Positions 1 to 64,000 of a stretch of DNA of 64,000 nt are shown here, one piece after another. Within the stretch, counting starts at the first letter, position 1. Each line of letters opens with the position of its first letter. Under the pieces are notes generated by a model. The model was not told the origin of the DNA and did not search any database. It saw only the letters and a list, made by a program, of their open reading frames with translations. The translations under genes and the position numbers were made by a program. Source of the stretch: Alphaproteobacteria bacterium (lineage in GTDB: Bacteria > Pseudomonadota > Alphaproteobacteria > Micavibrionales > Micavibrionaceae); NCBI GenBank assembly GCA_002690045.1, contig NZDE01000010.1, positions 248,001 through 312,000 of the forward strand. The letters run 5' to 3'.

Positions 1-768
1 AAATTCTTCGGATGTAGACAGGCTAGGGTTTAGTATTTTTACAGTTATGCCATTTGTTATAGACGGATCAAGCGTAGGGGTTATTGCCTTTAGGTTAAGC
101 TCAATATGGCTGAAACGGAAGATATCGCGATCTAGCTTTGCGCAGGTCTTTTTCAAGAAGTCTTGATAGGGGAAGCTTAGTTCGCCATAGGGGCTGCTCG
201 CGTCTTTAAATGTCTTGATGGCGTTTACTTTGAATGTGAAACCATATTTCCCTGTTGTTAAATATATATTGTTAAGTGCATTTTTATTTACGCAGATATC
301 CTTGCTGTAAATATATGGGAATTTTTGCCCACCAAGTTCGTAGTAAAGTGTTTCATTACTTTTAGACATATTGTCTTCTGCTCGAATAAGTGCGCATTGC
401 GAGGTGATAATTTTATCTAAATTCTGTTCTGCAATAGGGTGGCCTTCAGGACTGTTCACAATAGATGAAAGGTTGCGTTGAAATGGGATGATTTCTTCTC
501 TGCTGAAGTGGCATATGTTTTCAGTCTTATCGGTATACCTTATTATGTATGTGCATTCCCCTTTCGTGTTGACACCACGTATGTGATGAATAATATTTTT
601 GGAGCTGTACTTGTCTTTTTGTTTACATTTAAATGCGCTGCATAGTGTTAATTTATTTACTAAGCGGTCATCGCAATATGGAATGTGTTGCGCTTTTGCG
701 GTTTTGATATAAGACGCATGAGTAAAAAGGGTGAAAGCTAAAAACGGTAATAATATTAAACGTATCAT
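1..768 (-). CDS. Exported cysteine-containing protein, 3' end cut off by window
   Basis: An open frame runs without a stop from an ATG at 768 on the minus strand to the window edge (256 codons seen; the C-terminus is missing). The first ~27 residues form a signal peptide: MIRLILLPF, a hydrophobic stretch, then AKAQ as a likely cleavage site. The mature part is hydrophilic with several cysteines (Cys-Asp-Asp near the start, Cys-Ser-Ala, Lys-Cys-Lys, Glu-Cys-Thr, Ile-Cys-His), which suggests disulfides in the periplasm. No family was recognised. It diverges from the diguanylate cyclase gene, leaving about 210 bases between them. Confidence 0.7.
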   Translation of the reverse strand, partial: MIRLILLPFLAFTLFTHASYIKTAKAQHIPYCDDRLVNKLTLCSAFKCKQKDKYSSKNIIHHIRGVNTKGECTYIIRYTDKTENICHFSREEIIPFQRNLSSIVNSPEGHPIAEQNLDKIITSQCALIRAEDNMSKSNETLYYELGGQKFPYIYSKDICVNKNALNNIYLTTGKYGFTFKVNAIKTFKDASSPYGELSFPYQDFLKKTCAKLDRDIFRFSHIELNLKAITPTLDPSITNGITVKILNPSLSTSEEF

Positions 769-979
769 GTTTTTTTGTGTTCAGTGTTGTTTCATCATAT
801 ATTAGGATCTACTTACTAGTAAATTTATATCATGTATAAAATAAATGTTTAGTTAATATACTTGATCTATCTCCGCGTGTGGACTTTTTATGAAACTGTA
901 ATTTCTTTATACTTAATTATGTTGTAAAGTTCATTGTCTTATATTTGTTTAATTCAATTCCAACTGTCTGTGTTTTTCT

Positions 980-2185
980 ATGTCTATTATTGCGTCTTTA
1001 TATGACCCCAAGAACCCTAGTAAGTCTTTAACTATGGCCTACATTATGGCGCTTTCGATCATTGCGCTGCTTACGCTTATGGGGCATTTCACAACATTTT
1101 ATATCATGAAAAAACAGGCAGAAAGTACGGATTTCACGTATCACCTAAGTCGGGCGCGTGGACTGGTTCAGCGTATTCCATACCATATCGAGAATTTTGC
1201 AAATCATTTAAATGAAATTGACCAAGAAGTTTTAAAGCAATCTGTCGTTGAGTTGAAAGTTTCACACAATTTCATTACATCACAGATTAAAGCGTCTCCT
1301 GATCTTAGCCCTAGCTTGAATAATATGTATTATTATTCAAGCTTCCGTATTGATGATAATATGCGATATTATTTTGATGTTATTAAGAAATGTATAGATC
1401 AAGATATTTACGGTGGTGAGCCATCTAAAACATGCTATATCGCAGTTGAAATTCTCAATAAGGGCGTTGTGACTTCTATTGTAAGCGGTTTAGATGTCGC
1501 GCTTGAGGGGTACCGGTTAGAAACAGTTAATAAAATTAAGTTCTATCATATGATACAAATCATCGCGACCTTCATTATATTGGTTGTGTTGTTGATGGAA
1601 GCCTTGTTTATCTTCAGGCCGTTGATTAGAAAAAACGCGCATTTTTTGAAAATGATGACGCGTCAGGCGATGGAAGACCCGTTAACGAAGTTGATGAATC
1701 GCCGCGCATTCACAAAATCGTTTACGGCGCATCTTAAGCGTAAGGGGCATGAGGGCAGCAATGTCGCTGTGGCTTTGATGGATTTAGATAAGTTTAAAAG
1801 CGTTAATGACACATATGGTCATGATGTAGGGGATGCTGTGTTGGTGCATTTCTCAAAGGCATTGCGCAAATGTTTACGCACTAACGACATTATTGGCCGT
1901 ATTGGCGGCGAAGAATTTGCCGTAGTACTGCGCAGTGATGAAGGAGATTCTGCGGAAAATGCGCATAAGACCTTTGAGCGTTTGCGTGAGTTTGTGGAGC
2001 AAAACCCTGCGATGTATAAAGATAAAAACGGTAAGCCCCAGCATTTGCATTATACGGTGAGTGCTGGCCTTATATATACAGCGGCAGAAGAGCAAACTGT
2101 TGATGCACTGCTTGGTATGGCGGATCAACTGCTTTACAAGGCGAAAGAGCGTGGACGTAACCGTGTTGAAGTGGATATGGTATAA
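980..2185 (+). CDS. Membrane diguanylate cyclase (GGDEF) with periplasmic sensor
   Basis: Makes cyclic di-GMP from two GTP. The 401-aa protein has a membrane span at about residues 20-43, a periplasmic region of about 145 residues, a second span at about 190-213, and a C-terminal GGDEF domain from about 233. The active-site loop is GGEEF (309-313). An RTND motif (300-303) lies five residues before it, which matches the RxxD product-inhibition site, so feedback control by c-di-GMP is expected. The start of the periplasmic part (LSRARGLVQRI) loosely resembles PilJ/NarX-type sensor domains, and two cysteines (138, 152) may pair. No clear Shine-Dalgarno sequence precedes the start. No EAL partner is nearby. 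Confidence 0.93.
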   Translation: MSIIASLYDPKNPSKSLTMAYIMALSIIALLTLMGHFTTFYIMKKQAESTDFTYHLSRARGLVQRIPYHIENFANHLNEIDQEVLKQSVVELKVSHNFITSQIKASPDLSPSLNNMYYYSSFRIDDNMRYYFDVIKKCIDQDIYGGEPSKTCYIAVEILNKGVVTSIVSGLDVALEGYRLETVNKIKFYHMIQIIATFIILVVLLMEALFIFRPLIRKNAHFLKMMTRQAMEDPLTKLMNRRAFTKSFTAHLKRKGHEGSNVAVALMDLDKFKSVNDTYGHDVGDAVLVHFSKALRKCLRTNDIIGRIGGEEFAVVLRSDEGDSAENAHKTFERLREFVEQNPAMYKDKNGKPQHLHYTVSAGLIYTAAEEQTVDALLGMADQLLYKAKERGRNRVEVDMV

Positions 2186-2311
2186 CTAAGTTTCTTTATT
2201 CATGCTAGGAACTTAGATTTCTTATCGATATATAACTTGACGACATTGGGATGCCCTTAGTAATAAGGGGGCCGCCTTGACGTGCTTCTGTTAATTTGGG
2301 AATGGCTTATA

Positions 2312-2327
2312 CCCCAAAATTTTGGGG
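2312..2327. repeat. Perfect 16-bp palindrome upstream of the EamA gene
   Basis: CCCCAAAATTTTGGGG is a perfect palindrome 44 bases before the EamA start. No T-run follows, so it does not look like an intrinsic terminator. A protein-binding operator is the simplest reading, but this is inference. The rest of the 186-base gap shows nothing else clear. Confidence 0.5.
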
Positions 2328-2371
2328 CGGAATGGTCGTTTGTCGCGTAACTTTAAATATACTGGTTTAAA

Positions 2372-3271
2372 ATGAAAAAACATCATGTCATCGGGATCGT
2401 TATGACCCTTATGGGCTTTGCATCATTCTCTATTGGAGATGCAATTAAAAAGCAGCTACGGATTTGGGAGTTTGATTCTTTTTATATTCTGTTCTGGTCG
2501 GCGGTGGTGTCTATATGTTTGGTTTTTGGCTATGCATTGTTTAAACGTCAGGCTAAAGATGTAGTGCGTTTAAAGCACCCAGTATTATCTTTATTACGAA
2601 GTTTGTTTGTCTTTGTGCTTGGTTATTTGGCGATATTAAGTTTCTACCATCTGGAAATGACAGATGCTTATATCTTGATCATGACCTCACCAATATTTGC
2701 GATTTTATTATTTTATCTATTCTTTGGTGAGCCTATCAAACCCTACAAAATTATGTCTGTTCTTCTTGGTTTTGTTGGTGCGGCGATGGTTATTAAGCCA
2801 GGAGTTGCAGCGTGGGATTTAGCATATTTAGCGCCTATCGGTGTGGCTTTGATGTTTGTCACAAACAACATGCTGTTAAAAAAGGTTGTGCATGATGAAA
2901 GTAAATTATCGCTGATATTTTATCCAAATTTGATGACTTTGATTATATGTACAATGCTGCTGCGCGAGCAAATTGTTCATATGATAGATATAAATGGTAT
3001 GTTATTTTTGCTCGCGACGGGGGTGTGCTCGCTTAGCGGGGCGTTCTTTATGGCGTGGGCAGTGCAGTTGATTGAAGCATCAGAGGTGTCACTTTACCAT
3101 TATGTACAGGTGTTCTATGGCGTGGCTTTGGGGTATTTCTTTTTTCATGAGCATTTAGATTGGTTTGATGCTGCGGGTATCGTTGCGATTATCGCCAGTG
3201 GATTGGTTATATATTTCGGCTCCAAACGCCGGCAAGCACTTGAGGCTATTGCTGAGACTCCGCCGATATAA
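2372..3271 (+). CDS. EamA/DMT-family inner-membrane transporter
   Basis: A 299-aa very hydrophobic protein with about ten predicted membrane helices and two EamA-like halves. The first half has SFYHLEMTDAYILI and LLFYLFFGEP; the second has FMAWAVQLIEASEVS and FFFHEHL. The repeated P-x-F/GE-P pattern at the end of helix 4 and its equivalent is characteristic of the drug/metabolite transporter superfamily. Members export or exchange amino acids, nucleotide precursors or other small metabolites; the substrate cannot be told from sequence. It is a single gene with a 16-bp palindrome in its upstream region, and sdhC follows after about 110 bases. Confidence 0.85.
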   Translation: MKKHHVIGIVMTLMGFASFSIGDAIKKQLRIWEFDSFYILFWSAVVSICLVFGYALFKRQAKDVVRLKHPVLSLLRSLFVFVLGYLAILSFYHLEMTDAYILIMTSPIFAILLFYLFFGEPIKPYKIMSVLLGFVGAAMVIKPGVAAWDLAYLAPIGVALMFVTNNMLLKKVVHDESKLSLIFYPNLMTLIICTMLLREQIVHMIDINGMLFLLATGVCSLSGAFFMAWAVQLIEASEVSLYHYVQVFYGVALGYFFFHEHLDWFDAAGIVAIIASGLVIYFGSKRRQALEAIAETPPI

Positions 3272-3306
3272 GTGCGTAATCCATAAATATTTTGTAATAA
3301 TCCGTG

Positions 3307-3335
3307 TGCCCCCTTTCTTTTTGGCTTGGGGGGCA
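3307..3335. promoter_or_regulatory. GC-rich hairpin in the leader of sdhC
   Basis: TGCCCCC (3307-3313) pairs with GGGGGCA (3329-3335) around a 15-base pyrimidine-rich loop. It lies after the EamA gene and about 46 bases before the sdhC start. Only TTAATATAG follows, so a terminator for the EamA gene is weak. A leader hairpin of the sdh operon is the other option. Confidence 0.4.
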
Positions 3336-3381
3336 TTAATATAGATGCGATTTGAAAGAATTATATTTACGGGACCATGAT

Positions 3382-3792
3382 ATGAGTGATGAAAATATAA
3401 AGGCGAAACGTCCACTCTCGCCGCATTTACAGGTTTATAAATTACCGTTTTCGGCCTATATGTCGATTTTACATCGTGCGACGGGCGCATTCCTGTCTAT
3501 ATTTGGTGTGCTTTTGCTATTAGCTTTTTGTTACACATTGATGTGTGGCGCGGAATGTTATGACGCGTTTGTTGGCCTTTTGGGTACGTTGATTGGGCGT
3601 TTGTTCTTATTCGCGCTTAGTGTGTGTGCCTTTTACCACATGTTTAACGGTTTCCGTCACTTGTTCTGGGATAGCGGTAAGTTGTTCAAAATTGATAACG
3701 CACAAAATGCAGGTGCCTTTGTTATGCTTGCCACAGCGGCCGCTGTGCTTGGCTATTGGTATTGTGCCTATTACTACGTATTGATGAAATAA
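3382..3792 (+). CDS. sdhC: Succinate dehydrogenase cytochrome b556 subunit
   Basis: Membrane anchor subunit of complex II, which holds haem b and forms the quinone site with SdhD. The N-terminal RPLSPHLQVYK and SILHRATG motifs are typical of SdhC, and FYHMFNGFRHLFWD contains the expected haem-ligand histidine region. Three membrane spans are visible. I place the start at ATG 3382, with GGGA a few bases upstream, giving 136 aa. A TTG 30 bases earlier is in frame but would add a non-conserved extension. First gene of sdhCDA; sdhD starts 13 bases after its stop. The iron-sulfur subunit is not next to these genes but near 27 kb. Confidence 0.95.
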   Translation: MSDENIKAKRPLSPHLQVYKLPFSAYMSILHRATGAFLSIFGVLLLLAFCYTLMCGAECYDAFVGLLGTLIGRLFLFALSVCAFYHMFNGFRHLFWDSGKLFKIDNAQNAGAFVMLATAAAVLGYWYCAYYYVLMK

Positions 3793-3805
3793 GGAGCAGC
3801 TTAAG

Positions 3806-4204
3806 ATGCCATATTATAAAAAAGGTGAAGAGTTTTATTCTCCATTAAAGTCTGCCAAAAATACCGGTAGCGCGAAAAGCGGTGTTCACCACTGGATACA
3901 TCAGCGTTTAACCGCTGTAGCATTGTTGATTTTGTTGCCATGGGCGTTATGGTCAATCCACGCCAATATTCTTGGTGCGTCATATGATGAAGTGGTCGCG
4001 TGGTTAAGTCAGCCGCTAAACGCGATTTTATCAGTATTGTTTATTATCACCGTTCACTATCATGCTTTATTAGGTGTGCAGGTGATTGTTGAAGATTACG
4101 TCCATAAAGAATGGCTAAAAATTGCTAAGCTTGTGGCGCAAAAATTATTCTATGTGGCGTCAGCCATTGCGTGTATCTATGCCGTGTTTTCGGTTGCACT
4201 GTAA
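3806..4204 (+). CDS. sdhD: Succinate dehydrogenase membrane anchor subunit
   Basis: Second membrane anchor of complex II, 132 aa with three hydrophobic helices. GVHHWIHQRLTAV marks the first helix. HALLGVQVIVEDYVH carries the histidine and the Asp-Tyr pair that line the haem and quinone sites in the family. It sits between sdhC and sdhA with short gaps, as expected for one transcript. GGAGC just before the start is a good ribosome-binding site. Confidence 0.94.
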   Translation: MPYYKKGEEFYSPLKSAKNTGSAKSGVHHWIHQRLTAVALLILLPWALWSIHANILGASYDEVVAWLSQPLNAILSVLFIITVHYHALLGVQVIVEDYVHKEWLKIAKLVAQKLFYVASAIACIYAVFSVAL

Positions 4205-4228
4205 ATAAGGATAATAAGGAAGTAGAAA

Positions 4229-6022
4229 ATGACAAAAGCAAGTTACGAAATTATTGATCATTATTATGATGTTGTCGTTGTCGGCGGCGGCGGCGCAGGT
4301 TTGCGTGCAACATTCGGTATGGCGGAAAAAGGCTTGAAAACCGCATGTTTGTCCAAAGTATTCCCAACACGTTCACACACCGTTGCGGCGCAGGGGGGGA
4401 TTTCCGCGGCGCTTGGCAATATGGGTGAAGATGATTGGCGCTGGCATATGTATGACACGGTTAAGGGCTCTGACTGGCTTGGTGACCAAGATGCAATCGA
4501 ATATATGTGTAAGAACGCTATTCCGGCGATTTACGAATTGGAACACCAAGGTGTGCCATTTTCGCGTACAGCGGCGGGGAAAATTTATCAGCGCCCATTT
4601 GGCGGTATGACGACACGTTTTGGTGAAGGCACAGCGCAGCGCACATGTGCGGCGGCTGACCGTACAGGCCATGCGATTTTGCATACGCTTTACCAACAGG
4701 CGCTTAAGCATAAAGCGGAATTCTACATTGAATATTTCGCGCTTGATTTGATCATGGATGATGACGGCAGTTGTGTTGGCGTTATGGCGTGGAACTTAGA
4801 AGACGGTAAGATTCACCGCTTCCGCGCGCACCAGGTTGTGCTAGCGACGGGCGGCTATGGCCGTGCGTATTTCTCTTGTACTTCAGCGCATACTTGTACG
4901 GGTGATGGTAACGCGATGGTTGCGCGTGCAGGGTTAGCGCTGCAAGATATGGAATTTGTTCAATTCCACCCAACAGGCGTTTATGGCGCAGGCTGTTTGA
5001 TTACAGAAGGCGTGCGCGGTGAAGGTGGGTATTTGACCAACTCTGAAGGTGAGCGCTTCATGGAGCGTTATGCGCCATCAGCCAAAGATCTTGCCAGCCG
5101 TGACGTTGTCAGCCGTTCGATGACCATCGAAATTAACGAAGGCCGCGGCGTTGGTGCGAAGTCTGACCATATCCATTTGCACTTAGAGCATTTAGACCCA
5201 GAAGTGATTTATTCACGTCTGCCAGGTATTGCCGAAACAGCGCGTGTTTTCGCGGGCGTAGATGTAACGAAAGAGCCAATCCCTGTGTTGCCAACAGTGC
5301 ATTACAATATGGGCGGTATTCCAACCAATGTGCATACAGAAGTGTTGAACCCAAGCAAGAAAGACCCGAATAAAGTTGTTCCGGGTTTGATGGCGATTGG
5401 TGAAGCGGCTTGTGTATCTGTACATGGTGCGAACCGTTTGGGTTCTAACTCATTGCTTGATTTGGTGGTGTTTGGCCGTGCAGCCGCAATCCGCGCTGCT
5501 GAAATCGTTAAGCCGGGGACGCCGCATAAAGTCTTAGCTGCGGACGCAGGGCAAATGGCTTTGGATCGTCTTGATCACTACCGTTATGCCAAAGGCAGCA
5601 CGCCAACGGCTGAATTGCGTGATGAAATGCAAGTTACAATGCAAAACCATGCAGCGGTGTTCCGCACAGACAAGAGCCTTGAAGAAGGCGTTGGTAAGAT
5701 TGATAAAGTCTTCCAAGGTAAGCATGATTTGCGCGTAAATGACGATTCCATGGTGTTTAACACAGACCTAGTTGAAACGCTTGAGCTTGATAACCTGCTT
5801 TATCAAGCCGTCGCAACCCTCCATAGCGCAAATGCCCGCAAAGAAAGCCGCGGCGCCCATGCGCAGGAGGATTATCCGGAACGTGATGACGATAAATGGA
5901 TGAAGCATTCAACCGCTCGCGTCGATACCAATGGTAAAGTTACTTTAGGTGATCGCCCTGTGGTAATGAAGACCCTGACCGATGAATGCGAAGTCATTCC
6001 ACCTAAAAAACGCGTTTATTAA
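4229..6022 (+). CDS. sdhA: Succinate dehydrogenase flavoprotein subunit
   Basis: Catalytic subunit that oxidises succinate to fumarate, peripheral on the cytoplasmic side of the inner membrane; 597 aa, normal family length. An N-terminal GGGGAG dinucleotide fold binds FAD, and His50 in [10 protein letters not shown] is the residue that bonds covalently to [18 protein letters not shown] followed by VRGEGG forms the dicarboxylate site, and [13 protein letters not shown] is the conserved FAD-domain motif. GGAAG precedes the ATG. It ends the sdhCDA operon, followed directly by a terminator; the partner sdhB lies about 20 kb downstream on the other strand. Confidence 0.98.
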
Positions 6023-6029
6023 AGAACAC

Positions 6030-6057
6030 AAAAAGCTGCTCACTGAAGCGGCTTTTT
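6030..6057. terminator. Bidirectional terminator between sdhA and the convergent gene
   Basis: AAAAAGCTGCT pairs with AGCGGCTTTTT (one G-T pair) around a six-base loop, with a T-run on the plus strand and an A-run that becomes a T-run on the minus strand. It can serve both sdhCDA and the minus-strand gene ending at 6073. Confidence 0.8.
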
Positions 6058-6072
6058 TATTATTTATTGTTT

Positions 6073-6699
6073 TTATTTAATAATTGCTACAAACTCTTTA
6101 ACTGCTTGCTTTGTCGCTTGCTGATTTATTTCTTGTAGCAATGCATTAGCCTCTGCTTGTTCCTCGTCTTGTGCAACAGGTGTAGGCAGGGCAACACGAT
6201 CAAGTTTTTTGATCTTTAAGTCTATACGCGCTGCGGTATCAAAAGTTGCACGTTCCGATACGATGCTGAGTAAACCACAGCCGGCGCCACCAACGACCAT
6301 TGCAAATGGGCCGCCTAATGTAACGAAGCCTATCGCGCTGCCTTTAAAGACGGTTGAAGCTATGCTTGCGCCTTTCGCGCCTTCGCTTGCTCGTGTACTT
6401 TTAATTTCGACATCATAACCCTGTGCATTTAACTGGGCGCGATATGTTTTGAAGTCTTCGTTTTGTAAAACTTGCTCTTCTGTTAGGGATGGGACGTGCT
6501 TAACGCCAATATTGGCGCAGCGTTTAAAATATTCACTAAGGCTGTTCGGCACGCCGACATATTGCCGTAAGTTTCCTTGCTTGTTGACGACAGCCTTTTC
6601 GGAAATTTTATTGTTTGCAATAAGGCGGCGAAAAACTTTTGAAATTTCATCATCGGTAATTTTATTTTGCTTATCTAATGCGTCATCAATTGTGGTCAT
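6073..6699 (-). CDS. Unknown protein, paralog of the next gene
   Basis: A 208-aa protein not recognised as a named family. The N-terminal half is charged and helical. There is a central hydrophobic, glycine-rich stretch at about residues 118-147 (GFVTLGGPFAMVVGGAG) and a charged C-terminal helix. It aligns with the protein encoded just upstream (6718-7524): both have an NxLSEYF/NKMSDYF motif, a xL(T/S)xxxVxxNxxFxxYxxxLxxQxYDVxxxST block, then the hydrophobic segment. Only 18 bases separate the two genes, so they are probably one transcript. It may associate with the membrane; function unknown. Confidence 0.72.
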   Translation of the reverse strand: MTTIDDALDKQNKITDDEISKVFRRLIANNKISEKAVVNKQGNLRQYVGVPNSLSEYFKRCANIGVKHVPSLTEEQVLQNEDFKTYRAQLNAQGYDVEIKSTRASEGAKGASIASTVFKGSAIGFVTLGGPFAMVVGGAGCGLLSIVSERATFDTAARIDLKIKKLDRVALPTPVAQDEEQAEANALLQEINQQATKQAVKEFVAIIK

Positions 6700-6717
6700 T
6701 TTATTAATCCCTGTCCG

Positions 6718-7524
6718 TTATTTTATAATTGGCTGTTGGGCGCTTTTCTTATCTTTTGCTGCTGTTTTTAGGCCTGCTTTTTCTTTTGCTTGTGCGTCGT
6801 TAAGTTCGCTTAATAAATTGGACATATCACCTTCTGCAGGGATGTATTCCAAAAGTGGGATAGGTTGTTTCTCTTTGATTTGTAATTCAATTTGTGCGCA
6901 GTTCTGTCTGTTCAATGCGTTTGTACAGCTTGGCGTTGCGCCAAGAAGCATTAGTCCGCCAGCTAATTGTATGGGCGGTAACGGCGTCCAAAGCATAGCT
7001 GCGCCGAGAGCTGTTGCCACGCCAGTTACAGCTTTTCCGTCGTTGAGTTGGTGCGCAGCTTTGGTCGATAGTAGATTTACATCATAATCTTGTTCATCCA
7101 TCAATTTTTGGTATGCCTGAAACGCTTTATTATTTGTAACCATATCTGGGGTTAATTTTTCAATATTTTTAAATCTTAAGCCGCCTATGGATGTGAAGTA
7201 ATCACTCATCTTATTCGCGCCGCCTATGGCAAGGGTCATTTTGCCGTCATTTTTAACAAGCGCATTGACGGATAAATCGAGATCTTGTGCCAGCATATTA
7301 AAAACGTCTGTAATTGCATTATCCGCAATTTTAAGGGCTTTTGCTTCTTTTGCTGCGGCTTTGGCCTTAGCCTTTGCTTCGCGTTTTGGGTTGATTTTCG
7401 CAGCAGCTTTTTCTTGACGCGCGGCAGCTTTTTTTGCAGCTTTTTCTGCTTGCTCAGCTTCTTTGGCTTTGCGTGCTTCTATTTCATGTTGCTTTTCTTT
7501 TAGCTTATCTTTGATATAGGACAT
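6718..7524 (-). CDS. Unknown protein with basic coiled-coil head, paralog of downstream gene
   Basis: A 268-aa protein. About the first 65 residues are a highly charged Lys/Ala/Glu-rich helix, likely a coiled coil, absent from its paralog. The following region shares with the paralog the NKMSDYF motif and the YQKLMDEQDYDVNLLST block. A hydrophobic Gly/Leu/Pro-rich stretch follows at about residues 165-200 (TPLPPIQLAGGLMLLG). The acidic/basic helical C-terminus is like the paralog's. It has a good upstream GGAAG and is the first gene of the pair; the divergent tsaC gene starts 123 bases away. Function not recognised. Confidence 0.72.
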   Translation of the reverse strand: MSYIKDKLKEKQHEIEARKAKEAEQAEKAAKKAAARQEKAAAKINPKREAKAKAKAAAKEAKALKIADNAITDVFNMLAQDLDLSVNALVKNDGKMTLAIGGANKMSDYFTSIGGLRFKNIEKLTPDMVTNNKAFQAYQKLMDEQDYDVNLLSTKAAHQLNDGKAVTGVATALGAAMLWTPLPPIQLAGGLMLLGATPSCTNALNRQNCAQIELQIKEKQPIPLLEYIPAEGDMSNLLSELNDAQAKEKAGLKTAAKDKKSAQQPIIK

Positions 7525-7647
7525 TACTTTACTTCCTGCGCGTTTTTATTTTCTATAACTGCCTTTTTTAATTTGGTTATGTAAAAATGTCAAGGTTAAA
7601 TATAAATTCACTTGATTTTTGGCTGTGTCTACCCTTAATGTCTCGCC

Positions 7648-8631
7648 ATGAGTATTAAAACGGCAAACCCATCCCATATTAAAGACGCGGCGGAAATTAT
7701 TATTTCTGGTGGGCTGGTTGCTATGCCAACGGAAACGGTTTATGGCCTTGCCGCGAATGCGTTGGATGGTAAGGCGGTTGCCAAGATTTTTGCGGCAAAA
7801 GGTCGTCCACAGATAAACCCGCTGATTATTCATGTATATAATACAGCGCAGGCTGAACGTTATGTTGAAATGGATGAACGTTCCCGCCGTTTTGCGGATC
7901 ATTTCTGGCCGGGACCGTTAACATTGATTTTGGATAAAAAGGCTGATTGCCCGATATCTGACCTTGTGAGTGCGGGGCTACCGACAATTGGCGTGCGCTG
8001 CCCTGCGCATCTTGTGGCGCAAGACTTGCTTATGGTGTGTGATGTGCCGCTTGCTGCGCCATCAGCTAATGCGTCTGGTACTTTAAGCCCGACCGCGCCG
8101 ATGCATGTGGCACAGTCCTTAGGTGATAAAGTTGATTTGATATTGGCTGGCGGTGCGTCAGAAGTTGGTTTGGAATCCACAATTATTGATGCACGTGGTG
8201 ACGTGCCAATTATTTTACGCCCAGGGTCGATTACGCCAGATGATATTGAGGCCGCTTTTGGCGTTAAGCCAGAAATTGGTTTTGGTAATCCAGATGCGCC
8301 GACATCACCAGGGCAGCTTTTAAAACATTATGCACCGAATGCGGATTTACGCCTTAATGCGGTGGATTTGGCTGATGATGAAGCTTTGCTCGCTTTCGGG
8401 TCATTAAAATTTATGGGGCTTAAGTCTGGTGGGTTCGTTAAGGATTTACCTGCGGAGCGTATCTTGAATTTGAGCGAGTCTGGTGACCTTTATGAAGCTG
8501 CAAGTAAGCTTTTTGCCCATTTGCGGCAGCTTGACGAGGGTGGGTTTAAGCGCATCGCTGTAATGAATATTCCCGATTCTGGTCTGGGTATTGCCATTAA
8601 TGACCGCCTAACGCGCGCGGCGCGCAAATAA
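7648..8631 (+). CDS. L-threonylcarbamoyladenylate synthase (Sua5/TsaC type)
   Basis: Makes threonylcarbamoyl-AMP from threonine, bicarbonate and ATP, the first step of t6A37 modification of ANN-decoding tRNAs. The YrdC domain covers about residues 1-200: MPTETVYGLAANA, the KGRP nucleotide-binding motif, GPLTLIL, RCPAH and PSANASG are all present. At 327 aa it is the long Sua5 form, with a linker containing SPGQLLKHYAP and a C-terminal Sua5 domain, rather than the short TsaC. It stands alone, divergent from the 6718 gene. Confidence 0.95.
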   Translation: MSIKTANPSHIKDAAEIIISGGLVAMPTETVYGLAANALDGKAVAKIFAAKGRPQINPLIIHVYNTAQAERYVEMDERSRRFADHFWPGPLTLILDKKADCPISDLVSAGLPTIGVRCPAHLVAQDLLMVCDVPLAAPSANASGTLSPTAPMHVAQSLGDKVDLILAGGASEVGLESTIIDARGDVPIILRPGSITPDDIEAAFGVKPEIGFGNPDAPTSPGQLLKHYAPNADLRLNAVDLADDEALLAFGSLKFMGLKSGGFVKDLPAERILNLSESGDLYEAASKLFAHLRQLDEGGFKRIAVMNIPDSGLGIAINDRLTRAARK

Positions 8632-8677
8632 TTAACATTCATTTTATCGTTATATATCAGTATGTTGTAAACAAGTT

Positions 8678-8706
8678 TTGCATATATGTAAAATTTTATG
8701 TAAATT
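8678..8706 (+). promoter_or_regulatory. Sigma-70-like promoter for the candidate RNA
   Basis: TTGCAT and TAAATT are separated by 17 bases, putting a start near 8713. The core TTTTATGTAAATTA also occurs at a second promoter-like site at 55418-55431. Confidence 0.45.
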
Positions 8707-8712
8707 AAGGTT

Positions 8713-8903
8713 ATAAGGTTTTGAAGACATCGCTAGGGGATGTCAGTTTAAGGTTTAAAGGGATAGGTCGCAATTGAGTTGAAGTAGGTCTCCGATAGGG
8801 TAAACGTTTCGCACATTTCGTTTCACACAGTTTTACGTTTTCCATTCTGGTACCCATGAACTTGCCGCTTTCAGTTATTTTAACTGAAGCGGCGATTTTT
8901 TTT
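8713..8903 (+). ncRNA. Candidate small RNA or leader of about 190 nt
   Basis: This is the 357-base gap between tsaC and the amino-acid dehydrogenase. No open reading frame fits, yet it has a promoter-like site at its left and a strong intrinsic terminator at its right, followed by a separate promoter-like site for the next gene. Inside, GACATC (about 8727) pairs with GATGTC to form a hairpin with the loop GCTAGGG. The stretch 8806-8842 contains near-repeats of CGTTTC/CGTTTT. No known riboswitch, 6S, SRP or tmRNA signature was recognised. Confidence 0.45.
8864..8903 (+). terminator. Strong intrinsic terminator before the dehydrogenase gene
   Basis: GCCGCTT-CAGTT pairs with AACTGAAGCGGC across one bulged T and an A/T loop, followed by GA and eight T. 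It lies 85 bases before the next start codon and about 230 bases after tsaC, so it ends a transcript starting within the gap or reading through from tsaC. Confidence 0.85.
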
Positions 8904-8914
8904 GCGCTGCACGA

Positions 8915-8943
8915 TTGTTTAGCATCATTACATCATATATAAA
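8915..8943 (+). promoter_or_regulatory. Promoter-like site for the amino-acid dehydrogenase
   Basis: TTGTTT and TATAAA with a 17-base spacer, just after the terminator and about 45 bases before the start codon. Confidence 0.45.
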
Positions 8944-8988
8944 CTTGGCAGGATAATGAATATTGTCGATTAACAAGGAGTTTATAAG

Positions 8989-10125
8989 ATGCTTGTTGCA
9001 AAAGAGTTGGATGTTAAAAATCACGAAAGTTACCACAACCATGAACGTGTTGTGTATTTCGAGCATGAAGCGGCAGGGTTAAAGGCGATTATTTCGGTAC
9101 ATAATACGAATCTAGGCCCATCATTAGGCGGCTGCCGAATGTATCCGTATGAAACAGAAGAACAAGCATTAACTGATGTACTGCGTTTATCGCGTGGTAT
9201 GACATATAAATCGGCGCTAGCAGGTTTGCCATTAGGTGGTGGAAAGTCTGTGATTATTGGCAACCCGCGCACAGATAAAACGCCTGCTTTATTTGAGGCA
9301 ATGGGTGAGGCTGTTGAATATATGGGCGGCAGCTATGTTACGGCGGAAGATGTTGGTACAGCCGAAGAAAACATGGAATCAATATCCAAAAATACAAAAT
9401 TTGTTGCTGGCTTGCCTTTATCGGTATTACAGCAGCGTGTGCCTAACCCTGTTGGCGGTAACCCATCACCATATACGGCTTTTGGTGTGTTCTGTGGTTT
9501 AAAGGCTGCTGTGAAATATCGTTTAAAGAAAGACACTGTTGCAGGCTTAAAAGTCGGTGTGCAAGGTTTAGGCTCAGTCGGCTATGATTTATGCCGCTTT
9601 TTGGATGAAGAAGGGGCAACATTGTTTGTCTCTGACATCAATAAAGATGTGTTAGAACAGGCTAAGGCAGAGCTTAAGAATGTTCACGTTGTTGGCCTTG
9701 ATGATATTTATGATATGCCTGTTGATGTATATGCCCCATGTGCATTAGGCGCAACAGTGAATGACCAAACGATTGAGCGTTTGAAATGCAGCGTGATAGC
9801 TGGCGCGGCGAATAACCAATTACACCTGCGAAAGCATGACCAAATTTTACACGACAAAGGCATTCTTTATGCGCCTGATTATGTGATTAACTCAGGTGGT
9901 GTAATGTGCGTTGGTTACGAATTTTTCCAACTTACTAAAAACCCGTTTTCTTATGAGTTAAATGAGACGAACCTTAAAAATCATGTTGCTGAGATTGAAA
10001 ATGTAACGATGAAAATTTTCGATTATGCGCATAAACATGGCTTGCCATCTGGTGAAGCTGCGGATCGTTTAGCGGAAGAGATCTTTCTTAGCCCTGACCT
10101 TATTAAAACTGCCGCGAATAGCTAA
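8989..10125 (+). CDS. Leucine/valine/phenylalanine dehydrogenase family
   Basis: NAD-dependent oxidative deamination of a branched-chain or aromatic amino acid to its 2-oxo acid; 378 aa. The N-terminal Glu/Leu/Phe/Val dehydrogenase domain has LGPSLGGCRMYPY and the catalytic lysine in LPLGGGKSVIIGNP. The Rossmann domain has GVQGLGSVGYDL, and GAANNQL and NSGGVMCV follow. Members differ in side-chain preference, so leucine versus valine cannot be settled. AAGGAG is well placed before ATG 8989. It appears monocistronic between a terminator on each side. Confidence 0.92.
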   Translation: MLVAKELDVKNHESYHNHERVVYFEHEAAGLKAIISVHNTNLGPSLGGCRMYPYETEEQALTDVLRLSRGMTYKSALAGLPLGGGKSVIIGNPRTDKTPALFEAMGEAVEYMGGSYVTAEDVGTAEENMESISKNTKFVAGLPLSVLQQRVPNPVGGNPSPYTAFGVFCGLKAAVKYRLKKDTVAGLKVGVQGLGSVGYDLCRFLDEEGATLFVSDINKDVLEQAKAELKNVHVVGLDDIYDMPVDVYAPCALGATVNDQTIERLKCSVIAGAANNQLHLRKHDQILHDKGILYAPDYVINSGGVMCVGYEFFQLTKNPFSYELNETNLKNHVAEIENVTMKIFDYAHKHGLPSGEAADRLAEEIFLSPDLIKTAANS

Positions 10126-10150
10126 GTAATAATATATAGAGATTCTTTTG

Positions 10151-10180
10151 AGCCGCCTGTATGTATTTGTAGGCGGTTTA
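10151..10180 (+). terminator. Probable terminator after the dehydrogenase
   Basis: AGCCGCCT pairs with AGGCGGTT (one G-T pair) around a 12-base loop, followed by TATTTA. The tail is weaker than usual. Confidence 0.55.
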
Positions 10181-10196
10181 TTTATGAAAATACTTA

Positions 10197-10225
10197 TTGA
10201 CATAATGCTATTAATCTTTTATTAA
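10197..10225 (+). promoter_or_regulatory. Sigma-70-like promoter of the six-paralog array
   Basis: TTGACA and TATTAA with a 17-base spacer, about 75 bases before the first array gene. No comparable site is obvious between the later genes, which fits one long transcript. Confidence 0.55.
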
Positions 10226-10297
10226 TACTTCAATTTACTATATGGGCGGAGTCTATCTGCCCTTAAAAAAATGAACATAGGAAATGCGGCAGGTATA

Positions 10298-11167
10298 ATG
10301 AAGAATCTAAAGAAATTATGGCTTAATATATGTGGTGGGTGTGACTTTCTAGTCAGCCGTGCGGCAAAACCATCGACTTGGGTCATTGGCGGTGGGATCG
10401 GCATTGCTTGCGGCGCGTTATTGGGTGTGGGTGTTGCAGCGCTTGAGCAGGATAGCAACGATAAGCTTGATGACATTCGCGAGGATTATCAAGCATGGAA
10501 GGCGGATAACGCGAAATTTGATACGCAAGTTTTTGCTATTGACCCTGCTAATGTATGTGGGATTGATGAGGGGTGGTATTTCGCCGTGAAGGAAAAAAAC
10601 GGTGATTACGCGCTTTATAAAGGCGAAAAAGGTAATTATTACCCGCAGGATAAAGACTTCGCTGAAGATTTTGCTGAAGATTTAAGGGATTGCTTTACGG
10701 CGCTCCGTGCTTTGGATGAGCAGCAGGCTAACTTCGAAATTGATTTTAATGTTGTTGCGTCTCAGGCGCTTCGCTCGGATAACACTCTGGAAGAGGGCGA
10801 TACTGTTATTCGCTACCTTAAGGCTTATCATTCATATTTTGATGGCACTTTACAGCGTCTTGTGAATGAATTTGGCGAAGACGCTGCATTTGAGAAGCTT
10901 GAATCTGTATGGGGTGATGCGCTTGACGCATTTGAAGACGGTGATGCTTTTGAAGCGGCTGATTATCAAGATATCCCTACATATGAATATACGTATCAAG
11001 CTGCTGAATTTCCGCTTGCGCCGATATTCCACTTTGCGGTTATTGGTCTGTTTGCGGGGGGGATTGGCGCAGGGTTCTCTAAAACACCGTCAGCAGATTA
11101 TAAAGACCGCGCAGAAAAACGTGATGAACGCCGCCGTGCGTTAGACGCGAAGCCATTAGATTTTTAA
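10298..11167 (+). CDS. Two-span membrane protein, array member 1 of 6
   Basis: A 289-aa protein of no recognised family. It has a short basic N-terminal helix (MKNLKKLWLN), a glycine-rich membrane span at about residues 28-50, an acidic ectodomain of about 190 residues, a second span, and a charged tail ending RRRALDAKPLDF. By the positive-inside rule both ends face the cytoplasm and the ectodomain the periplasm. The ectodomain has the family's two cysteines (ANVCGIDEG and LRDCFTAL) about 45 residues apart. I chose ATG 10298 because members 2 and 3 start MKALKKAW and MKGLKKAW and AGG lies just upstream; an ATG 27 bases earlier is in frame. Confidence 0.82.
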   Translation: MKNLKKLWLNICGGCDFLVSRAAKPSTWVIGGGIGIACGALLGVGVAALEQDSNDKLDDIREDYQAWKADNAKFDTQVFAIDPANVCGIDEGWYFAVKEKNGDYALYKGEKGNYYPQDKDFAEDFAEDLRDCFTALRALDEQQANFEIDFNVVASQALRSDNTLEEGDTVIRYLKAYHSYFDGTLQRLVNEFGEDAAFEKLESVWGDALDAFEDGDAFEAADYQDIPTYEYTYQAAEFPLAPIFHFAVIGLFAGGIGAGFSKTPSADYKDRAEKRDERRRALDAKPLDF

Positions 11168-11182
11168 GAAGAGGGTAGAAAA

Positions 11183-12028
11183 ATGAAAGCATTAAAAAAG
11201 GCATGGATAAACACGGAAGGTTTTTTTGACTTCTTCCGTTCGCGCTATAACGGTATTGGTGAAATGATCGGTGGCGGAGTTGGCGGCGCGGCTATAGGAT
11301 TCTTTTTTGGTGGTATGGTCGGGCTGATTTATTCCGAAGAGGCAAGTGATAAAGAGGCTTTTATTAATGAAAATATAGAGCCTGAATCTGTTTATTTACA
11401 AGTTGATTTTCCATCTAGCTGCGACATTGATGATGGCTTTGCGTATGTGGCCAAAGGGCCAAACGGTAAACATACACTTTATATAGATGGTGAACCACAG
11501 ACCGAACGTAATTCAAAACGTTTTGTTGAGGATGTAGAGGATTGTATCGCTGATATGAAAGACGATCCGTCAATGCTAGAAACCACAACAATCCGCCTAC
11601 GTTACAACGTGTCGCAGCCAATGCGTACGGTTGACCTTAATGACGAAGATGCGACAGAGAATTTTCGCGTAACACGTAGCAGTGATGATTCAGAAGAAAT
11701 GTCTTTGGTAGAATGGGATAAGCAGCTAGCGGAGCATAAAGACGGCGCTATTGGTGCATTGCAAAGCCTTTGGAAAGGTGCTTTGGCTGATTTTGAAGAT
11801 GGTGATATTTATAACCATATAGAGGCAAAAGACGTCACAACATTGGAATATAAGGATGATTATGCACCATATTATTGGTCAATACCGCTTTATGCTGCGG
11901 CTGGTTTAGGCGCATTCGGTTTCTTTGGTGCAGGTTTTGGCCGTATGCCAGATTCTGAAGCTAGAGCCCGAAAAGAAAACCGCGCCGCGCGTCGTCGCGC
12001 GCTAGATTCTAAGCCGTTAGATTTTTAA
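11183..12028 (+). CDS. Two-span membrane protein, array member 2 of 6
   Basis: A 281-aa paralog of its neighbours. The N-terminus MKALKKAWINTEGFFDFFRSR is nearly the same as member 3. Then come a Gly-rich span, an acidic ectodomain with FPSSCDIDDGF and a second cysteine in VEDCIADM, the hairpin-like KGPNGKHTLY, a second span, and a tail ending RRRALDSKPLDF. It begins 15 bases after member 1 with GAGGG upstream. Role unknown; periplasmic exposure of the acidic, probably disulfide-bonded domain is inferred from charge distribution. Confidence 0.82.
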   Translation: MKALKKAWINTEGFFDFFRSRYNGIGEMIGGGVGGAAIGFFFGGMVGLIYSEEASDKEAFINENIEPESVYLQVDFPSSCDIDDGFAYVAKGPNGKHTLYIDGEPQTERNSKRFVEDVEDCIADMKDDPSMLETTTIRLRYNVSQPMRTVDLNDEDATENFRVTRSSDDSEEMSLVEWDKQLAEHKDGAIGALQSLWKGALADFEDGDIYNHIEAKDVTTLEYKDDYAPYYWSIPLYAAAGLGAFGFFGAGFGRMPDSEARARKENRAARRRALDSKPLDF

Positions 12029-12044
12029 AAAGAGGGTATAAACA

Positions 12045-12893
12045 ATGAAAGGACTAAAAAAAGCATGGATTAACGTAGAGGGGTTCTTTGATTTCTTCCG
12101 TGCACGCTTTAAAGGGGTGGTAGCCACTATTGGAAATACGTTGAGTTCAGCTTTTGGCGGTTTTGTTGTTTTTGGCGCTATAGGCGTTGGGATGTCGACT
12201 GTAAATGACGGTATGGAGCAATTCATTGATGAAAATGCAAAATATCAAGATATGAGTGTGGCTATTGATTTTCCAGGTGATTGCGATGATTTAAGTGGTG
12301 TTTTTCTTGCGGAAAAAGGGCCGAATGGTCGCCATACGCTTTATAAATATGATGGTAATGATGTCTTTGTAGCTCTAAGTGAAGGGGCGAGTGAGGATTT
12401 TGCAGATGAAGCGCGTGAATGTTTTGAACGTGCGGCAAGTGATTCGGAATTGCGTAAAGACTTTACCATGTATGAAGGCTATGGGATTTCACAGCCTTTC
12501 CGCAATGTGAATACCGAAGATGCTGGAGATACATTTGATTACCGTGCTTTACAAAGAGGCGGCGATGGACATAGTTTTGAGGATTGGGCGGTAACTTTTC
12601 CGAATGAACAGGCTGCGCTAGAAGGGCTCGTCAATCGTTGGACGCCGCCGCTTAATGATTTTGAGAAAGAGCAGATTTATGATCATAAAAAAGCGGATGA
12701 TGTTAAGACGTTCACATATACCGATACATACCAACCATATAATTATAATTGGATAAAATTTGGTGTGATTGCAGGCGCGTCATACGGGTTATTGATGAGC
12801 TTCGCTGGCGGTATCAGCGCAGCGGGGCGCGAACGTAAAGAAAACCGCGCCGCACGCCGCCGCGCATTAGATGCACAGAATTTGGATTTTTAG
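12045..12893 (+). CDS. Two-span membrane protein, array member 3 of 6
   Basis: A 282-aa paralog closest to member 2: MKGLKKAWINVEGFFDFF at the start, FPGDCDDLSG and ARECFERA for the cysteine pair, KGPNGRHTLY for the hairpin, and a tail KENRAARRRALDAQNLDF. Sixteen bases separate it from member 2, with GAGGG before the start. Members 1-3 share the RRRALD tail and form one subgroup. Confidence 0.82.
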   Translation: MKGLKKAWINVEGFFDFFRARFKGVVATIGNTLSSAFGGFVVFGAIGVGMSTVNDGMEQFIDENAKYQDMSVAIDFPGDCDDLSGVFLAEKGPNGRHTLYKYDGNDVFVALSEGASEDFADEARECFERAASDSELRKDFTMYEGYGISQPFRNVNTEDAGDTFDYRALQRGGDGHSFEDWAVTFPNEQAALEGLVNRWTPPLNDFEKEQIYDHKKADDVKTFTYTDTYQPYNYNWIKFGVIAGASYGLLMSFAGGISAAGRERKENRAARRRALDAQNLDF

Positions 12894-12905
12894 GAGTAAA
12901 TAGGT

Positions 12906-13835
12906 ATGAATAAATTAAAAATTATGGGTCTAAAGACGATTGGCGCCGTTGATTATTATGCGTCATCGCTTAGGAATAACTCTTTTCTCGCCGTTGCAAT
13001 GTCTGTGGCGATGGGCTGTTTGTTTACCTTGATGTCTGCGGGGTTTACAGCTGTTGTTAAGGAGATAAACCTTAAAGATGCTGCAGACGATTTAGAAAAT
13101 GTTACGACGCGCCAGGATGGTTTTGTTTACGGTTTTCCATCAAGTTGTGACATGGATTATGATTATTATCTTATTGCTAAAGATAATGAGGGTGAGTGGT
13201 CGCTTAGCGCGGGTGATAATCTTTCCATAGTTGATGTTTTGCCGGTAGATGAGCAGCAGGATCAATATGATGATGTAAAAAATTGCGTCGCACATATGGT
13301 CGATTGGGCAAAGAATGATAAGTTCAGCTTCGCTGAAGAATTTAAATATGCGGGGAATGTAACATATTCCGCGCCAATTATTATTCATGATATTAACAGC
13401 GATGAAAACACGCTGCGTATTGATGTTATAGATGGCGTGCCTTTTGGTGAGACGTCTAAAATGCGCTTGGATAAAATTGTTGCGGCCCATGATGATTATG
13501 AAGAAGAAGGCGATAACACAGCCATTTATAAAGGTGAATTTTCAAAGGCTGCAACTGGCTTTATTGAATATATGGATGACCACCAAGACGATGAAATATA
13601 TTTCAAAGGCGAACAGATTAAAAATGCCAATCGTCACCCTGTTTATGAATATGACAGTATGACATTTAAAGACATATTATGGTTTGGTGGAGGAAGTCTG
13701 TCGTTAAGTTTCTTGTTCGTTGCAGGGCCAATGACGTCATATCGCGGCAGCGCTTATGATGCGCGCGCGGAAAAGCGCAACGCGCGCATCGGTGAGCTGA
13801 ACGCGTTAAGCGGACGTGATAAGCCGCTAATGTAA
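12906..13835 (+). CDS. Two-span membrane protein, array member 4 of 6
   Basis: A 309-aa paralog that opens the second subgroup (members 4-6). The start is MNKLKIMGLKTIGAVDYY; the first span lies at about residues 27-50. The ectodomain has FPSSCDMDYDYYLIAK and VKNCVAHM, then WAKNDKFSFAEEFKYA, a block shared with members 5 and 6. After a second span the tail reads AEKRNARIGELNAL and ends DKPLM. It starts 12 bases after member 3, so co-transcription is likely. Confidence 0.82.
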   Translation: MNKLKIMGLKTIGAVDYYASSLRNNSFLAVAMSVAMGCLFTLMSAGFTAVVKEINLKDAADDLENVTTRQDGFVYGFPSSCDMDYDYYLIAKDNEGEWSLSAGDNLSIVDVLPVDEQQDQYDDVKNCVAHMVDWAKNDKFSFAEEFKYAGNVTYSAPIIIHDINSDENTLRIDVIDGVPFGETSKMRLDKIVAAHDDYEEEGDNTAIYKGEFSKAATGFIEYMDDHQDDEIYFKGEQIKNANRHPVYEYDSMTFKDILWFGGGSLSLSFLFVAGPMTSYRGSAYDARAEKRNARIGELNALSGRDKPLM

Positions 13836-13862
13836 TACAAGGATTTTAAGGGAGTAGGGTAG

Positions 13863-14783
13863 ATGAACATCAGAAAAAATTGGTTAAAATGTGTTGGCGC
13901 GGTGGATTATGTGTTCACGGGCCTCACAAAAGACCTAGGTGATAATGTTGCGAAGGTTGGGATAGCGTCAGCAATAGGTGGAATAGTGTTTACTATTGCT
14001 GCGACAATTACGGCCCAGAACTATGCGCAAGATTTTTCCGAAGATTTGGATACAGGTGATTTGGCTGTCCAAGATGGCGGCGCACAGTTTGGTTTTCCTG
14101 AAGACTGTGGAGTCGGCGAGGGGTATTATCTATTCTCAAAGAATCCGAATGGCGGCTATGAGCTAAGTTACTCATATTCCAATGAATGGTCGAATGTACG
14201 TAGCGAACAAGACCAAAAGAAAATGTTAGATAATGCCAATGAATGCATGGACACAATTAAAGGCTGGGCGAAAAAAAATAATTATAAATTTGCTGATGAA
14301 TTTTCTTATCTAGCTGATGTCGAATACACAGATGTTGGCCTTGTTTATGAAACAGATACAAAGGTCTCATCTCTCTATAAGGATGTTATTGGTGATGATA
14401 TTGAAACTATGAGTGAAGTCATAAAAGAGTATGACGAATATGATGTCTCTGGCAGTAATATCAAGCTTTATAAAGCTGAATTTAATAAAGCGGTAGAGGC
14501 TTGGGATTATTATACTGATCGCTTTAATCCAGATGTTGAGTATTATGATTCTGACGGCAACATAAAATACGCGAACCAATATGCACGCTATGAATACGAT
14601 GACCAGTTTAATTCATCGTCATGGTTTTTCTATTCCTGTTTAGCAGGCGGCCTAATGCTGTGTGGCATTGGGCTTTCATCAAGTACCTATCGTGGCGCAG
14701 GTTATTATGAACGTAAAGAAAAACGCGACCAGAGAATCGCTGAACTAAGCGTTATGGATGGCCGTAGCGGCCCATTGATGTAG
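13863..14783 (+). CDS. Two-span membrane protein, array member 5 of 6
   Basis: A 306-aa paralog closest to member 4: MNIRKNWLKCVGAVDYV at the start, FPEDCGVGEGYYLFSK and ANECMDTI for the cysteine pair, WAKKNNYKFADEFSYLADVEYT, then YARYEYDD just before the second span, and a tail KRDQRIAELSVMDGRSGPLM. It carries extra cysteines in the second span (SCLAGG, LCGIG). Gap to member 4 is 27 bases, with GGGAG upstream. Confidence 0.82.
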   Translation: MNIRKNWLKCVGAVDYVFTGLTKDLGDNVAKVGIASAIGGIVFTIAATITAQNYAQDFSEDLDTGDLAVQDGGAQFGFPEDCGVGEGYYLFSKNPNGGYELSYSYSNEWSNVRSEQDQKKMLDNANECMDTIKGWAKKNNYKFADEFSYLADVEYTDVGLVYETDTKVSSLYKDVIGDDIETMSEVIKEYDEYDVSGSNIKLYKAEFNKAVEAWDYYTDRFNPDVEYYDSDGNIKYANQYARYEYDDQFNSSSWFFYSCLAGGLMLCGIGLSSSTYRGAGYYERKEKRDQRIAELSVMDGRSGPLM

Positions 14784-14822
14784 GCGTAACAAAAATAGAG
14801 ATAAACATAGGAAAAATATCAA

Positions 14823-15737
14823 ATGGGTATGAAATCAGCGTTAATACGGACAACAGGTGTTTTAGACGCGATAGGATCTAGCTTAGGCCTGATTTTTAAA
14901 GCTGATGTTCTAATAGGGTTTTATTTGGGGGCTCTGGCTGCTGCGGGGGGGACTAGCCTATATATGGCTTATGACCAAGGTCCTATCAATGATCTTAATG
15001 ATTATGTCGATGGTGCGCTACCAGTGGGCTATGATGGCGCTTTGATGCAATTTCCAGATGTTTGCGGCCTTGATGATGATGTTTATTTGCTGTCGAAAAA
15101 ACCGGGCGGTGGTTATGAAGTGAGTGTCGGGAATGGTAATTATGCCCGCGTTATCCCGCAAGATGAGCAAGATGATCTGGTTAAGGAAATGTCAGATTGT
15201 ATGCAGACAATAAATAAATGGGCATCCAAAGACAATTTTGAATTTACAGATGAATTTAAATTTGCGGCAAATGTCGAACATACCCAGGCAGGCCTTGTTT
15301 ATGACCTGAATGATGAAACTTATACATTGTATAAAGATGTTAGCCTAGAAGATGACCTTGAGACTATGCAATCCGTTGTTAAGGATTTGGATGCATATGA
15401 TAGTAAAAATGATAATATACAGTTGTATCGAGACCAATTCGCTGTCGCTGCTGCTGCGTGGAAGAGTTTTGAGAAAAACTATGCAATATCTGAGCGTTAT
15501 TTCGACAGCGCTGGACAAATTAAAGATAAGGCAAGTTATGCGCGCTATGATCATGATAGCGCCACGCTTGTAGATAAGTTGACTGTAACGTTCGGCAGTG
15601 CTTATTTAGGGCTTATGTTTGCTGGATTTATGAATAATCGTGGGCTTGGCACGGGATATAGGGGCCGCGCAGAGAAACGAAAAGAAGAACTAGAGAAGCT
15701 GGATATTTTAAAAGGGCGCGACGTGCCGAAGTTTTAA
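14823..15737 (+). CDS. Two-span membrane protein, array member 6 of 6
   Basis: A 304-aa paralog closest to member 5: FPDVCGLDDDVYLLSK and MSDCMQTINKWASKD, FADE/FTDEFKFAANVEHTQAGLVYD, YARYDHD before the second span, and a tail AEKRKEELEKLDILKGRDVPKF. The N-terminus lacks the strong basic patch of the others (MGMKSALIRTTG). A second in-frame ATG lies six bases in. It ends the array; only eight bases separate it from the convergent YjbH-like gene, and no clear terminator was seen between them. Confidence 0.82.
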   Translation: MGMKSALIRTTGVLDAIGSSLGLIFKADVLIGFYLGALAAAGGTSLYMAYDQGPINDLNDYVDGALPVGYDGALMQFPDVCGLDDDVYLLSKKPGGGYEVSVGNGNYARVIPQDEQDDLVKEMSDCMQTINKWASKDNFEFTDEFKFAANVEHTQAGLVYDLNDETYTLYKDVSLEDDLETMQSVVKDLDAYDSKNDNIQLYRDQFAVAAAAWKSFEKNYAISERYFDSAGQIKDKASYARYDHDSATLVDKLTVTFGSAYLGLMFAGFMNNRGLGTGYRGRAEKRKEELEKLDILKGRDVPKF

Positions 15738-15745
15738 GCGCTTAG

Positions 15746-17890
15746 CTATTCTGCAACTATATCTCCCCAATTCTGGATAAGGTGGCGGCGGGAGAGTTGT
15801 TCAGTTTGTTCAAATAAACCAAAAGGCTTATCCAGGCGCTGCGCGGCATTACGGCCAAGCGGCGCTGTTTTTAGGGTGACTTCACTGCCATTTGGTAGGA
15901 AGCGTAGTGAACCTAGCGGTACGCTAACATTCAGCCCGCCATATAAATGCGTTGTGCCGCCAAATACATCTTGGTCTTGCTTGTTGGTGGCGTTGACGAA
16001 ACCGTTTATGCGCGCGCCATTGCGGAAATTATGGCTGATTTTACCGCTTACCCCATAATCTTTGGCTAAGAACCGTCCAGCAGATAGGCTGATGGTTGTG
16101 TCGGTGCTTGGTAATTCGTAAAAGGCGTTAACATGTCCTGTAATTGTCGCGGTGCCTTGTTCAAATCCGCTTGCCCCTGCGGTGAATGGATCACGCTTGA
16201 TAACATCAAAAAACTCTGCGCCAATTGCCCATGTTTTGTCAAATGGGCGATAAAGAATTTCAGCGCCTGCGCCTAGGTACATTTCTTCTAAATAGCCTGC
16301 ACTGGCGGCGAAGTAGATGTTATCTTTTAATGTTGTGTTATAGACAAAGGCCATTTGGTCAAAAGCCATGCCGTTGGCGGCAAAGTCTTCAACGTTTCCA
16401 CGAATGATTTTTGGATCACTTTGGCGTAGGTGTTTTAGCCCCTCTAGATTGTTAAATAGGTTTAGGCGTAGGCGGTTAATGGATAAGAAGTTGCGTTTGA
16501 ACGGATAGTTTCGCTGTACCAGTAAGGCGCTGCGCGTCAATGTGCCATTATCTTCTTCGTTGAGGCTGACATGGTTTTCAAGGGTGAAGCTCCAGAACTT
16601 TGATTTATCATCACGGTAGAGTGGGGTTGGCTTTGCCGCCTTAAATTTTTTCTTACTGATCTGGGCGTTGTGCCATATTTCTTCGGCGCTAGATATATGT
16701 TCATTTACGGCATAATCTAGATCACGGGTCAGGATTTTGACTTTAGGACCTTTTAGGCCATAGCGCAGGGGTTCTAACGCTATGGTGTCTAGGCTTGCGT
16801 AGCTTGTATCAACCTGATGCTGCGCAGCTTTGCCGATGATATAGGGGAGGGTCTCGTGCTGCCCCGCGGTTTCTAGCTGGATTGTTTTCGTGTTGTTTTC
16901 GTATTCTGTTTTGGTGACAAAAGTTTCTGGCGGCGTGTCTTTAATAATTTCTAGGTCATCTATGCCAGTAATTTTGCGGGCGATTTTATTAGTGAGGCTT
17001 TCGCGTTCACCGCGCTTGGCGCTGCGTGTTTTGATGTCTTGCACGGGGGTAGATAGGTGGAGCTGTCCCATGATTTTGTTATTGCCGCTCATCCCAACGC
17101 CGAGGGAGAGCCATTCCGTTGGCGCGTAATTGATGCCGAAGCTGTAAGCGGCAGGGGCGTGGAAGCCGCTAATGACTTGCTGTTCGCTGACATAGCGGTC
17201 AGCGCCATAATCTGCGCTAAGGCTCAGCCCGTTGATGGGGCTATTCCACACAAGGCTTGTGAAAAAGCCGATATTTTCGCCTGTGAACCAATCATCAGGG
17301 CTGCTGGCGTCTTCGCCGTCAAGGGGGCGTTTCTGGTCAAAATGGTTGCCGAATACAGCAAATGGGTTGTTCACATGTTTGGCGCTGCCAAAGCGCCCCC
17401 ACCCCATACCCGCGGTAAAGTCAAAATCACCATAACGTTTACTGGCGGCGATATATTCCCCTGCCATGCGTTTATGCCCCACGGCAGACATCATGCCGAT
17501 GGATATTTCGGGGCGGACGCGGCTTTCTTGCAATAGGCGGAGCTTCAAATCTAACCCAGGGAAGAGGCGGTGGGCATCGTCTTTGGCGCTTGAAATTTCT
17601 GCGCTTTGGCGCAGCTGCGCATGTAGCCCATCCAACAGCTGTACGCCGAAGCCATAATGTATATATGGATCAAGCGTTGCGATATTGGCGCTGATTGTAC
17701 CAGTTTTAAAATGGCGCGCATTTGGGGTAGTTAGTGTACCGCCTTGCCCATATATGGATTTCGACACAAAATGTTTGAAATTTGGCGCAGAATCTTGCTG
17801 CGCATGTCCCTTATGCGGGGCTGCAATGCTAAATAAAACTGTGGTGCATATTAATGCGGCGATATGCCGACGTGGTGTTTTGAGAAACAT
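15746..17890 (-). CDS. YjbH/GfcD-type outer-membrane lipoprotein-like beta-barrel
   Basis: A 714-aa exported protein of the YjbH domain family, linked in other bacteria to surface polysaccharide production. A signal peptide (about residues 1-30, GHAQ|QD) is followed by the family's opening IYGQGGTLTTPNARHFKTGTI. PEISIGMMSAVGHKRMAGEY, GMGWGRFG and NPFAVFGNHF match the typical ..G..EY..ASK and GLGWGRL..NP region. The second half is rich in alternating strands, consistent with a barrel. No other polysaccharide genes (yjbEFG/gfc) are next to it. It could alternatively serve a different envelope role. Confidence 0.75.
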   Translation of the reverse strand: MFLKTPRRHIAALICTTVLFSIAAPHKGHAQQDSAPNFKHFVSKSIYGQGGTLTTPNARHFKTGTISANIATLDPYIHYGFGVQLLDGLHAQLRQSAEISSAKDDAHRLFPGLDLKLRLLQESRVRPEISIGMMSAVGHKRMAGEYIAASKRYGDFDFTAGMGWGRFGSAKHVNNPFAVFGNHFDQKRPLDGEDASSPDDWFTGENIGFFTSLVWNSPINGLSLSADYGADRYVSEQQVISGFHAPAAYSFGINYAPTEWLSLGVGMSGNNKIMGQLHLSTPVQDIKTRSAKRGERESLTNKIARKITGIDDLEIIKDTPPETFVTKTEYENNTKTIQLETAGQHETLPYIIGKAAQHQVDTSYASLDTIALEPLRYGLKGPKVKILTRDLDYAVNEHISSAEEIWHNAQISKKKFKAAKPTPLYRDDKSKFWSFTLENHVSLNEEDNGTLTRSALLVQRNYPFKRNFLSINRLRLNLFNNLEGLKHLRQSDPKIIRGNVEDFAANGMAFDQMAFVYNTTLKDNIYFAASAGYLEEMYLGAGAEILYRPFDKTWAIGAEFFDVIKRDPFTAGASGFEQGTATITGHVNAFYELPSTDTTISLSAGRFLAKDYGVSGKISHNFRNGARINGFVNATNKQDQDVFGGTTHLYGGLNVSVPLGSLRFLPNGSEVTLKTAPLGRNAAQRLDKPFGLFEQTEQLSRRHLIQNWGDIVAE

Positions 17891-17990
17891 ATGGATATGT
17901 GTTGTGAATATTCAACTACTTACGATTCTAAATGGAAGTCAAAGAAACGCCAAGTGATGTGCTGGATTTTAGAGAAGTTGTGCGCAATTA

Positions 17991-18051
17991 GTTTTGGGAG
18001 GCTTTAGTAAGCATAAGAATGTGTGAAGTTCTTATGCCCGCCCCCCAAAAC
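17991..18051. repeat. Long two-tier stem-loop in the gap before glpD
   Basis: The 353-base gap between the YjbH-like gene and glpD holds this nested inverted repeat. The outer arms are GTTTTGGG (17991-17998) and CCCAAAAC (18044-18051). The inner arms are CATAAGAA (18012-18019) and TTCTTATG (18029-18036), perfect, with a nine-base loop. No T-run follows on either strand, so a simple terminator is unlikely. It could be a transcript-end element, a repeat of REP type, or a protein site. The rest of the gap holds only the glpD leader. Confidence 0.6.
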
Positions 18052-18243
18052 AATTATAATGTTAAAGCTTACCCAATAATCACACTATAATATGTTGCGA
18101 TCTATCAATTATTGATTCAATATTCCATTGTTTTCATAGGCTTATTTGGTTGAAAAGATTTTGTTGATGTCGTGGTGAATATTATCTGGCTCTCTGGTGT
18201 TTTGTCGGTCGGCGTTATAACATAGTCCTTATTGAGGAATTTT

Positions 18244-19734
18244 ATGGTTCAAAATATTTATGACATCGTAGTGATTGGCGGCGGCATTAACGGCATGGGG
18301 ATTGCCCGTGATGCGGCGGGGCGCGGCCTTTCTGTATTGCTTTTGGAACAAAATGACTTTGCTTCGGCGACGTCATCAGCATCATCAAAACTTATTCATG
18401 GTGGTTTACGTTACCTTGAATATTACGAATTTGGTTTAGTGCGTGCGGCACTGAAGGAACGTGAAGTTCTGCTCGCTATGGCGCCGCATATTATTTGGCC
18501 GCTTAATTTTATTTTACCGCATAGTGCAGATATGCGTCCGGCGTGGCTGGTGCGGATGGGGCTGTTTCTTTATGATCATCTTGGTGGGCGCAAGGTGCTT
18601 AAGGCATCTAAATCCGTAAAGCTTGATAAGGCTATCTTTAAAGATAAGTTTCACAAAGGCTTTTCTTATGCGGATTGTTGGACGGATGATGCGCGCTTGG
18701 TTGTTTTAAACGCGATGGATGCCGAAGAACGCGGCGCGCACATTTATAATTACACGCCATGCATAGGTGCTAAAGTCGTTGATGGCCTCTGGCAGATCGA
18801 GGCTGGCGGCGCATTGCAAGGGGTGCCCATACAGGCACGCCAATTGGTTAATGCAGCAGGGCCATGGGTGCGTAGTTTCTTAGATGCGCATAATCTGGCG
18901 GATAAAAATACCCGTCAGCTGCGTTTGGTTAAGGGCTCACACATTATTGTGCCGAAGCTGTTTGATGGTGATGATTCCTATATTTTACAACAGCCAGACG
19001 GACGAATTGTTTTTGCACTGCCTTATGTTGATGATTATACGTTGATCGGCACGACGGATGTTGAGTATGAAGGTGACCCATCAGCCGTGCATATAGATGC
19101 GGATGAAATAGATTATTTATGCGCGGCGACTAATCGTTATTTCCGCAGTGAAATTACTGCGGATGATGTTGTGTCGACATATAGCGGCGTGCGCCCCTTA
19201 TTGGATAGTGGGGAAGATAACGCTTCCGCCGTGACCCGCGATTATATTTTGGATTACAGCGAACGTAGCGGCGCGCCGCTTTTGTCTATCTTTGGCGGTA
19301 AAATTACGACTTATCGTACATTGGCCGAAAAAGCGGTGTCAAAATTATCGAATAAAGCAACGTGGACGGCGCATTCTTTGCTGCCGGGTGCGCTTATTAA
19401 CGATTATAGCCACGATAAAATGCATGATATGTTTCATCAGGCTTTTTCTGATGATGCATTAGAAGGCGCCGCGGTTAAAACGATTATCAAACGTTGGCGC
19501 AGACAATATGGCAGCCGTAGCCGCAAAATATTCGACACAGGGCGTTTGGGTCAGCATTTTGGCCATGGGCTTTACCAAGCTGAAGTGGATTATTTATGTG
19601 CAGATGAATATGCACAATGCGCGGCAGATATTTTGTGGCGCCGGACAAAGCTTGGTTTAAAGTTTGACGAAGCGCAGCAACGTGCGTTAGAGCAATATAT
19701 AAAAGAAGAGCTTCACGGGGACAGACATGAGTAA
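18244..19734 (+). CDS. glpD: Aerobic glycerol-3-phosphate dehydrogenase
   Basis: Membrane-associated flavoenzyme oxidising glycerol-3-phosphate to dihydroxyacetone phosphate and passing electrons to quinone. YDIVVIGGGINGMGIARDAAGRG is the FAD fold (split here across residues 6-28); SSASSKLIHGGLRYLEYYEFGLV is the family signature, followed by a DAO domain and a C-terminal domain. Start at ATG 18244 (496 aa), with TGAGGA seven bases upstream; a TTG 12 bases earlier is in frame. Its stop overlaps glpK by eight bases, so the two are translationally coupled. No glpF or glpR lies nearby. Confidence 0.96.
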   Translation: MVQNIYDIVVIGGGINGMGIARDAAGRGLSVLLLEQNDFASATSSASSKLIHGGLRYLEYYEFGLVRAALKEREVLLAMAPHIIWPLNFILPHSADMRPAWLVRMGLFLYDHLGGRKVLKASKSVKLDKAIFKDKFHKGFSYADCWTDDARLVVLNAMDAEERGAHIYNYTPCIGAKVVDGLWQIEAGGALQGVPIQARQLVNAAGPWVRSFLDAHNLADKNTRQLRLVKGSHIIVPKLFDGDDSYILQQPDGRIVFALPYVDDYTLIGTTDVEYEGDPSAVHIDADEIDYLCAATNRYFRSEITADDVVSTYSGVRPLLDSGEDNASAVTRDYILDYSERSGAPLLSIFGGKITTYRTLAEKAVSKLSNKATWTAHSLLPGALINDYSHDKMHDMFHQAFSDDALEGAAVKTIIKRWRRQYGSRSRKIFDTGRLGQHFGHGLYQAEVDYLCADEYAQCAADILWRRTKLGLKFDEAQQRALEQYIKEELHGDRHE

Positions 19735-21214
19735 AAAAGCGATTATCGCGATTGACCAAGGGACAACAAGCAGTCGTTCAATAGCATTTAGCGAAGATGG
19801 TGCAATACTGGCCCTTGCACAAAAGGAGCTAACGTTACATTACCCTAATAAAGGCTGGGTTGAGCAAAATGCTAATGATATTTGGCAAGACACGCTTTGG
19901 GCGCTTAAAGATGTTATTGCGCAAGCTGAAGGGCAGGGTTATGAAGCCGCGGTTATCGGCATCACCAATCAGCGTGAAACGACCATTATTTGGGATCGCA
20001 ATACAGGTAAACCCATCTATAACGCGATTGTCTGGCAAGACCGCCGCACAGCGGAATATTGTCAGAAGCTGAAAGATACAGGTGCAGAGGCAGATATAAC
20101 TGAAAAGACAGGCTTACTTCTCGACCCTTATTTCTCAGCGAGTAAAGTTGCATGGATATTAGATCATGTTGATGGTGCGCGCGCCAAGGCCGATGCAGGG
20201 CAACTGGCCTTCGGTACGGTGGATAGCTTTATTCTTTGGCACTTAACAGGCGGCGATGTTCATGCGACCGATGCAACCAATGCGTCGCGAACTATGTTGA
20301 TGAATATCCAAACTGGCGCATGGGATGATGATTTATTGGCGCTGTTTAATATTCCGCGCAGCCTATTGCCAGAAATTCGTGACAATATTGGTCATTTTGG
20401 TGATGCAGCCGAAAATGTGATTGGCAAAACTATAGCTATTGGCGGTATTGCGGGGGATCAACAAGCCGCGCTGATTGGGCAGGCCTGCTTTGATACAGGA
20501 ATGGTTAAATCGACCTATGGCACAGGCTGTTTCGTGTTAATGAATATTGGTGATGAATTTAAGATATCTAAAAATAAACTACTGACAACTGTGGCTTATC
20601 AGATTGATGGGCAAATCACTTATGCGCTGGAAGGGTCAATTTTTGTTGCGGGGGCGGCGATACAGTGGCTACGTGATAATGCAGAGTTCTTCGCGCATGC
20701 ATCTGAAAGTGAAGCATTGGCGCTGTCTGTGTCAGATAATAACGGCGTTTATTTTGTGCCGGCCTTTACGGGGCTTGGTGCGCCATATTGGGCGCCAGAT
20801 GCCAAGGCCGCAATATTAGGCCTTAGCCGCGAAAGTAATAAAGCGCATATCACGCGCGCTGCGCTTGAGGCACAGGCCTACCAAACGCAAGATTTAATGT
20901 CAGCCTTCGCGGCGGATAGCGGTGTTGATATTGGCACGTTACGCTGCGATGGCGGCTTGGTCGCGAATAATTTTGTCTGTCAGTATTTGGCTGATATTTT
21001 GAATAAAGCGGTTGAGCTGCCTGAGGTTACAGAAACTACGGCATTAGGGGCAGCCTATCTGGCGGGAGTCTATGCGGGTATATATAGCGGTCTAGATGAT
21101 GTCGCGGCGCGCTGGGCGTGTGCAAAATCATATAGCCCGTCTATTATGGCGGATAAGCGCCAAGTGGCGCTTGATGGGTGGGCGCAGGCTGTTGGTAAGG
21201 TTCTATATACATAA
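19727..21214 (+). CDS. glpK: Glycerol kinase
   Basis: Phosphorylates glycerol with ATP, feeding GlpD. The 495-aa FGGY-family protein shows AIDQGTTSSRSI (phosphate loop 1), GWVEQNANDIW, TNQRETTIIWD, AIVWQDRRT, GGIAGDQQAALIGQ and STYGTGCF (adenine/phosphate sites). Length and motifs are complete. It starts within the last eight bases of glpD. The glycerol facilitator is absent here, so uptake must be encoded elsewhere or occur by diffusion. Confidence 0.97.
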   Translation: MSKKAIIAIDQGTTSSRSIAFSEDGAILALAQKELTLHYPNKGWVEQNANDIWQDTLWALKDVIAQAEGQGYEAAVIGITNQRETTIIWDRNTGKPIYNAIVWQDRRTAEYCQKLKDTGAEADITEKTGLLLDPYFSASKVAWILDHVDGARAKADAGQLAFGTVDSFILWHLTGGDVHATDATNASRTMLMNIQTGAWDDDLLALFNIPRSLLPEIRDNIGHFGDAAENVIGKTIAIGGIAGDQQAALIGQACFDTGMVKSTYGTGCFVLMNIGDEFKISKNKLLTTVAYQIDGQITYALEGSIFVAGAAIQWLRDNAEFFAHASESEALALSVSDNNGVYFVPAFTGLGAPYWAPDAKAAILGLSRESNKAHITRAALEAQAYQTQDLMSAFAADSGVDIGTLRCDGGLVANNFVCQYLADILNKAVELPEVTETTALGAAYLAGVYAGIYSGLDDVAARWACAKSYSPSIMADKRQVALDGWAQAVGKVLYT

Positions 21215-21288
21215 ATCTATAGAAAATATTAACTATTTGTGCTTATATATTATGGTGAACATATTTAAATTTGGGTATGGGGGCCATA

Positions 21289-22764
21289 ATGAGCGAGCAA
21301 GATCAGAAAAAAGATTACATGCAGAATATCTACCAATTTTTTGGATTAGATGACTTTGAATCTGATAGAGATTTAATTAACGCCGCATTTGGGCGTATTG
21401 AAGACGCTTATGGCATAAAGCTCGATATGAATACGAAGCCCGATGCTGCGGCTGAACCACCCGCTAAGTTAAAATCTATGCTTCCGAACTGGGATGCTGA
21501 GTCATTCCGTAAATTTATTGAAGATTTATGGCGCGTTGCAAATGTTTATAAGTTGACGCTTGATGAGCCTAGAAAGATCAAATATGACGAAGATCTTCTT
21601 GAACGTGAAGATTTGCATCAGAAACCTGAAAGCGTTGCGGCGGGGCAATTTACTACAGATGGTCTTAATGAATCGCAGGCTGAATATTATGCGCGCTTAA
21701 AACAAAAGGGGTATAACACCCCATATCCAGAAGACTCGGATGCTGATAAAGATTGGCGCGTGGCTGTAATGAGTAAGTTCCTGAATGATTGTCATGGCTA
21801 TCTGATGGATGAAAACAATATACCACAGCTTGAAAACGATGTAGATTTTGAAGCGGAAGAGGCGCTTGATGTAGAAGAAGATCTTGAAGATGCTGATTTC
21901 GGTGATGAAGCGCCAGCGCGCACGCCGCAAAGTAAAGTTAATCAGTCTTTTTCAGGTGCTTCGCGCGATACGATGGTTTATCCGCAAAATGGACGTGAAG
22001 ATGAAGAAAAATTAAAGCAGTCTATGCTGCTTAAAAATTCACATGCCGATTGGGGGAACATTAATTTGCATGTGATGACCAGTGTCGAAGGGCAGCGTCA
22101 TTTGTGGAATCGTAAGTCAGGTTTTTCAATTGGTGGGCGTTTAGATGTAGAAGGTGAAGTTGTTCAGCAGCCAGGTAAGCCAGTGCAGCGTGTCGCGGTT
22201 TTTGGCAAGGTGAATATACAATGTAATGGCGGCTTTTTAGATGGCAATATTGATGCCCGCATGCGCGAAACCAAATATAAGCAAGGTGTACAAAAAGGCC
22301 CAGATGGCCAACCTGTACAGGTCGAATATCCAGTGCATAGTTACAGCAAAGGCAAAGTGATTATAGATGCGGGTGATGAAGACCTTGTGATTAACGGTAA
22401 CGTCCTTGGTAATGTTGAAATTCGCACGACAGGTAAGGTTAGGGTGCTTGGCCATATTGATGGCAAGGTTAGTATTAATGCAGGGCAAGGTATTGATGTA
22501 CTGGGTGATGTTAGCGGGCGCGCGTCTTTAACTGCCGAAGGTGGCACAATAGAGATTAGTGGCAAGAAAGGCATTTGGGCGTCTGCTTCGGGCACGGCTA
22601 ATGTGCGTGGCGCGGATATTACTGATAATATGCTCTATAAAGCGCGTACGGCTGCACATCATAAAAACTTTGCATCTAAAGACACTGCGGATGTTGATGT
22701 TGAAGATGCGGATTTTACGGACTCGCCGAAAAAGTCAGCACAAAGCCAGGCGCCGCATGCATAA
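21289..22764 (+). CDS. J-like domain fused to a bactofilin-like beta-helix (unnamed)
   Basis: A 491-aa acidic protein. Residues about 10-100 resemble a J domain: YQFFGLDDFESDRDLINAAF at the start and YKLTLDEPRKIKYDEDLL at the end, but without the HPD tripeptide, so Hsp70 stimulation is not expected. A long acidic linker follows (DFEAEEALDVEEDLEDADFG). The last third has repeated short strands (GKVIIDAGDEDLVI, GNVLGNVEIRTTGKVRV, GHIDGKVSINAGQG) like bactofilins or DUF342-type polymers. Start chosen at ATG 21289 because GGGGG lies six bases upstream. Function unknown; a cytoskeletal or scaffold role is inference. Confidence 0.75.
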   Translation: MSEQDQKKDYMQNIYQFFGLDDFESDRDLINAAFGRIEDAYGIKLDMNTKPDAAAEPPAKLKSMLPNWDAESFRKFIEDLWRVANVYKLTLDEPRKIKYDEDLLEREDLHQKPESVAAGQFTTDGLNESQAEYYARLKQKGYNTPYPEDSDADKDWRVAVMSKFLNDCHGYLMDENNIPQLENDVDFEAEEALDVEEDLEDADFGDEAPARTPQSKVNQSFSGASRDTMVYPQNGREDEEKLKQSMLLKNSHADWGNINLHVMTSVEGQRHLWNRKSGFSIGGRLDVEGEVVQQPGKPVQRVAVFGKVNIQCNGGFLDGNIDARMRETKYKQGVQKGPDGQPVQVEYPVHSYSKGKVIIDAGDEDLVINGNVLGNVEIRTTGKVRVLGHIDGKVSINAGQGIDVLGDVSGRASLTAEGGTIEISGKKGIWASASGTANVRGADITDNMLYKARTAAHHKNFASKDTADVDVEDADFTDSPKKSAQSQAPHA

Positions 22765-22791
22765 ATAAAATCATAACATTTTAGGGGAAAG

Positions 22792-22866
22792 TGGTGCCCG
22801 GAGGTAGAATTGAACTACCGACACGAGGATTTTCAATCCTCTGCTCTACCACTGAGCTACCCGGGC
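22792..22866 (-). tRNA. tRNA-Phe (GAA)
   Basis: Full cloverleaf on the minus strand with encoded CCA. The acceptor GCCCGGG pairs with the 3' arm; the anticodon stem GAGGA/TCCTC surrounds loop TTGAAAA, giving anticodon GAA. The T loop is GTTCAATTC. Confidence 0.95.
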
Positions 22867-22953
22867 AAGACCTTATAAAAAGTCTGTAGAGCAGGTTTAT
22901 ATAAGAACATATTCATCTTGTCTAGAGGGAAAATAAAAAAAAGTTGCATATTA

Positions 22954-22994
22954 TTAATATGTATGGTTATATATGTGTTATGCATACATATTAA
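22954..22994. repeat. Perfect 12-bp inverted repeat in an AT-rich gap
   Basis: TTAATATGTATG (22954-22965) and CATACATATTAA (22983-22994) are perfect arms around 17 bases. This is the only structured element seen in the very AT-rich 327-base gap between tRNA-Phe and the gene at 23194. Operator or hairpin is undecided. Confidence 0.5.
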
Positions 22995-23193
22995 GTTTAG
23001 GCTCAAAAAAAGACGAAATGGGTCAAATGTATATAACATGTTAAGTGCTTGAAAATGCTTAATAAAAAAATATAAATTTGCAACGTCTACTATATATGTA
23101 CTAAACTTGATTTATAAATTAACGGTACTTAAGAAAATATTTATATATATGTGTGAATATAGATTTAAGTAAAAAACTGAGAGGATGAGTAGA

Positions 23194-24048
23194 ATGTTAG
23201 GATTAGGTAAGACGCTTCCTTGGCTTATGAACGCTGGTAAAGGGCTATTAAGTAAAGGCGCAAAGCTTGGAGCTGCTGCTCTAGGTTTGGTAGGGATTGA
23301 TGTTGTCGCGAATGATGGCAATGTAACAAAGGGCATTTTTAATAAAGGGGTTGATTTCTACAATGAAACCCTGAACACAGCTGCTGTAGATTTAGATAAC
23401 ACACAGTCATTGTTAAATACACAAGCTGAAGGTATGGCTTGGTTTAACTCATGGAATTCATTCTTCTATAGTTTGTGTGATTTTTTTGGTTTCGAACAAG
23501 GTAAAGATTTTTTCAAAGATCGTATGGAAAGAACGAACGTTGAAATTCGTGACTTTATTGATGATCAGCGTGATGCGCTTACAAACCAAAATAAGAAAAA
23601 TGCTGGTGTTGATGACTTGGCTTCTAGAGAATCTGATGTGTCGTTTGATCCTAATTCAGGTGAGATTACGCCAGCAGTTCCAGGTGAGGTGTCAGTTGGT
23701 TCAGCGTTCGCTTCGGCGGCGTACGGTCTAGAAAAAGGTGTCGTGAGTATGGCGGCAGGTTTGTCATCATTAGGTACAGGTACATGGGAAGCTTTGACAA
23801 CTGATAAAGGCTGGGGCGCGGCGATTGCCGATGACTTTAACCAGCAAAACGGTTGGGCAATGGAGAAGCTAGAATCTCTGCATGGCAAACCAAACGTAGA
23901 TACACCTCTTGAAAGAGGCTTGATGTATGGATTTGAGTTTGGCAGTTATTTAATTCCTGTTGCGGGTACTGCGAAATTAGCAGGTTCTGTACCACAGGCG
24001 CTAACAAAGTTTACCCCAGCATTGGGATTGGCTGCAGGCCCTAAATAA
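23194..24048 (+). CDS. Unknown protein, alanine/glycine-rich ends
   Basis: A 284-aa protein not matched to any family. The N-terminus (LGLGKTLPWLMNAGKGLLS) is amphipathic and followed by a small hydrophobic stretch at about 25-45. There is an aromatic-rich patch (WFNSWNSFFYSLCDFFGF) at about 88-105, a charged helix, then two further weakly hydrophobic Ala/Gly-rich stretches at about 165-190 and 235-284. Start at ATG 23194, since GAGAGGA is spaced nine bases from it; an in-frame ATG nine bases earlier abuts that site. It has its own strong terminator, suggesting a single-gene unit. A secreted or membrane-active role is possible but unsupported. Confidence 0.65.
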   Translation: MLGLGKTLPWLMNAGKGLLSKGAKLGAAALGLVGIDVVANDGNVTKGIFNKGVDFYNETLNTAAVDLDNTQSLLNTQAEGMAWFNSWNSFFYSLCDFFGFEQGKDFFKDRMERTNVEIRDFIDDQRDALTNQNKKNAGVDDLASRESDVSFDPNSGEITPAVPGEVSVGSAFASAAYGLEKGVVSMAAGLSSLGTGTWEALTTDKGWGAAIADDFNQQNGWAMEKLESLHGKPNVDTPLERGLMYGFEFGSYLIPVAGTAKLAGSVPQALTKFTPALGLAAGPK

Positions 24049-24073
24049 AATTAAATAAACACTCTCAGTTTTA

Positions 24074-24105
24074 AAGCCCCGGGCTGTTTTCCCGGGGCTT
24101 TTTTT
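24074..24105 (+). terminator. Strong intrinsic terminator
   Basis: AAGCCCCGGG pairs with CCCGGGGCTT around a seven-base loop, followed by a run of T. It ends the transcript of the 23194 gene. Confidence 0.9.
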
Positions 24106-24137
24106 ATGCGTGTACTTATTGCGACTCAGAAAAGCAA

Positions 24138-24170
24138 AACCGCTGATCCGGGGGCATTGGATCAGCGGTT
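24138..24170 (-). terminator. Terminator for the infA-maf-rng operon
   Basis: AACCGCTGATCC and GGATCAGCGGTT are perfect 12-base arms. Read on the minus strand the stem is followed by TTGCTTTTC, and the minus-strand rng gene ends about 180 bases before it. The remainder of the 301-base gap has a direct repeat GCTGGTATTTAA (twice, near 24176-24203) and no gene; yacG, which often follows rng, is not here. Confidence 0.65.
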
Positions 24171-24349
24171 ATAAAGCTGGTATTTAATTTGCTGGTATTT
24201 AAGAGGAGATTGATAATTCTTATATAGTTCCCTAAAAATTCTTATCGTTAGTTCTCTCTATATGTACATATTCTCATATAATTGTGACGAAAATTATGTT
24301 AATGTTTGTCACAATTTCGTCACATTTCAAGAATCTAATATATCAGCGA

Positions 24350-25567
24350 TTACAAATTGATGGCGATATCGAGCTTTTCTGATAGCGGTGGCGTGCGGCG
24401 CGCGCGGCTGACTTCCATGAGGCCGAGTTTTGTTAGGCCATGTATTTGCACGGTATAAGGGTCATCAGCAGCGAACTTTTTCATTGCTTGGGTTAATTCT
24501 TTACGTTCGGCATCATTGGCCATTTTTAGGAAGTCGATCATGATAATGCCGCTTAAATTACGTAGGCGAATTTGACGCATAATTTCTTTAGCCGTAGATA
24601 TGTTGATGTTGAGCTTAGACCCACGTGCACCGCCGCGGTTGACGTCTATGGCTGTTAGGGCGGCGGTTTCCTCAATAATGATAGATGCCCCATTATCTAA
24701 TACTGCGTATGGACGATAAAGGTCTTCTATCGGGGTAAGGACGCCTCGAAATTCAAACAAGCGCTCTGCGTCTATGGCATTTTCATCAATGGAGCTATGG
24801 ATGATCTTGCTAACCAGATCAGGGGCAAATTGCATACACCAAGTTTGTGTGTGGTCAAATAAATCGTCACCGCAAATCTCAACGCGTTCAATTGTGTTCA
24901 TCGCTTGATTAGACAACATACGCATAATAGCGTCTGGCCCAGCAAGGATAGGCCCTGCGGTGTTTTCCATAGGGATATTATTAAGGATGGCCTGCCATGC
25001 ATGGGCGAGCATTTTATATTCGCGGATCAGCATGTCGTTTTGGATCATCTTGCTTGCCGCGCGCAGTATAGCGCCATGCATATTTTCGCCATCCATCATT
25101 TCAAGCAGCTGCGCATTTAAGGCTTTATCCTTTATACGCTTCGAAATTTTATTATCTTTACGGTAAGGCGCATAGAGCATGAAGCGCCCATGTAAAGTTA
25201 AGTCCATGGTTAGGCGAACATTTTTATCTTCATATTGTTCATATGTGCCAATACGTGGGGAAATAAAGCCATCCTGTGCCTGTACAATGATAAGGTCACC
25301 AGCGTTAAGCCATTTTGGTAGTGGCTTATCCGTCTTTTTGCCAAGATGGCGTGCATCTTTGGCGTTAAGGTAACCTATAAGGCCATGGCCTAAGTCGATA
25401 TAAGCTGTATTATCGGTGGCATCAATGCGTTCAACGCGTCCCATATAGATTGTACCGTGGCGGATTTGTTCAAATTCGGGGTCGAGCTCAACGGCCTCTA
25501 AACTGTGGTTCTTGTTCAGAGCAACAGCGCAAATCGAATCATTGATGGTATCAATCAGAATTTCCAT
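24350..25567 (-). CDS. rng: Ribonuclease E/G family protein, short form
   Basis: Endoribonuclease of the RNase E/G family; 405 aa. An N-terminal S1 region (TIYMGRVERIDATDNTAYIDLGHG) is followed by the catalytic domain with the two metal-binding aspartates in TAIDVNRGGARGSK and IIMIDFLKM. It ends soon after LTKLGLMEVSRARRTPP and lacks the CPxCxG zinc-link motif and downstream small domain of full RNase E/G. This short form might still act in rRNA or mRNA processing alongside a full-length RNase E elsewhere. It is the last gene of infA-maf-rng. Confidence 0.88.
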   Translation of the reverse strand: MEILIDTINDSICAVALNKNHSLEAVELDPEFEQIRHGTIYMGRVERIDATDNTAYIDLGHGLIGYLNAKDARHLGKKTDKPLPKWLNAGDLIIVQAQDGFISPRIGTYEQYEDKNVRLTMDLTLHGRFMLYAPYRKDNKISKRIKDKALNAQLLEMMDGENMHGAILRAASKMIQNDMLIREYKMLAHAWQAILNNIPMENTAGPILAGPDAIMRMLSNQAMNTIERVEICGDDLFDHTQTWCMQFAPDLVSKIIHSSIDENAIDAERLFEFRGVLTPIEDLYRPYAVLDNGASIIIEETAALTAIDVNRGGARGSKLNINISTAKEIMRQIRLRNLSGIIMIDFLKMANDAERKELTQAMKKFAADDPYTVQIHGLTKLGLMEVSRARRTPPLSEKLDIAINL

Positions 25568-25587
25568 GTTTGGTATTATACTGGCGC

Positions 25588-26187
25588 TTAGCCCTCATAG
25601 CCAAGCCCGATTAACATGTTGCGTGTTTCATAAAGGGATAAGCCAACAATATTGGTGTATGACCCTTGAATAGATTTCACAAAGGCAGATGCTAAGCCCT
25701 GTACGGCATAGCCGCCTGCTTTGCCGTCCCATTCATTGCTGGCGATATATGTTTCAATTTCATCGTTTGTGAGTATTTTGAATTTGACGGCTGTTTTTAC
25801 AACGCGGCTCGACTCTCGCCCATCAGGTGAGATGATCGTTATGCCGCCAAGTACGACATGGCGTTTTCCCGACATGGTTTTGAGGAATTTACGTGCTTCA
25901 TGCGCATCTTTGGGCTTGCCCATTTCCTTCTGGCCTTGGGCGACAACGGTGTCTGCGGCAAGGATATAGGTGTTTGTGTGCTGATCTGCGTCAAGGCTTT
26001 GATATATGGCGCGGGCTTTGCCTTGGGATAGGCGCAGCGCCAAAGCATCTGGTCGCTCACCTTTCAGTGGCGTTTCATCAATATCTGCCGGAAGGATTTG
26101 GTCAGGTGTAATGTGGATTTGTTTGAGAAGGTCGAGCCTGCGTGGTGAGGCTGAGGCAAGAATAAGTTGCTGTTTTTCGGCACTCAT
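25588..26187 (-). CDS. maf: Maf-type nucleoside triphosphate pyrophosphatase
   Basis: Hydrolyses non-canonical or surplus nucleoside triphosphates to monophosphates. The 199-aa protein has LASASPRRLDLL (phosphate binding), SQGKARA, LAADTVV (catalytic Asp region) and KAGGYAVQG. The KAGxYxxQG form followed by GSYTNIVGL resembles the YhdE (dTTP/UTP) branch rather than YceF. It lies 20 bases before rng and after infA, the usual alphaproteobacterial order. Confidence 0.93.
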   Translation of the reverse strand: MSAEKQQLILASASPRRLDLLKQIHITPDQILPADIDETPLKGERPDALALRLSQGKARAIYQSLDADQHTNTYILAADTVVAQGQKEMGKPKDAHEARKFLKTMSGKRHVVLGGITIISPDGRESSRVVKTAVKFKILTNDEIETYIASNEWDGKAGGYAVQGLASAFVKSIQGSYTNIVGLSLYETRNMLIGLGYEG

Positions 26188-26235
26188 AATAAAATTAAGC
26201 CCTTCGCTTCTTATACTTGCCTTACGGCGCTTTAT

Positions 26236-26454
26236 TTACTTCTCACGGAAGATGATACGGCCTTTACTAAGGTCGTAAGGTGTCATTTCTACAACGACTG
26301 TGTCACCTTGAAGGACGCGAATACGGTTTTTACGCATTTTACCGGCTGTGTGTGCCAATACTTCGTGGTCGTTTTCAAGCTTTACGCGGAACATTGCGTT
26401 TGGAAGAACTTCCGTTACTGTTCCTTTAAATTCAATCAGGTCTTCTTTTGCCAT
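26236..26454 (-). CDS. infA: Translation initiation factor IF-1
   Basis: A 72-aa single OB-fold protein that binds the A site of the 30S subunit during initiation. [47 protein letters not shown] and YDLSKGRI match the family along its whole length. First gene of infA-maf-rng. Confidence 0.98.
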
Positions 26455-26565
26455 AGCACTTATATCTTATTTTGTTACGATTATAGATGTTGTTTATATA
26501 TAAAGAGCCCATACGAAAGCAAGATAAAACTCATGCTTTAGTGGATCATCAACGAATAATTGCGT

Positions 26566-27360
26566 TTACGCTTGGCGGGCAACCATCAATTTCTTTATTT
26601 CTGCGATGGATTTTGCCGGATTTAGGCCTTTAGGGCATGTTTTTGTACAATTCATAATTGTATGGCAGCGGTAAAGGCGGAACGGATCTTCTAATTGATC
26701 CAAACGCTCGCCTGTTGCGTCATCACGTGAATCGACAATCCAACGATAAGCCTGCATTAGAATCGCAGGGCCTAAGAAACGGTCGCCGTTCCACCAATAG
26801 CTAGGGCAAGATGTTGAACAGCAAAAGCAGAGAATACAAGCCGCAGGGCCATGACCGTCATCACCATTCAGTAAGTCGGCATCAGCCGCGCTTTGTAGGC
26901 GTTCTTTTTCTGGGTTTGGTGTGTCGCTTTTGAGCCAAGGTTCAATCGACTCGTATTGTGCATATACATGATTTAAATCAGGGACAAGGTCTTTAACCAC
27001 GGGCATATGTGGTAGCGGGGTGATTTTGACGTCGCCTTTGACTTCGTCGATTGGTTTTAGGCATGCAAGTGTATTGGTGCCATCAATATTCATTGCGCAA
27101 GACCCACATATGCCTTCGCGGCATGAACGACGGAAGGTCAGTGTGCTGTCGACTTCATTTTTAATTTTGATTAGGGCGTCCAATACCATTGGGCCGCAAT
27201 CTTTTGTGTCGACTTCATATTCATCCATACGCGGTGTTTCATCGCGGTCAGGATCCCAGCGGTAAATTCTGAAATTCTTTACGTCTTCTGCGCCTTCTGC
27301 GGCGCCGAATTTGTGGCCTTTAGTGATTTTCGAATTCTTTGGCAGGGTGAACTGAGCCAT
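26566..27360 (-). CDS. sdhB: Succinate dehydrogenase iron-sulfur subunit
   Basis: Carries electrons from FAD to quinone in complex II; 264 aa. The ferredoxin-like domain has [18 protein letters not shown] and LAC for [2Fe-2S]. The C-terminal domain has [12 protein letters not shown] for [4Fe-4S] and [17 protein letters not shown] for [3Fe-4S]. An N-terminal extension of about 20 residues precedes the domain. Unusually it stands alone on the opposite strand, about 20 kb from sdhCDA. Confidence 0.97.
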
Positions 27361-27441
27361 AGTTTTGTAAACCTTATTACATGTTTCAAATTAAAATACT
27401 GTTCTTAAAATAAACCTGTCTGGCGCATTTGTGAAGAGGGG

Positions 27442-28047
27442 TTAGTCAAATAATGCATCAATTGCTGCTTGATCGTTCGTTTTATGCGCTTCTTCAACCT
27501 TATCTTTTACATGCTCCTCTGTATCTTTGTGGGATTTACTTAAGCCAATACGGTCAAGTGTGCTGCTGAGGCGATCCTCAACGGCTTTTAGGTTCTCAAT
27601 TGTTGTGCGTATACGTTGACCAGTTAGGTCCTGGAATGTACAGGCCATAAGAATTTCGTTGATATCTTCGCTGATTGATGCCGCGGTTTGTGCGGTTTTT
27701 GTATCTATAATCAGGTTTGATTCTTCAAGCTTTGTCGCAATGCGGTCTGCGGCGTCCAATATTCGGTTGGCTGCGTTTTCAGTGATGCTAATCACGGCAT
27801 CAAGCTCTACACCTGCATTTGCAGCGGTTTGCCCATCACCGTGGAATGATATGGCGCCCAGTAAATCGAGTATTTCTGAGAAGCGTGAGGATATGCCTTC
27901 TTCGGCCATGTCCATCAATTGCGATGTTGCGTTGACTTCCATTGAGATTTCATCAAAACGGCGTTTGGCAAAGGTTTCAAACGTGTCGAACCTATTTGAT
28001 AATTCTTTGATTGCGCTTAATACGTCTTCGTTTGCCATGTCTTTCAT
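27442..28047 (-). CDS. cheZ: CheZ-type chemotaxis phosphatase
   Basis: Predicted to dephosphorylate CheY-P. The 201-aa helical protein has the signature CTFQDLTGQRI, in which Asp140 and Gln144 match the phosphatase residues of E. coli CheZ. It ends with an acidic linker and the terminal peptide AIDALFD, like the CheY-binding tail of CheZ. A second ATG three codons in is possible. No other chemotaxis genes are in the window, so it is either separated from its cluster or serves another response regulator. Confidence 0.82.
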   Translation of the reverse strand: MKDMANEDVLSAIKELSNRFDTFETFAKRRFDEISMEVNATSQLMDMAEEGISSRFSEILDLLGAISFHGDGQTAANAGVELDAVISITENAANRILDAADRIATKLEESNLIIDTKTAQTAASISEDINEILMACTFQDLTGQRIRTTIENLKAVEDRLSSTLDRIGLSKSHKDTEEHVKDKVEEAHKTNDQAAIDALFD

Positions 28048-28141
28048 AATATAATGCTTTGTATAAAATAGAGTTAATTAATGCATTATTATATGAGCAA
28101 AAAGCTTAAGAATTACTTTATAAGTGCTTTCTTATGTGGAT

Positions 28142-28978
28142 TTATTTCACAATGCAGCTTTGGGCGTGTTTTGCATTGATTTTACTACATATTTCAGCGG
28201 CATGGCTTTTGCTAACTTCGCCGGCCTGCACACGGTAATATGTGCCTTTTCCGGTAATCTCGGCCGTCTGTATGCGTAGTTTCATGCCCGCAAGTAAATC
28301 AGGAAATTCTTTTAGGCGGTTTTGCCAATGTTTCTGGGCGCTTTCATTACTGCTAAGGCTGCCGAGTTGTACGTAATGTGTACCTTGCGGCGGCGTTGAA
28401 GGCTTACTTGCTTTGCGTTCTTGTATTGGTGTCGTGTTCAACCCCTGTACTTCGGCAAGTAGCGTTTTGAATTCATTTTTTGTGTTCTTGCTTGATTCTT
28501 TAACTTGTACGGGGCGCGCAGTCGGGGTCGCATGCGTTACGGTTGTTATCGTGGGGGATTCTTTTTCGACTTTAGGCTCAGGGCTTTCTTCGTCAATGGG
28601 AACTGCCCCCGCAATGCGGCTGTTTACGCCTTCGTCGTCTTTTAGTTCTTGAGTGTATTTTATGTCTTCGCTTTGCGGCGTTGTGTTTTGTGTTTTAAGG
28701 CCAGCGAATAATTCTTCGCGGCTTTGGGGGCGGGCGTTTTGGTTTTCAGCTAGAAGATTTTCAACACGCTGCTTTGAGTTTTCGTTGCGGATCGAATCGT
28801 AAATCGTGCTGTCGCTATGCGCAATATCCATGCCGCCGCGTTCATCGGGGCGTTCTTTAATCGGGGAATGATCGCCGCGGATGATCGGGACGGTATCTGT
28901 TTTTTGTGTGTTGCTGTACCACATAAGGGCACTAACAATTACAACAGCGGAAATAAGGAGTATGGCGTTTAGTTTCAT
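28142..28978 (-). CDS. SPOR-domain membrane protein
   Basis: A 278-aa protein with one N-terminal membrane span (about residues 5-20), a long low-complexity Pro/Ser/Glu-rich periplasmic linker, and a C-terminal SPOR domain from about 195 (THYVQLGSLSSNESAQKHW ... YYRVQAGEV). SPOR domains bind denuded glycan strands at the division septum. It lies 17 bases after dgt; in many alphaproteobacteria argS sits between these two, but it is missing here. Confidence 0.88.
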   Translation of the reverse strand: MKLNAILLISAVVIVSALMWYSNTQKTDTVPIIRGDHSPIKERPDERGGMDIAHSDSTIYDSIRNENSKQRVENLLAENQNARPQSREELFAGLKTQNTTPQSEDIKYTQELKDDEGVNSRIAGAVPIDEESPEPKVEKESPTITTVTHATPTARPVQVKESSKNTKNEFKTLLAEVQGLNTTPIQERKASKPSTPPQGTHYVQLGSLSSNESAQKHWQNRLKEFPDLLAGMKLRIQTAEITGKGTYYRVQAGEVSKSHAAEICSKINAKHAQSCIVK

Positions 28979-28995
28979 GGCTTCAAATAATATTA

Positions 28996-30234
28996 TTAGA
29001 TACGTTTATACAGGTTAAAAATGGCTTCGTGTTCGGCGGCGGCACTGCGGTCAGTCATGCTGGCAATATGGTCCGCGATGATGCGCGCCTTTTTATGATC
29101 GTTTGGGTCACTATCTAGTTTTTCAATTTGTTCTTGAATGTCTGTAGTCAAGAGCAGTTGGTCATTCATATAGACGTCAAATAAGTCACCAATAATCTTC
29201 TCCGCCTTAATCCAGATACGTTGGATGGTATGGTGGCGGTACATGTTTTTCATCAGAAATGCGCGCAGAATTTTTAATTCTTGGAACATATCATCTGAAA
29301 AGCGAATGATTGGTTTGCTATGGTTTCTGACATCATCAACATGTTGCGGTTTTAGCTCGGCAATGTTTTTAAGGCTTTCGGCCAACACATCGTCAACCAT
29401 AACGCCAATCATATCCCGAATAGATTCAGAGATAAGGATTTTTTGCGTAATGTTTGGGTATTTGCGGCGGACGATATCTACGCGCTCGTTGAACAGCGGC
29501 ACCGCGGCGCAAATTTGTTCTAATGAGAAAATATTGGCTTTCAGGCCGTCTTCAACGTCATGGTTATTATAGGCAATATCGTCAGCTATCGCGGCTATTT
29601 GCGCCTCAATAGACGCAAAGCCATCAATTTCGAGGTCCACCATATTTTGCACTTGGCGTAATGTGGTTGGTAAGTGTACATCATTGCCGCAGTTTTTCGG
29701 AATGACTGGGCCGTTATGTTTGGCAACGCCTTCTAATGTTTCCCATGTGAGGTTCAGGCCGCGCCATTCTGGGTATTTATTTTCCTGCATGGTTAATACG
29801 CGCAGGGATTGGTCATTATGCTCAAACCCGCCCAGATTTTCCATGCATTTCTTTAATGTTTCTTCCCCAGCGTGGGCGAATGGCGTGTGCCCTAAGTCAT
29901 GCGCGAGGGCGATGGCTTCAGCAAGGTCTTCATTCACCAAAAGGGCGCGCGCTAATGTGCGTGCGATTTGTGCAACCTCAATAGTATGTGATAGGCGTGT
30001 GCGGTAGTCATCACCTTCGTAATAGACAAAGACCTGTGTTTTATATTTCAGGCGGCGAAAGGCGCTACAGTGGATAATACGGTCGCGGTCACGTTGAAAG
30101 CATGTGCGGTGGCGGCTTTCCGATTCTTCATATATACGCCCACGAGACTGGTCGGGGCGACAGGCATAGCGTGCAAGCGGCACGGCGCAATAATTGTAAG
30201 CGAGGTTGTCTTGCGCAGCTGATGATTGGGTCAT
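28996..30234 (-). CDS. dgt: dGTP triphosphohydrolase-like HD protein
   Basis: HD-family enzyme hydrolysing dGTP (and possibly other dNTPs) to the nucleoside and triphosphate; 412 aa. The metal site is formed by RLSHTIEVAQIAR, the HD pair in LAHDLGHTPFAH and the Asp in ADDIAYNNHDVEDG. The N-terminal SESRHRTCFQRDRDRIIHC motif is typical of the type-2 subfamily. It is divergent from erpA with about 150 bases between. Confidence 0.94.
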   Translation of the reverse strand: MTQSSAAQDNLAYNYCAVPLARYACRPDQSRGRIYEESESRHRTCFQRDRDRIIHCSAFRRLKYKTQVFVYYEGDDYRTRLSHTIEVAQIARTLARALLVNEDLAEAIALAHDLGHTPFAHAGEETLKKCMENLGGFEHNDQSLRVLTMQENKYPEWRGLNLTWETLEGVAKHNGPVIPKNCGNDVHLPTTLRQVQNMVDLEIDGFASIEAQIAAIADDIAYNNHDVEDGLKANIFSLEQICAAVPLFNERVDIVRRKYPNITQKILISESIRDMIGVMVDDVLAESLKNIAELKPQHVDDVRNHSKPIIRFSDDMFQELKILRAFLMKNMYRHHTIQRIWIKAEKIIGDLFDVYMNDQLLLTTDIQEQIEKLDSDPNDHKKARIIADHIASMTDRSAAAEHEAIFNLYKRI

Positions 30235-30313
30235 ATTTTGCCTTTATCACATGTTTTAAAATGAATTTAATGGGAAATTAGCAGAATTTAGCCCAAAGGC
30301 CAAGCCATCATGC

Positions 30314-30343
30314 TTGATTATTACTATGATTCATCCATATAAT
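30314..30343 (+). promoter_or_regulatory. Promoter-like site upstream of erpA
   Basis: TTGATT and a perfect TATAAT with an 18-base spacer, about 43 bases before the start codon. Confidence 0.5.
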
Positions 30344-30385
30344 TAAGGGTATATAGTTTTTCTGGGCTGAAAGGTAGAGTATTCT

Positions 30386-30706
30386 ATGAAATTAATAATC
30401 GATCAAACAGCAATTGACGAAGTATTGCGTGAACGTGAGAGCAAGGAAAACTCGAACCTATTTTTGCGTGTTACGGTCGAAGGTGGTGGCTGTTCAGGGT
30501 TCCAGTATAAATATGAGTGGGACGATTCTGAGCATAAAGATGACGACTCTATCTTTGATAAGGTTGTAGTGATTGACCCGCTTTCCTTAAAATATATGGA
30601 CGGGTCTACGATAAAATTTCATGACGACATGATGGGGCGTATGTTCCAAATAGATAACCCCCTTGCGAATAGTGCTTGTGGCTGTGGTACGTCGTTCTCA
30701 ATTTAA
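30386..30706 (+). CDS. erpA: ErpA/IscA-type iron-sulfur insertion protein
   Basis: A-type carrier that passes Fe-S clusters to target enzymes; 106 aa. The three conserved cysteines are in GGGCSGFQYKY and SACGCGTSFSI. Conservation of this gene beside dgt is common in alphaproteobacteria. It could be labelled IscA/HesB; the length and final CGCGTSF favour ErpA. Confidence 0.88.
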   Translation: MKLIIDQTAIDEVLRERESKENSNLFLRVTVEGGGCSGFQYKYEWDDSEHKDDDSIFDKVVVIDPLSLKYMDGSTIKFHDDMMGRMFQIDNPLANSACGCGTSFSI

Positions 30707-30735
30707 TTGACATAAGTTGCGGCTTGAGGTATATT
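30707..30735 (+). promoter_or_regulatory. Near-consensus promoter for the small gene at 30765
   Basis: TTGACA and TATATT with a 17-base spacer, beginning directly after the erpA stop. Predicted start of transcription is about 30742. Confidence 0.65.
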
Positions 30736-30764
30736 CCACAAAAATCTAATTAACGGTGGTAATA

Positions 30765-30998
30765 ATGATGAAGAAGTTTAAGTTGGTGGATAATCCTTTA
30801 GGGTTTCATAGTGTAGAAATTAACCCCAAACATTTTGCATCAGTGCATTTTAATACAGCAGTAGGCACAGCTAATGTCGAGCTGTGTAATGGTGCGGTCG
30901 CTAAATTCTATGATGATGGCGATTTTAAAGATAATGGCCTAGAACGAAAGTCAGTAACTATGGAAGTTTATGGTACGCGTGCTGATTTTATAGTTTGA
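30765..30998 (+). CDS. Small unknown protein, own promoter and terminator
   Basis: A 77-aa protein (from ATG 30765; GTG 30756 is also in frame) of no known family, with several aromatic and beta-prone stretches (FKLVDNPLGFHSVEI, ASVHFNTAVGTANVEL, VTMEVYGTRADFIV) and one cysteine. A near-consensus promoter sits right before it and a good terminator right after it, so it looks like an independent, well expressed unit. Confidence 0.65.
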   Translation: MMKKFKLVDNPLGFHSVEINPKHFASVHFNTAVGTANVELCNGAVAKFYDDGDFKDNGLERKSVTMEVYGTRADFIV

Positions 30999-31032
30999 TA
31001 AGTGCTATTCTATATACAGATTAAACCAAGCA

Positions 31033-31064
31033 AACCGCGCAAACTATTTGTGCGGTTGTTTTTT
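31033..31064 (+). terminator. Intrinsic terminator
   Basis: AACCGCGCAAA pairs with TTTGTGCGGTT (one G-T pair) around a three-base loop, then GTTTTTT. Confidence 0.85.
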
Positions 31065-31101
31065 ATTAGGCTAGTATTTGGGCATAGTTAGCGAGGATAT
31101 A

Positions 31102-31872
31102 ATGAAAATAGCCATTTGGAATGTGAATTCGATCAAAACACGTATAGACCATGTGAAAAACTGGCTTAAGACGCATGATGTGGATGTGCTGATGCTGCAA
31201 GAGCTTAAAGGCACAGAGTTCCCTTTCGATGAATTTACAGCGCTGGGCTATAAGGCAGAGGTATCCGCGCAAAAGACCTATAACGGCGTGGCCACTTTAA
31301 GCAAACATGATATTGAGCGCGTTTGTGATACCCTGCCAGGTGATGACGCAGATGAACAAGCGCGTTTTTTAGACTGTAAAATTAATGGCGTACGCTGCGT
31401 TAATATTTACTTACCTAATGGAAACCCTGTCGGGACGGAGAAATATGATTACAAACTCGGCTGGATGGAGCGCCTGCACGACTACATGAAAGAGCTGCGC
31501 CGCGCGGATTTGGATGTGCTTGTCGCGGGGGATTATAATGTAATCCCTGAGGCTCGTGATTGTCATGACCCTAAAGTGTGGGAAGGGGACGCGGCGACAC
31601 TGCCACAAACACGCGCACTTTATCGTTCTTATGAATATCTGGGCTATGTTGATGCGTTCCGCGTGTTTAATCAGGCAGATCGTCAATATAGTTTTTGGGA
31701 TTATCAACGCGGCGCTTATCAAAAAAATCATGGCATACGTATTGACCATTTTTTGGTTTCGCCAATGGTGGCTGACCGCATGGAAAGCTGCGTGATTGAC
31801 ACCGCGCCGCGCGGCCTTGAAAAACCATCTGACCATGTGCCAGTGATCCTTACTTTGGCGGATGCTGCTTAA
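31102..31872 (+). CDS. xthA: Exodeoxyribonuclease III (AP endonuclease)
   Basis: Cuts DNA at abasic sites and removes 3' blocks in base-excision repair. The 256-aa protein has IAIWNVNSIKTR, LMLQELKGTE (metal-binding Glu), VAGDYNVIPEARD, RIDHFLVSP and KPSDHVPVI (catalytic His). Start chosen at ATG 31102, where GCGAGGA lies eight bases upstream and the protein begins with the conserved MKIAIWNVN. Confidence 0.96.
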   Translation: MKIAIWNVNSIKTRIDHVKNWLKTHDVDVLMLQELKGTEFPFDEFTALGYKAEVSAQKTYNGVATLSKHDIERVCDTLPGDDADEQARFLDCKINGVRCVNIYLPNGNPVGTEKYDYKLGWMERLHDYMKELRRADLDVLVAGDYNVIPEARDCHDPKVWEGDAATLPQTRALYRSYEYLGYVDAFRVFNQADRQYSFWDYQRGAYQKNHGIRIDHFLVSPMVADRMESCVIDTAPRGLEKPSDHVPVILTLADAA

Positions 31873-31958
31873 TTTTTGAAAAACCCTATAGGCATTTACG
31901 GCAGCACATGGTAGAGTGAATCGTTATTGTATTCACAATCTTCAGTAATTGGCCGATC

Positions 31959-32951
31959 ATGACTTTCAATATATTTTCTAAACGAATCAAAACTTTATCT
32001 GCTGTGTGCGTGAGCGTTATTGCGCTTGCAGGCTTAAATGCCTGTGAGTCTACGACCGTTCATTTAAAAGAAAGACAGCTTAACCGCATCGCGCTGCCGG
32101 TCTTTATGATTAAGCGTGATATTGCGATAGAAGGCGCTAATCTCGTTGCATTTGAGCGTGTGCATGATCCGCTTAAAGTTGTTCAGGTTTATATTGAAGA
32201 TGATTCAAGCGCGGGTGACCGTATTAAACATACGGCTATAAACAGTAAAGACCCATCAGACCCATTAGCGCTTCGCTTGGCTGCGCAGGATAAAAACACG
32301 AATGTTGTTTATCTCTCTGCGCCATGTTCTTATTTGCGCGATACAATGTTTGCGGAAGGGCCAGCGAATAAATGTGCTAAACATTATTACAGCGATGGCC
32401 CCGTTTCACAGAATGTGATTAATGCTTATGGCGCGGCGCTGGATAATATTCGCCGTTATCACGATGTAGACAGTTTTGTGCTTAATGGTTATGGCAGCGG
32501 CGCATCCGTTGCGGCTATATTGGCATCTCAGCGTATGGATGTAGACGGTTTGCGTACAGTATCCGGCCGTTTAGATGCGTCTGATTATAAAGAAGGTTTG
32601 AGTGCTTATTACGAAGGTGGGCTGAACCCTGTTGATTATGCAGGCACATTGGCGCATTTGCCGCAATATCACTTTATTGGCGAGGATGATAAAGCGGATA
32701 TGATTAAGCTTTATCACAATTTTGCGCAGGCTGTGGGGCCAAGCTGGTGTATGCGTCATAGCTTAATTCCAGATGCAAATGATGACCGTGGTTGGGTTGA
32801 GCAATGGTCTGATTTGGTCGCGTTGCCATTGGATTGTCATGCGAATAAGCAAAATGGCAAACTTGCACCAGAGGTTGATTTGACCCCTGTACCGTTTAAT
32901 CCTAAAACGCTTGATATAATGGATGATATGCATGGTAAAGGGAAAAAGTAA
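31959..32951 (+). CDS. Lipoprotein of alpha/beta-hydrolase type, likely inactive
   Basis: A 330-aa probable lipoprotein (signal peptide ending LNAC, Cys29). It aligns with the next gene over most of its length: DPLALRLAAQD, NVVYLSAPCSY, HYY..GPVSQNVINAY, HLPQYHFIGEDDK and RGWVEQWSDLVALPLDC. At the nucleophile elbow it reads NGYGSGAS, with Gly179 where the paralog has serine, and Asp275 stands where the paralog has the catalytic histidine. It therefore looks like a pseudoenzyme. The C-terminal 30 residues extend beyond the paralog. The downstream gene overlaps its end. Confidence 0.78.
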   Translation: MTFNIFSKRIKTLSAVCVSVIALAGLNACESTTVHLKERQLNRIALPVFMIKRDIAIEGANLVAFERVHDPLKVVQVYIEDDSSAGDRIKHTAINSKDPSDPLALRLAAQDKNTNVVYLSAPCSYLRDTMFAEGPANKCAKHYYSDGPVSQNVINAYGAALDNIRRYHDVDSFVLNGYGSGASVAAILASQRMDVDGLRTVSGRLDASDYKEGLSAYYEGGLNPVDYAGTLAHLPQYHFIGEDDKADMIKLYHNFAQAVGPSWCMRHSLIPDANDDRGWVEQWSDLVALPLDCHANKQNGKLAPEVDLTPVPFNPKTLDIMDDMHGKGKK

Positions 32952-33828
32952 TCTACCTTTCGCTATAAAAAAGACCATGGACGCTGTGAAGGCGTCCATA
33001 TCTTTTTGTGGCTGTCTGTTATTGCTTGCGGGCTGCGGCGCATCGCTTTCTGCCCGTAATGATTTGGCTAATGAATTGGCGGCGCAATCATCTTTGCGTA
33101 AAGAGATCCACTACGCCGCGCCGTTTTATGTGACGGCCTATGCCGATGTGCTGCGCGGGGCGAAAACAGGGCGTGTCTATATAGAAGGGGACGGCCTTGC
33201 ATGGGTAAGTAAATCAGAACCATCTTTAAATCCTACGCCGATTGACCCATATGCGCTGCGTTTAGCGGAAGCTGACCATGCACGCAATATAGACCGTGTT
33301 TATCTGGCACGCCCATGTCAATATTCAGGATGGGATGGCGGCGGCCTATGCCCGCATAAATATTGGACATCTCACCGTTATGCGCCTGAAGTGGTTGATG
33401 CCTATGTTGCCTTGCTTGATAAATTAAAGCAGCAGCGTGGCTGGAGCGATATAGAGCTTGTCGGGTATTCAGGTGGGGCGACATTGGCGTTATTAATTGC
33501 ACGTAGACGGGGGGATATAACGGCCATACGTACGGTCGCAGGGAATGTAGATATTGATGCGCATTCGCGTTTTCATAAGGTTAGCTTAATGCCACAATCA
33601 CTTAACCCCGCAAATTATAGTGATGATCTTTCGCGCTATCCACAGATTCATTTTGTGGGCGGGGATGACCGAATAGTGCCCATCAATATAGCCCAGAGCT
33701 ATGCGCATCAGATGCAAGATTCATCTTGTGTACGCATAAATGAAATTGCTGGTTTAGCGCATGGAAAAGGGTGGGTTGAAAAATGGCCTGACTTGCTGCG
33801 CCAGCCAATATCATGTAAAAGCCAATAA
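32932..33828 (+). CDS. Lipoprotein alpha/beta-hydrolase, apparently intact
   Basis: A 298-aa lipoprotein; the lipobox is LLAGC. The hydrolase core is complete: VGYSGGAT holds the nucleophile (Ser180), HFVGGDDRIVP the acid, and GLAHGKGW the histidine (His277). Substrate unknown; an esterase or lipase-like reaction in the periplasm or outer-membrane inner leaflet is inference. The start could be ATG 32932 (GGA nearby, overlapping the previous gene by 20 bases) or ATG 32977, which gives a shorter signal peptide. Confidence 0.8.
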   Translation: MVKGKSNLPFAIKKTMDAVKASISFCGCLLLLAGCGASLSARNDLANELAAQSSLRKEIHYAAPFYVTAYADVLRGAKTGRVYIEGDGLAWVSKSEPSLNPTPIDPYALRLAEADHARNIDRVYLARPCQYSGWDGGGLCPHKYWTSHRYAPEVVDAYVALLDKLKQQRGWSDIELVGYSGGATLALLIARRRGDITAIRTVAGNVDIDAHSRFHKVSLMPQSLNPANYSDDLSRYPQIHFVGGDDRIVPINIAQSYAHQMQDSSCVRINEIAGLAHGKGWVEKWPDLLRQPISCKSQ

Positions 33829-33871
33829 CGTAAATTCTATTAATATATAACGGCAACAAGGAAGGTTTGTT

Positions 33872-34363
33872 ATGCGCGGTTTTATAATGTTTATATTCTC
33901 TGTTTTTGTGCTTTCTGCACTTATGCCTGTGGCTAGCCATGCTGCAGACGACAAAGCTTGGGATGTGCGCTGTAAGAAGAATGAAGAAAATGGCAAAGAA
34001 TATTGCGAAATGTTCCAAATGGTCATGGTTAAGGACACGGGCCAGCGTTTTGTAGAGATCGCTTTCTTCGAAGAAGATAAAGACAAAGCTGGCGGTATTA
34101 TCGTTTTGCCCCTTGGTTTGATGGTGGCTAAACCTGTTTTAATGCAGGTTGATGATGGCAAGAAAATGGCCTTTAACTTTCATACATGTACACCGGGCGG
34201 CTGCCTAGCGCGTATTAATGCAACCAAAGAGCTGATGGACCAAATGCGTAAGGGCAATAAACTTATGCTTGCAACGCATAGCCAAATGGGCAAAGAGTTT
34301 AATGTTCAGCTATCCCTAAAAGGCTTTAGTGCGGCATATAAAGAATTGCAAAAGAAAAAATAA
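33872..34363 (+). CDS. IalB-family exported protein
   Basis: A 163-aa periplasmic protein of the invasion-associated locus B family. Signal peptide to about residue 25 (ASHA|ADD). WDVRCKK and YCEMFQ carry the first cysteine pair; IIVLPLGLMVAKPVLMQVDDGKK and FHTCTPGGCLARI are family hallmarks with the second pair. Named for a Bartonella protein, the family is widespread in free-living alphaproteobacteria and its biochemical role is unclear. AAGGAAGG precedes the start; a terminator follows. Confidence 0.88.
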   Translation: MRGFIMFIFSVFVLSALMPVASHAADDKAWDVRCKKNEENGKEYCEMFQMVMVKDTGQRFVEIAFFEEDKDKAGGIIVLPLGLMVAKPVLMQVDDGKKMAFNFHTCTPGGCLARINATKELMDQMRKGNKLMLATHSQMGKEFNVQLSLKGFSAAYKELQKKK

Positions 34364-34401
34364 GCACGAATCCATATTTTTAGAGGATTCTAATGTATTT
34401 T

Positions 34402-34437
34402 AGCCGCAATGTTTACAAGCATTGCGGCTATATTTTT
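34402..34437 (+). terminator. Intrinsic terminator after the IalB gene
   Basis: AGCCGCAATG pairs perfectly with CATTGCGGCT around an eight-base loop, then ATATTTTT. It lies in a 358-base gap; the rest of that gap holds the long leader of the first autotransporter. Confidence 0.85.
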
Positions 34438-34505
34438 ATATTGTACGCAGAGTCCAAATTTTCATAACTCACTGTATTTCAAGCAATATTACCCGATTGA
34501 GGGGG

Positions 34506-34534
34506 TTTACACTTTTTATTACCAAAGGTATAAA
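34506..34534 (+). promoter_or_regulatory. Promoter-like site for the first autotransporter
   Basis: TTTACA and TATAAA with a 17-base spacer. If used, it gives an unusually long leader of about 180 bases before ATG 34722. Confidence 0.45.
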
Positions 34535-34721
34535 TTATGTCGGCATTGGTATTATCGATTCGCCTGCTGATTGTGTATATGTTCTATGTAAACATCTATG
34601 CCTAGCCGGAAAATAGGGAATAACAAGGCTTGTTTTAGGACTGTCTATATTGGTGGGGACACTAATTAAAGATTTTTAAGAAAATTCTATTTGATTAAAC
34701 TACTTAAGGAGAACATATCAA

Positions 34722-37700
34722 ATGAAACTCGACATTAAAAAACTACTCCTCGCGGGTACAGCTATTGTTGCAGTTGGTGCAGCGCCAATGGTTATTTCAT
34801 CAGCATACGCGGCTGACGAAATTTCTGTTGATGCTGATGATAGCGGCGTATTTGATGCTGACGAACTTGCAACATCAGCATTTGACTGGGGCGCTGTAAC
34901 AGATGGTACTGCAGCAGCTGGTGAAGTGACAGACAGCCATGATGTGCGTGTGAACGCAACGGCTGAGATTACTTTGGAAGATGGCGACACAATTGGTGAC
35001 GGTGATGCGACAATCGCAGCTGTAGTTGCTGGTGCTGATGCGCTAACTTTGACATTGACTGATGCATCTGCTGATGCACCTGCGGCTATTACAATTGATG
35101 GCGCGATTTCAGTTGGTGCGTTTACTTCTCTTAACTTGGCTGTCGATGGTATTGACGACGCTGATGGTAATGACGCGCTTGATATCACAGTTAACGGCGC
35201 TGTTAACCTAGGTACAGGTACATTGACACTAACAGCTGATAATGACACAGCTGGTAACGATCTTACTTTCGCCGTAACTGGTAACATTACTGCAGGTCAA
35301 ATCACTCTTGATGATAACGCAGCTGGTTCTGATGCAGTTCTTGAATTGAACGGCACAACAGCGCAAACAGTTACAGCGGCAATTGACGGCGCGGCTGCGG
35401 CTGAAGGTAACATCAAAGTTGGAAACACAGCAGGTGTTACATTCGTTGGTGATATCGGTACTACAAACTTCACAGTTGATAGCATTAATGTTGGTGTTGA
35501 TGGTTCATCAACTGTTACAGCAACTTTCCAAGGTGATGTTGCAACAGCGAATGGTATCGTTATTGGTGATACAGATGCTGCGGCAACTGTTGACGCGGTA
35601 ACAGTGACATTTGATTCACAAAATGGTTCAATCTCAGTCGCTGGTGATGTTGATGCAAACGCAACTGACACGGCTAACGTTGTAATTACAGGTGGTAACA
35701 CTGTTGCTGCAGCAGATAACTGGGGCTCATCAAATGCATTGGGCACAGTAAGTGTTACAACTTCAGGCACAATATTTGATCTTGAAGGTACTTTGGATGC
35801 TACAACATTGACATCTGCTACAGGCACAACAATTGACGTTGGCGCTGGTACAGTAACTGCAGCAGTAACAAACGCTGGTACATTGTTAATGTCTGGTGCA
35901 GGTGATGTTGTTGGTAACATTACTAACACAGGTACAATTCAACAAACAGGTACTGGCGCAATCACAGGTGATGTTTCTGGCGCAGGTACAATTGACGTTG
36001 ATGCTGACTTGACAGTAACAGGTGACTTGGGCGCAACTTCTGCTGATGTTGCAACGGGTCAAACTTTGACTGTTGCAGGTGGTGCGGGTAACGATATCGC
36101 TGTTTCTACAATCACATTGAACGGTACAGGTGCTTTAGACTTTACTGGTGGTTCTAACCTTACTGGTAACGTTGTTGCAGCTGCTGACGGCGACGGTGCG
36201 ATTAATATTGGTGATGCTGCTGCTACAACAGCAATCGCTGGTAACATCGGTACAAGTTCAGCCGCTGTTGCGACATTAGACATCGCAGGTGGTTCTGCTA
36301 ACGTTGTAACAACAACGGGTAACTTATGGGTAGACGCGATTACAGCTAACAACGCAGATACACTAAGCTTTATTGGTACATCTGCACAAGCTGTTTCTGG
36401 CACAATCACTGGCGGTGACATCAATGTTACTAACGCAACAGGCGTTACTTTCAATGGTGTGATCAATTCTGATGCAATGACTGTTGCGTCTGGTGCTGCT
36501 GCGACTTTTGCTGCAAACGCAACATTCGCTGGTGCATTGGATAGTGCTGGTGCAGTAACAGTTGGTCAAGGCTCTACTTTGACAGCTGCAAGCTTCACAG
36601 ATAACGGCGGTACATTTGTGCTTAACGTTGTTGATGCTGATGCTACATTAACTACAGCTGACATCGGTCTTTTAGACTTAGGTGGTGCGGCAACAGTTGA
36701 TACTGATGACCTTACTGTTAACGTAACAGGTGTTATTGGTACAGGTACTGTTGATGTGTTAGCAAATGGTGGTGATGCATTTGATGAAGCAAAAGCAGTT
36801 GTAGACAACTCTGCGCTTTATACTTTCACAGCAGCTACTGATGGTACGTTGACTGTTGCGCAAGCATCTACAGCAAGCATTACAAACAATGCAGCTAAGA
36901 AATCTACAGCAGACAACTTGCTTGCAACAACTGCAACAGGTGAATTGCTACAGGTTCAGAACGCGTTTGTATCTGCAGGTTCTGCAGACGTGAACAACGT
37001 TCTTGAAGCTGCGGCTTCTGACGTATCTGCGGGCGCAGTTGTTGGTGGTGTTCAGGTTGCTGGTCACACAACATCTGTAAACAACCAGCGTCTTGCTGCT
37101 GTTCGTTCTGGTGAAGAAACTGGTATGAGCGCAGGTCAGATGATGAGCGGTCTGAAAGCTTGGATCCAAGGTTTCGGCGCGACTGGTGAACAAGATGAGC
37201 GCGACAACGTATCAGGTTACGATGTTGACTCAGTTGGTTTCGCAGTTGGTTTGGATGCTGAAAACGTTGCTGAAGACCTAACTGTTGGTGTGTCTGTTGC
37301 TTACGCAAACACAGATGTTGAATCTGATGCGATCAGCAATGCAGAAACTGAAATTGATAGCTACCAAATCGCTCTATATGGTGATTATGACCTATCAAAC
37401 ACAGCGTTCATCACAGCACAGCTAGCTTATATGTGGTCTGACAACGAAACAACACGTAACCCAGGCGGCGTTTCAAGTCTAGTCGCAAATGGTGATTATG
37501 ACAGTGATACATTCATCGCGAATGCAACACTTGGCAATGATTACCACATGGGTCACGGTAGCCTTGTTCTGACACCATCTGTTTCTGCGAACTATGTGCA
37601 CTACAGTGCGGATAGCTACACAGAAACTGGCGCAGGTACAGCGAACCTATCTGTTAACTCTGACTCAATGAACATTTTCGAACTTGGCCTTGGCGTCAAC

Positions 37701-37991
37701 GCAGAATGGTCATTTGAACAAGCTAATGGTTCATGGTTCAAGCCATCTGTAGGTGTGGGCGTACGTCATGACCTTATTGGTGATGAATACCAAGCAACGA
37801 ACCAGTTTGCTGGCTCTACAACAAGTTTCGAAGTTGAAGGTTATGATCCTGCACAAACAACATTTGATGCGGGTGTAGGCTTCAAATACTACACAACTGA
37901 TAGCTGGACAATCAGCGCAGACTATAACTACGAGTTCAAGTCTGACTTTGATTCACACGCTGGTGTAGTTAAAGCTTCTTACAAGTTCTAA
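34722..37991 (+). CDS. Autotransporter with beta-solenoid passenger (copy 1)
   Basis: A 1089-aa type V secretion protein. Signal peptide to residue 30 (SAYA|ADE). The mature protein opens with an EF-hand-like loop, Asp37, Asp39, Ser41, Gly42, Asp45, Glu48. The passenger (to about 800) is built of Gly/Thr/Ala/Asp-rich strands typical of beta-solenoids. The C-terminal barrel (about 807-1089) starts GLKAWIQGFG and ends ASYKF with terminal Phe. AAGGAG lies ten bases before the start. The first ~300 residues are about 90 % the same as copy 2; the middle differs. Cell-surface adhesion or an S-layer-like coat are possible roles. Confidence 0.9.
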   Translation: MKLDIKKLLLAGTAIVAVGAAPMVISSAYAADEISVDADDSGVFDADELATSAFDWGAVTDGTAAAGEVTDSHDVRVNATAEITLEDGDTIGDGDATIAAVVAGADALTLTLTDASADAPAAITIDGAISVGAFTSLNLAVDGIDDADGNDALDITVNGAVNLGTGTLTLTADNDTAGNDLTFAVTGNITAGQITLDDNAAGSDAVLELNGTTAQTVTAAIDGAAAAEGNIKVGNTAGVTFVGDIGTTNFTVDSINVGVDGSSTVTATFQGDVATANGIVIGDTDAAATVDAVTVTFDSQNGSISVAGDVDANATDTANVVITGGNTVAAADNWGSSNALGTVSVTTSGTIFDLEGTLDATTLTSATGTTIDVGAGTVTAAVTNAGTLLMSGAGDVVGNITNTGTIQQTGTGAITGDVSGAGTIDVDADLTVTGDLGATSADVATGQTLTVAGGAGNDIAVSTITLNGTGALDFTGGSNLTGNVVAAADGDGAINIGDAAATTAIAGNIGTSSAAVATLDIAGGSANVVTTTGNLWVDAITANNADTLSFIGTSAQAVSGTITGGDINVTNATGVTFNGVINSDAMTVASGAAATFAANATFAGALDSAGAVTVGQGSTLTAASFTDNGGTFVLNVVDADATLTTADIGLLDLGGAATVDTDDLTVNVTGVIGTGTVDVLANGGDAFDEAKAVVDNSALYTFTAATDGTLTVAQASTASITNNAAKKSTADNLLATTATGELLQVQNAFVSAGSADVNNVLEAAASDVSAGAVVGGVQVAGHTTSVNNQRLAAVRSGEETGMSAGQMMSGLKAWIQGFGATGEQDERDNVSGYDVDSVGFAVGLDAENVAEDLTVGVSVAYANTDVESDAISNAETEIDSYQIALYGDYDLSNTAFITAQLAYMWSDNETTRNPGGVSSLVANGDYDSDTFIANATLGNDYHMGHGSLVLTPSVSANYVHYSADSYTETGAGTANLSVNSDSMNIFELGLGVNAEWSFEQANGSWFKPSVGVGVRHDLIGDEYQATNQFAGSTTSFEVEGYDPAQTTFDAGVGFKYYTTDSWTISADYNYEFKSDFDSHAGVVKASYKF

Positions 37992-38012
37992 TCACTGATT
38001 AGATAGTTCTCG

Positions 38013-38050
38013 AAACCGGGCGTAGAGCAATCTGCGCCCGGTTTTGCTTT
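38013..38050 (+). terminator. Terminator between the two autotransporters
   Basis: AAACCGGGCG pairs with CGCCCGGTTT around a 12-base loop, followed by TGCTTT. It suggests the two autotransporters are transcribed separately. Confidence 0.8.
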
Positions 38051-38064
38051 GGGGGGCTTTTATA

Positions 38065-38095
38065 ATTTTGTTTCATATGATATTCTAAACAAAAT
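38065..38095. promoter_or_regulatory. Inverted repeat upstream of the second autotransporter
   Basis: ATTTTGTTT (38065-38073) and AAACAAAAT (38087-38095) are perfect nine-base arms around 13 bases, 46 bases before the start codon. Placement suits an operator. Confidence 0.45.
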
Positions 38096-38140
38096 CGTTT
38101 CTAGGTTTCTTTCCCCTTTAGTCCATTCGGAGCTTACATT

Positions 38141-41100
38141 ATGACATTGAATCTTAAAAAGCTGCTTCTTGCAGGTACAGCAATTGTTGCGGTTGGCGCA
38201 GCGCCTTTTGTAATTTCACCAGCATATGCGGCTGAACTTTCTGTTGACGCGGATGACAGTGGCACATTTGACGCGGATGAATTAGCCGTTTCGCCATTTG
38301 ATTGGGGCGCAGTAACAAACGGCGCAGGTGCGGCCGGTGAAGCGACAGATAGTCATGATGTGCGCGTGAACGCAACTGCTGAAATCACGCTTGAGGATGG
38401 CGATACAATCGGTGATGGTGGTTCGACTATTGCAGCTATATTGGCTGGTGCGGATGCACTTACATTGACATTGACTGACGCATCTGCTGATGCGCCTGCG
38501 GCAATTACAATCGATGGCGACATTTCAGTTGGCGCGTTTACATCTTTCAACCTTAATGTTGATGGTATTGATGATGCGGATGGTAACGACGCTTTGGATA
38601 TCACAGTTAACGGTGCAGTTAATCTAGGCACTGGCACATTGACACTGACTGCGGATAATAACACAGCGGGTAACGACCTTACTTTTGCAGTAACAGGTAA
38701 TATTGCAGCGGGTCAAATTACACTTGATGACAACGCAGCAGGTTCTGATGCGGTTCTTGAATTGAACGGCACAACAGCGCAAACAATTACAGCGGCAATT
38801 GATGGCGCTGCTGCGGCTGAAGGTAACATCAAAGTTGGCAACACAGCCGGCGTCACTTTCGCAGGTGATATTGGTACAACAAACTTCACCGTCGACAGCA
38901 TTAACATTGGTGTTGATGGTTCTTCTACGGTGACAGCAACTTTCCAAGGTGATGTTGCAACAGCAAATGGCATCGTGATTGGTGACCTAGATGCTGCAGC
39001 AACTGTTGATGCGGTTACAGTAACGTTTGATACAACTGGTGGTGCACAGGCCGTAACAGGTGCGGTAGATTCAAATGGCACAGATAGTGCAAACGTGATC
39101 GTTTCTGGTGGTTCTGTTCTTACAGCCAATGATAACTGGGGTGCGGTTAATGCGTTTAATTCTGTTACATTGTCTGGTTCAGGTACAGGCTTGACGCATG
39201 CAGGCGCTCTTAGAGCGACCACAGTTACTGTTGGTGCAGGTACTACATTGACATCTAGCGGTGACATAACAGCTACAGCTGTTAATTTCACAGGCGCTGG
39301 TACTGTTGCTCTTCAGAATGGTATTACTATCAATGGTGATGTTGATAATACATCAGGTACAGCTGGCGTTGGTACGTTAACGGGCACAGGTGCAGGCACA
39401 AATACTGTAACTGGTAACGTGGGTGCAACAAATTCTCTTGGTACAATTTCTCACGATGGTACAGGGACTTTCCAGTTTAATGGTACAGTTGCTGCGACAA
39501 CAATTTCGACAAGCAGCACAACAACATATGATTTTGCTGATAGCGTTGTTGCAAACTTTAACTTTGGCGGTGATGGTGCAATTGAGCTTGCTGATGGTGC
39601 AAACTTTACAGGCGCGATTAACAACACATCAGGTGCCGATGGTGCGGGTAATTTATCTTTGGAATCTGCGGGTGGTAACACATCAACAATTTCAGGTGCA
39701 ATTGGTGCGACAAACACATTGAATACAATTTCTATAGATGGCACAGGTACTTCAGCTTTTGGGTCTACAGTTGCGGTTGATGATATTGACTTCACTGCGG
39801 CAGGTACAATCAACTTTGCGGGTGATGTAACAACAACAAACGACATCGACTTTGCAAACAATGCTGGTACGATCAACTTTGCAGATAATGCAGATTTAAC
39901 AGGATCAATTGACAGTACTGGCGGTGCAAATGGTACCGTGAACTTTGCTGGCACGTCGAGCGTATCAGGCACAATTGGTATTACAACGAACGAGCTTGCA
40001 GCAATTAACTTTAATGGCGGGGCAGGTGAAACTGTAACGCTGGCAGATAATGTCGCGGCAACGGATATTAAAATTGCTGGCGTGGGCACAGTTCAGGCAA
40101 ATGGCAATATCACAGGTGCGGTAGACTTCGATGCGGACGGTGTACTTCGCTTAGCTGATGGCGGTGACATTACAGGTGCAATTATTACGTCGACACTTGG
40201 TGAAGGTAGTTTAATTCTTCAAGGAAATGCCGATATTGATGCATTCGGTACAGATGGTACAGAGCTTAAAGCCTTTACAGTTCTGGGGACAGGTAGCACG
40301 GTTGGCCTCGCAGGTAACTTTGAAGCGGCCAATACGACAAATATTGACGGCAACATTGTTAACGCTACAGGCACATTTGATGCTGATACAGGTCAGGTCT
40401 TGAATTTTGATGTTACAGGTGCAACTGCAGCAGGTCAGATTACAGCAGGCGGCGCGGCAACAATTGCTGCGGATGCTGTACTAAGCATTGATGTTTCGAC
40501 TGGCGATGCTATTGCTGACGGTCAGAGCTTTGTTCTTGTTGATGGTACAGGCGGTGCAGGTATCGCTGACCTGACAACGACCATCACAGATAACAGTTTC
40601 TTGGTTAGCTTTGCACAAGATACAACAAACGATGAAGACCTTGTTGTGACGGCAAATGTATCAACGACTGCAAGTGCAGGTACAACAACAAACAACACTG
40701 CAGTAGGTGCGGTGTTGGACGGTGTTGGTACGTCTGGTAATACACAACTAGCTTTAATTCAGCAGAATATTGCGGCAGCGTCTACACAGAAAGCGGTGAA
40801 CGACATTTTAGAATCGACACAGCCAACTGTGGATGCGGGGAGTGTTGCGTCAGTTGTTAGTGTAACAAACCAGTCGTTGAATGTTCTTAGTACACGTCTT
40901 GCGTCGCTTCGTGATGGTAGTGAAGGCACAGGCATGTATGCAGGTAACGGCATGTATGGCACAAAGGTTTGGGCACAGGCATTTGGTAACACGATGGAAC
41001 AAGATGCACGTGACGGCATCGATGGTTATGATGCGAGCACGCTTGGTCTTGCCTTCGGTATTGATACAGCTGATCGCCTTGAAGGGATGACACTAGGCTT

Positions 41101-41806
41101 CGCAGGTTCATATGCGAATACAGATGTTGATTCAGACAATGTTAACGCTACGGAAACTGAAATTAGCAGCTGGCAGGTTGCAGCTTATGCAGATTATGAT
41201 TTGTCCAACACGGCCTTTTTGGACGTGATAATCGGTTACGCGTATAACGACATTGAATCGAACCGTTATAATGTTGGTGGCGTTTCAGGGCTTACGGCAA
41301 AAGGTGATCGCGATGGTACACAGTATTTCGCGCGCGCTGAAATTGGCAATGCTTATATGTTAGATGCCATGAACGGCGTGACGCTGACACCTTCAGCATT
41401 GCTGAACTATATTCACGTAGACCAAGACGGTTACACCGAAACGGGTGCTGGTGGTGCAAACCTTGTTGTTAACCCTGATGATATGAATATATTAGAACTC
41501 GGATTATCTCTTGAGGCATCATGGAAAAAGCGACTTGCAAGTGGTGGCTGGTTGAAACCTGCGGCGCATATCGGGTATCGCCATGATGTGGTTGGTGATG
41601 ATGCAGCAGCAACATCAAGCTTCCTTGGCGGCGGCGCGACATTCAAAACTGAAGGTTTTGACCCTGCGACAAGTACATTTAATGCAGGTTTCGGCGCTAC
41701 AGTGTATGATACAAATAACTGGGAATTCACAGGTGGTTATGACTTTGAATATAAGTCTGATTATTCTGCACACTCAGGTGTTGTGAAGGCGACGTATAAG
41801 TTCTAA
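38141..41806 (+). CDS. Autotransporter with beta-solenoid passenger (copy 2)
   Basis: A 1221-aa paralog of the preceding gene. Signal peptide to residue 30 (PAYA|AEL), EF-hand-like loop at 36-47, a passenger that is nearly the same as copy 1 to about residue 300 and then diverges into a longer set of solenoid repeats (NFTGAINNTSGADGAGNL, FAGDVTTTNDIDFANN), and a C-terminal barrel from about 938 ending ATYKF. CGGAG lies eight bases before the start. Its own upstream inverted repeat and the terminator before it suggest separate control from copy 1. Confidence 0.9.
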   Translation: MTLNLKKLLLAGTAIVAVGAAPFVISPAYAAELSVDADDSGTFDADELAVSPFDWGAVTNGAGAAGEATDSHDVRVNATAEITLEDGDTIGDGGSTIAAILAGADALTLTLTDASADAPAAITIDGDISVGAFTSFNLNVDGIDDADGNDALDITVNGAVNLGTGTLTLTADNNTAGNDLTFAVTGNIAAGQITLDDNAAGSDAVLELNGTTAQTITAAIDGAAAAEGNIKVGNTAGVTFAGDIGTTNFTVDSINIGVDGSSTVTATFQGDVATANGIVIGDLDAAATVDAVTVTFDTTGGAQAVTGAVDSNGTDSANVIVSGGSVLTANDNWGAVNAFNSVTLSGSGTGLTHAGALRATTVTVGAGTTLTSSGDITATAVNFTGAGTVALQNGITINGDVDNTSGTAGVGTLTGTGAGTNTVTGNVGATNSLGTISHDGTGTFQFNGTVAATTISTSSTTTYDFADSVVANFNFGGDGAIELADGANFTGAINNTSGADGAGNLSLESAGGNTSTISGAIGATNTLNTISIDGTGTSAFGSTVAVDDIDFTAAGTINFAGDVTTTNDIDFANNAGTINFADNADLTGSIDSTGGANGTVNFAGTSSVSGTIGITTNELAAINFNGGAGETVTLADNVAATDIKIAGVGTVQANGNITGAVDFDADGVLRLADGGDITGAIITSTLGEGSLILQGNADIDAFGTDGTELKAFTVLGTGSTVGLAGNFEAANTTNIDGNIVNATGTFDADTGQVLNFDVTGATAAGQITAGGAATIAADAVLSIDVSTGDAIADGQSFVLVDGTGGAGIADLTTTITDNSFLVSFAQDTTNDEDLVVTANVSTTASAGTTTNNTAVGAVLDGVGTSGNTQLALIQQNIAAASTQKAVNDILESTQPTVDAGSVASVVSVTNQSLNVLSTRLASLRDGSEGTGMYAGNGMYGTKVWAQAFGNTMEQDARDGIDGYDASTLGLAFGIDTADRLEGMTLGFAGSYANTDVDSDNVNATETEISSWQVAAYADYDLSNTAFLDVIIGYAYNDIESNRYNVGGVSGLTAKGDRDGTQYFARAEIGNAYMLDAMNGVTLTPSALLNYIHVDQDGYTETGAGGANLVVNPDDMNILELGLSLEASWKKRLASGGWLKPAAHIGYRHDVVGDDAAATSSFLGGGATFKTEGFDPATSTFNAGFGATVYDTNNWEFTGGYDFEYKSDYSAHSGVVKATYKF

Positions 41807-41830
41807 ATCCATTTAGTCGAACAATATTTG

Positions 41831-41862
41831 AAGCCGAGCTTTGTTATGAAGCTCGGCTTTTT
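41831..41862 (+). terminator. Terminator after the second autotransporter
   Basis: AAGCCGAGCTT pairs perfectly with AAGCTCGGCTT around a seven-base loop, followed by TTT and CT-rich sequence. Confidence 0.88.
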
Positions 41863-41881
41863 CTATTCAATAAGTGTGGGC

Positions 41882-42214
41882 TTAATTATTTACAGCTTTG
41901 CTGATGGCATCAAGAATTTCGTGTTCGCTAAGGAATACCATAGCAATGTCTTTATCTTTTTGTTCGACCACGTCATCAAAATGTTCAAATTGAGGTAGGC
42001 TTTGGGGGTCTTTGTGATGCAAAGCCGCGAGTTCCTCTTTGAACGACTGTAGGGCGTCCCTAAATTCCACGGCCATACCGACAATAGGGGAGTCCTGATG
42101 ATGTATCTTAACGATGTAATTTGAAGGCCTAATTGGGCTAAAACGTTTATCTTCTGATCGCGTCAGATTCTTTTGCGTTTGCACACTGAGCCAGTAACCT
42201 TTTGCTTCTACCAT
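41882..42214 (-). CDS. Small unknown protein
   Basis: A 110-aa protein with no recognised family. The sequence is soluble, with two histidine-containing stretches (VKIHHQDS, LAALHHKD) and an acidic C-terminal half. Transcribed towards the autotransporter terminator. A 189-base gap to the next upstream gene shows nothing clear. Confidence 0.55.
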   Translation of the reverse strand: MVEAKGYWLSVQTQKNLTRSEDKRFSPIRPSNYIVKIHHQDSPIVGMAVEFRDALQSFKEELAALHHKDPQSLPQFEHFDDVVEQKDKDIAMVFLSEHEILDAISKAVNN

Positions 42215-42403
42215 AAGTATATACTAACAACAAAAAATACAATCTGTAAAGTTTGTTTTATAACGACATGAAACTGCTTTCATATTAGCGTGTTACGATT
42301 CACAATGGCTGATTTGTAAGGTCTTATGCTGAGTAAAATAGCTGCTTTGCAGCATAAAATAGTTTTGTTTGCCGACGTATATTTTAGCATTTGTTAGGTC
42401 GCT

Positions 42404-43303
42404 TTAGCTGTTCCTTTTATGGTCATCTTGTATCTGTGCTTGTTTATCAAGCAAGTTTGTTATCGTGACAATTTGTGTGACGATATCCTGTTTTGCTGCT
42501 GTATCATTTGTTGCGTTAAAGCCAGTTTGTCCAGATTCTGTTTGGGTTTGCGTCTGTTCGCGTAGCTCTTCGCGGATCTCCTTCATAATCTTCTCTTGTT
42601 CTTCTAGGGGGAGCATATCAAACTCTTCTTTTGTGTATCCTCTATGGGCTAGGGCTTGCATGATGTAGCGTTCTTCTGGTGTCATATCCATATACTCTAG
42701 AAAGGCATCGCTTGATGTTTTGTCAGATGAGTCTGTTTCAAGTGAAGCGGTGCTTGTCTCTGTCATCTCTTGTCCCATTTGCTGTGCGATATATTCTGTA
42801 CGGGCTTGCTTTGTTTTAAGCAGAGATTCATATAGAGGGTCGTTATGCATGGCCGTATAATCAACCATAGGTTTTATTTTTTCTGTGGCGTTATAGCTTT
42901 GCTGGGTTAAGGCTGTATCGGCTTTTACGACTGTGCCGCCCAAGGCTGCGGCAATTTTTTCCGCACGATTGGCGGCAAGATTAGGCCCATTAAGCCGGCT
43001 ATTCTCGCCTTCTATAGCACCTTGTATGGCTTTGTTGTGGCGGCTGCTAGAGCTGATCCAGCCATGATTATCAATTTGGGCAACGACTTTGCCATCGACT
43101 TGTACTGTGGCGTATGGTTGATAAGCAGGGTGGTTTGATGTATCCGGAAGGCTTGTATGGCGGGATTCAAGGAATCTTTCTTGCGCCTCAATAAAGTTTT
43201 TATATGTGTCTTCTGGCATTTCTGATACATGAACAAACTTAAGTTTGCTTTTATCGATCATTTGTACCGAAGACAAAGGAATTGGCTGTGCTGCTGTGGT
43301 CAT
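42404..43303 (-). CDS. Unknown soluble protein, glutamine-rich
   Basis: A 299-aa hydrophilic protein not matched to any family. No signal peptide or membrane span. The N-terminal third has the block YATVQVDGKVVAQIDNHGWISSS. The middle is helical and charged. The segment MTPEERYIMQALAHRGYTKEEFDMLPLEEQEKIM forms two helices near residues 208-242, followed by a Gln/Thr-rich tail. It lies between a small unknown gene and tRNA-Thr. Confidence 0.6.
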   Translation of the reverse strand: MTTAAQPIPLSSVQMIDKSKLKFVHVSEMPEDTYKNFIEAQERFLESRHTSLPDTSNHPAYQPYATVQVDGKVVAQIDNHGWISSSSRHNKAIQGAIEGENSRLNGPNLAANRAEKIAAALGGTVVKADTALTQQSYNATEKIKPMVDYTAMHNDPLYESLLKTKQARTEYIAQQMGQEMTETSTASLETDSSDKTSSDAFLEYMDMTPEERYIMQALAHRGYTKEEFDMLPLEEQEKIMKEIREELREQTQTQTESGQTGFNATNDTAAKQDIVTQIVTITNLLDKQAQIQDDHKRNS

Positions 43304-43380
43304 TTTTGCCTCTATTACTTGCGCGATTAAATGTGTAGAGGGAAATAATGCAAATTTTGTGCCGTGAATATACGATGATA

Positions 43381-43455
43381 TGGTGCCGTTGAGAGGATTT
43401 GAACCTCCGACCCACGCATTACGAATGCGTTGCTCTACCCCTGAGCTACAACGGC
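43381..43455 (-). tRNA. tRNA-Thr (CGT)
   Basis: Complete cloverleaf with encoded CCA. The anticodon stem ACGCA/TGCGT holds loop TTCGTAA, anticodon CGT, reading ACG. The acceptor GCCGTTG pairs with CAACGGC. Confidence 0.94.
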
Positions 43456-43542
43456 CAGCAATAAATATATTATATGTTGAGTCTGGATTTGTTCAATATG
43501 CTGCTGACAAAGAAGAATAGTTTATTATATAATAGTCTTGTA

Positions 43543-43896
43543 ATGAAAAAATTGTTTGTTTTTATTTTGATGGTAATGTTTCTGGCGAATACGGTTGTCG
43601 TGTCCGCTTGGGCAAAGCCGTGTATGAACAGTGGTGGTATTGCGATGGCGCAGGATATGCGTACGAATATGGATGCCGATATGCCATGCCATAATGAAAA
43701 ACAACAAAGTCAAACGCAGCATTGCGATGGTTTGTGTTTATGTCTGCATGTGGCCATGGGGCAAACCGTTATCTTAAACGATGTTGACGTTTTAGAACCA
43801 CTTGATATTTCAGAAGTGCAGTTCACCATTTCACAAGATGCGCTGGTGTCTAGACAAACTGCACCGCCGCGCCGCCCCCCTAAATTTAACGCCTGA
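43543..43896 (+). CDS. Secreted Cys/His-rich protein of the metal module
   Basis: A 117-aa exported protein. The signal peptide ends SAWA before KPCMNSGG. The mature part is rich in metal-binding side chains: several Met, MPCHN and HCDGLCLCLH. A Pro/Arg tail (APPRRPPKF) resembles that of small DUF2946-like proteins found beside copper genes. ATG 43543 gives a clean signal peptide; a longer frame from further upstream would bury it. First of four genes that look co-transcribed. A periplasmic metal scavenger is inferred. Confidence 0.7.
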   Translation: MKKLFVFILMVMFLANTVVVSAWAKPCMNSGGIAMAQDMRTNMDADMPCHNEKQQSQTQHCDGLCLCLHVAMGQTVILNDVDVLEPLDISEVQFTISQDALVSRQTAPPRRPPKFNA

Positions 43897-43937
43897 TTTT
43901 TTGCTTATTATTAACCGCAATTAAACAGGAGGATTCT

Positions 43938-44582
43938 ATGAGAATCTTATTCTTAGCACTTTTAGGAATGGGGCTAACCATTCCACATATTGTTCAGGCA
44001 CGGCCGGTTTCATACCCCGGCGGCTGGACAGTCATGTCAATGAATAACGGCGAAGTTAATAGCGCCCATATTCATTATTCACCAACCGCAAAAACATCAG
44101 TGGGGTATAAGTTTGAATATTGGCGGGATAAAGATTTTACCCTTAACGCCGTTCAAATGAATAATCTGCTGAAACGCTGGAATGAAAAAGATAGTCAAGC
44201 CAATCTCTATCTTAAATCCGGCATAGGCGTTGCGCATAGTAACGCAGATGATACTGACGGTGAAACAAGCGGCGCAGGCTTTACAGGTATGGCCGCAGAT
44301 TGGGAAAACCGACGTTTTTTCATCTCATATGAAAACCGATATACCGAAGCAGGTGACATTGATGATTTTTATCAGCAATCCGCCCGCGTTGGTGTTACGC
44401 CCTATATAGGGGATTACGGTGATTTACATACATGGTTGATGTTGGATGTACAGCATTCGCCAGAAAATGAAGATCATTTCACCGTTACCCCACTTGTAAG
44501 ATTTTTTAAGGGTGTTCATCTCCTCGAAGCGGGAATGAATAACCATGGCGAAGTCTTATTTAACTACGTTTTTAGATATTAA
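43938..44582 (+). CDS. Outer-membrane-like protein of the metal module
   Basis: A 214-aa exported protein (signal peptide ending VQA|RPV) composed mainly of alternating strands, with terminal VLFNYVFRY; an aromatic last residue suits a small outer-membrane barrel. The mature start SYPGGWT and the HIHYSP motif are distinctive. AGGAGG is well placed upstream. Family not recognised; its place between a Cys-rich secreted protein and an HMA protein suggests a metal-linked envelope role. Confidence 0.68.
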   Translation: MRILFLALLGMGLTIPHIVQARPVSYPGGWTVMSMNNGEVNSAHIHYSPTAKTSVGYKFEYWRDKDFTLNAVQMNNLLKRWNEKDSQANLYLKSGIGVAHSNADDTDGETSGAGFTGMAADWENRRFFISYENRYTEAGDIDDFYQQSARVGVTPYIGDYGDLHTWLMLDVQHSPENEDHFTVTPLVRFFKGVHLLEAGMNNHGEVLFNYVFRY

Positions 44583-44597
44583 AAAGGAATATAGATC

Positions 44598-44894
44598 ATG
44601 AAAAAATTACTTCTAACATTCGCCGTGTTGACGGCCTTCTCACTTCCTGCTTATGCGGCGCATCCAGGCGGCACGGTTTATGCCGATGTTAATGGTCTAG
44701 TCTGTGACTTCTGTGCACGGGCGCTTGAGAAAGTGTTCGGTAAGCAGGATGCCGTGGACTCCATTAAGGTGGATCTTGATGAGAAAGTCATCACCATTCA
44801 CTTTAATGAGGATCAAAGCCTTGATGATGAAACAATCACGCAGCTGATTACGGATGCGGGGTATAACGTGCGGGATATTCGTCATGGGGAATAA
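44598..44894 (+). CDS. Periplasmic heavy-metal-associated (HMA) protein
   Basis: A 98-aa protein with a signal peptide (AYA|AHP) and one HMA fold. The metal site is Cys36 and Cys39 in GLVCDFCA, a GxxCxxC variant like that of MerP; the rest (VDSIKVDLDEKVITIHF and ITDAGYNVRDI) fits the ferredoxin-like fold. It probably hands a soft metal ion to the membrane protein encoded next, whose start overlaps its end by 11 bases. Confidence 0.85.
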   Translation: MKKLLLTFAVLTAFSLPAYAAHPGGTVYADVNGLVCDFCARALEKVFGKQDAVDSIKVDLDEKVITIHFNEDQSLDDETITQLITDAGYNVRDIRHGE

Positions 44895-45279
44895 TGAACC
44901 ATCATTGTGGCGGCAGAGTATTTTGCCGTCACTATCCTTGTTCACATCCGTCGGCACCTTACTGTGCTGTGCATTGCCGGCCTTGTTGGTGACGCTTGGC
45001 ATGGGCGCGGCCTTGGCAGGATTTGTTGGCGCTGTGCCATGGATTACAGCTATATCTGATTATAAAGGCATTGTTTTCACTTTCGCGGGGTGCTTGCTCG
45101 CCTTGGCGGCCTTTATGCAATGGCGTGCGCGTAATGCGCCCTGTCCGGCAGATCCCTTAAAGGCCAAAGCTTGTGCACGGCTGCGTAAAGTTAGCTGGGG
45201 GATATTAGGCTTTTCAGTGCTTATATATTCGACAGGCTTTTTCTTTGCATTTCTTGCGGCTGACTTGCTGTATGGTTAG
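44884..45279 (+). CDS. MerT-like metal transport membrane protein
   Basis: A 131-aa inner-membrane protein with three predicted spans. The first has a vicinal cysteine pair (GTLLCCALPALL), as in MerT, where such a pair takes the metal from MerP. A cytoplasmic loop has two more cysteines (NAPCPADPLKAKAC). Start ATG 44884 overlaps the HMA gene by 11 bases, so translation is coupled. Mercury, copper or another thiophilic metal is possible. No merA or merR is present. Confidence 0.72.
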   Translation: MGNNEPSLWRQSILPSLSLFTSVGTLLCCALPALLVTLGMGAALAGFVGAVPWITAISDYKGIVFTFAGCLLALAAFMQWRARNAPCPADPLKAKACARLRKVSWGILGFSVLIYSTGFFFAFLAADLLYG

Positions 45280-45323
45280 CATCAGCCTTATGCAATAGAA
45301 ATAATAACTTAGCTTGGGAAGGG

Positions 45324-45398
45324 TGGTGCCACGAGAGAGAATTGAACTCTCGACCTCACCCTTACCAAGGGTGCGCTCTACCACTGAGCTACCGCGGC
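45324..45398 (-). tRNA. tRNA-Thr (GGT)
   Basis: Complete cloverleaf with encoded CCA. The anticodon stem CACCC/GGGTG holds loop TTGGTAA, anticodon GGT. The acceptor GCCGCGG pairs with TCGTGGC using two G-T pairs. Confidence 0.93.
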
Positions 45399-45498
45399 GT
45401 TCCGAAAAACGTAGGGGAAGATACAATAAAAAATCTGGATTGTCACGTTGATATTGACTATATTCGGCTTAATTCCGTGAATTTTTTTAAGGGTTGTT

Positions 45499-45642
45499 AT
45501 GTCAGGTAACAAAGATAAGAACGAAAAGTTCGATAAGCGCGCCGCTGCATTGCGGGCGAATTTGACGCGGCGTAAGCAGGCTAAACGCAGTGCGGCTGAC
45601 GATGCGCAGACAAAGAAACAAGATCACAGCAAAGACGATTAA
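45499..45642 (+). CDS. 47-aa basic protein upstream of dcd
   Basis: ATG 45499 to TAA 45642 encodes MSGNKDKNEKFDKR followed by ALRANLTRRKQAKR and an Asp/Lys-rich end. AAGGG is placed six bases before the start, and dcd begins 23 bases after the stop, so it is probably the first gene of a dcd-murA transcript. A small LRxNLxRRK protein next to murA is something I recall from other alphaproteobacteria. Function unknown; the charge suggests nucleic-acid or ribosome contact. Confidence 0.7.
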   Translation: MSGNKDKNEKFDKRAAALRANLTRRKQAKRSAADDAQTKKQDHSKDD

Positions 45643-45665
45643 GTATAAGGTAAAAGGACGAAGAT

Positions 45666-46319
45666 ATGAGCGATATTCTAGGTGATGATGTGAAGAAAAA
45701 AGCAGGCGATAGCGCGGCAATGCGTATGTTAAAAGACAGCGCCGACCATTTACCGGGTATTATGCCAGATCACTGGATACGCGAGAAAGCACAGAACGAA
45801 GAAATGATTGAACCATTTGTTGATGGTCAGGTGCGCTATGTTGATGATGAAAAGATTATTTCTTATGGCTTGTCATCATATGGGTACGATGCCCGCGTTG
45901 CTGACGAATTTATGATCTTCACCAATGTTGATAACGCGATTGTTGACCCAAAGAATTTTAATTCAAAAAGCTTTGTTGAGCGTAAAGGCGATGTCTGCGT
46001 TATTCCACCAAACAGCTTCGTACTTTGCCGCACAGTTGAATATTTTAAAATCCCTCAAGATGCGTTGGTTGTTTGCTTGGGTAAAAGTACATATGCACGT
46101 TGTGGTTTGATTGTGAATGTTACGCCGCTTGAACCAGGATGGGAAGGGCATGTGACGATTGAAATTTCAAATACGACACCGCTCCCAGCGAAGATCTATG
46201 CGAATGAGGGCGTATGTCAATTCTTGTTCTTCAAGGGCTCTAGCGCTTGTGATGTGACATATGATGCACGCGGCGGTAAGTATATGGGACAAAAAGGCGT
46301 GACTTTGCCACGTACTTAA
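45666..46319 (+). CDS. dcd: dCTP deaminase with N-terminal extension
   Basis: Deaminates dCTP to dUTP for thymidylate synthesis. The trimeric dUTPase-like fold is shown by [66 protein letters not shown] (seen in pieces across residues 138-175) with the catalytic Glu in the last. At 217 aa it is about 30 residues longer than usual: the usual start would be [10 protein letters not shown] (Met33, 45762). AAGGACG before ATG 45666 supports the longer form. Confidence 0.94.
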
Positions 46320-46379
46320 TGTACAACACCCTTTCACATAATTGACAACATGCAAGTAACTAATACGGAGCACGCAGAA

Positions 46380-47699
46380 ATGAGCGCATTGGCCCAAGAA
46401 ATTATCGTTGACCCAAATAAACTTTCGCAGGCTTCTGAACTGCAGAAAATGGTTATTAAGGGTGGTAATGAACTGAATGGTCGTATCCGTATTAGCGGCG
46501 CGAAGAATGCGGCGCTTAAGCATATGGTCGCGTGCTTGTTGACCGATGAACCAGTTAACCTTGAAAATTGCCCAGTGAATTTGGGTGATATTAAGATGCA
46601 GGCAGCCGTGCTGAAAACATTGGGCGCGGAAGTTGTCTTGCGTGAAGATGGTATGGCGATGATCCATGCCAAGGCGATTGAAAGCCATGTTGCGCCTTAT
46701 GACCTTGTCCGTAAGATGCGTGCATCTGTGTTGATCCTAGGCCCACTTCTGGCGCGCTATGGTAAGGCGGAAGTGTCACTGCCGGGGGGCTGCGCGATTG
46801 GTACACGTCCAATTGATATGCATTTGGATGCCTTGTCGCTTATGGGCGCAGAAATTAAGCTTGATGGTGGCTATGTGAAGGCCGAAGCGCCAAATGGTTT
46901 GAAAGGCGCGGAAATCAATTTCAGCAAAGTATCGGTCGGCGCGACTGAAAATATTATGATGGCGGCGACGTTAGCCAAAGGCGTGACAATCATTAACAAT
47001 GCGGCGCGTGAGCCAGAAATTGTTGATCAAGGTGAAGCGCTTATTAAAATGGGCGCGAAAATTGAAGGCCTTGGTACAGCGCGTCTTGTGATTGAAGGCG
47101 TTGAGAAATTACACGGCATCACACATGAGATTGTCCCTGACCGCATCGAAGCGGGCACATATATGATTGCCGTGGCAATGACCGGCGGTAAGGTCGTGCT
47201 TGAAAACGTGCGTCCTGAACATTTAACAACATTGATCGGCCCGCTTAAAGAAGCAGGCATGCATATCGAACAGGATGGGAAGGACTTAATTGTTGAGCGC
47301 AATGGCGTTGACCTTAAGGGCTTTGACATTATGACGGAACCGCACCCCGGTTTCCCAACAGATTTACAGGCACAGCTTATGAGCTTGATGACCATTTGTA
47401 AGGGCGCAGGGATGATTACCGAGACAATTTTTGAAAACCGCTTCATGCATGTGCCTGAACTTATCCGCATGGGGGCAGAAATCACCGTACACGGCAATTC
47501 AGCCTTAGTCCGTGGCGTATCAGGCCTAAAAGGCGCAGAAGTCATGGCAACAGATCTACGCGCCAGTGTTGCGCTTGTGCTTGCAGGCTTAGTTGCCGAA
47601 GGCGAAACGGTTGTAAACCGCATCTATCACCTAAATCGCGGTTATGAGAAGCTCGTTGAAAAACTAAGTGCGTGCGGCGCAGATATTCGTTTGGCTTAA
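46380..47699 (+). CDS. murA: UDP-N-acetylglucosamine 1-carboxyvinyltransferase
   Basis: First committed step of peptidoglycan synthesis: adds enolpyruvate from PEP to UDP-GlcNAc. ISGAKNAALKHM, LPGGCAIGTRPID with the active-site Cys (fosfomycin target), NIMMAA, PDRIEAGTYM and PGFPTDLQAQ are all present. I start at ATG 46380, with CGGAG upstream (439 aa); ATG 46350 is in frame but lacks a binding site. Either way the N-terminus carries a 24-34 residue extension before the usual MVIKGGNELNG start. Confidence 0.96.
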   Translation: MSALAQEIIVDPNKLSQASELQKMVIKGGNELNGRIRISGAKNAALKHMVACLLTDEPVNLENCPVNLGDIKMQAAVLKTLGAEVVLREDGMAMIHAKAIESHVAPYDLVRKMRASVLILGPLLARYGKAEVSLPGGCAIGTRPIDMHLDALSLMGAEIKLDGGYVKAEAPNGLKGAEINFSKVSVGATENIMMAATLAKGVTIINNAAREPEIVDQGEALIKMGAKIEGLGTARLVIEGVEKLHGITHEIVPDRIEAGTYMIAVAMTGGKVVLENVRPEHLTTLIGPLKEAGMHIEQDGKDLIVERNGVDLKGFDIMTEPHPGFPTDLQAQLMSLMTICKGAGMITETIFENRFMHVPELIRMGAEITVHGNSALVRGVSGLKGAEVMATDLRASVALVLAGLVAEGETVVNRIYHLNRGYEKLVEKLSACGADIRLA

Positions 47700-47710
47700 G
47701 AGTTTTAAGG

Positions 47711-47737
47711 AGGTGTGGCATAAAACGCCTTTTTTTA
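47711..47737 (+). terminator. Terminator after murA
   Basis: AGGTGT pairs with ACGCCT (one T-G pair) around an eight-base loop, followed by seven T. Confidence 0.6.
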
Positions 47738-48382
47738 ATACAGCCCTTTCGCGGCTTTCTTCTTTTTCTTTAGGAAAACGCGGATGTGTTCTTGGCCGGT
47801 TTGCTCTTCGTATTTCTCGTAATATTGTTGGTGGTAATCTTCACCTTCCCAGAATGTTGCTGCGGGTTCTAATGTCGTGACGATGGGCTTTTTGTAAACT
47901 TTTTTAGCGTTTACAGCGGTGATGACGTTCTCGGCGAGAGCTTTTTCCTCCTCATTGGCATAGAATATGGCTGAGCGGTATTGCGGGCCTTTATCAACGC
48001 CTTGTTGGTTTAATGTAGTCGGGTCGTGCGCGATTTCAAAGAAATAATGCAGTAGCTTTTCAAGCGGCAAAACTTTTGGGTCATAGGTGATCATCACAAC
48101 CTCTGCATGGCCGCTGCGTGCGGTGGTGACTTGTTCATAGCTTGGGGCTTTGACATGGCCGCCCATATAGCCGACACGTGTGTGTTTGACGCCGTCTAGG
48201 GAACGAAATTCGCTCTCTAGACACCAAAAACAGCCGCCACCTAATGTGATGGACGGGTAACCTTCGGGTTGTTCATCCATAATACTCTCCGCAACTGGCA
48301 GGCCAGCAAAGCTCCGCATTTGCCAACCGAATAACGCCACTAGAACTAATAACAAACTTGCAATAATCTTCATCATACTCAT
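47735..48382 (-). CDS. msrA: Exported peptide methionine sulfoxide reductase
   Basis: Reduces methionine-S-sulfoxide in proteins. GGGCFWCLE holds the catalytic cysteine; VGYMGG, GHAEVV, YDP and FWEGEDYHQQYYEK complete the family. An N-terminal hydrophobic segment (ASLLLVLVALFGW) from start ATG 48382 indicates export or membrane anchoring, so it likely repairs envelope proteins. ATG 48376 and 48373 are close in-frame alternatives. The Lys-rich tail (FLKKKKKAAKG) is unusual. It is divergent from the amidase gene by 34 bases. Confidence 0.94.
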   Translation of the reverse strand: MSMMKIIASLLLVLVALFGWQMRSFAGLPVAESIMDEQPEGYPSITLGGGCFWCLESEFRSLDGVKHTRVGYMGGHVKAPSYEQVTTARSGHAEVVMITYDPKVLPLEKLLHYFFEIAHDPTTLNQQGVDKGPQYRSAIFYANEEEKALAENVITAVNAKKVYKKPIVTTLEPAATFWEGEDYHQQYYEKYEEQTGQEHIRVFLKKKKKAAKGLY

Positions 48383-48416
48383 ATAGTTCGTGGGGAAAGT
48401 AAAGAAAGTTACATCT

Positions 48417-48914
48417 ATGGAAATTATCAAGACACCATCGCCGAATTTTAATGACCGTAAAGGCTGCTCGCAGCCAAGCTTGATTATTGTCCACTACACA
48501 GGAACAAAAACGGCAGATGAAGCGGCCGCATATTATTTGAACACAACCACTGACCCAAATGCAGGCCCGATTAGCCCGCATTATATGATTGATGCAGATG
48601 GCACACTATTTCAGTTTGTTGATGAAGATAAACGCGCGTGGCATGCAGGCGTGTCGGCGTGGAAGGGCGAAACGGATATAAATTCGCATTCAATTGGCAT
48701 TGAACTGGTCAATGAAGGCGAATATGCGGATTACCCGCCCTTTGCTGATGCGCAGATAGATATGTTAGTAACGTTATGCCGCGCGATACAGGCGCGCTAT
48801 GACATTCCTGCGGCGGATGTGATTGGCCACGATGATATTGCGCCAGATCGTAAAAAAGATCCTGGCCCGTCTTTCCCGTGGACAGAGTTTAGAAAACGCC
48901 TCAAGGATATTTAA
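48417..48914 (+). CDS. N-acetylmuramoyl-L-alanine amidase (amidase_2/AmpD-like)
   Basis: Zinc amidase cleaving the bond between muramic acid and L-Ala in muropeptides; 165 aa. IIVHYTGT has the first zinc histidine, AWHAGVSAW is conserved, and GHDDIAPDRKKDPGPSFPW has the second histidine and the third ligand (Asp). No signal peptide, so cytoplasmic recycling as for AmpD is likely. ATG 48417 gives the family's normal start; it diverges from msrA. Confidence 0.92.
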   Translation: MEIIKTPSPNFNDRKGCSQPSLIIVHYTGTKTADEAAAYYLNTTTDPNAGPISPHYMIDADGTLFQFVDEDKRAWHAGVSAWKGETDINSHSIGIELVNEGEYADYPPFADAQIDMLVTLCRAIQARYDIPAADVIGHDDIAPDRKKDPGPSFPWTEFRKRLKDI

Positions 48915-48937
48915 GACTCTGATGCGCTTCCCTAAAA

Positions 48938-48959
48938 TGTAATGATCATAATCATTGCA
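48938..48959. promoter_or_regulatory. Fur-box-like inverted repeat before the 48971 gene
   Basis: TGTAATGAT and ATCATTGCA (eight of nine positions symmetrical) flank CATA, 12 bases before the start codon. AATGAT..ATCATT is the half-site core of Fur boxes, but the spacer is longer than in the classical site. Confidence 0.4.
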
Positions 48960-48970
48960 GGGGGAATACA

Positions 48971-49438
48971 ATGAGCCATAAAGATTTACCGTATAGGCAT
49001 AAAGACTACACAAGCCGTTTTCGTGAACATTACCGCGAAGTGGCAGAGCCCTTAACGCGCTGGCATCAGGTTGCGTATCGTCAGGTGCATGACTTCCTTG
49101 AATATTGTAATAAACGCCATGATGTGAAAGTACAGCTTTGCCCTAAAGGCGGCGTACAAGATAAAACTATTCATCTGGTGGTGGATGTGGCCGGTGTGTA
49201 TACAACCAATATGCCGGTAAGCTTACATTTAAGTTCAATTGATGAGATGAGTGAAACCTATAACATTATTTTTGCATCTGTTGGCGATGCGCAGAAGGGG
49301 CAAACTGACCCCATGTTGCTGCAAGATCAGTTAGAAACCTATGAAGAGCTTCTCGATGCGGTTGTGCGTCAGGCAGCGGTGTATAAAGCGGCGCTTGATA
49401 ATTCCATTTCACGTGGGATGCGTGTGACGAAAAAGTAG
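48971..49438 (+). CDS. Unknown soluble protein
   Basis: A 155-aa cytoplasmic protein without a recognised family. It is His/Tyr/Arg-rich at the N-terminus (YRHKDYTSRFREHYREV), has a beta-prone middle (KTIHLVVDVAGVYTTNMPVSLHLSS) and helical C-terminus ending GMRVTKK. GGGGG before the start is a good ribosome-binding site. A Fur-box-like repeat lies immediately upstream. Confidence 0.65.
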   Translation: MSHKDLPYRHKDYTSRFREHYREVAEPLTRWHQVAYRQVHDFLEYCNKRHDVKVQLCPKGGVQDKTIHLVVDVAGVYTTNMPVSLHLSSIDEMSETYNIIFASVGDAQKGQTDPMLLQDQLETYEELLDAVVRQAAVYKAALDNSISRGMRVTKK

Positions 49439-49451
49439 TTGGTTTTATACC

Positions 49452-50387
49452 TTAAATTGGCGCTTTGATGCCAAGGGCATCATATATGCCGTGCACGTAG
49501 TCTTTTTCTAAGGTATAATTTTCAACGGCCTTTGGGTTTGTTTCTTCAATGGCTTCGTTAAGGTCATATTCTATGAAACGGTCTGGCATGTTTTGGCTAA
49601 GGTATAGCTCAGATGGCGCGAGATTTGTAAGCATAGCGCTTTCTGCGCCCCAGAATATATTAAATACGTTTTTTCCTTGCGCTTTTAGTAGGCCACACAG
49701 ACTTTCCTTTGGCGAGTCGTGTTTAGACCCATTAACATGTGCCTGTCCGCAAATTTGTATGCCAAGGGGCGCTTTATATTTCTTTACGGCTTCAACAAGT
49801 TTTTCGCTCATGTGAATATTACGTAAGGCAACGCCATTTAAAGATTTTGGGCTCATACCCCATGACGGGTCATCTTCATTTGTGCCAAGTATATTCGTTA
49901 GGTTTAAACTGTGGTCTTCATTGCGGGCAATGTCGTTAAAAATTGTGACAAGACAATCCTGCTGATGGCAAAGACTTAGTTCAAATGATTTTCCTGAATA
50001 GGGCGCATATTCGGATGTATTGTAATTTGCGAGCAGATCTATATTTGCGGCGCTTTCTTTTGATACGGTATTCTTAGTTAGATATTCAGGCTTTATATCT
50101 GGGTGATCAGCAGCTGTAATGTTGATTGGGCATTCTAAAGCTGTGACAATCGGCTGTGTAAGGTCGCTTAAGGCACGAATTAGCAGTGTATGGGCGATAT
50201 GATGTGCTGGACGGTTATGATATTCTCCCATCAGAACATATAGCGGTTTTTTGTCAGCTTGTGCCTTCTCAAAACGGTTGAATAGCGCATCATAGGCGGA
50301 TACGACATTGTGCAAAATATCCGCGGCCTCAGCGTTATTAAGGCGCAGTTCAGTTTGATCTATGGCATTAAGGTCATCTATAAACAT
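49452..50387 (-). CDS. GExH-motif protein of the TraB/ChaN/EreA-like superfamily
   Basis: A 311-aa soluble protein. Its scattered motifs match the superfamily that includes TraB/Tiki proteases, ChaN haem-binding proteins and erythromycin esterases: VLMGEYHNRP (GExH, residues 54-57), TALECP (Glu85), VALRNIHMSEKLVEAV (RN..M) and IQICGQAHVNGSKH (G.aH..G). These residues usually form a metal or haem site. No signal peptide is visible, unlike ChaN. Substrate and reaction unknown. Confidence 0.6.
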   Translation of the reverse strand: MFIDDLNAIDQTELRLNNAEAADILHNVVSAYDALFNRFEKAQADKKPLYVLMGEYHNRPAHHIAHTLLIRALSDLTQPIVTALECPINITAADHPDIKPEYLTKNTVSKESAANIDLLANYNTSEYAPYSGKSFELSLCHQQDCLVTIFNDIARNEDHSLNLTNILGTNEDDPSWGMSPKSLNGVALRNIHMSEKLVEAVKKYKAPLGIQICGQAHVNGSKHDSPKESLCGLLKAQGKNVFNIFWGAESAMLTNLAPSELYLSQNMPDRFIEYDLNEAIEETNPKAVENYTLEKDYVHGIYDALGIKAPI

Positions 50388-50492
50388 GTTTATCCCTATT
50401 TATTGGGCGATAGCATAACACAGCCCTATTGTTATGTAAATATTTTTGTGGGTTCAGGACTTTGTATATTGCATGGCAGATTTACTGTGTAC

Positions 50493-50521
50493 TTGCTGTT
50501 TGATTTGAACTTTGCTATGTA
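50493..50521 (+). promoter_or_regulatory. Promoter of rnpB
   Basis: TTGCTG and TATGTA with a 17-base spacer place the start within a base or two of the expected 5' end of the RNase P RNA. Confidence 0.65.
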
Positions 50522-50528
50522 AGGCTTA

Positions 50529-50882
<354 letters not shown>

Positions 50883-50905
50883 TATTTCTTTTTAGGGGGA
50901 CGCGC

Positions 50906-51253
50906 ATGTCAGGCACATACTCATTTAATTTACTATATGCGTTTAAGCATGCGGCTTTTTTTGTTGTTGAATTACAGCGTTTAGATTTGCCAGATGATGC
51001 GCCAAAAGGTGATGTATATCAATGGCTGCATGTTGATATGAGCACGGCGGTTGTCACGCCGCTCGGCTTCCGCAAAATGTCAGCAAACGCGCGGGTATTT
51101 GATGATACATCCTTGATGTTCACGGCGGATACAGCCTGTTTTACCGATGCTGTTGGAAAAACGCATGATATGACGCCAATAGAAGGTGCGGATGTGCCCG
51201 CTACGGTAGGACGGCTCGTTTCTGATTTTATTCTACAACTTAAACAAACATAA
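50906..51253 (+). CDS. Unknown small protein after rnpB
   Basis: A 115-aa soluble protein of no recognised family, beginning MSGTYSFNLLYAFKH with TAGGGGG upstream of ATG 50906. A longer in-frame start would lie inside rnpB and is rejected. Two cysteine-free beta-prone stretches and one Cys (TACFTDAVG). Transcription may read through from rnpB. Confidence 0.6.
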   Translation: MSGTYSFNLLYAFKHAAFFVVELQRLDLPDDAPKGDVYQWLHVDMSTAVVTPLGFRKMSANARVFDDTSLMFTADTACFTDAVGKTHDMTPIEGADVPATVGRLVSDFILQLKQT

Positions 51254-51352
51254 TCCATTGTAATTAAACAATAATATTTAGTTATTTTTAACAAGCACCT
51301 TACTTATGTTACCATAACTTCCATTGATTGTTGTTGCTTTGGGGGAAGTGTT

Positions 51353-51952
51353 ATGGCCGCAGATTTAAAAAATCAGTTCTTACGCAATATTTTTATTCCA
51401 GCGAGTTTAGTCACGAGTTTAGCCGCGCCATTGGCAGCAGAGGCGAATACGGTAGATATCCAAGATGATGCTCAGCAATCCGTACATCATTATCTCGATT
51501 TTAATATTCTTTCCATCCATGACCCATTTAAGCGTGACATGACAACGTATTGGGAAGAAGGTAAAGAGAAACCATTTAATGAAAAGAATTGGGGTTTAGG
51601 TTATACGCAACTGCGTGATGTAACTGAAGCATTCGGCGGAATATTCCGTTTAGGCGGCACGGCAGGTTACTATAAAAATTCCTATGAGAAAGACAGCTTT
51701 TATCTTGGCGGCGTGGTGGAGCAAGCTTATCGCCTTGGGTCTAAGTGGGAAGTCGCTGTGGGCGCTATGGCTGGCGGCATTACGGGGTATAAACATTTGT
51801 TAGGTTATGATGTCACCCCTGCGGGACAGTTTTTTGTGCGCGGTGAATATGATAATACAGTTTCAGTGAAGCTTGGCTTTATCCCTGAATTTGGGATTGA
51901 TGATAAGAAAAATCCGGCGCTTGTGACATTGCAGGCTAGCTATAAGTTTTAA
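51353..51952 (+). CDS. Small outer-membrane beta-barrel protein
   Basis: A 199-aa exported protein: signal peptide to about residue 31 (AAEA|NTV), then alternating strands (LGYTQLRDVTEAFGGIFRLGG, YLGGVVEQAYRLGSKWEVAVGAMAGG seen in parts at about 85-140) and a C-terminal strand ending ASYKF, the classical barrel-insertion signal. Size suits an eight-stranded barrel. Some features resemble PagP-like acyltransferases, but no catalytic residues can be assigned. Convergent with dnaJ. Confidence 0.68.
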   Translation: MAADLKNQFLRNIFIPASLVTSLAAPLAAEANTVDIQDDAQQSVHHYLDFNILSIHDPFKRDMTTYWEEGKEKPFNEKNWGLGYTQLRDVTEAFGGIFRLGGTAGYYKNSYEKDSFYLGGVVEQAYRLGSKWEVAVGAMAGGITGYKHLLGYDVTPAGQFFVRGEYDNTVSVKLGFIPEFGIDDKKNPALVTLQASYKF

Positions 51953-51959
51953 GTTAAAA

Positions 51960-51984
51960 AAAAGCCCCATTGAAGGGGCTTTTT
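51960..51984. terminator. Bidirectional terminator between the barrel gene and dnaJ
   Basis: AAAAGCCCC pairs with GGGGCTTTT around a six-base loop, with an A-run on the left and T-run on the right, so it works for both converging genes. Confidence 0.9.
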
Positions 51985-51986
51985 GT

Positions 51987-53162
51987 TTAATCTTTTAAAT
52001 CAGACCACATATCTTTGACTTTACTGAAAAAGCCTTCGGATTCTGGGCTGTTTGATGAGCTGCCTTTTTGTGGGCCTTCACTTTCAAACTGTTTAAGAAG
52101 CTGAATTTGTTTCTTAGACAAATTAACAGGTGTTTCGACCGATATTTCAACAAACATATCGCCTTTAGCGCCACTTTTCAGAACCGGCATACCCTTACCT
52201 TTTAGGCGGAATTGCTGGTTGCTTTGTGTGCCTGCGGGGATTTTGACATTTGCTGACTTACCATCAATTGTCGGCACATCAATTTCGCCGCCAAGCGCCG
52301 CTGTGGTAAAGGCGATTGGCACGCGGCAATGTAAATTGCTGTCTTCACGTCTAAAGAAGGCGTGCTTTCTAATACCGATAAGAATGTATAAATCACCAGC
52401 TGGGCCGCCGCGTACGCCAGCTTCGCCTTCGCCGCCAATACGGATACGGCGTCCGTCATCAATACCTGCAGGGATGTTGACTTTAAGCTTTTTACTGCCT
52501 TTTAGACGGCCTTCACCGTTACATTTTTTACATGGGTTGCGAATGATTTGCCCTTGACCGTGACAGGTTGGACAGGCGCGCTCAATGGTGAAAAAGCCTT
52601 GCTGCGCACGAACGCGGCCATGGCCGCCACATGTGCCGCAGGTTTCCGTACCACTGCCGTCTGCTGCGCCGCTGCCATTACAGCTATCACAGCCTTCAAC
52701 TGTTGGGACGCGGATATTGGCCTCTTTACCGCTGAATGCGTCTTCTAAGGTGATGTCCATTGAAAATTGAACGTCTGCGCCGCGCATTGCGGATGTGCGC
52801 GATCGACCTGCGCCGCCGCCGCCCATAAAGTCGCCGAACATTTCTTCGAATATATCACCGAAACCACCTGCGCCGCCGAAGCCGCCAAAACCACCGGGGC
52901 CGCCAGCACCTGCGCCGCCGCCTTGTTGGAAAGCACGTTCGCCGAACTGGTCGTACATTTGTTTCTTTTGTGGGTCTTTAAGAATGTCGTATGCATGCGA
53001 AATCTCTTTAAATTTCGCTTCTGCTTCGGGGTTGTCTTTATTTTGGTCAGGGTGATATTTCAGTGCCAGTTTACGATACGCTTTTTTAATCGTATCGGCA
53101 TCTGCCCCGCGTTCAACGCCCAAAAGTTCATATAAGTCTTGTTCCGCCATGGAATTACTCAC
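51987..53162 (-). CDS. dnaJ: Chaperone DnaJ
   Basis: Hsp40 co-chaperone that delivers clients to DnaK and stimulates its ATPase. The 391-aa protein has a J domain with HPD in [10 protein letters not shown], a Gly/Phe-rich region, four CxxCxGxG zinc motifs ([32 protein letters not shown]) and the two client-binding domains. It follows dnaK by about 70 bases with a hairpin between. Confidence 0.98.
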
Positions 53163-53183
53163 TTAACAATGAAGATTAGAAGA

Positions 53184-53219
53184 AAGCTTAGGCCGCATCT
53201 ATATGAACGGCCTAAGCTT
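53184..53219 (-). terminator. Hairpin between dnaK and dnaJ (partial terminator or processing site)
   Basis: AAGCTTAGGCCG and CGGCCTAAGCTT are perfect 12-base arms around 12 bases, followed on the minus strand by TTCTTCT. Such a stem in the dnaK-dnaJ gap could lower dnaJ expression relative to dnaK. Confidence 0.65.
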
Positions 53220-53231
53220 GATTATGGATGT

Positions 53232-55166
53232 TTATTTCTTGTCTTCATCATCAACTGTGAAGTCCGCATCAAGAACGTCATCGTCATTTGATGATGCGCT
53301 CTCATCCGCGTCATTCGCACTTGCAGATGCTGATGGATCCGCACCTTCCGCATCACCTTCTTGTTGCGCGCGGTAGAGGGCTCCACCAATTTTCATTGAA
53401 GCTTGTTGAAGCGCTTCGGTTTTTTCAGCAATATCTGCAACGTCGTCGCCTTCAAGTGCTGTTTTTAGATCGTTAATTGCACTCTCAGTTGCCGCTTTGT
53501 CTTCATCGCTCACTTTACCGCCAAGTTCTTCCATTGACTTTTCAGTCGCGTGGATAAGCGATTCTGCGTTGTTACGTTTTTCAACGCTTTCACGCTTCGC
53601 TTTATCTTTCTCGGCATTGCTTTCTGCGTCTTGAACCATTTTGTCGATATCATCGTCAGAAAGGCCGCCAGATGCTTGGATGCGGATTTGCTGTTCTTTG
53701 TTTGTTGCTTTATCTTTTGCGGAAACTTGAACAATACCGTTCGCATCAATGTCGAATGTCACTTCAACTTGTGGAACGCCGCGTGGTGCAGGTGGAATGC
53801 CAACCAAATCAAACTGGCCTAGCATTTTGTTATCTGCAGCCATCTCACGTTCACCTTGGAAGACGCGAATAGTCACAGCGCTTTGGTTATCTTCCGCTGT
53901 TGAGAATGTTTGTGACTTCTTCGTTGGGATGGTTGTGTTACGGTCGATCAAACGTGTGAACACGCCGCCCAATGTTTCGATACCCAATGAAAGCGGGGTA
54001 ACGTCCAAAAGAAGAACGTCTTTTACGTCGCCTTGTAAAACGCCGCCCTGAATAGCTGCACCATTTGCAACAACTTCATCAGGGTTCACGCCTTTATGTG
54101 GCTCTTTACCGAAAAAGTCTTTTACGGTTTCAAGAACTTTAGGCATACGTGTCATACCACCAACCATGACGACTTCGTCAATGTCTGATGCTTTGTAACC
54201 CGCGTCTTTAAGTGCTGCTTTCACCGGCTCGATTGAACGTTTGATTAAATCATCAACCAATGATTCCAGTTTCGCACGTGTAAGTTTGATGTTCAGGTGT
54301 TTAGGGCCTGAGGCATCAGCTGTAATGAACGGCAGATTCACGTCAGTTTGCTGCGCGCTTGAAAGCTCAATCTTTGCTTTTTCAGCGGCTTCTTTTAGAC
54401 GCTGCAGCGCAAGATTGTCTTTCTTTAGGTCAACGCCGTGTTCCTTTTTGAATTCTTCAGCCAAGAAGTCAATGATACGCAAGTCAAAGTCTTCACCACC
54501 AAGGAATGTATCACCATTAGTTGATTTAACTTCAAAAACGCCGTCACCAATTTCTAGGATGGAAATGTCGAATGTACCACCACCAAGGTCATATACAGCG
54601 ATAACGCCGCTTTGCTCTTTATCAAGACCATAAGCAAGCGCCGCAGCTGTTGGCTCGTTAATGATACGAAGAACATCAAGGCCGGCGATTCTGCCGGCAT
54701 CTTTTGTCGCTTGACGTTGTGCATCGTTGAAATATGCAGGAACAGTAATAACTGCTTCTTTTACGTCTGCGCCAAGGAAGCTTTCAGCTGTTTCTTTCAT
54801 TTTGCCAAGGATCATCGCGGCGATTTGTGCTGGCGCGTATTTCTCGCCATCGACTTCGACCCATGCATCGCCGTTTTCACCTTCGATAATTTTGAATGGC
54901 GCTTTGTCCATCATGTCTTGTACGGCAGCATCGTCAAAACGACGGCCGATTAGGCGTTTTACAGCGTATAATGTGTTTTCTGGATTTGTTACGGCCTGAC
55001 GCTTTGCAGGTTGGCCGACGAGTTGTTCACCATCCTTGGAGAATGCAACCATCGAAGGCGTTGTACGTGTACCTTCTGAGTTTTCTATGACGCGTGGATC
55101 TTTACCATCCATTACGGCGACACAAGAGTTAGTTGTACCAAGGTCAATACCAATGACTTTGCTCAT
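53232..55166 (-). CDS. dnaK: Chaperone DnaK (Hsp70)
   Basis: ATP-driven Hsp70 chaperone, 644 aa, full length. [44 protein letters not shown] and the [14 protein letters not shown] substrate-domain motif are present, with an acidic disordered tail ending DDEDKK. First gene of dnaKJ; grpE is not adjacent. The upstream gap holds a 59-bp interrupted palindrome. Confidence 0.99.
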
Positions 55167-55232
55167 TTTAAATACCTTTCTGTTAGTGGCAAATACTTAG
55201 ATGGCCCATATAGGCACCATCACCGATTCCCG

Positions 55233-55291
55233 ATTTACTGTCTTCGGATAATATACTCGTTTCGGCTATAATATCCATCAGGCCAGTAAAT
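55233..55291. repeat. 59-bp interrupted palindrome upstream of dnaK
   Basis: Outer arms ATTTACTG (55233-55240) and CAGTAAAT (55284-55291) are perfect; inner arms GGATAATATA (55246-55255) and TATAATATCC (55267-55276) match at nine of ten positions. It lies in the 302-base gap between dnaK and the divergent 55469 operon, so it could control either. No clear heat-shock (RpoH) promoter was identified. Confidence 0.6.
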
Positions 55292-55401
55292 GCAATATGT
55301 AAGACGTAAATAAACACCAAAAAAAGTGGACATTTATTAGCGTCTCAAACTTTGTTACGCAGCAGGTTTCAAATTGGATTAATAAATTATTAATTTTCTC
55401 T

Positions 55402-55430
55402 TGATTGTTGCGGTTATTTTATGTAAATTA
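55402..55430 (+). promoter_or_regulatory. Promoter-like site of the 55469 operon
   Basis: TTGATT and TAAATT with a 17-base spacer, about 38 bases before the start codon. The core TTTTATGTAAATTA is shared with the site at 8696. Confidence 0.5.
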
Positions 55431-55468
55431 TATTCCACTAAGAACAGGGAAATTATAATAAAATTACG

Positions 55469-55837
55469 ATGAAGCCGTTAAAGCCACAGAAAATCTATGT
55501 CGATGAAAATGCCCGCCGTAAAGATCAGCAGGGCGGTGGGAAAGAGCCCGAGCGCAGCCTTTGGGGGCTGTTTAATGATTTGACGGATGAAAAAAGTCAA
55601 GCGTATCGCCGCCGTGTATATGGGCGGGCTAGTGCATTAGAATTAAAAATTGAAGAAGGTTTAAAAAACGTCAGTAATGGCAACTTATGTGCAGCGTGGA
55701 CTAAGGCATTGGAAGATATACAAAATGCCCGTACGACCTTGAAGGTTGGTATGTCGGATCACGCTATATCTGAATGTATGAAGGCATATAAGCTGAATAA
55801 AAAGCTTGAAAAGCTCGAGAAAAAATGCCCATTTTAG
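55469..55837 (+). CDS. Unknown basic helical protein
   Basis: A 122-aa charged protein with no recognised family. The N-terminus is basic and disordered (MKPLKPQKIYVDENARRKDQ), followed by helices with LWGLFNDLTDEKSQAYRRRVYGRA and three cysteines, the last in the final KKCPF. First of three probably co-transcribed unknown genes divergent from dnaK. AGGG before the start is at a slightly long distance. Confidence 0.62.
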   Translation: MKPLKPQKIYVDENARRKDQQGGGKEPERSLWGLFNDLTDEKSQAYRRRVYGRASALELKIEEGLKNVSNGNLCAAWTKALEDIQNARTTLKVGMSDHAISECMKAYKLNKKLEKLEKKCPF

Positions 55838-55872
55838 GGAAAGTGAATATAAATAAACAGGGATGATAAAAA

Positions 55873-56985
55873 ATGGATTATGCGTTGCTTAATGAAATCG
55901 TTGAGAAATACCCTTTGACCATTTATGAAGAAGATGGCACGGGCGTTGAATTTAAAACACTCCCGACATATCAGGATATTGCCGATTTATGTGCACGTAA
56001 CCCACAAATTATTCCTGAAGACGATGTCGTTGCAGGTTTCCAGCCTTCACAGAATTCTGTACTAAACAGTCTTGATACTTATAAAGCTGCTTTAGAAGAG
56101 ATTGATGCGCTAGGCTCAAAAATGTCCGCGGCACTGCAAGACTTGATTGACTGCGCCGAAGAAATCCACCGCGTAAACAATCAGTTATTTATGGATAAAG
56201 TTTTGGTTAAAGCGGGCGAGGACGCAGAGCTTGTTTTGCATGTCTATAATGGATTTGTAATGCGTTGCCGTGATTTATATGAAACAGGTAACAAGGATGG
56301 CGCTGATATTTATGCTGGCTTTATAGAGTATATGCAAGATTGTTTCCCGTCTTTAGCTATCGATGAAGATGATGCTCCATCAGGTGTGGATGCGTTCACA
56401 GAAGCTGCGGCAGACGCAGATGATGACGTGCATGTGATTCAGTTGGAAATTCAAGGGGAGATTGTTGATGTTCCTTTGAACGAGGAGGGGATAGAACTCG
56501 CTGCACAGGCAGAACCGCTAATGGACATTCCGTTTAGTGAGGTTATGGAGCTTTATAATCCAGATATATTAGAGCCTATTTATGCTGGAAATTTGATAGG
56601 GCTTATTGCGGCAAAGAAAGAGGGCTTAGATGAAAAATCAGAGCTGTGGAGTGCGCTTGATGCCGCTGAACAAATGGCTGTTGCATTTTATGATGATCAG
56701 ATTTTTAATTTGATTGATGCTTATTTGGATGAAGTTTCACTGGATGAAGCCAAAGAAGCAAGTGCTAACCTAGCGCTATGGGTTGAGCGATTAATGTTAG
56801 TCCAAGAAGACGATTTACCAGAGGTTGATTTGTTTACATTGTCACTATTCCATACAGAGTTGCGTGAGCAAATTGTTATAACCGAAGCAGAACTTGTCAA
56901 AGACGCTGCACGTGCTATGGAAGATGCTAAGCGTGATAAAACTGTTTTTGTTCAGCAAAGTGCAGTTAGTTTAAACTTTCATTAA
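55873..56985 (+). CDS. Unknown acidic protein
   Basis: A 370-aa strongly acidic, mostly helical protein without signal peptide or membrane span. The segment DLCARNPQIIPEDDVVAGFQPSQ is distinctive; a very acidic centre (about 165-200, EAAADADDDVHV) separates two helical halves. Begins 35 bases after the previous gene with CAGGGA upstream. No family recognised. Confidence 0.62.
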   Translation: MDYALLNEIVEKYPLTIYEEDGTGVEFKTLPTYQDIADLCARNPQIIPEDDVVAGFQPSQNSVLNSLDTYKAALEEIDALGSKMSAALQDLIDCAEEIHRVNNQLFMDKVLVKAGEDAELVLHVYNGFVMRCRDLYETGNKDGADIYAGFIEYMQDCFPSLAIDEDDAPSGVDAFTEAAADADDDVHVIQLEIQGEIVDVPLNEEGIELAAQAEPLMDIPFSEVMELYNPDILEPIYAGNLIGLIAAKKEGLDEKSELWSALDAAEQMAVAFYDDQIFNLIDAYLDEVSLDEAKEASANLALWVERLMLVQEDDLPEVDLFTLSLFHTELREQIVITEAELVKDAARAMEDAKRDKTVFVQQSAVSLNFH

Positions 56986-57013
56986 AAAAAATAAAACTTC
57001 AGGGAAGATAGAG

Positions 57014-57232
57014 ATGAGCGATGATAACGCAAAAAAAGCCAAAGATTTTGTCGACCAAGCTGATACTGGCTGTAAAAAATGTGAAAATTTCGGTGGCTCA
57101 GCCTGCCCAAGTTTCCAAAAGGCTGTGAAGGACGATGGGGTTGACCCAGATGCGCTGTCTAAAGAAATTAAAAAAGTGCAGAAGGGGCAAACGCTTATTC
57201 CGTGTAAGAATGTGCCTTCAGAGCCTAAATAA
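57014..57232 (+). CDS. Small cysteine-motif protein
   Basis: A 72-aa protein with CKKC, a following Cys (SACPSF) and one more near the end (IPCKN); four cysteines could hold zinc or a cluster. Third gene of the operon, with GGGAAG upstream. Its end overlaps the convergent deaminase gene by eight bases. Function unknown. Confidence 0.62.
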   Translation: MSDDNAKKAKDFVDQADTGCKKCENFGGSACPSFQKAVKDDGVDPDALSKEIKKVQKGQTLIPCKNVPSEPK

Positions 57233-58211
57233 ATTTCATCTTCAATAATTTCGCTTTTTGAAGCTGCGTTAATGCGGCGGGAGACGCATATTTTGTCTCT
57301 AGCTTTGCTTTGTTTAAATGCAGCGTATATATGTCATTTTCAGCCATCAAATTGATTAATTCGCGGGCTGAAGGGATATGTGACAAATAAATGTAATCTG
57401 GCAAAATGCGCTGCCCATGTTTATGTGCGCCTATCATTAAGCGGTTTAGCGGCGGAATGGTGTAATTATATTTGTCTTCTAATTTTGCGGCGGGCGCCGG
57501 CGTTTCTTGGTCTCGTATACCGCGAGACTTATGTGCAGAAAATGAAATGCTGTATATATTGTCATACTTATCTTGTGATAAGGCCACGCAGAACGGGTCG
57601 TCTGTGCCATAGATATTTTGCGCTTTTAATATTTCTTGCTTAAATATTTTCTTGGACGCAGATTTGCCAATTTCATTAATTAAGGGCGGGTTATCACTTT
57701 TCGGGCGATAGCCTGATTTAGGTATCTGGATTGGCTGGATAATTTTATCTTTACGGATAACTTCAAAAATGGCTATGCCGGCGCGTTCAACAATTTTCAA
57801 TGACATGTTTTCAAAGTCATGGCCACGGCGTGCAGCAAAGTCTTTTTTAAACCCTTTGTGGTCGATATAGACGGCCTTTATGCCTGCTTCAACAATGTTC
57901 TTGGCACAGTTCGGGCAGAACGGGTCGGTCACGCAGATGGAGGCATCTTTGGTTAGCGGCGCCGCTAGAATACAAGCTGTTTCGGCATGGATTGTTCCGC
58001 TGCTATCGCCAATGCGTGCATCAGTGCCGAATGCTTTTTCAATTTTTTCAGGCCAGTGATTGGTGCGGGCGATAATATAATCATCACCATTTAGGTCACG
58101 GCCGAACAAGGCCGCGGCAACCTTACTTGTCGGATGCGGAGAGGTTAAAACAATATCGACCGCCCGTTCCATGGCGGCGATAGGAAGCAAGTCATCATGT
58201 ATTGATGTCAT
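57225..58211 (-). CDS. Two-domain zinc deaminase-like protein
   Basis: A 328-aa protein. The first ~150 residues form a cytidine/dCMP deaminase-type domain: TIHAETACIL gives the zinc His and catalytic Glu, and DPFCPNCAKNI the two zinc cysteines. The C-terminal ~170 residues match nothing recognised; they include LPDYIYLSHIPSARELINLM. The domain pair is not that of RibD or TadA. Nucleoside, nucleotide or base substrates are all possible. Shares its last eight bases with the convergent small gene. Confidence 0.72.
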   Translation of the reverse strand: MTSIHDDLLPIAAMERAVDIVLTSPHPTSKVAAALFGRDLNGDDYIIARTNHWPEKIEKAFGTDARIGDSSGTIHAETACILAAPLTKDASICVTDPFCPNCAKNIVEAGIKAVYIDHKGFKKDFAARRGHDFENMSLKIVERAGIAIFEVIRKDKIIQPIQIPKSGYRPKSDNPPLINEIGKSASKKIFKQEILKAQNIYGTDDPFCVALSQDKYDNIYSISFSAHKSRGIRDQETPAPAAKLEDKYNYTIPPLNRLMIGAHKHGQRILPDYIYLSHIPSARELINLMAENDIYTLHLNKAKLETKYASPAALTQLQKAKLLKMKFI

Positions 58212-58245
58212 TGATGTTTACATCCTGTTGGTGAACGGGACGTGA

Positions 58246-59241
58246 TTATAACGTGGCGAGCAGTTTTTTCAAGTCGTCTTTTTTAGCGGGACGTGAAGCC
58301 GTTTGGCTTAGGATATATCCTGCACAAAGGTGACCTATGCGGGCAGCCTCTTGTGTTGATAAGCCCTTTTGTAGATAACCATAAAGGAAGCCGCCAGCAA
58401 AGTTGTCGCCTGCGCCATTATCATTGATAATTTTTGCAGGTTCACGTTCAATAGGGCAATGGGTTATTTCGCCGTTTTCTATGATGTAAGCGCCGTTTGC
58501 GCTGTCCGTAATAACGCTGCATTTTTTATTCATGGCTGTTAAGGCCTTTAATGCCGCTTCAAGGTTATCCGTTTTAGTCATGGCTAACGCTTCTAAACGG
58601 TTAGCGATAAGAATATCGGTGCGGTTTAGCAAATCCATGACCGCATCATTTTTTTCTTCAACGACATTGGCATCGCATGGATTAAAAATAAGCAGCTTTC
58701 CTTGCGCTTTGGCTGTTTCCGCCGCAGCTTTATACATAGGGTAGCCTTCAGGCGAATACAGGGAAAAGCCTTCCATATATAGGGCGTCATTGGCGGCAAT
58801 CATGCTGTCATGTGCATGTTCAGGGCGTGCGGTTGCTGATGCGCCGTGGAATGACATGAAACTACGCTGACAATCTGGCGTGACGAGGATAAATATTTTC
58901 CCGGTTTCATCACCGTTACGGATAATCATATCGCGCGTGTCGACATCATACAGGGCAATGCTGTCTTTGAAGAAGTCGCCATCTTTGTCATTGCCTATAA
59001 AGCCGCTAAATGACGATTCGCCGCCGAGGGCTGCGATACAAACCATTGTATTGGCGGCGCTGCCGCCTGCTGTATAGGTAATATTAACACCGAGGCCTTT
59101 GAGCATATCCAAATATTTAGGAACTTCACTAATATGGGATTCGTAACAAAGCCCTTTCTTGATTTCATGTGTTTCAAGAAAGTCATCCCCTATATTTGCG
59201 GTCACATCAATGACGGCATTTCCAAGTGCTAGAATCTTCAT
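58246..59241 (-). CDS. PfkB-family sugar/nucleoside kinase
   Basis: Ribokinase-fold kinase, 331 aa, most like adenosine-kinase-type members. MKILALGNAVIDVTANI opens the fold, TYTAGGSAANTM is the first signature, and INDNGAGDNFAGGFLYG holds the anion hole and catalytic Asp (usual form DTxGAGD). Substrate not determined; adenosine or a sugar are options. Start at ATG 59241; a TTG directly after the upstream stop is in frame. Confidence 0.9.
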   Translation of the reverse strand: MKILALGNAVIDVTANIGDDFLETHEIKKGLCYESHISEVPKYLDMLKGLGVNITYTAGGSAANTMVCIAALGGESSFSGFIGNDKDGDFFKDSIALYDVDTRDMIIRNGDETGKIFILVTPDCQRSFMSFHGASATARPEHAHDSMIAANDALYMEGFSLYSPEGYPMYKAAAETAKAQGKLLIFNPCDANVVEEKNDAVMDLLNRTDILIANRLEALAMTKTDNLEAALKALTAMNKKCSVITDSANGAYIIENGEITHCPIEREPAKIINDNGAGDNFAGGFLYGYLQKGLSTQEAARIGHLCAGYILSQTASRPAKKDDLKKLLATL

Positions 59242-59268
59242 GCTGCTTATACTATTCGTGACGGCCAA

Positions 59269-60516
59269 TTATTGTTTAGGCGGTTCAACGAATTCTTTTC
59301 TCGTACGTCTGTTAACAATCCAGTCCGCACTATTATCTTCGCAGACGGGAGAGTCAATCTTTAATGACATTTCATACAGTTTCCCGATGTTGTTTTGCAG
59401 TAAATCACCAGGGTGGCGCTGCAAGGCTAAACATGGGTGTGTATCTTTTGCGCTAATTTTTTGACCTTCGGCAGCGCCTTTGAAGCGTGCGGATAGACCA
59501 TCACGAATTTTGCGTGCTGCCGCGCTTGCGCGTTCCATTTTGCTGCCCCAGCTTGGCTTAAATGATTTTGTATTATCAGCAATATACTGAGACAGGCTTT
59601 CCGTTGACGCATCTAGAATTTCTTTTTGCTCTTCTGGCGTTAACGCACGGCCATCAGCTGGATAAATATAATGCGCTTCAAATTCCATTTCGCGGTCTGA
59701 ATATTTTTTCGCTGTGCGCAATTCAACATCAGCGAATTGGTTGCTGTCGATTGTGCATTCATAACCGACATAAGCATTGTATTTTGCAACATAATGCGCG
59801 CCATAGAACATGATGCGGCGTGTCATACAAATGGCTTCGGCGCAAAGTTCTGTTTGTGGGTCGTTGTTGATTTCTTCAAGTTTGTTTTTAAACTTTGGTT
59901 CTAAAGCGTGGCCTTTTTCACGTAGGATTGTACCTGCGTAATCATCATCTTTTAAGAAAACTTCAAATTCGCCGCGCTCTTGATTCTCGCTTTGTGACAA
60001 TAGTGTTTTCACAGAAACTTCAGGGTCGCCATAAATTTGTGATGCGCCAAATTTACCCATTACGTTATTGGCTTTGAAACGGCGGGCTTTTTGATTTTCT
60101 TTGTTCGCGCGCTGTTCAACAATATTTGGGTGGAAAGCAAGGCGCACGCGCATTTGGTGGCCATTCTTTTGGAAAGCGTTTGAATCTGTTATATCGCCGT
60201 TCTCGTCTTTTGTGACGCTGTCGACCTGAATACTGGTTAGGTAGTAATTATTTTCTTCAGCTGAGTTTTCGACAACAAAAAAGCCGTCCTGATCTGAATC
60301 GTGACGGCTGTCGGTAGAAAATAATTTTTGAATCTCTTTTTGAATCGCGCTAACGGATTTATTGGAGCAGAACTTGATTTCGTTCTCATAATCGTCGGGG
60401 AGTCCGTAGCACGCATGCGCTGATTGTTGGAACGCCTGCTTAAATGCGTCTTTCGGCATTGTCGTGCCGTTAAAGCTTTGTGCTATTTCATATAGCTTCG
60501 TGAGAATAGTGCTCAT
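59269..60516 (-). CDS. Large unknown protein, paralog of the next gene
   Basis: A 415-aa soluble protein of no recognised family, paralogous to the protein at 60727-61965. Shared blocks: YYLTSIQVDS / YDLTSFAVDT, QMRVRLAFHP / QARLRTAITL, DPEVSVKTL / SPEFSIKTL, EAICMTRRIMFYGAHYV / MAVCMTRRLKYFVAHYV, AYVGYECTIDSNQF / AYVLYECTLDRNKF, EFEAHYIYPAD / EFEAICVFPSN and SKMERA. The charged strands RxRxA, SxKTL, ExxxD and EFEA faintly recall CYTH or VTC triphosphate-binding tunnels, but no ExExK start is seen. It is followed closely by the PfkB kinase. Confidence 0.65.
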   Translation of the reverse strand: MSTILTKLYEIAQSFNGTTMPKDAFKQAFQQSAHACYGLPDDYENEIKFCSNKSVSAIQKEIQKLFSTDSRHDSDQDGFFVVENSAEENNYYLTSIQVDSVTKDENGDITDSNAFQKNGHQMRVRLAFHPNIVEQRANKENQKARRFKANNVMGKFGASQIYGDPEVSVKTLLSQSENQERGEFEVFLKDDDYAGTILREKGHALEPKFKNKLEEINNDPQTELCAEAICMTRRIMFYGAHYVAKYNAYVGYECTIDSNQFADVELRTAKKYSDREMEFEAHYIYPADGRALTPEEQKEILDASTESLSQYIADNTKSFKPSWGSKMERASAAARKIRDGLSARFKGAAEGQKISAKDTHPCLALQRHPGDLLQNNIGKLYEMSLKIDSPVCEDNSADWIVNRRTRKEFVEPPKQ

Positions 60517-60726
60517 ATTTCCCCTACCAAAATACTCAATTAGTGTGTTGCATCGAAATATATTGGAATTATTTAATATACAGATTCTAATGCAGAGTCA
60601 AGCACAATATTATGAAAATCAAATATATTTTTCTATTTTACTTGAAACTAGTATTTACAATATGTTGTAGCTACGCCGTTTTTCATATTATTTCACAATC
60701 TTAATTGCAAAGGCGTAAAATCAAGG

Positions 60727-61965
60727 TTAAGGCTTTTTCGGAAAAAGATTCTTATCAACAATTTGTTGTTCGCCATGATCGTCAGCAAAAATTTTCGCCA
60801 GTTTTTCATAGCCTGTGCCGATATAAGCCATAGCTTCGTGCATAGAGACTTGTTCCATTAACGCATATTTACCGTCTAAACGTTTGACGTCTGCTTTTTC
60901 AGCGGCGCGGGTGAAATATTCAGGCAGGCGTGAACGGTTGCGGTGATAATATTGGTCAACGGCATGGTTCGCGCGCTCCATCTTACTGCCGGGGCTGCGG
61001 GATAGGCCTTTCACATTTGAGGTAACGTGGTTCTCAAAGTCAATTAATGATTTTTCGAGTATAGCGTGTTGTTGTTCTGGCGTTAATTGCGTGTCCCTAT
61101 TAGATGGAAATACACAAATGGCTTCAAATTCTTGTTCAAGGTCTTGCCCGCGAATATATGTAGAATTCGGTGAACAGAATTTATTACGGTCTAATGTACA
61201 TTCATACAGAACATAGGCATCATGATCCTGAACGTAATGCGCCACAAAATATTTTAAGCGGCGGGTCATGCATACAGCCATTACGCCAAGTGAAACTTCT
61301 TTGTCCTTACGAATGTCTTTAAGGACATTATATAGGTCTTCAGGTAATTCTTTTTTCATCTGTGTGAGATACATGCCCAGAATGTCAGGTGAACCACCGA
61401 CTTTGGCTTCATATTCATTTCGGAACACAGAATCATCATCTGACCATAATGTTTTGATGCTAAACTCAGGTGAGCCAAAACATGTTGCGGGACTTAATTT
61501 CTGAATCGGATTTTTGGACAGTTGATCAGGGCTGTTATACTGCTTAATCTCATCAAGAAGCTGCTCTTCGCGCGTGGCAAGCGTGATAGCTGTTCTTAAC
61601 CGTGCTTGATACCCTTCATTGGTGATTTGCATTGTGGGGACGGGCGCGCCTGTTTTAGGGTTACGTTTATATGTATCAACCGCAAAACTGGTTAAGTCGT
61701 AACTATGGTCTTCAATTGTGTGCGGGATGTAAATGAAGTGGTCATGGTTTTTGTCATGCTGCGAAACATTGGCGTAGCAGTTGAAAATCTTTTTAAGCTG
61801 CCCTTGCGTCGTTTTGATGCGTGTCTTCCAGAGCATTTTTATTTCAGGCTCTAGGGTTGCATCAATCGGATAGTAAATTAAGTTCTCCCGTTGGAACGCA
61901 TCCAGTAAAGGTGAACCGGACTTGTTCGCCGCAATTGCGGACAGTGTTTGAATGACTTTACTCAT
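60727..61965 (-). CDS. Large unknown protein, paralog of the downstream gene
   Basis: A 412-aa soluble protein paralogous to 59269-60516. Start at ATG 61965: GCGAGGA is eight bases upstream and the sequence MSKVIQTLSAIAA then lines up with MSTILTKLYEIAQ of the paralog; an ATG 33 bases earlier is in frame. It carries the same blocks, including VCMTRRLKYFVAHYV and YECTLDRNKF. A 210-base AT-rich gap with nothing clear separates the pair. Confidence 0.65.
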   Translation of the reverse strand: MSKVIQTLSAIAANKSGSPLLDAFQRENLIYYPIDATLEPEIKMLWKTRIKTTQGQLKKIFNCYANVSQHDKNHDHFIYIPHTIEDHSYDLTSFAVDTYKRNPKTGAPVPTMQITNEGYQARLRTAITLATREEQLLDEIKQYNSPDQLSKNPIQKLSPATCFGSPEFSIKTLWSDDDSVFRNEYEAKVGGSPDILGMYLTQMKKELPEDLYNVLKDIRKDKEVSLGVMAVCMTRRLKYFVAHYVQDHDAYVLYECTLDRNKFCSPNSTYIRGQDLEQEFEAICVFPSNRDTQLTPEQQHAILEKSLIDFENHVTSNVKGLSRSPGSKMERANHAVDQYYHRNRSRLPEYFTRAAEKADVKRLDGKYALMEQVSMHEAMAYIGTGYEKLAKIFADDHGEQQIVDKNLFPKKP

Positions 61966-62169
61966 GCCATCCTCGCTGTTGTTTTTGTTTAAATGCATAT
62001 AAGCAAATATTAGAAGTTACGTCAATTGCTATTTTATGTTTAATCCATAGGTATCAAGGAAAAATCCCGAATTATTCTACTATGATTGGTAATTAAACCT
62101 CGTCAAGCGGGGGGAAACGCGTTAAAACTAACGGCAGTTTATTATTAATAAGAATCAAAGGGATTTAAA

Positions 62170-63564
62170 ATGGCTGACAAAGAATTTGATGTCATCGTTA
62201 TTGGTGCAGGACCAGGTGGATATGTATGTGCAATTCGCGCGGCGCAGCTGGGTATGAAGGTTGCTTGCGTTGAAAAACGCGAAACTTTGGGCGGTACATG
62301 TTTGAATGTTGGCTGTATCCCGTCTAAAGCGCTTTTATCCGCGACTGAAAAATACGAAGCAGCGATGCATGAATTTGACGATATGGGCATCAAGGCTAGC
62401 GGCGTTAAAGTTGATTTGAAAAAAATGATGGCGTTTAAAGACAGCGTTGTTGGTGACAATACCAAAGGCATTGAGTTTTTGTTCAAGAAAAACAAAGTCA
62501 CATGGCTAAAGGGCGCAGGTAAAATCACGGCAGCGAATAGTGTTGATGTCGGCGGCGAAGCGTATAAAGCGAAGCATATTATTATCGCGACAGGTTCAGA
62601 CGTTATTGGCCTACCGGGTATTGAGATTGATGAGAAGCAAATTGTGTCATCAACGGGCGCGCTTGATTTGCCAAAAGTACCAAAGAAAATGGTCGTTATT
62701 GGCGGCGGCGTTATTGGTTTAGAACTGGGTGCAGTATGGCGCCGTTTAGGCGCGGAAGTCGAAGTTATCGAATTTATGGATGGTATTTTACCAGGCATGG
62801 ATGGTGAAATTCGCAAAGAAGCGCTGAAAATCTTTAAGAAGCAAGGCATGACCTTCCGCCTATCGAGCAAAGTTACCGAAGCGAAAAAAGGCAAAGATGG
62901 TGTAACGCTTTCTGTTGAACCAGCCGCGGGCGGCAAAGCGGAACAGGTGAAGACTGATGTTGTGCTTATGTGTGTTGGCCGTAAAGCTTATACAGATGGC
63001 CTTGGCCTAGATGCTGTAGGTGTAGAAACAGATGAGCGCGGCCGCGTGAAAACAGGCAAGCATTTTGAAACTAATGTTAAAGGCATTTATGCTATTGGTG
63101 ATGTGATCGCGGGCCCTATGCTTGCACACAAGGCTGAAGATGAAGGCGTTATCTTGGCAGAAATGATTGATGGTCAAAAGCCACATATTGATTATGACCT
63201 TATCCCAGGTGTTGTGTATACGCATCCTGAAATTGCTTCAGTTGGTAAAACTGAAGAACAATTGAAGGACGCAGGTATTCCTTACAAAGCGGGTAAGTTC
63301 CCATTCATGGCGAATGGCCGTGCCCGCGCGATGGGCAGCACAGACGGTTTTGTAAAAATTCTTGCGCATAAAGACACGGACCGTGTTCTTGGGGCACATA
63401 TCATAGGCCCAGAAGCGGGCACTTTGATCGCTGAGATTGTCTTGGCGATGGAATTTGGCAGTTCAGCGGAAGATATCGCACGTACTTGTCACGCCCACCC
63501 AACTTTGGAAGAAGTCATTAAAGAAGCTGCGTTGGCGGTTGATGGCCGTCCATTGCACATTTAA
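62170..63564 (+). CDS. lpd: Dihydrolipoyl dehydrogenase
   Basis: E3 flavoprotein of 2-oxoacid dehydrogenase and glycine-cleavage complexes; 464 aa. GAGPGGYVCAIRAAQLG is the FAD fold; GGTCLNVGCIPSKALL carries the redox disulfide; GGGVIGLELGAVW is the NAD fold; AIGDVIAGPMLAHKAEDEG and CHAHPTLEE (catalytic His/Glu) complete it. No E1 or E2 genes are in the window. Confidence 0.97.
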   Translation: MADKEFDVIVIGAGPGGYVCAIRAAQLGMKVACVEKRETLGGTCLNVGCIPSKALLSATEKYEAAMHEFDDMGIKASGVKVDLKKMMAFKDSVVGDNTKGIEFLFKKNKVTWLKGAGKITAANSVDVGGEAYKAKHIIIATGSDVIGLPGIEIDEKQIVSSTGALDLPKVPKKMVVIGGGVIGLELGAVWRRLGAEVEVIEFMDGILPGMDGEIRKEALKIFKKQGMTFRLSSKVTEAKKGKDGVTLSVEPAAGGKAEQVKTDVVLMCVGRKAYTDGLGLDAVGVETDERGRVKTGKHFETNVKGIYAIGDVIAGPMLAHKAEDEGVILAEMIDGQKPHIDYDLIPGVVYTHPEIASVGKTEEQLKDAGIPYKAGKFPFMANGRARAMGSTDGFVKILAHKDTDRVLGAHIIGPEAGTLIAEIVLAMEFGSSAEDIARTCHAHPTLEEVIKEAALAVDGRPLHI

Positions 63565-63601
63565 GGCTTAATGGGGACGGTTTGTTGCCGTATGAATAGA
63601 T

Positions 63602-64000
63602 ATGAAACTATCAAAAGACGCCGCAACAAACCGTAAATTCTGGGATAACTTCGCCGAAGAATATCAAGATAGACACGGGGCGCAGCTTAATCGTAAGGAT
63701 TTTGTCTGGGGCGTGTGGTCCTTACCGGAAAGCGAGATTAATGCGCTGGGGGGTGTGCGCGGTAAGCAAGTGTTGGAACTTGGCTGCGGCGCAGCGCAAT
63801 TAAGCATCGCGATTGTTGAAATGGGCGGGCATCCTACGGGGCTTGATAATTCAGAAAAGCAGTTGGAATATGCCGCCACTTTAATGGAAGAGGGGGGGTA
63901 TGATTTTCCGCTAGTTCATGCGAGCGCTGATAAAACACCATTTAAAAAACGTCAATTTGATATGGTTTTCTGTGACCATGGGGCGATGACCTATGCGCGT
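63602..64000 (+). CDS. Class I SAM-dependent methyltransferase, cut by window end
   Basis: An open frame from ATG 63602 runs to the window edge (133 codons). VLELGCGAAQLSIAIVEMGG is the SAM-binding motif I (residues about 53-72), followed by GLDNSEKQLEYA (motif II acidic Asp) and FDMVFCDHG. The N-terminus FWDNFAEEYQDRHG is typical of small-molecule methyltransferases. Substrate unknown; the C-terminus is missing. Confidence 0.85.
   Translation, partial: MKLSKDAATNRKFWDNFAEEYQDRHGAQLNRKDFVWGVWSLPESEINALGGVRGKQVLELGCGAAQLSIAIVEMGGHPTGLDNSEKQLEYAATLMEEGGYDFPLVHASADKTPFKKRQFDMVFCDHGAMTYAR

Follow-up and report, generated by a model that had tools for sequence, protein, structure and literature searches.

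Wzz-type polysaccharide co-polymerases have two inner-membrane spans that flank a periplasmic domain, and immunity-gene repertoires against secreted toxins consist of tandem, fast-diverging paralogues with turnover. A third system that invites comparison is PAC/TMEM206/ASOR, a proton-activated chloride channel with two spans, both ends inside and one outer domain. Here we analyse an array of six tandem genes in a stretch of 64,000 nucleotides (the window) from an alphaproteobacterium of the family Micavibrionaceae.

Like the co-polymerases, the array proteins would cross the inner membrane twice, with a periplasmic domain between the two spans, but they do not match the Wzz profile and have no tie to a polysaccharide operon. 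They resemble the immunity repertoires in being tandem and fast-diverging paralogues that undergo turnover, but no linked toxin was recognised. As judged by hydropathy and charge, they also share the arrangement of PAC/TMEM206; nevertheless, only 55-65 residues align in the structure comparison, the list for the ectodomain does not contain the channel and there is no PDB sequence match.

Layout and transcription of the array

The six genes run in one direction on the forward strand between 10298 and 15737 and are homologous, as originally predicted. Copies 1 to 3 (w1 to w3) form group A and copies 4 to 6 (w4 to w6) form group B: copy 1 (type A1, 10298-11167, 289 aa), copy 2 (type A2, 11183-12028, 281 aa), copy 3 (type A3, 12045-12893, 282 aa), copy 4 (12906-13835, 309 aa), copy 5 (13863-14783, 306 aa) and copy 6 (14823-15737, 304 aa). 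Copy 1 would be 298 aa long if it started at an ATG further upstream (10271), but the alignment with its relatives begins at 10298. The intergenic gaps are 15, 16, 12, 27 and 39 bases. Pairwise identity is beyond chance in both groups, 31-37% in group A and 30-34% in group B. Regarding the relation between the groups, the best A-B pair scores 42 bits, against 24.6 bits for the best of 1800 comparisons with shuffled copies. The pairs w1-w4, w3-w4 and w3-w6 are near the shuffle level, therefore the link between A and B rests on the better pairs and on shared columns.

Every copy has the layout that had been described for it, namely an N-terminal helix, a span, an acidic domain with two cysteines, a second span and a basic tail. 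Residues 61-240 contain 35-42 acidic residues (D+E) against 14-17 basic ones (K+R) in the six copies, and there are 2-6 K+R ahead of the first span and 7-10 past the second. This charge bias suggests that the N terminus and the tail are cytoplasmic and that the cysteine domain faces the periplasm. The two cysteines are the only well-conserved columns that are identical in all 17 sequences, and in a periplasmic domain they would probably form a disulfide. The tail arginines R284 and R288 are each kept in 15 of 16 sequences. Past the second span we found no output domain of a sensor kinase or chemoreceptor, only the basic tail of around 30 residues.

A promoter had been proposed ahead of the first gene, and it is indeed present (TTGACATAAT-N13-TAT(TAA), 10197-10225, forward strand), with TTGACA at 10197 followed after 17 bases by TATTAA at 10220. 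A simple promoter scanner missed it because the last base of the -10 element is not T. In what follows, G000 is the genome of the window, and G001 and G002 are the other two species of its genus. The 10-mer and the spaced TAT are conserved in both of them: in each of the three species they precede the first A-type gene, and in G001 also the extra type-0 gene. Upstream of the promoter, at the 3' side of the ELFV dehydrogenase gene, there is a terminator-like hairpin (10149-10180, forward strand) of 13 pairs with a U-rich 3' side, whose folding z-score is -5.4 and whose stability was equalled by none of 200 shuffles. This hairpin was absent from the output of a simple terminator scan. It would insulate the array from the upstream gene, and the short gaps, the promoter and the hairpin together suggest that the six genes form one transcription unit. 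No RNA element reached the gathering threshold within 8500-18500.

Family searches and the predicted ectodomain

The original prediction of an undescribed two-span envelope family stands, since no significant match was obtained in Pfam, NCBIfam, PHROGs, PADLOC or the PDB sequences. For the six copies, the best E-values were 0.13 in Pfam and 0.013 in NCBIfam, from matches that all score far below the curated cut-offs. A Pfam search with 16 members at E up to 0.1 gave two families with one member each (best E 0.057), and the Wzz profile matched none of these members. The PHROGs matches were weak and fell in differing families (copy 4 at E 0.0066 and 0.015, copy 5 at E 0.0083). Furthermore, tblastn gave no match of copy 5 in 50,697 phage records and none of copy 2 or copy 5 in plasmids; copy 5 had no match in viral contigs either, in a scan sensitive to close relatives only.

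AlphaFold modelled the ectodomain with confidence in two subfamilies, represented by the ectodomain of copy 2 and the full-length model of copy 5, and the order of the elements was identical. The ectodomain is predicted to be an alpha/beta domain, and the span regions were modelled with low confidence (block means of 55-61). By Foldseek against the PDB neither model had a match at E up to 0.001 (best E 0.051 and 0.10), and the structure search in BFVD gave nothing significant (best E 0.10). A named family or a known fold for the ectodomain was therefore found neither by sequence nor by Foldseek. Wzz structures were not among the structures listed for either model, a listing that excludes nothing. 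A confidently modelled domain with no clear structural match means that the family may hold a new fold, although absence from such lists is no proof of it.

In the VIA comparison the whole model reached Z 6.5, and PAC/TMEM206 was at the top (59 residues, rmsd 3.4). This bears on a reading that we consider rather doubtful, in which the available copies assemble into a hetero-oligomeric two-span scaffold or gated pore, with spans packed through small residues and the ectodomains in a periplasmic ring. The copies do share one layout and probably one transcript. In the region of the first span each copy has 3-8 small-xxx-small motifs, and 11 of 17 sequences contain GxxxG, counts made without a shuffled control. 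Nevertheless, the aligned range is mostly the spans, values of Z below 8 are common by chance in this comparison, and the ectodomain alone reached only Z 2.9, with the channel absent from its listed matches.

Type sets, divergence and neighbouring genes

The family is present in the three genomes of the Micavibrio-like genus that were searched. In other genera no convincing match was found among 104 genomes of the taxonomic family or in samples of the class and the phylum, with at most 5-6 candidates scored per genome; convincing homologs scattered as single genes, which would have spoken against a system, were not seen in these genomes of the taxonomic family. At E up to 1 the family profile also gave weak matches in 15 genomes from other genera, in addition to those in the three genomes of the genus, and we inspected five of these weak loci. 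Three of them (L032, L034 and L040) encode ABC permeases of 414-430 aa, presumably LolC/E-like, which lie beside an ABC ATPase and match only near the first span, and the other two (L037 and L041) are unrelated ORFs. A class-wide match in G220 was rejected as well, because its frame holds four stops.

The number of copies is 6, 6 and at least 5 in G000, G001 and G002 respectively. The count for G001 may be too low because one gene spans a contig break with an overlap of only 8 bases, and the contig of G002 begins inside its first copy. Type 0 is missing from G000 and the w5/w6 type from G001, and the part of the array covered by the G002 contig shows no A2, A3 or w4 type. The tree places the origin of several types before G000 and G001 separated, in agreement with the earlier view that the copies are old and kept. 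The fixed hetero-oligomeric complex that had also been suggested does not fit, because the species retain differing subsets of types; a fixed six-part complex is therefore unlikely, and no set of subunits would be obligatory.

Regarding divergence, the four orthologue pairs of the array between G000 and G001 are 42-63% identical, with dN of 0.29-0.49. Four flanking genes are 80-90% identical in the same two genomes (dN 0.08-0.14), and a diguanylate cyclase encoded nearby is 83% identical in its periplasmic part. The array is not alone in this: identity is equally low for a secreted protein (43%) and for a further orphan (44%) encoded in the same stretch. Weak constraint could therefore account for the divergence instead of diversifying selection. 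In the array pairs dN is well below dS, but with dS of 1.7-2.6 it is too saturated for a selection test. On this basis one might regard the copies as fast-drifting orphan genes under weak selection, with no concerted role, and orphan paralog sets do recur behind the same promoter. We find this improbable given the invariant cysteines, the conserved tail arginines, the excess of dS, even if saturated, and the lack of internal stops in any matched copy of the three species.

Gene conversion or cassette exchange between copies was rejected as a general explanation, because the third-position identity of paralogues is mostly not above that of orthologues. One stretch of 30 codons in copies 2 and 3 is an exception, in which 63% of the third positions agree; the corresponding value for the orthologues of copy 2 is 46%, and a local conversion event may have taken place in this stretch.

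The reading that we tentatively favour is a genus-specific open repertoire of co-transcribed inner-membrane proteins with periplasm-facing binding modules. The dedicated promoter would drive transcription of all copies together, and each copy would offer a distinct binding surface to a periplasmic partner, which could be a component of the envelope or a protein, whether foreign or made by the cell itself. The spans would allow like or mixed copies to associate, and members would be gained and lost, so that the copies would make up an open repertoire and not the fixed parts of a machine. Binding, the diversity of partners and the purpose, whether envelope protection or recognition, are guesses on our part. 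A recognition set, as the original prediction had it, is compatible with the fast divergence and the turnover of the copies.

Micavibrio aeruginosavorus is placed in the same order as the host of the array. It is described as an obligate predator in PMC3189940. An immunity or self-protection role, in which each copy blocks one toxin or wall enzyme acting in the periplasm, either foreign or from this possibly predatory lineage, appears unlikely to us. Tandem, fast-diverging and membrane-anchored periplasmic domains with turnover do resemble immunity repertoires, but the genes next to the array are metabolic or YjbH, with no recognised toxin gene among them. In addition, the type VI sheath gene VipB was found in none of the three genomes of the genus, one of which is 85% complete, and none of the six copies matched the PADLOC-DB profiles for anti-phage defence at E up to 0.1.

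Both neighbours lie outside the system. The left one encodes an ELFV (Glu/Leu/Phe/Val) dehydrogenase (8989-10125, forward strand, Pfam PF00208 and PF02812), and the right one is YjbH (PF06082, E 2e-104; 15746-17890, reverse strand), convergent with the array and ending 8 bases from it. In 6 of 20 loci from other genera the two genes abut or overlap convergently without the array, and the dehydrogenase marks its insertion site. The proximity of YjbH, together with two spans and a periplasmic domain like those of chain-length regulators, could point to accessory proteins of an envelope polysaccharide pathway that act with YjbH as co-polymerase-like regulators. We consider this the least probable of the readings, and a linkage with YjbH was rejected: YjbH is widespread (90 of 103 genomes of the taxonomic family), whereas the array is found in one genus (3 of 104), the junction exists without the array, YjbH is convergent and outside the operon, and the Wzz profile found no match.

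The promoter form and other orphan operons

The pattern TTGACATAAT-N13-TAT has 13 exact sites in G000, against one for the reversed pattern. For the other 12 sites of G000, the first protein downstream never had a Pfam match (3 of the 12 proteins are cut at the end of the locus), against 14 of 20 controls, or 11 of 20 when 3 matches below Pfam's own cut-off are set aside. These controls were a random sample of a pool of 46 ORFs from the window (95-500 aa), from which the six array genes and an orphan pair at 6073-7524 had been left out; none of the genes left out has a Pfam match. In other genera there were 26 loci, one of them without an ORF, and among 20 scanned of the remaining 25 the first protein was Pfam-positive in 3 cases (2 of 20 without one match below the cut-off).

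Tandem sets also lie behind the promoter in G000, namely two proteins of around 690 aa, three of around 600, three of 95, two of around 125 and two of around 135. We tried four definitions of a tandem pair, and the p values below are uncorrected for these repeated looks. A pair within 1.5 kb was found in 7 of the 39 promoter units (with the array) and in 1 of the 199 control starts (p 1.4e-5); without the array and L146 it was 5 of 37 units (p 4e-4). With a loose definition (7 kb, first two ORFs), pairs were found in 6 of 13 units in G000 (p 0.0013; p 0.005 without the array) and in 2 of 28 elsewhere (p 1.0). The controls gave 13 of 147, and 10 of these 13 pairs are one recurrent pair of around 700 and 130 aa that we take to be a kinase and a response regulator. 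When the first two ORFs had to align over 60% coverage, G000 without the array gave 5 of 12 against 2 of 27 window controls (p 0.02), and other genera gave 1 of 28 against 0 of 137 (p 0.17). Finally, a size-matched pair among the first four ORFs was found in 8 of 22 units of the genus without the array against 2 of 25 window controls (p 0.03), and in 2 of 38 against 0 of 137 in other genera (p 0.046). The 7-kb sites covered were 12 of 12 other sites in G000, 6 of 6 in G002, 4 of 11 in G001 and part of the listed sites elsewhere. Because tandem paralogs are frequent throughout the window as well, the enrichment behind the promoter appears modest, and its significance depends on the definition.

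A bolder proposal, to which we give little credence for now, is that in this order the promoter form switches on scattered lineage-specific operons, many of which hold tandem paralogs, and that together they make up an undescribed, fast-diversifying interaction system, with the array as the largest tandem set observed here. If true, such a system could serve, for instance, contact with prey, rivals or phages.

Thus, the array defines a family whose recognised sequence relatives, in the collections searched, all belong to one genus. Where homology offers no annotation, a promoter form that marks orphan operons can still lead to the genes: in this order, the orphan programme could be listed by its promoter, its expression could be followed through attack and attachment, and its members could be tested. 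For tandem orphan arrays, whether they are a repertoire or the parts of a machine becomes a directly testable question.

Genes, layout and predicted fold

The array consists of six plus-strand genes (window 10298-15737) with intergenic gaps of 12-39 bases and products of 281-309 aa, so the ORF calls bear out the original prediction of six adjacent paralogs. The predicted layout was also seen in all six aligned copies, in which a short N-terminal helix containing G and D leads into the first of two spans; between the spans lies an acidic domain with two cysteines, and a basic tail follows the second span. The C-terminal end is LDF in copies 1-3 (group A) and PLM or PKF in copies 4-6 (group B). 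Identity is 30-37% inside a group and around 20-27% across groups. The similarity had been described as clear but low, which holds inside the groups and for the best cross-group pairs (42 bits vs a shuffled maximum of 24.6), whereas several cross-group pairs score no better than shuffled sequences. The two cysteines are the only well-conserved columns that are invariant in all 17 gathered sequences.

Regarding the topology, positive residues precede span 1 and follow span 2 in all six copies. Because of this charge distribution and the positive-inside rule, both termini would be cytoplasmic and the cysteine domain periplasmic. AlphaFold modelled the spans at low confidence. In the cytoplasmic tail of copies from groups A and B (for example window 11969-12028) two arginines are kept, each in 15 of 16 sequences, and the last residue of the tail is hydrophobic in the complete copies; this tail may contact a cytoplasmic partner.

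The full-length AlphaFold model of copy 5, built from 11 sequences, had a mean pLDDT of 76.4 (the five models gave 76.4, 72.2, 71.8, 65.0 and 46.0), with block means of 89-96 for residues 71-150 and 93-96 for residues 181-220. The ectodomain of copy 2, from group A, reached a mean pLDDT of 84.6 and a pTM of 0.77 (five models, 79.7-84.6). The order of elements along the chain is the same in both models, namely a helix, 3-4 strands, a long helix that carries the second cysteine, a short helix, 3-4 strands, helices and a strand. For neither model did Foldseek find a PDB match at E up to 0.001. In the VIA second look the best whole-model match was to the PAC/TMEM206 channels (Z 6.5, 59 residues), and the copy 2 ectodomain alone gave a best Z of 2.9. 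The fold may be new.

Distribution and genomic site

As had been predicted, none of the libraries searched describes the family or gave a significant match to a named one, and only one genus was found to carry it. The family profile detected six copies in the source genome (G000) and an array in each of the two other genomes of the genus (G001 and G002), and gave no convincing match in the remainder of the 104 family genomes, in the 142 order genomes or in samples of 385 class and 398 phylum genomes, these sets overlapping. No relatives appeared in the plasmids, phages or viral contigs searched. One relative's contig, by content that of G002, is named 'Micavibrio sp. UBA2705', a name that NCBI places in Bdellovibrionota; Micavibrio is an alphaproteobacterial genus (Micavibrionaceae, Micavibrionales). 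A literature search for 'UBA2705' found nothing.

In G000 the array lies between an ELFV dehydrogenase gene (8989-10125, plus strand) and a convergent YjbH gene (15746-17890, minus strand). The same two genes flank it in G001, where a contig break falls inside the array, and in G002 the YjbH flank is visible, the left flank being past the contig end. Among 20 YjbH loci from other genera, the dehydrogenase and YjbH genes are convergent and abut or overlap with nothing between them in six, and are separated by one unrelated gene in another (L094); the other 13 showed no dehydrogenase within 5 kb. Since this junction exists without the array in other genera, the array was most simply acquired there by the ancestor of the genus. 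The YjbH gene was found in 90 of 103 family genomes and does not need the array.

Copy types, turnover and possible role

A tree of 17 copies from the three species, with 5 of its 14 inner forks open and the placement of c2 unsure, separates type 0 (G001 and G002), group A (A1-A3), group B (split into w4 and w5/w6 types) and the long-branched c2. G000 carries all three A types together with three B copies; in G001 these A types are accompanied by type 0 and two copies of the w4 type. The G002 set, contiguous on one contig, comprises type 0, one A1-like copy, c2 and two copies of the w5/w6 type. The additional, more divergent type-0 copy heads the array in both sister species (L024:11697-12587 and L026:3-887) and was not found in G000.

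Because the sets differ among the three species, no single type set is required. An obligatory six-part complex is accordingly disfavoured by the sequences, and a hetero-oligomeric complex, one of the two options originally suggested, is not supported as a fixed assembly. The simplest reading, given the likely periplasmic two-cysteine domain, the inner-membrane anchor and the gain and loss of members between close species, would be a repertoire in which each copy is an anchored periplasmic binding module with its own partner. The small-residue motifs present in span 1 would permit association of copies. The main rival is now a hetero-oligomeric assembly whose make-up varies by species. A protective, immunity-like role would be a special case of the repertoire. 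No toxin was recognised beside the array, and the genomes of the genus yielded no type VI sheath gene.

Four G000-G001 orthologue pairs of the array are 42-63% identical (dN 0.29-0.49, dS 1.7-2.6), compared with 80-90% for YjbH, the dehydrogenase, a SUA5-type gene and GlpD (dN 0.08-0.14, dS 1.1-2.0) and 83% for the periplasmic region of a diguanylate cyclase encoded nearby. This fast divergence is not special to the array, because a secreted protein (43% identical) and an orphan (44%) are just as divergent; another orphan is 78% identical. Third codon positions gave no clear trace of gene conversion, with a possible local exception between copies 2 and 3.

The promoter form and other orphan operons

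A terminator-like hairpin (10149-10180, folding z -5.4), absent from the list of a simple scan, follows the dehydrogenase gene; the corresponding hairpin in G001 stands out less from shuffled sequences (z -2.1). The near-consensus promoter predicted before the first gene corresponds to a promoter-like site, TTGACA-17-TATTAA (10197-10225), 101 bases from its first base to the assigned start, and its form is kept in all three species. TTGACATAAT with TAT 13 bases on is identical upstream of the first A-type gene in the three species and of the G001 type-0 gene, although these four regions are not four independent cases because three are orthologous. In 458 kb covering the window, the arrays of the sister species and the 20 YjbH loci there are eight TTGACA-N17-TAT-like sites, of which four precede array genes, one is a TAAG variant and the remaining three have no TAAT. 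The variant, TTGACATAAG-N13-TAT (window 30707-30997), stands before an 80-aa orphan gene (30756-30997).

The form TTGACATAAT-N13-TAT occurs 13 times in G000 (L108-L120, including window 10197) vs once for the reversed pattern. It is seen across the order, 43 of 58 genomes (G000 included) carrying it at 197 sites by table sum vs five reversed ones, three of which are in G046, a genome with no true site. Mechanically chosen reading frames open 31-76 bases past the first base of each G000 site. None of the 12 first proteins behind the other G000 sites has a Pfam match (E up to 0.01), vs 14 of 20 randomly drawn window ORFs (Fisher p 1.1e-4), a small control from one window, unmatched for operon position and leaving out the orphan pair at 6073-7524. 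At the relatives' loci (L121-L146) three of 20 first proteins, from 20 genomes, have a match (DnaJ, a weak RNase H and ankyrin). The orphan character of the genes behind this form is fairly well supported.

Several of these units hold tandem paralogs. G000 has three of 95 aa (L150, with three orthologous copies in G001, L190), three of about 600 aa (L161) and pairs of about 690 (L153), 125 (L158) and 135 aa (L159). G002 has two pairs (L194 and L197, the latter non-adjacent), G040 three paralogs of 256-371 aa (L178) and G051, from another family of the order, five of about 142 aa (L165); a G001 pair matching over 51 residues only (L192) falls outside the size-matched definition. Under this definition tandems occur in 8 of 22 promoter units of the genus, the array excluded, vs 2 of 25 window controls (p 0.03), and in 2 of 38 units of other genera vs 0 of 137 controls (p 0.046). 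Alternative definitions range from p 1e-5 to no enrichment outside G000, and the enrichment is suggestive.

Tandem duplicates are abundant in the window. An orphan pair on the minus strand (6073-7524; 208 and 268 aa, 27% identical, no Pfam match) has relatives both within the genus and in two genomes from a single further genus, and more adjacent pairs lie at 31959-33825 (330/301 aa, 30% identical), 34722-41803 (1089/1221 aa, about 59% over part) and 59272-61998 (423/415 aa, 31%).

RNA-seq exists for the attack and attachment phases of Micavibrio aeruginosavorus (PMC3189940), and that paper's main text does not contain the word 'paralog'. None of the papers listed for the 10-mer TTGACATAAT was about this bacterial group, and the one listed on tandem inner-membrane protein arrays specific to a lineage deals with a ciliate.

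The array is one of a broader group of orphan operons that share a promoter form, and this group is the more interesting lead.
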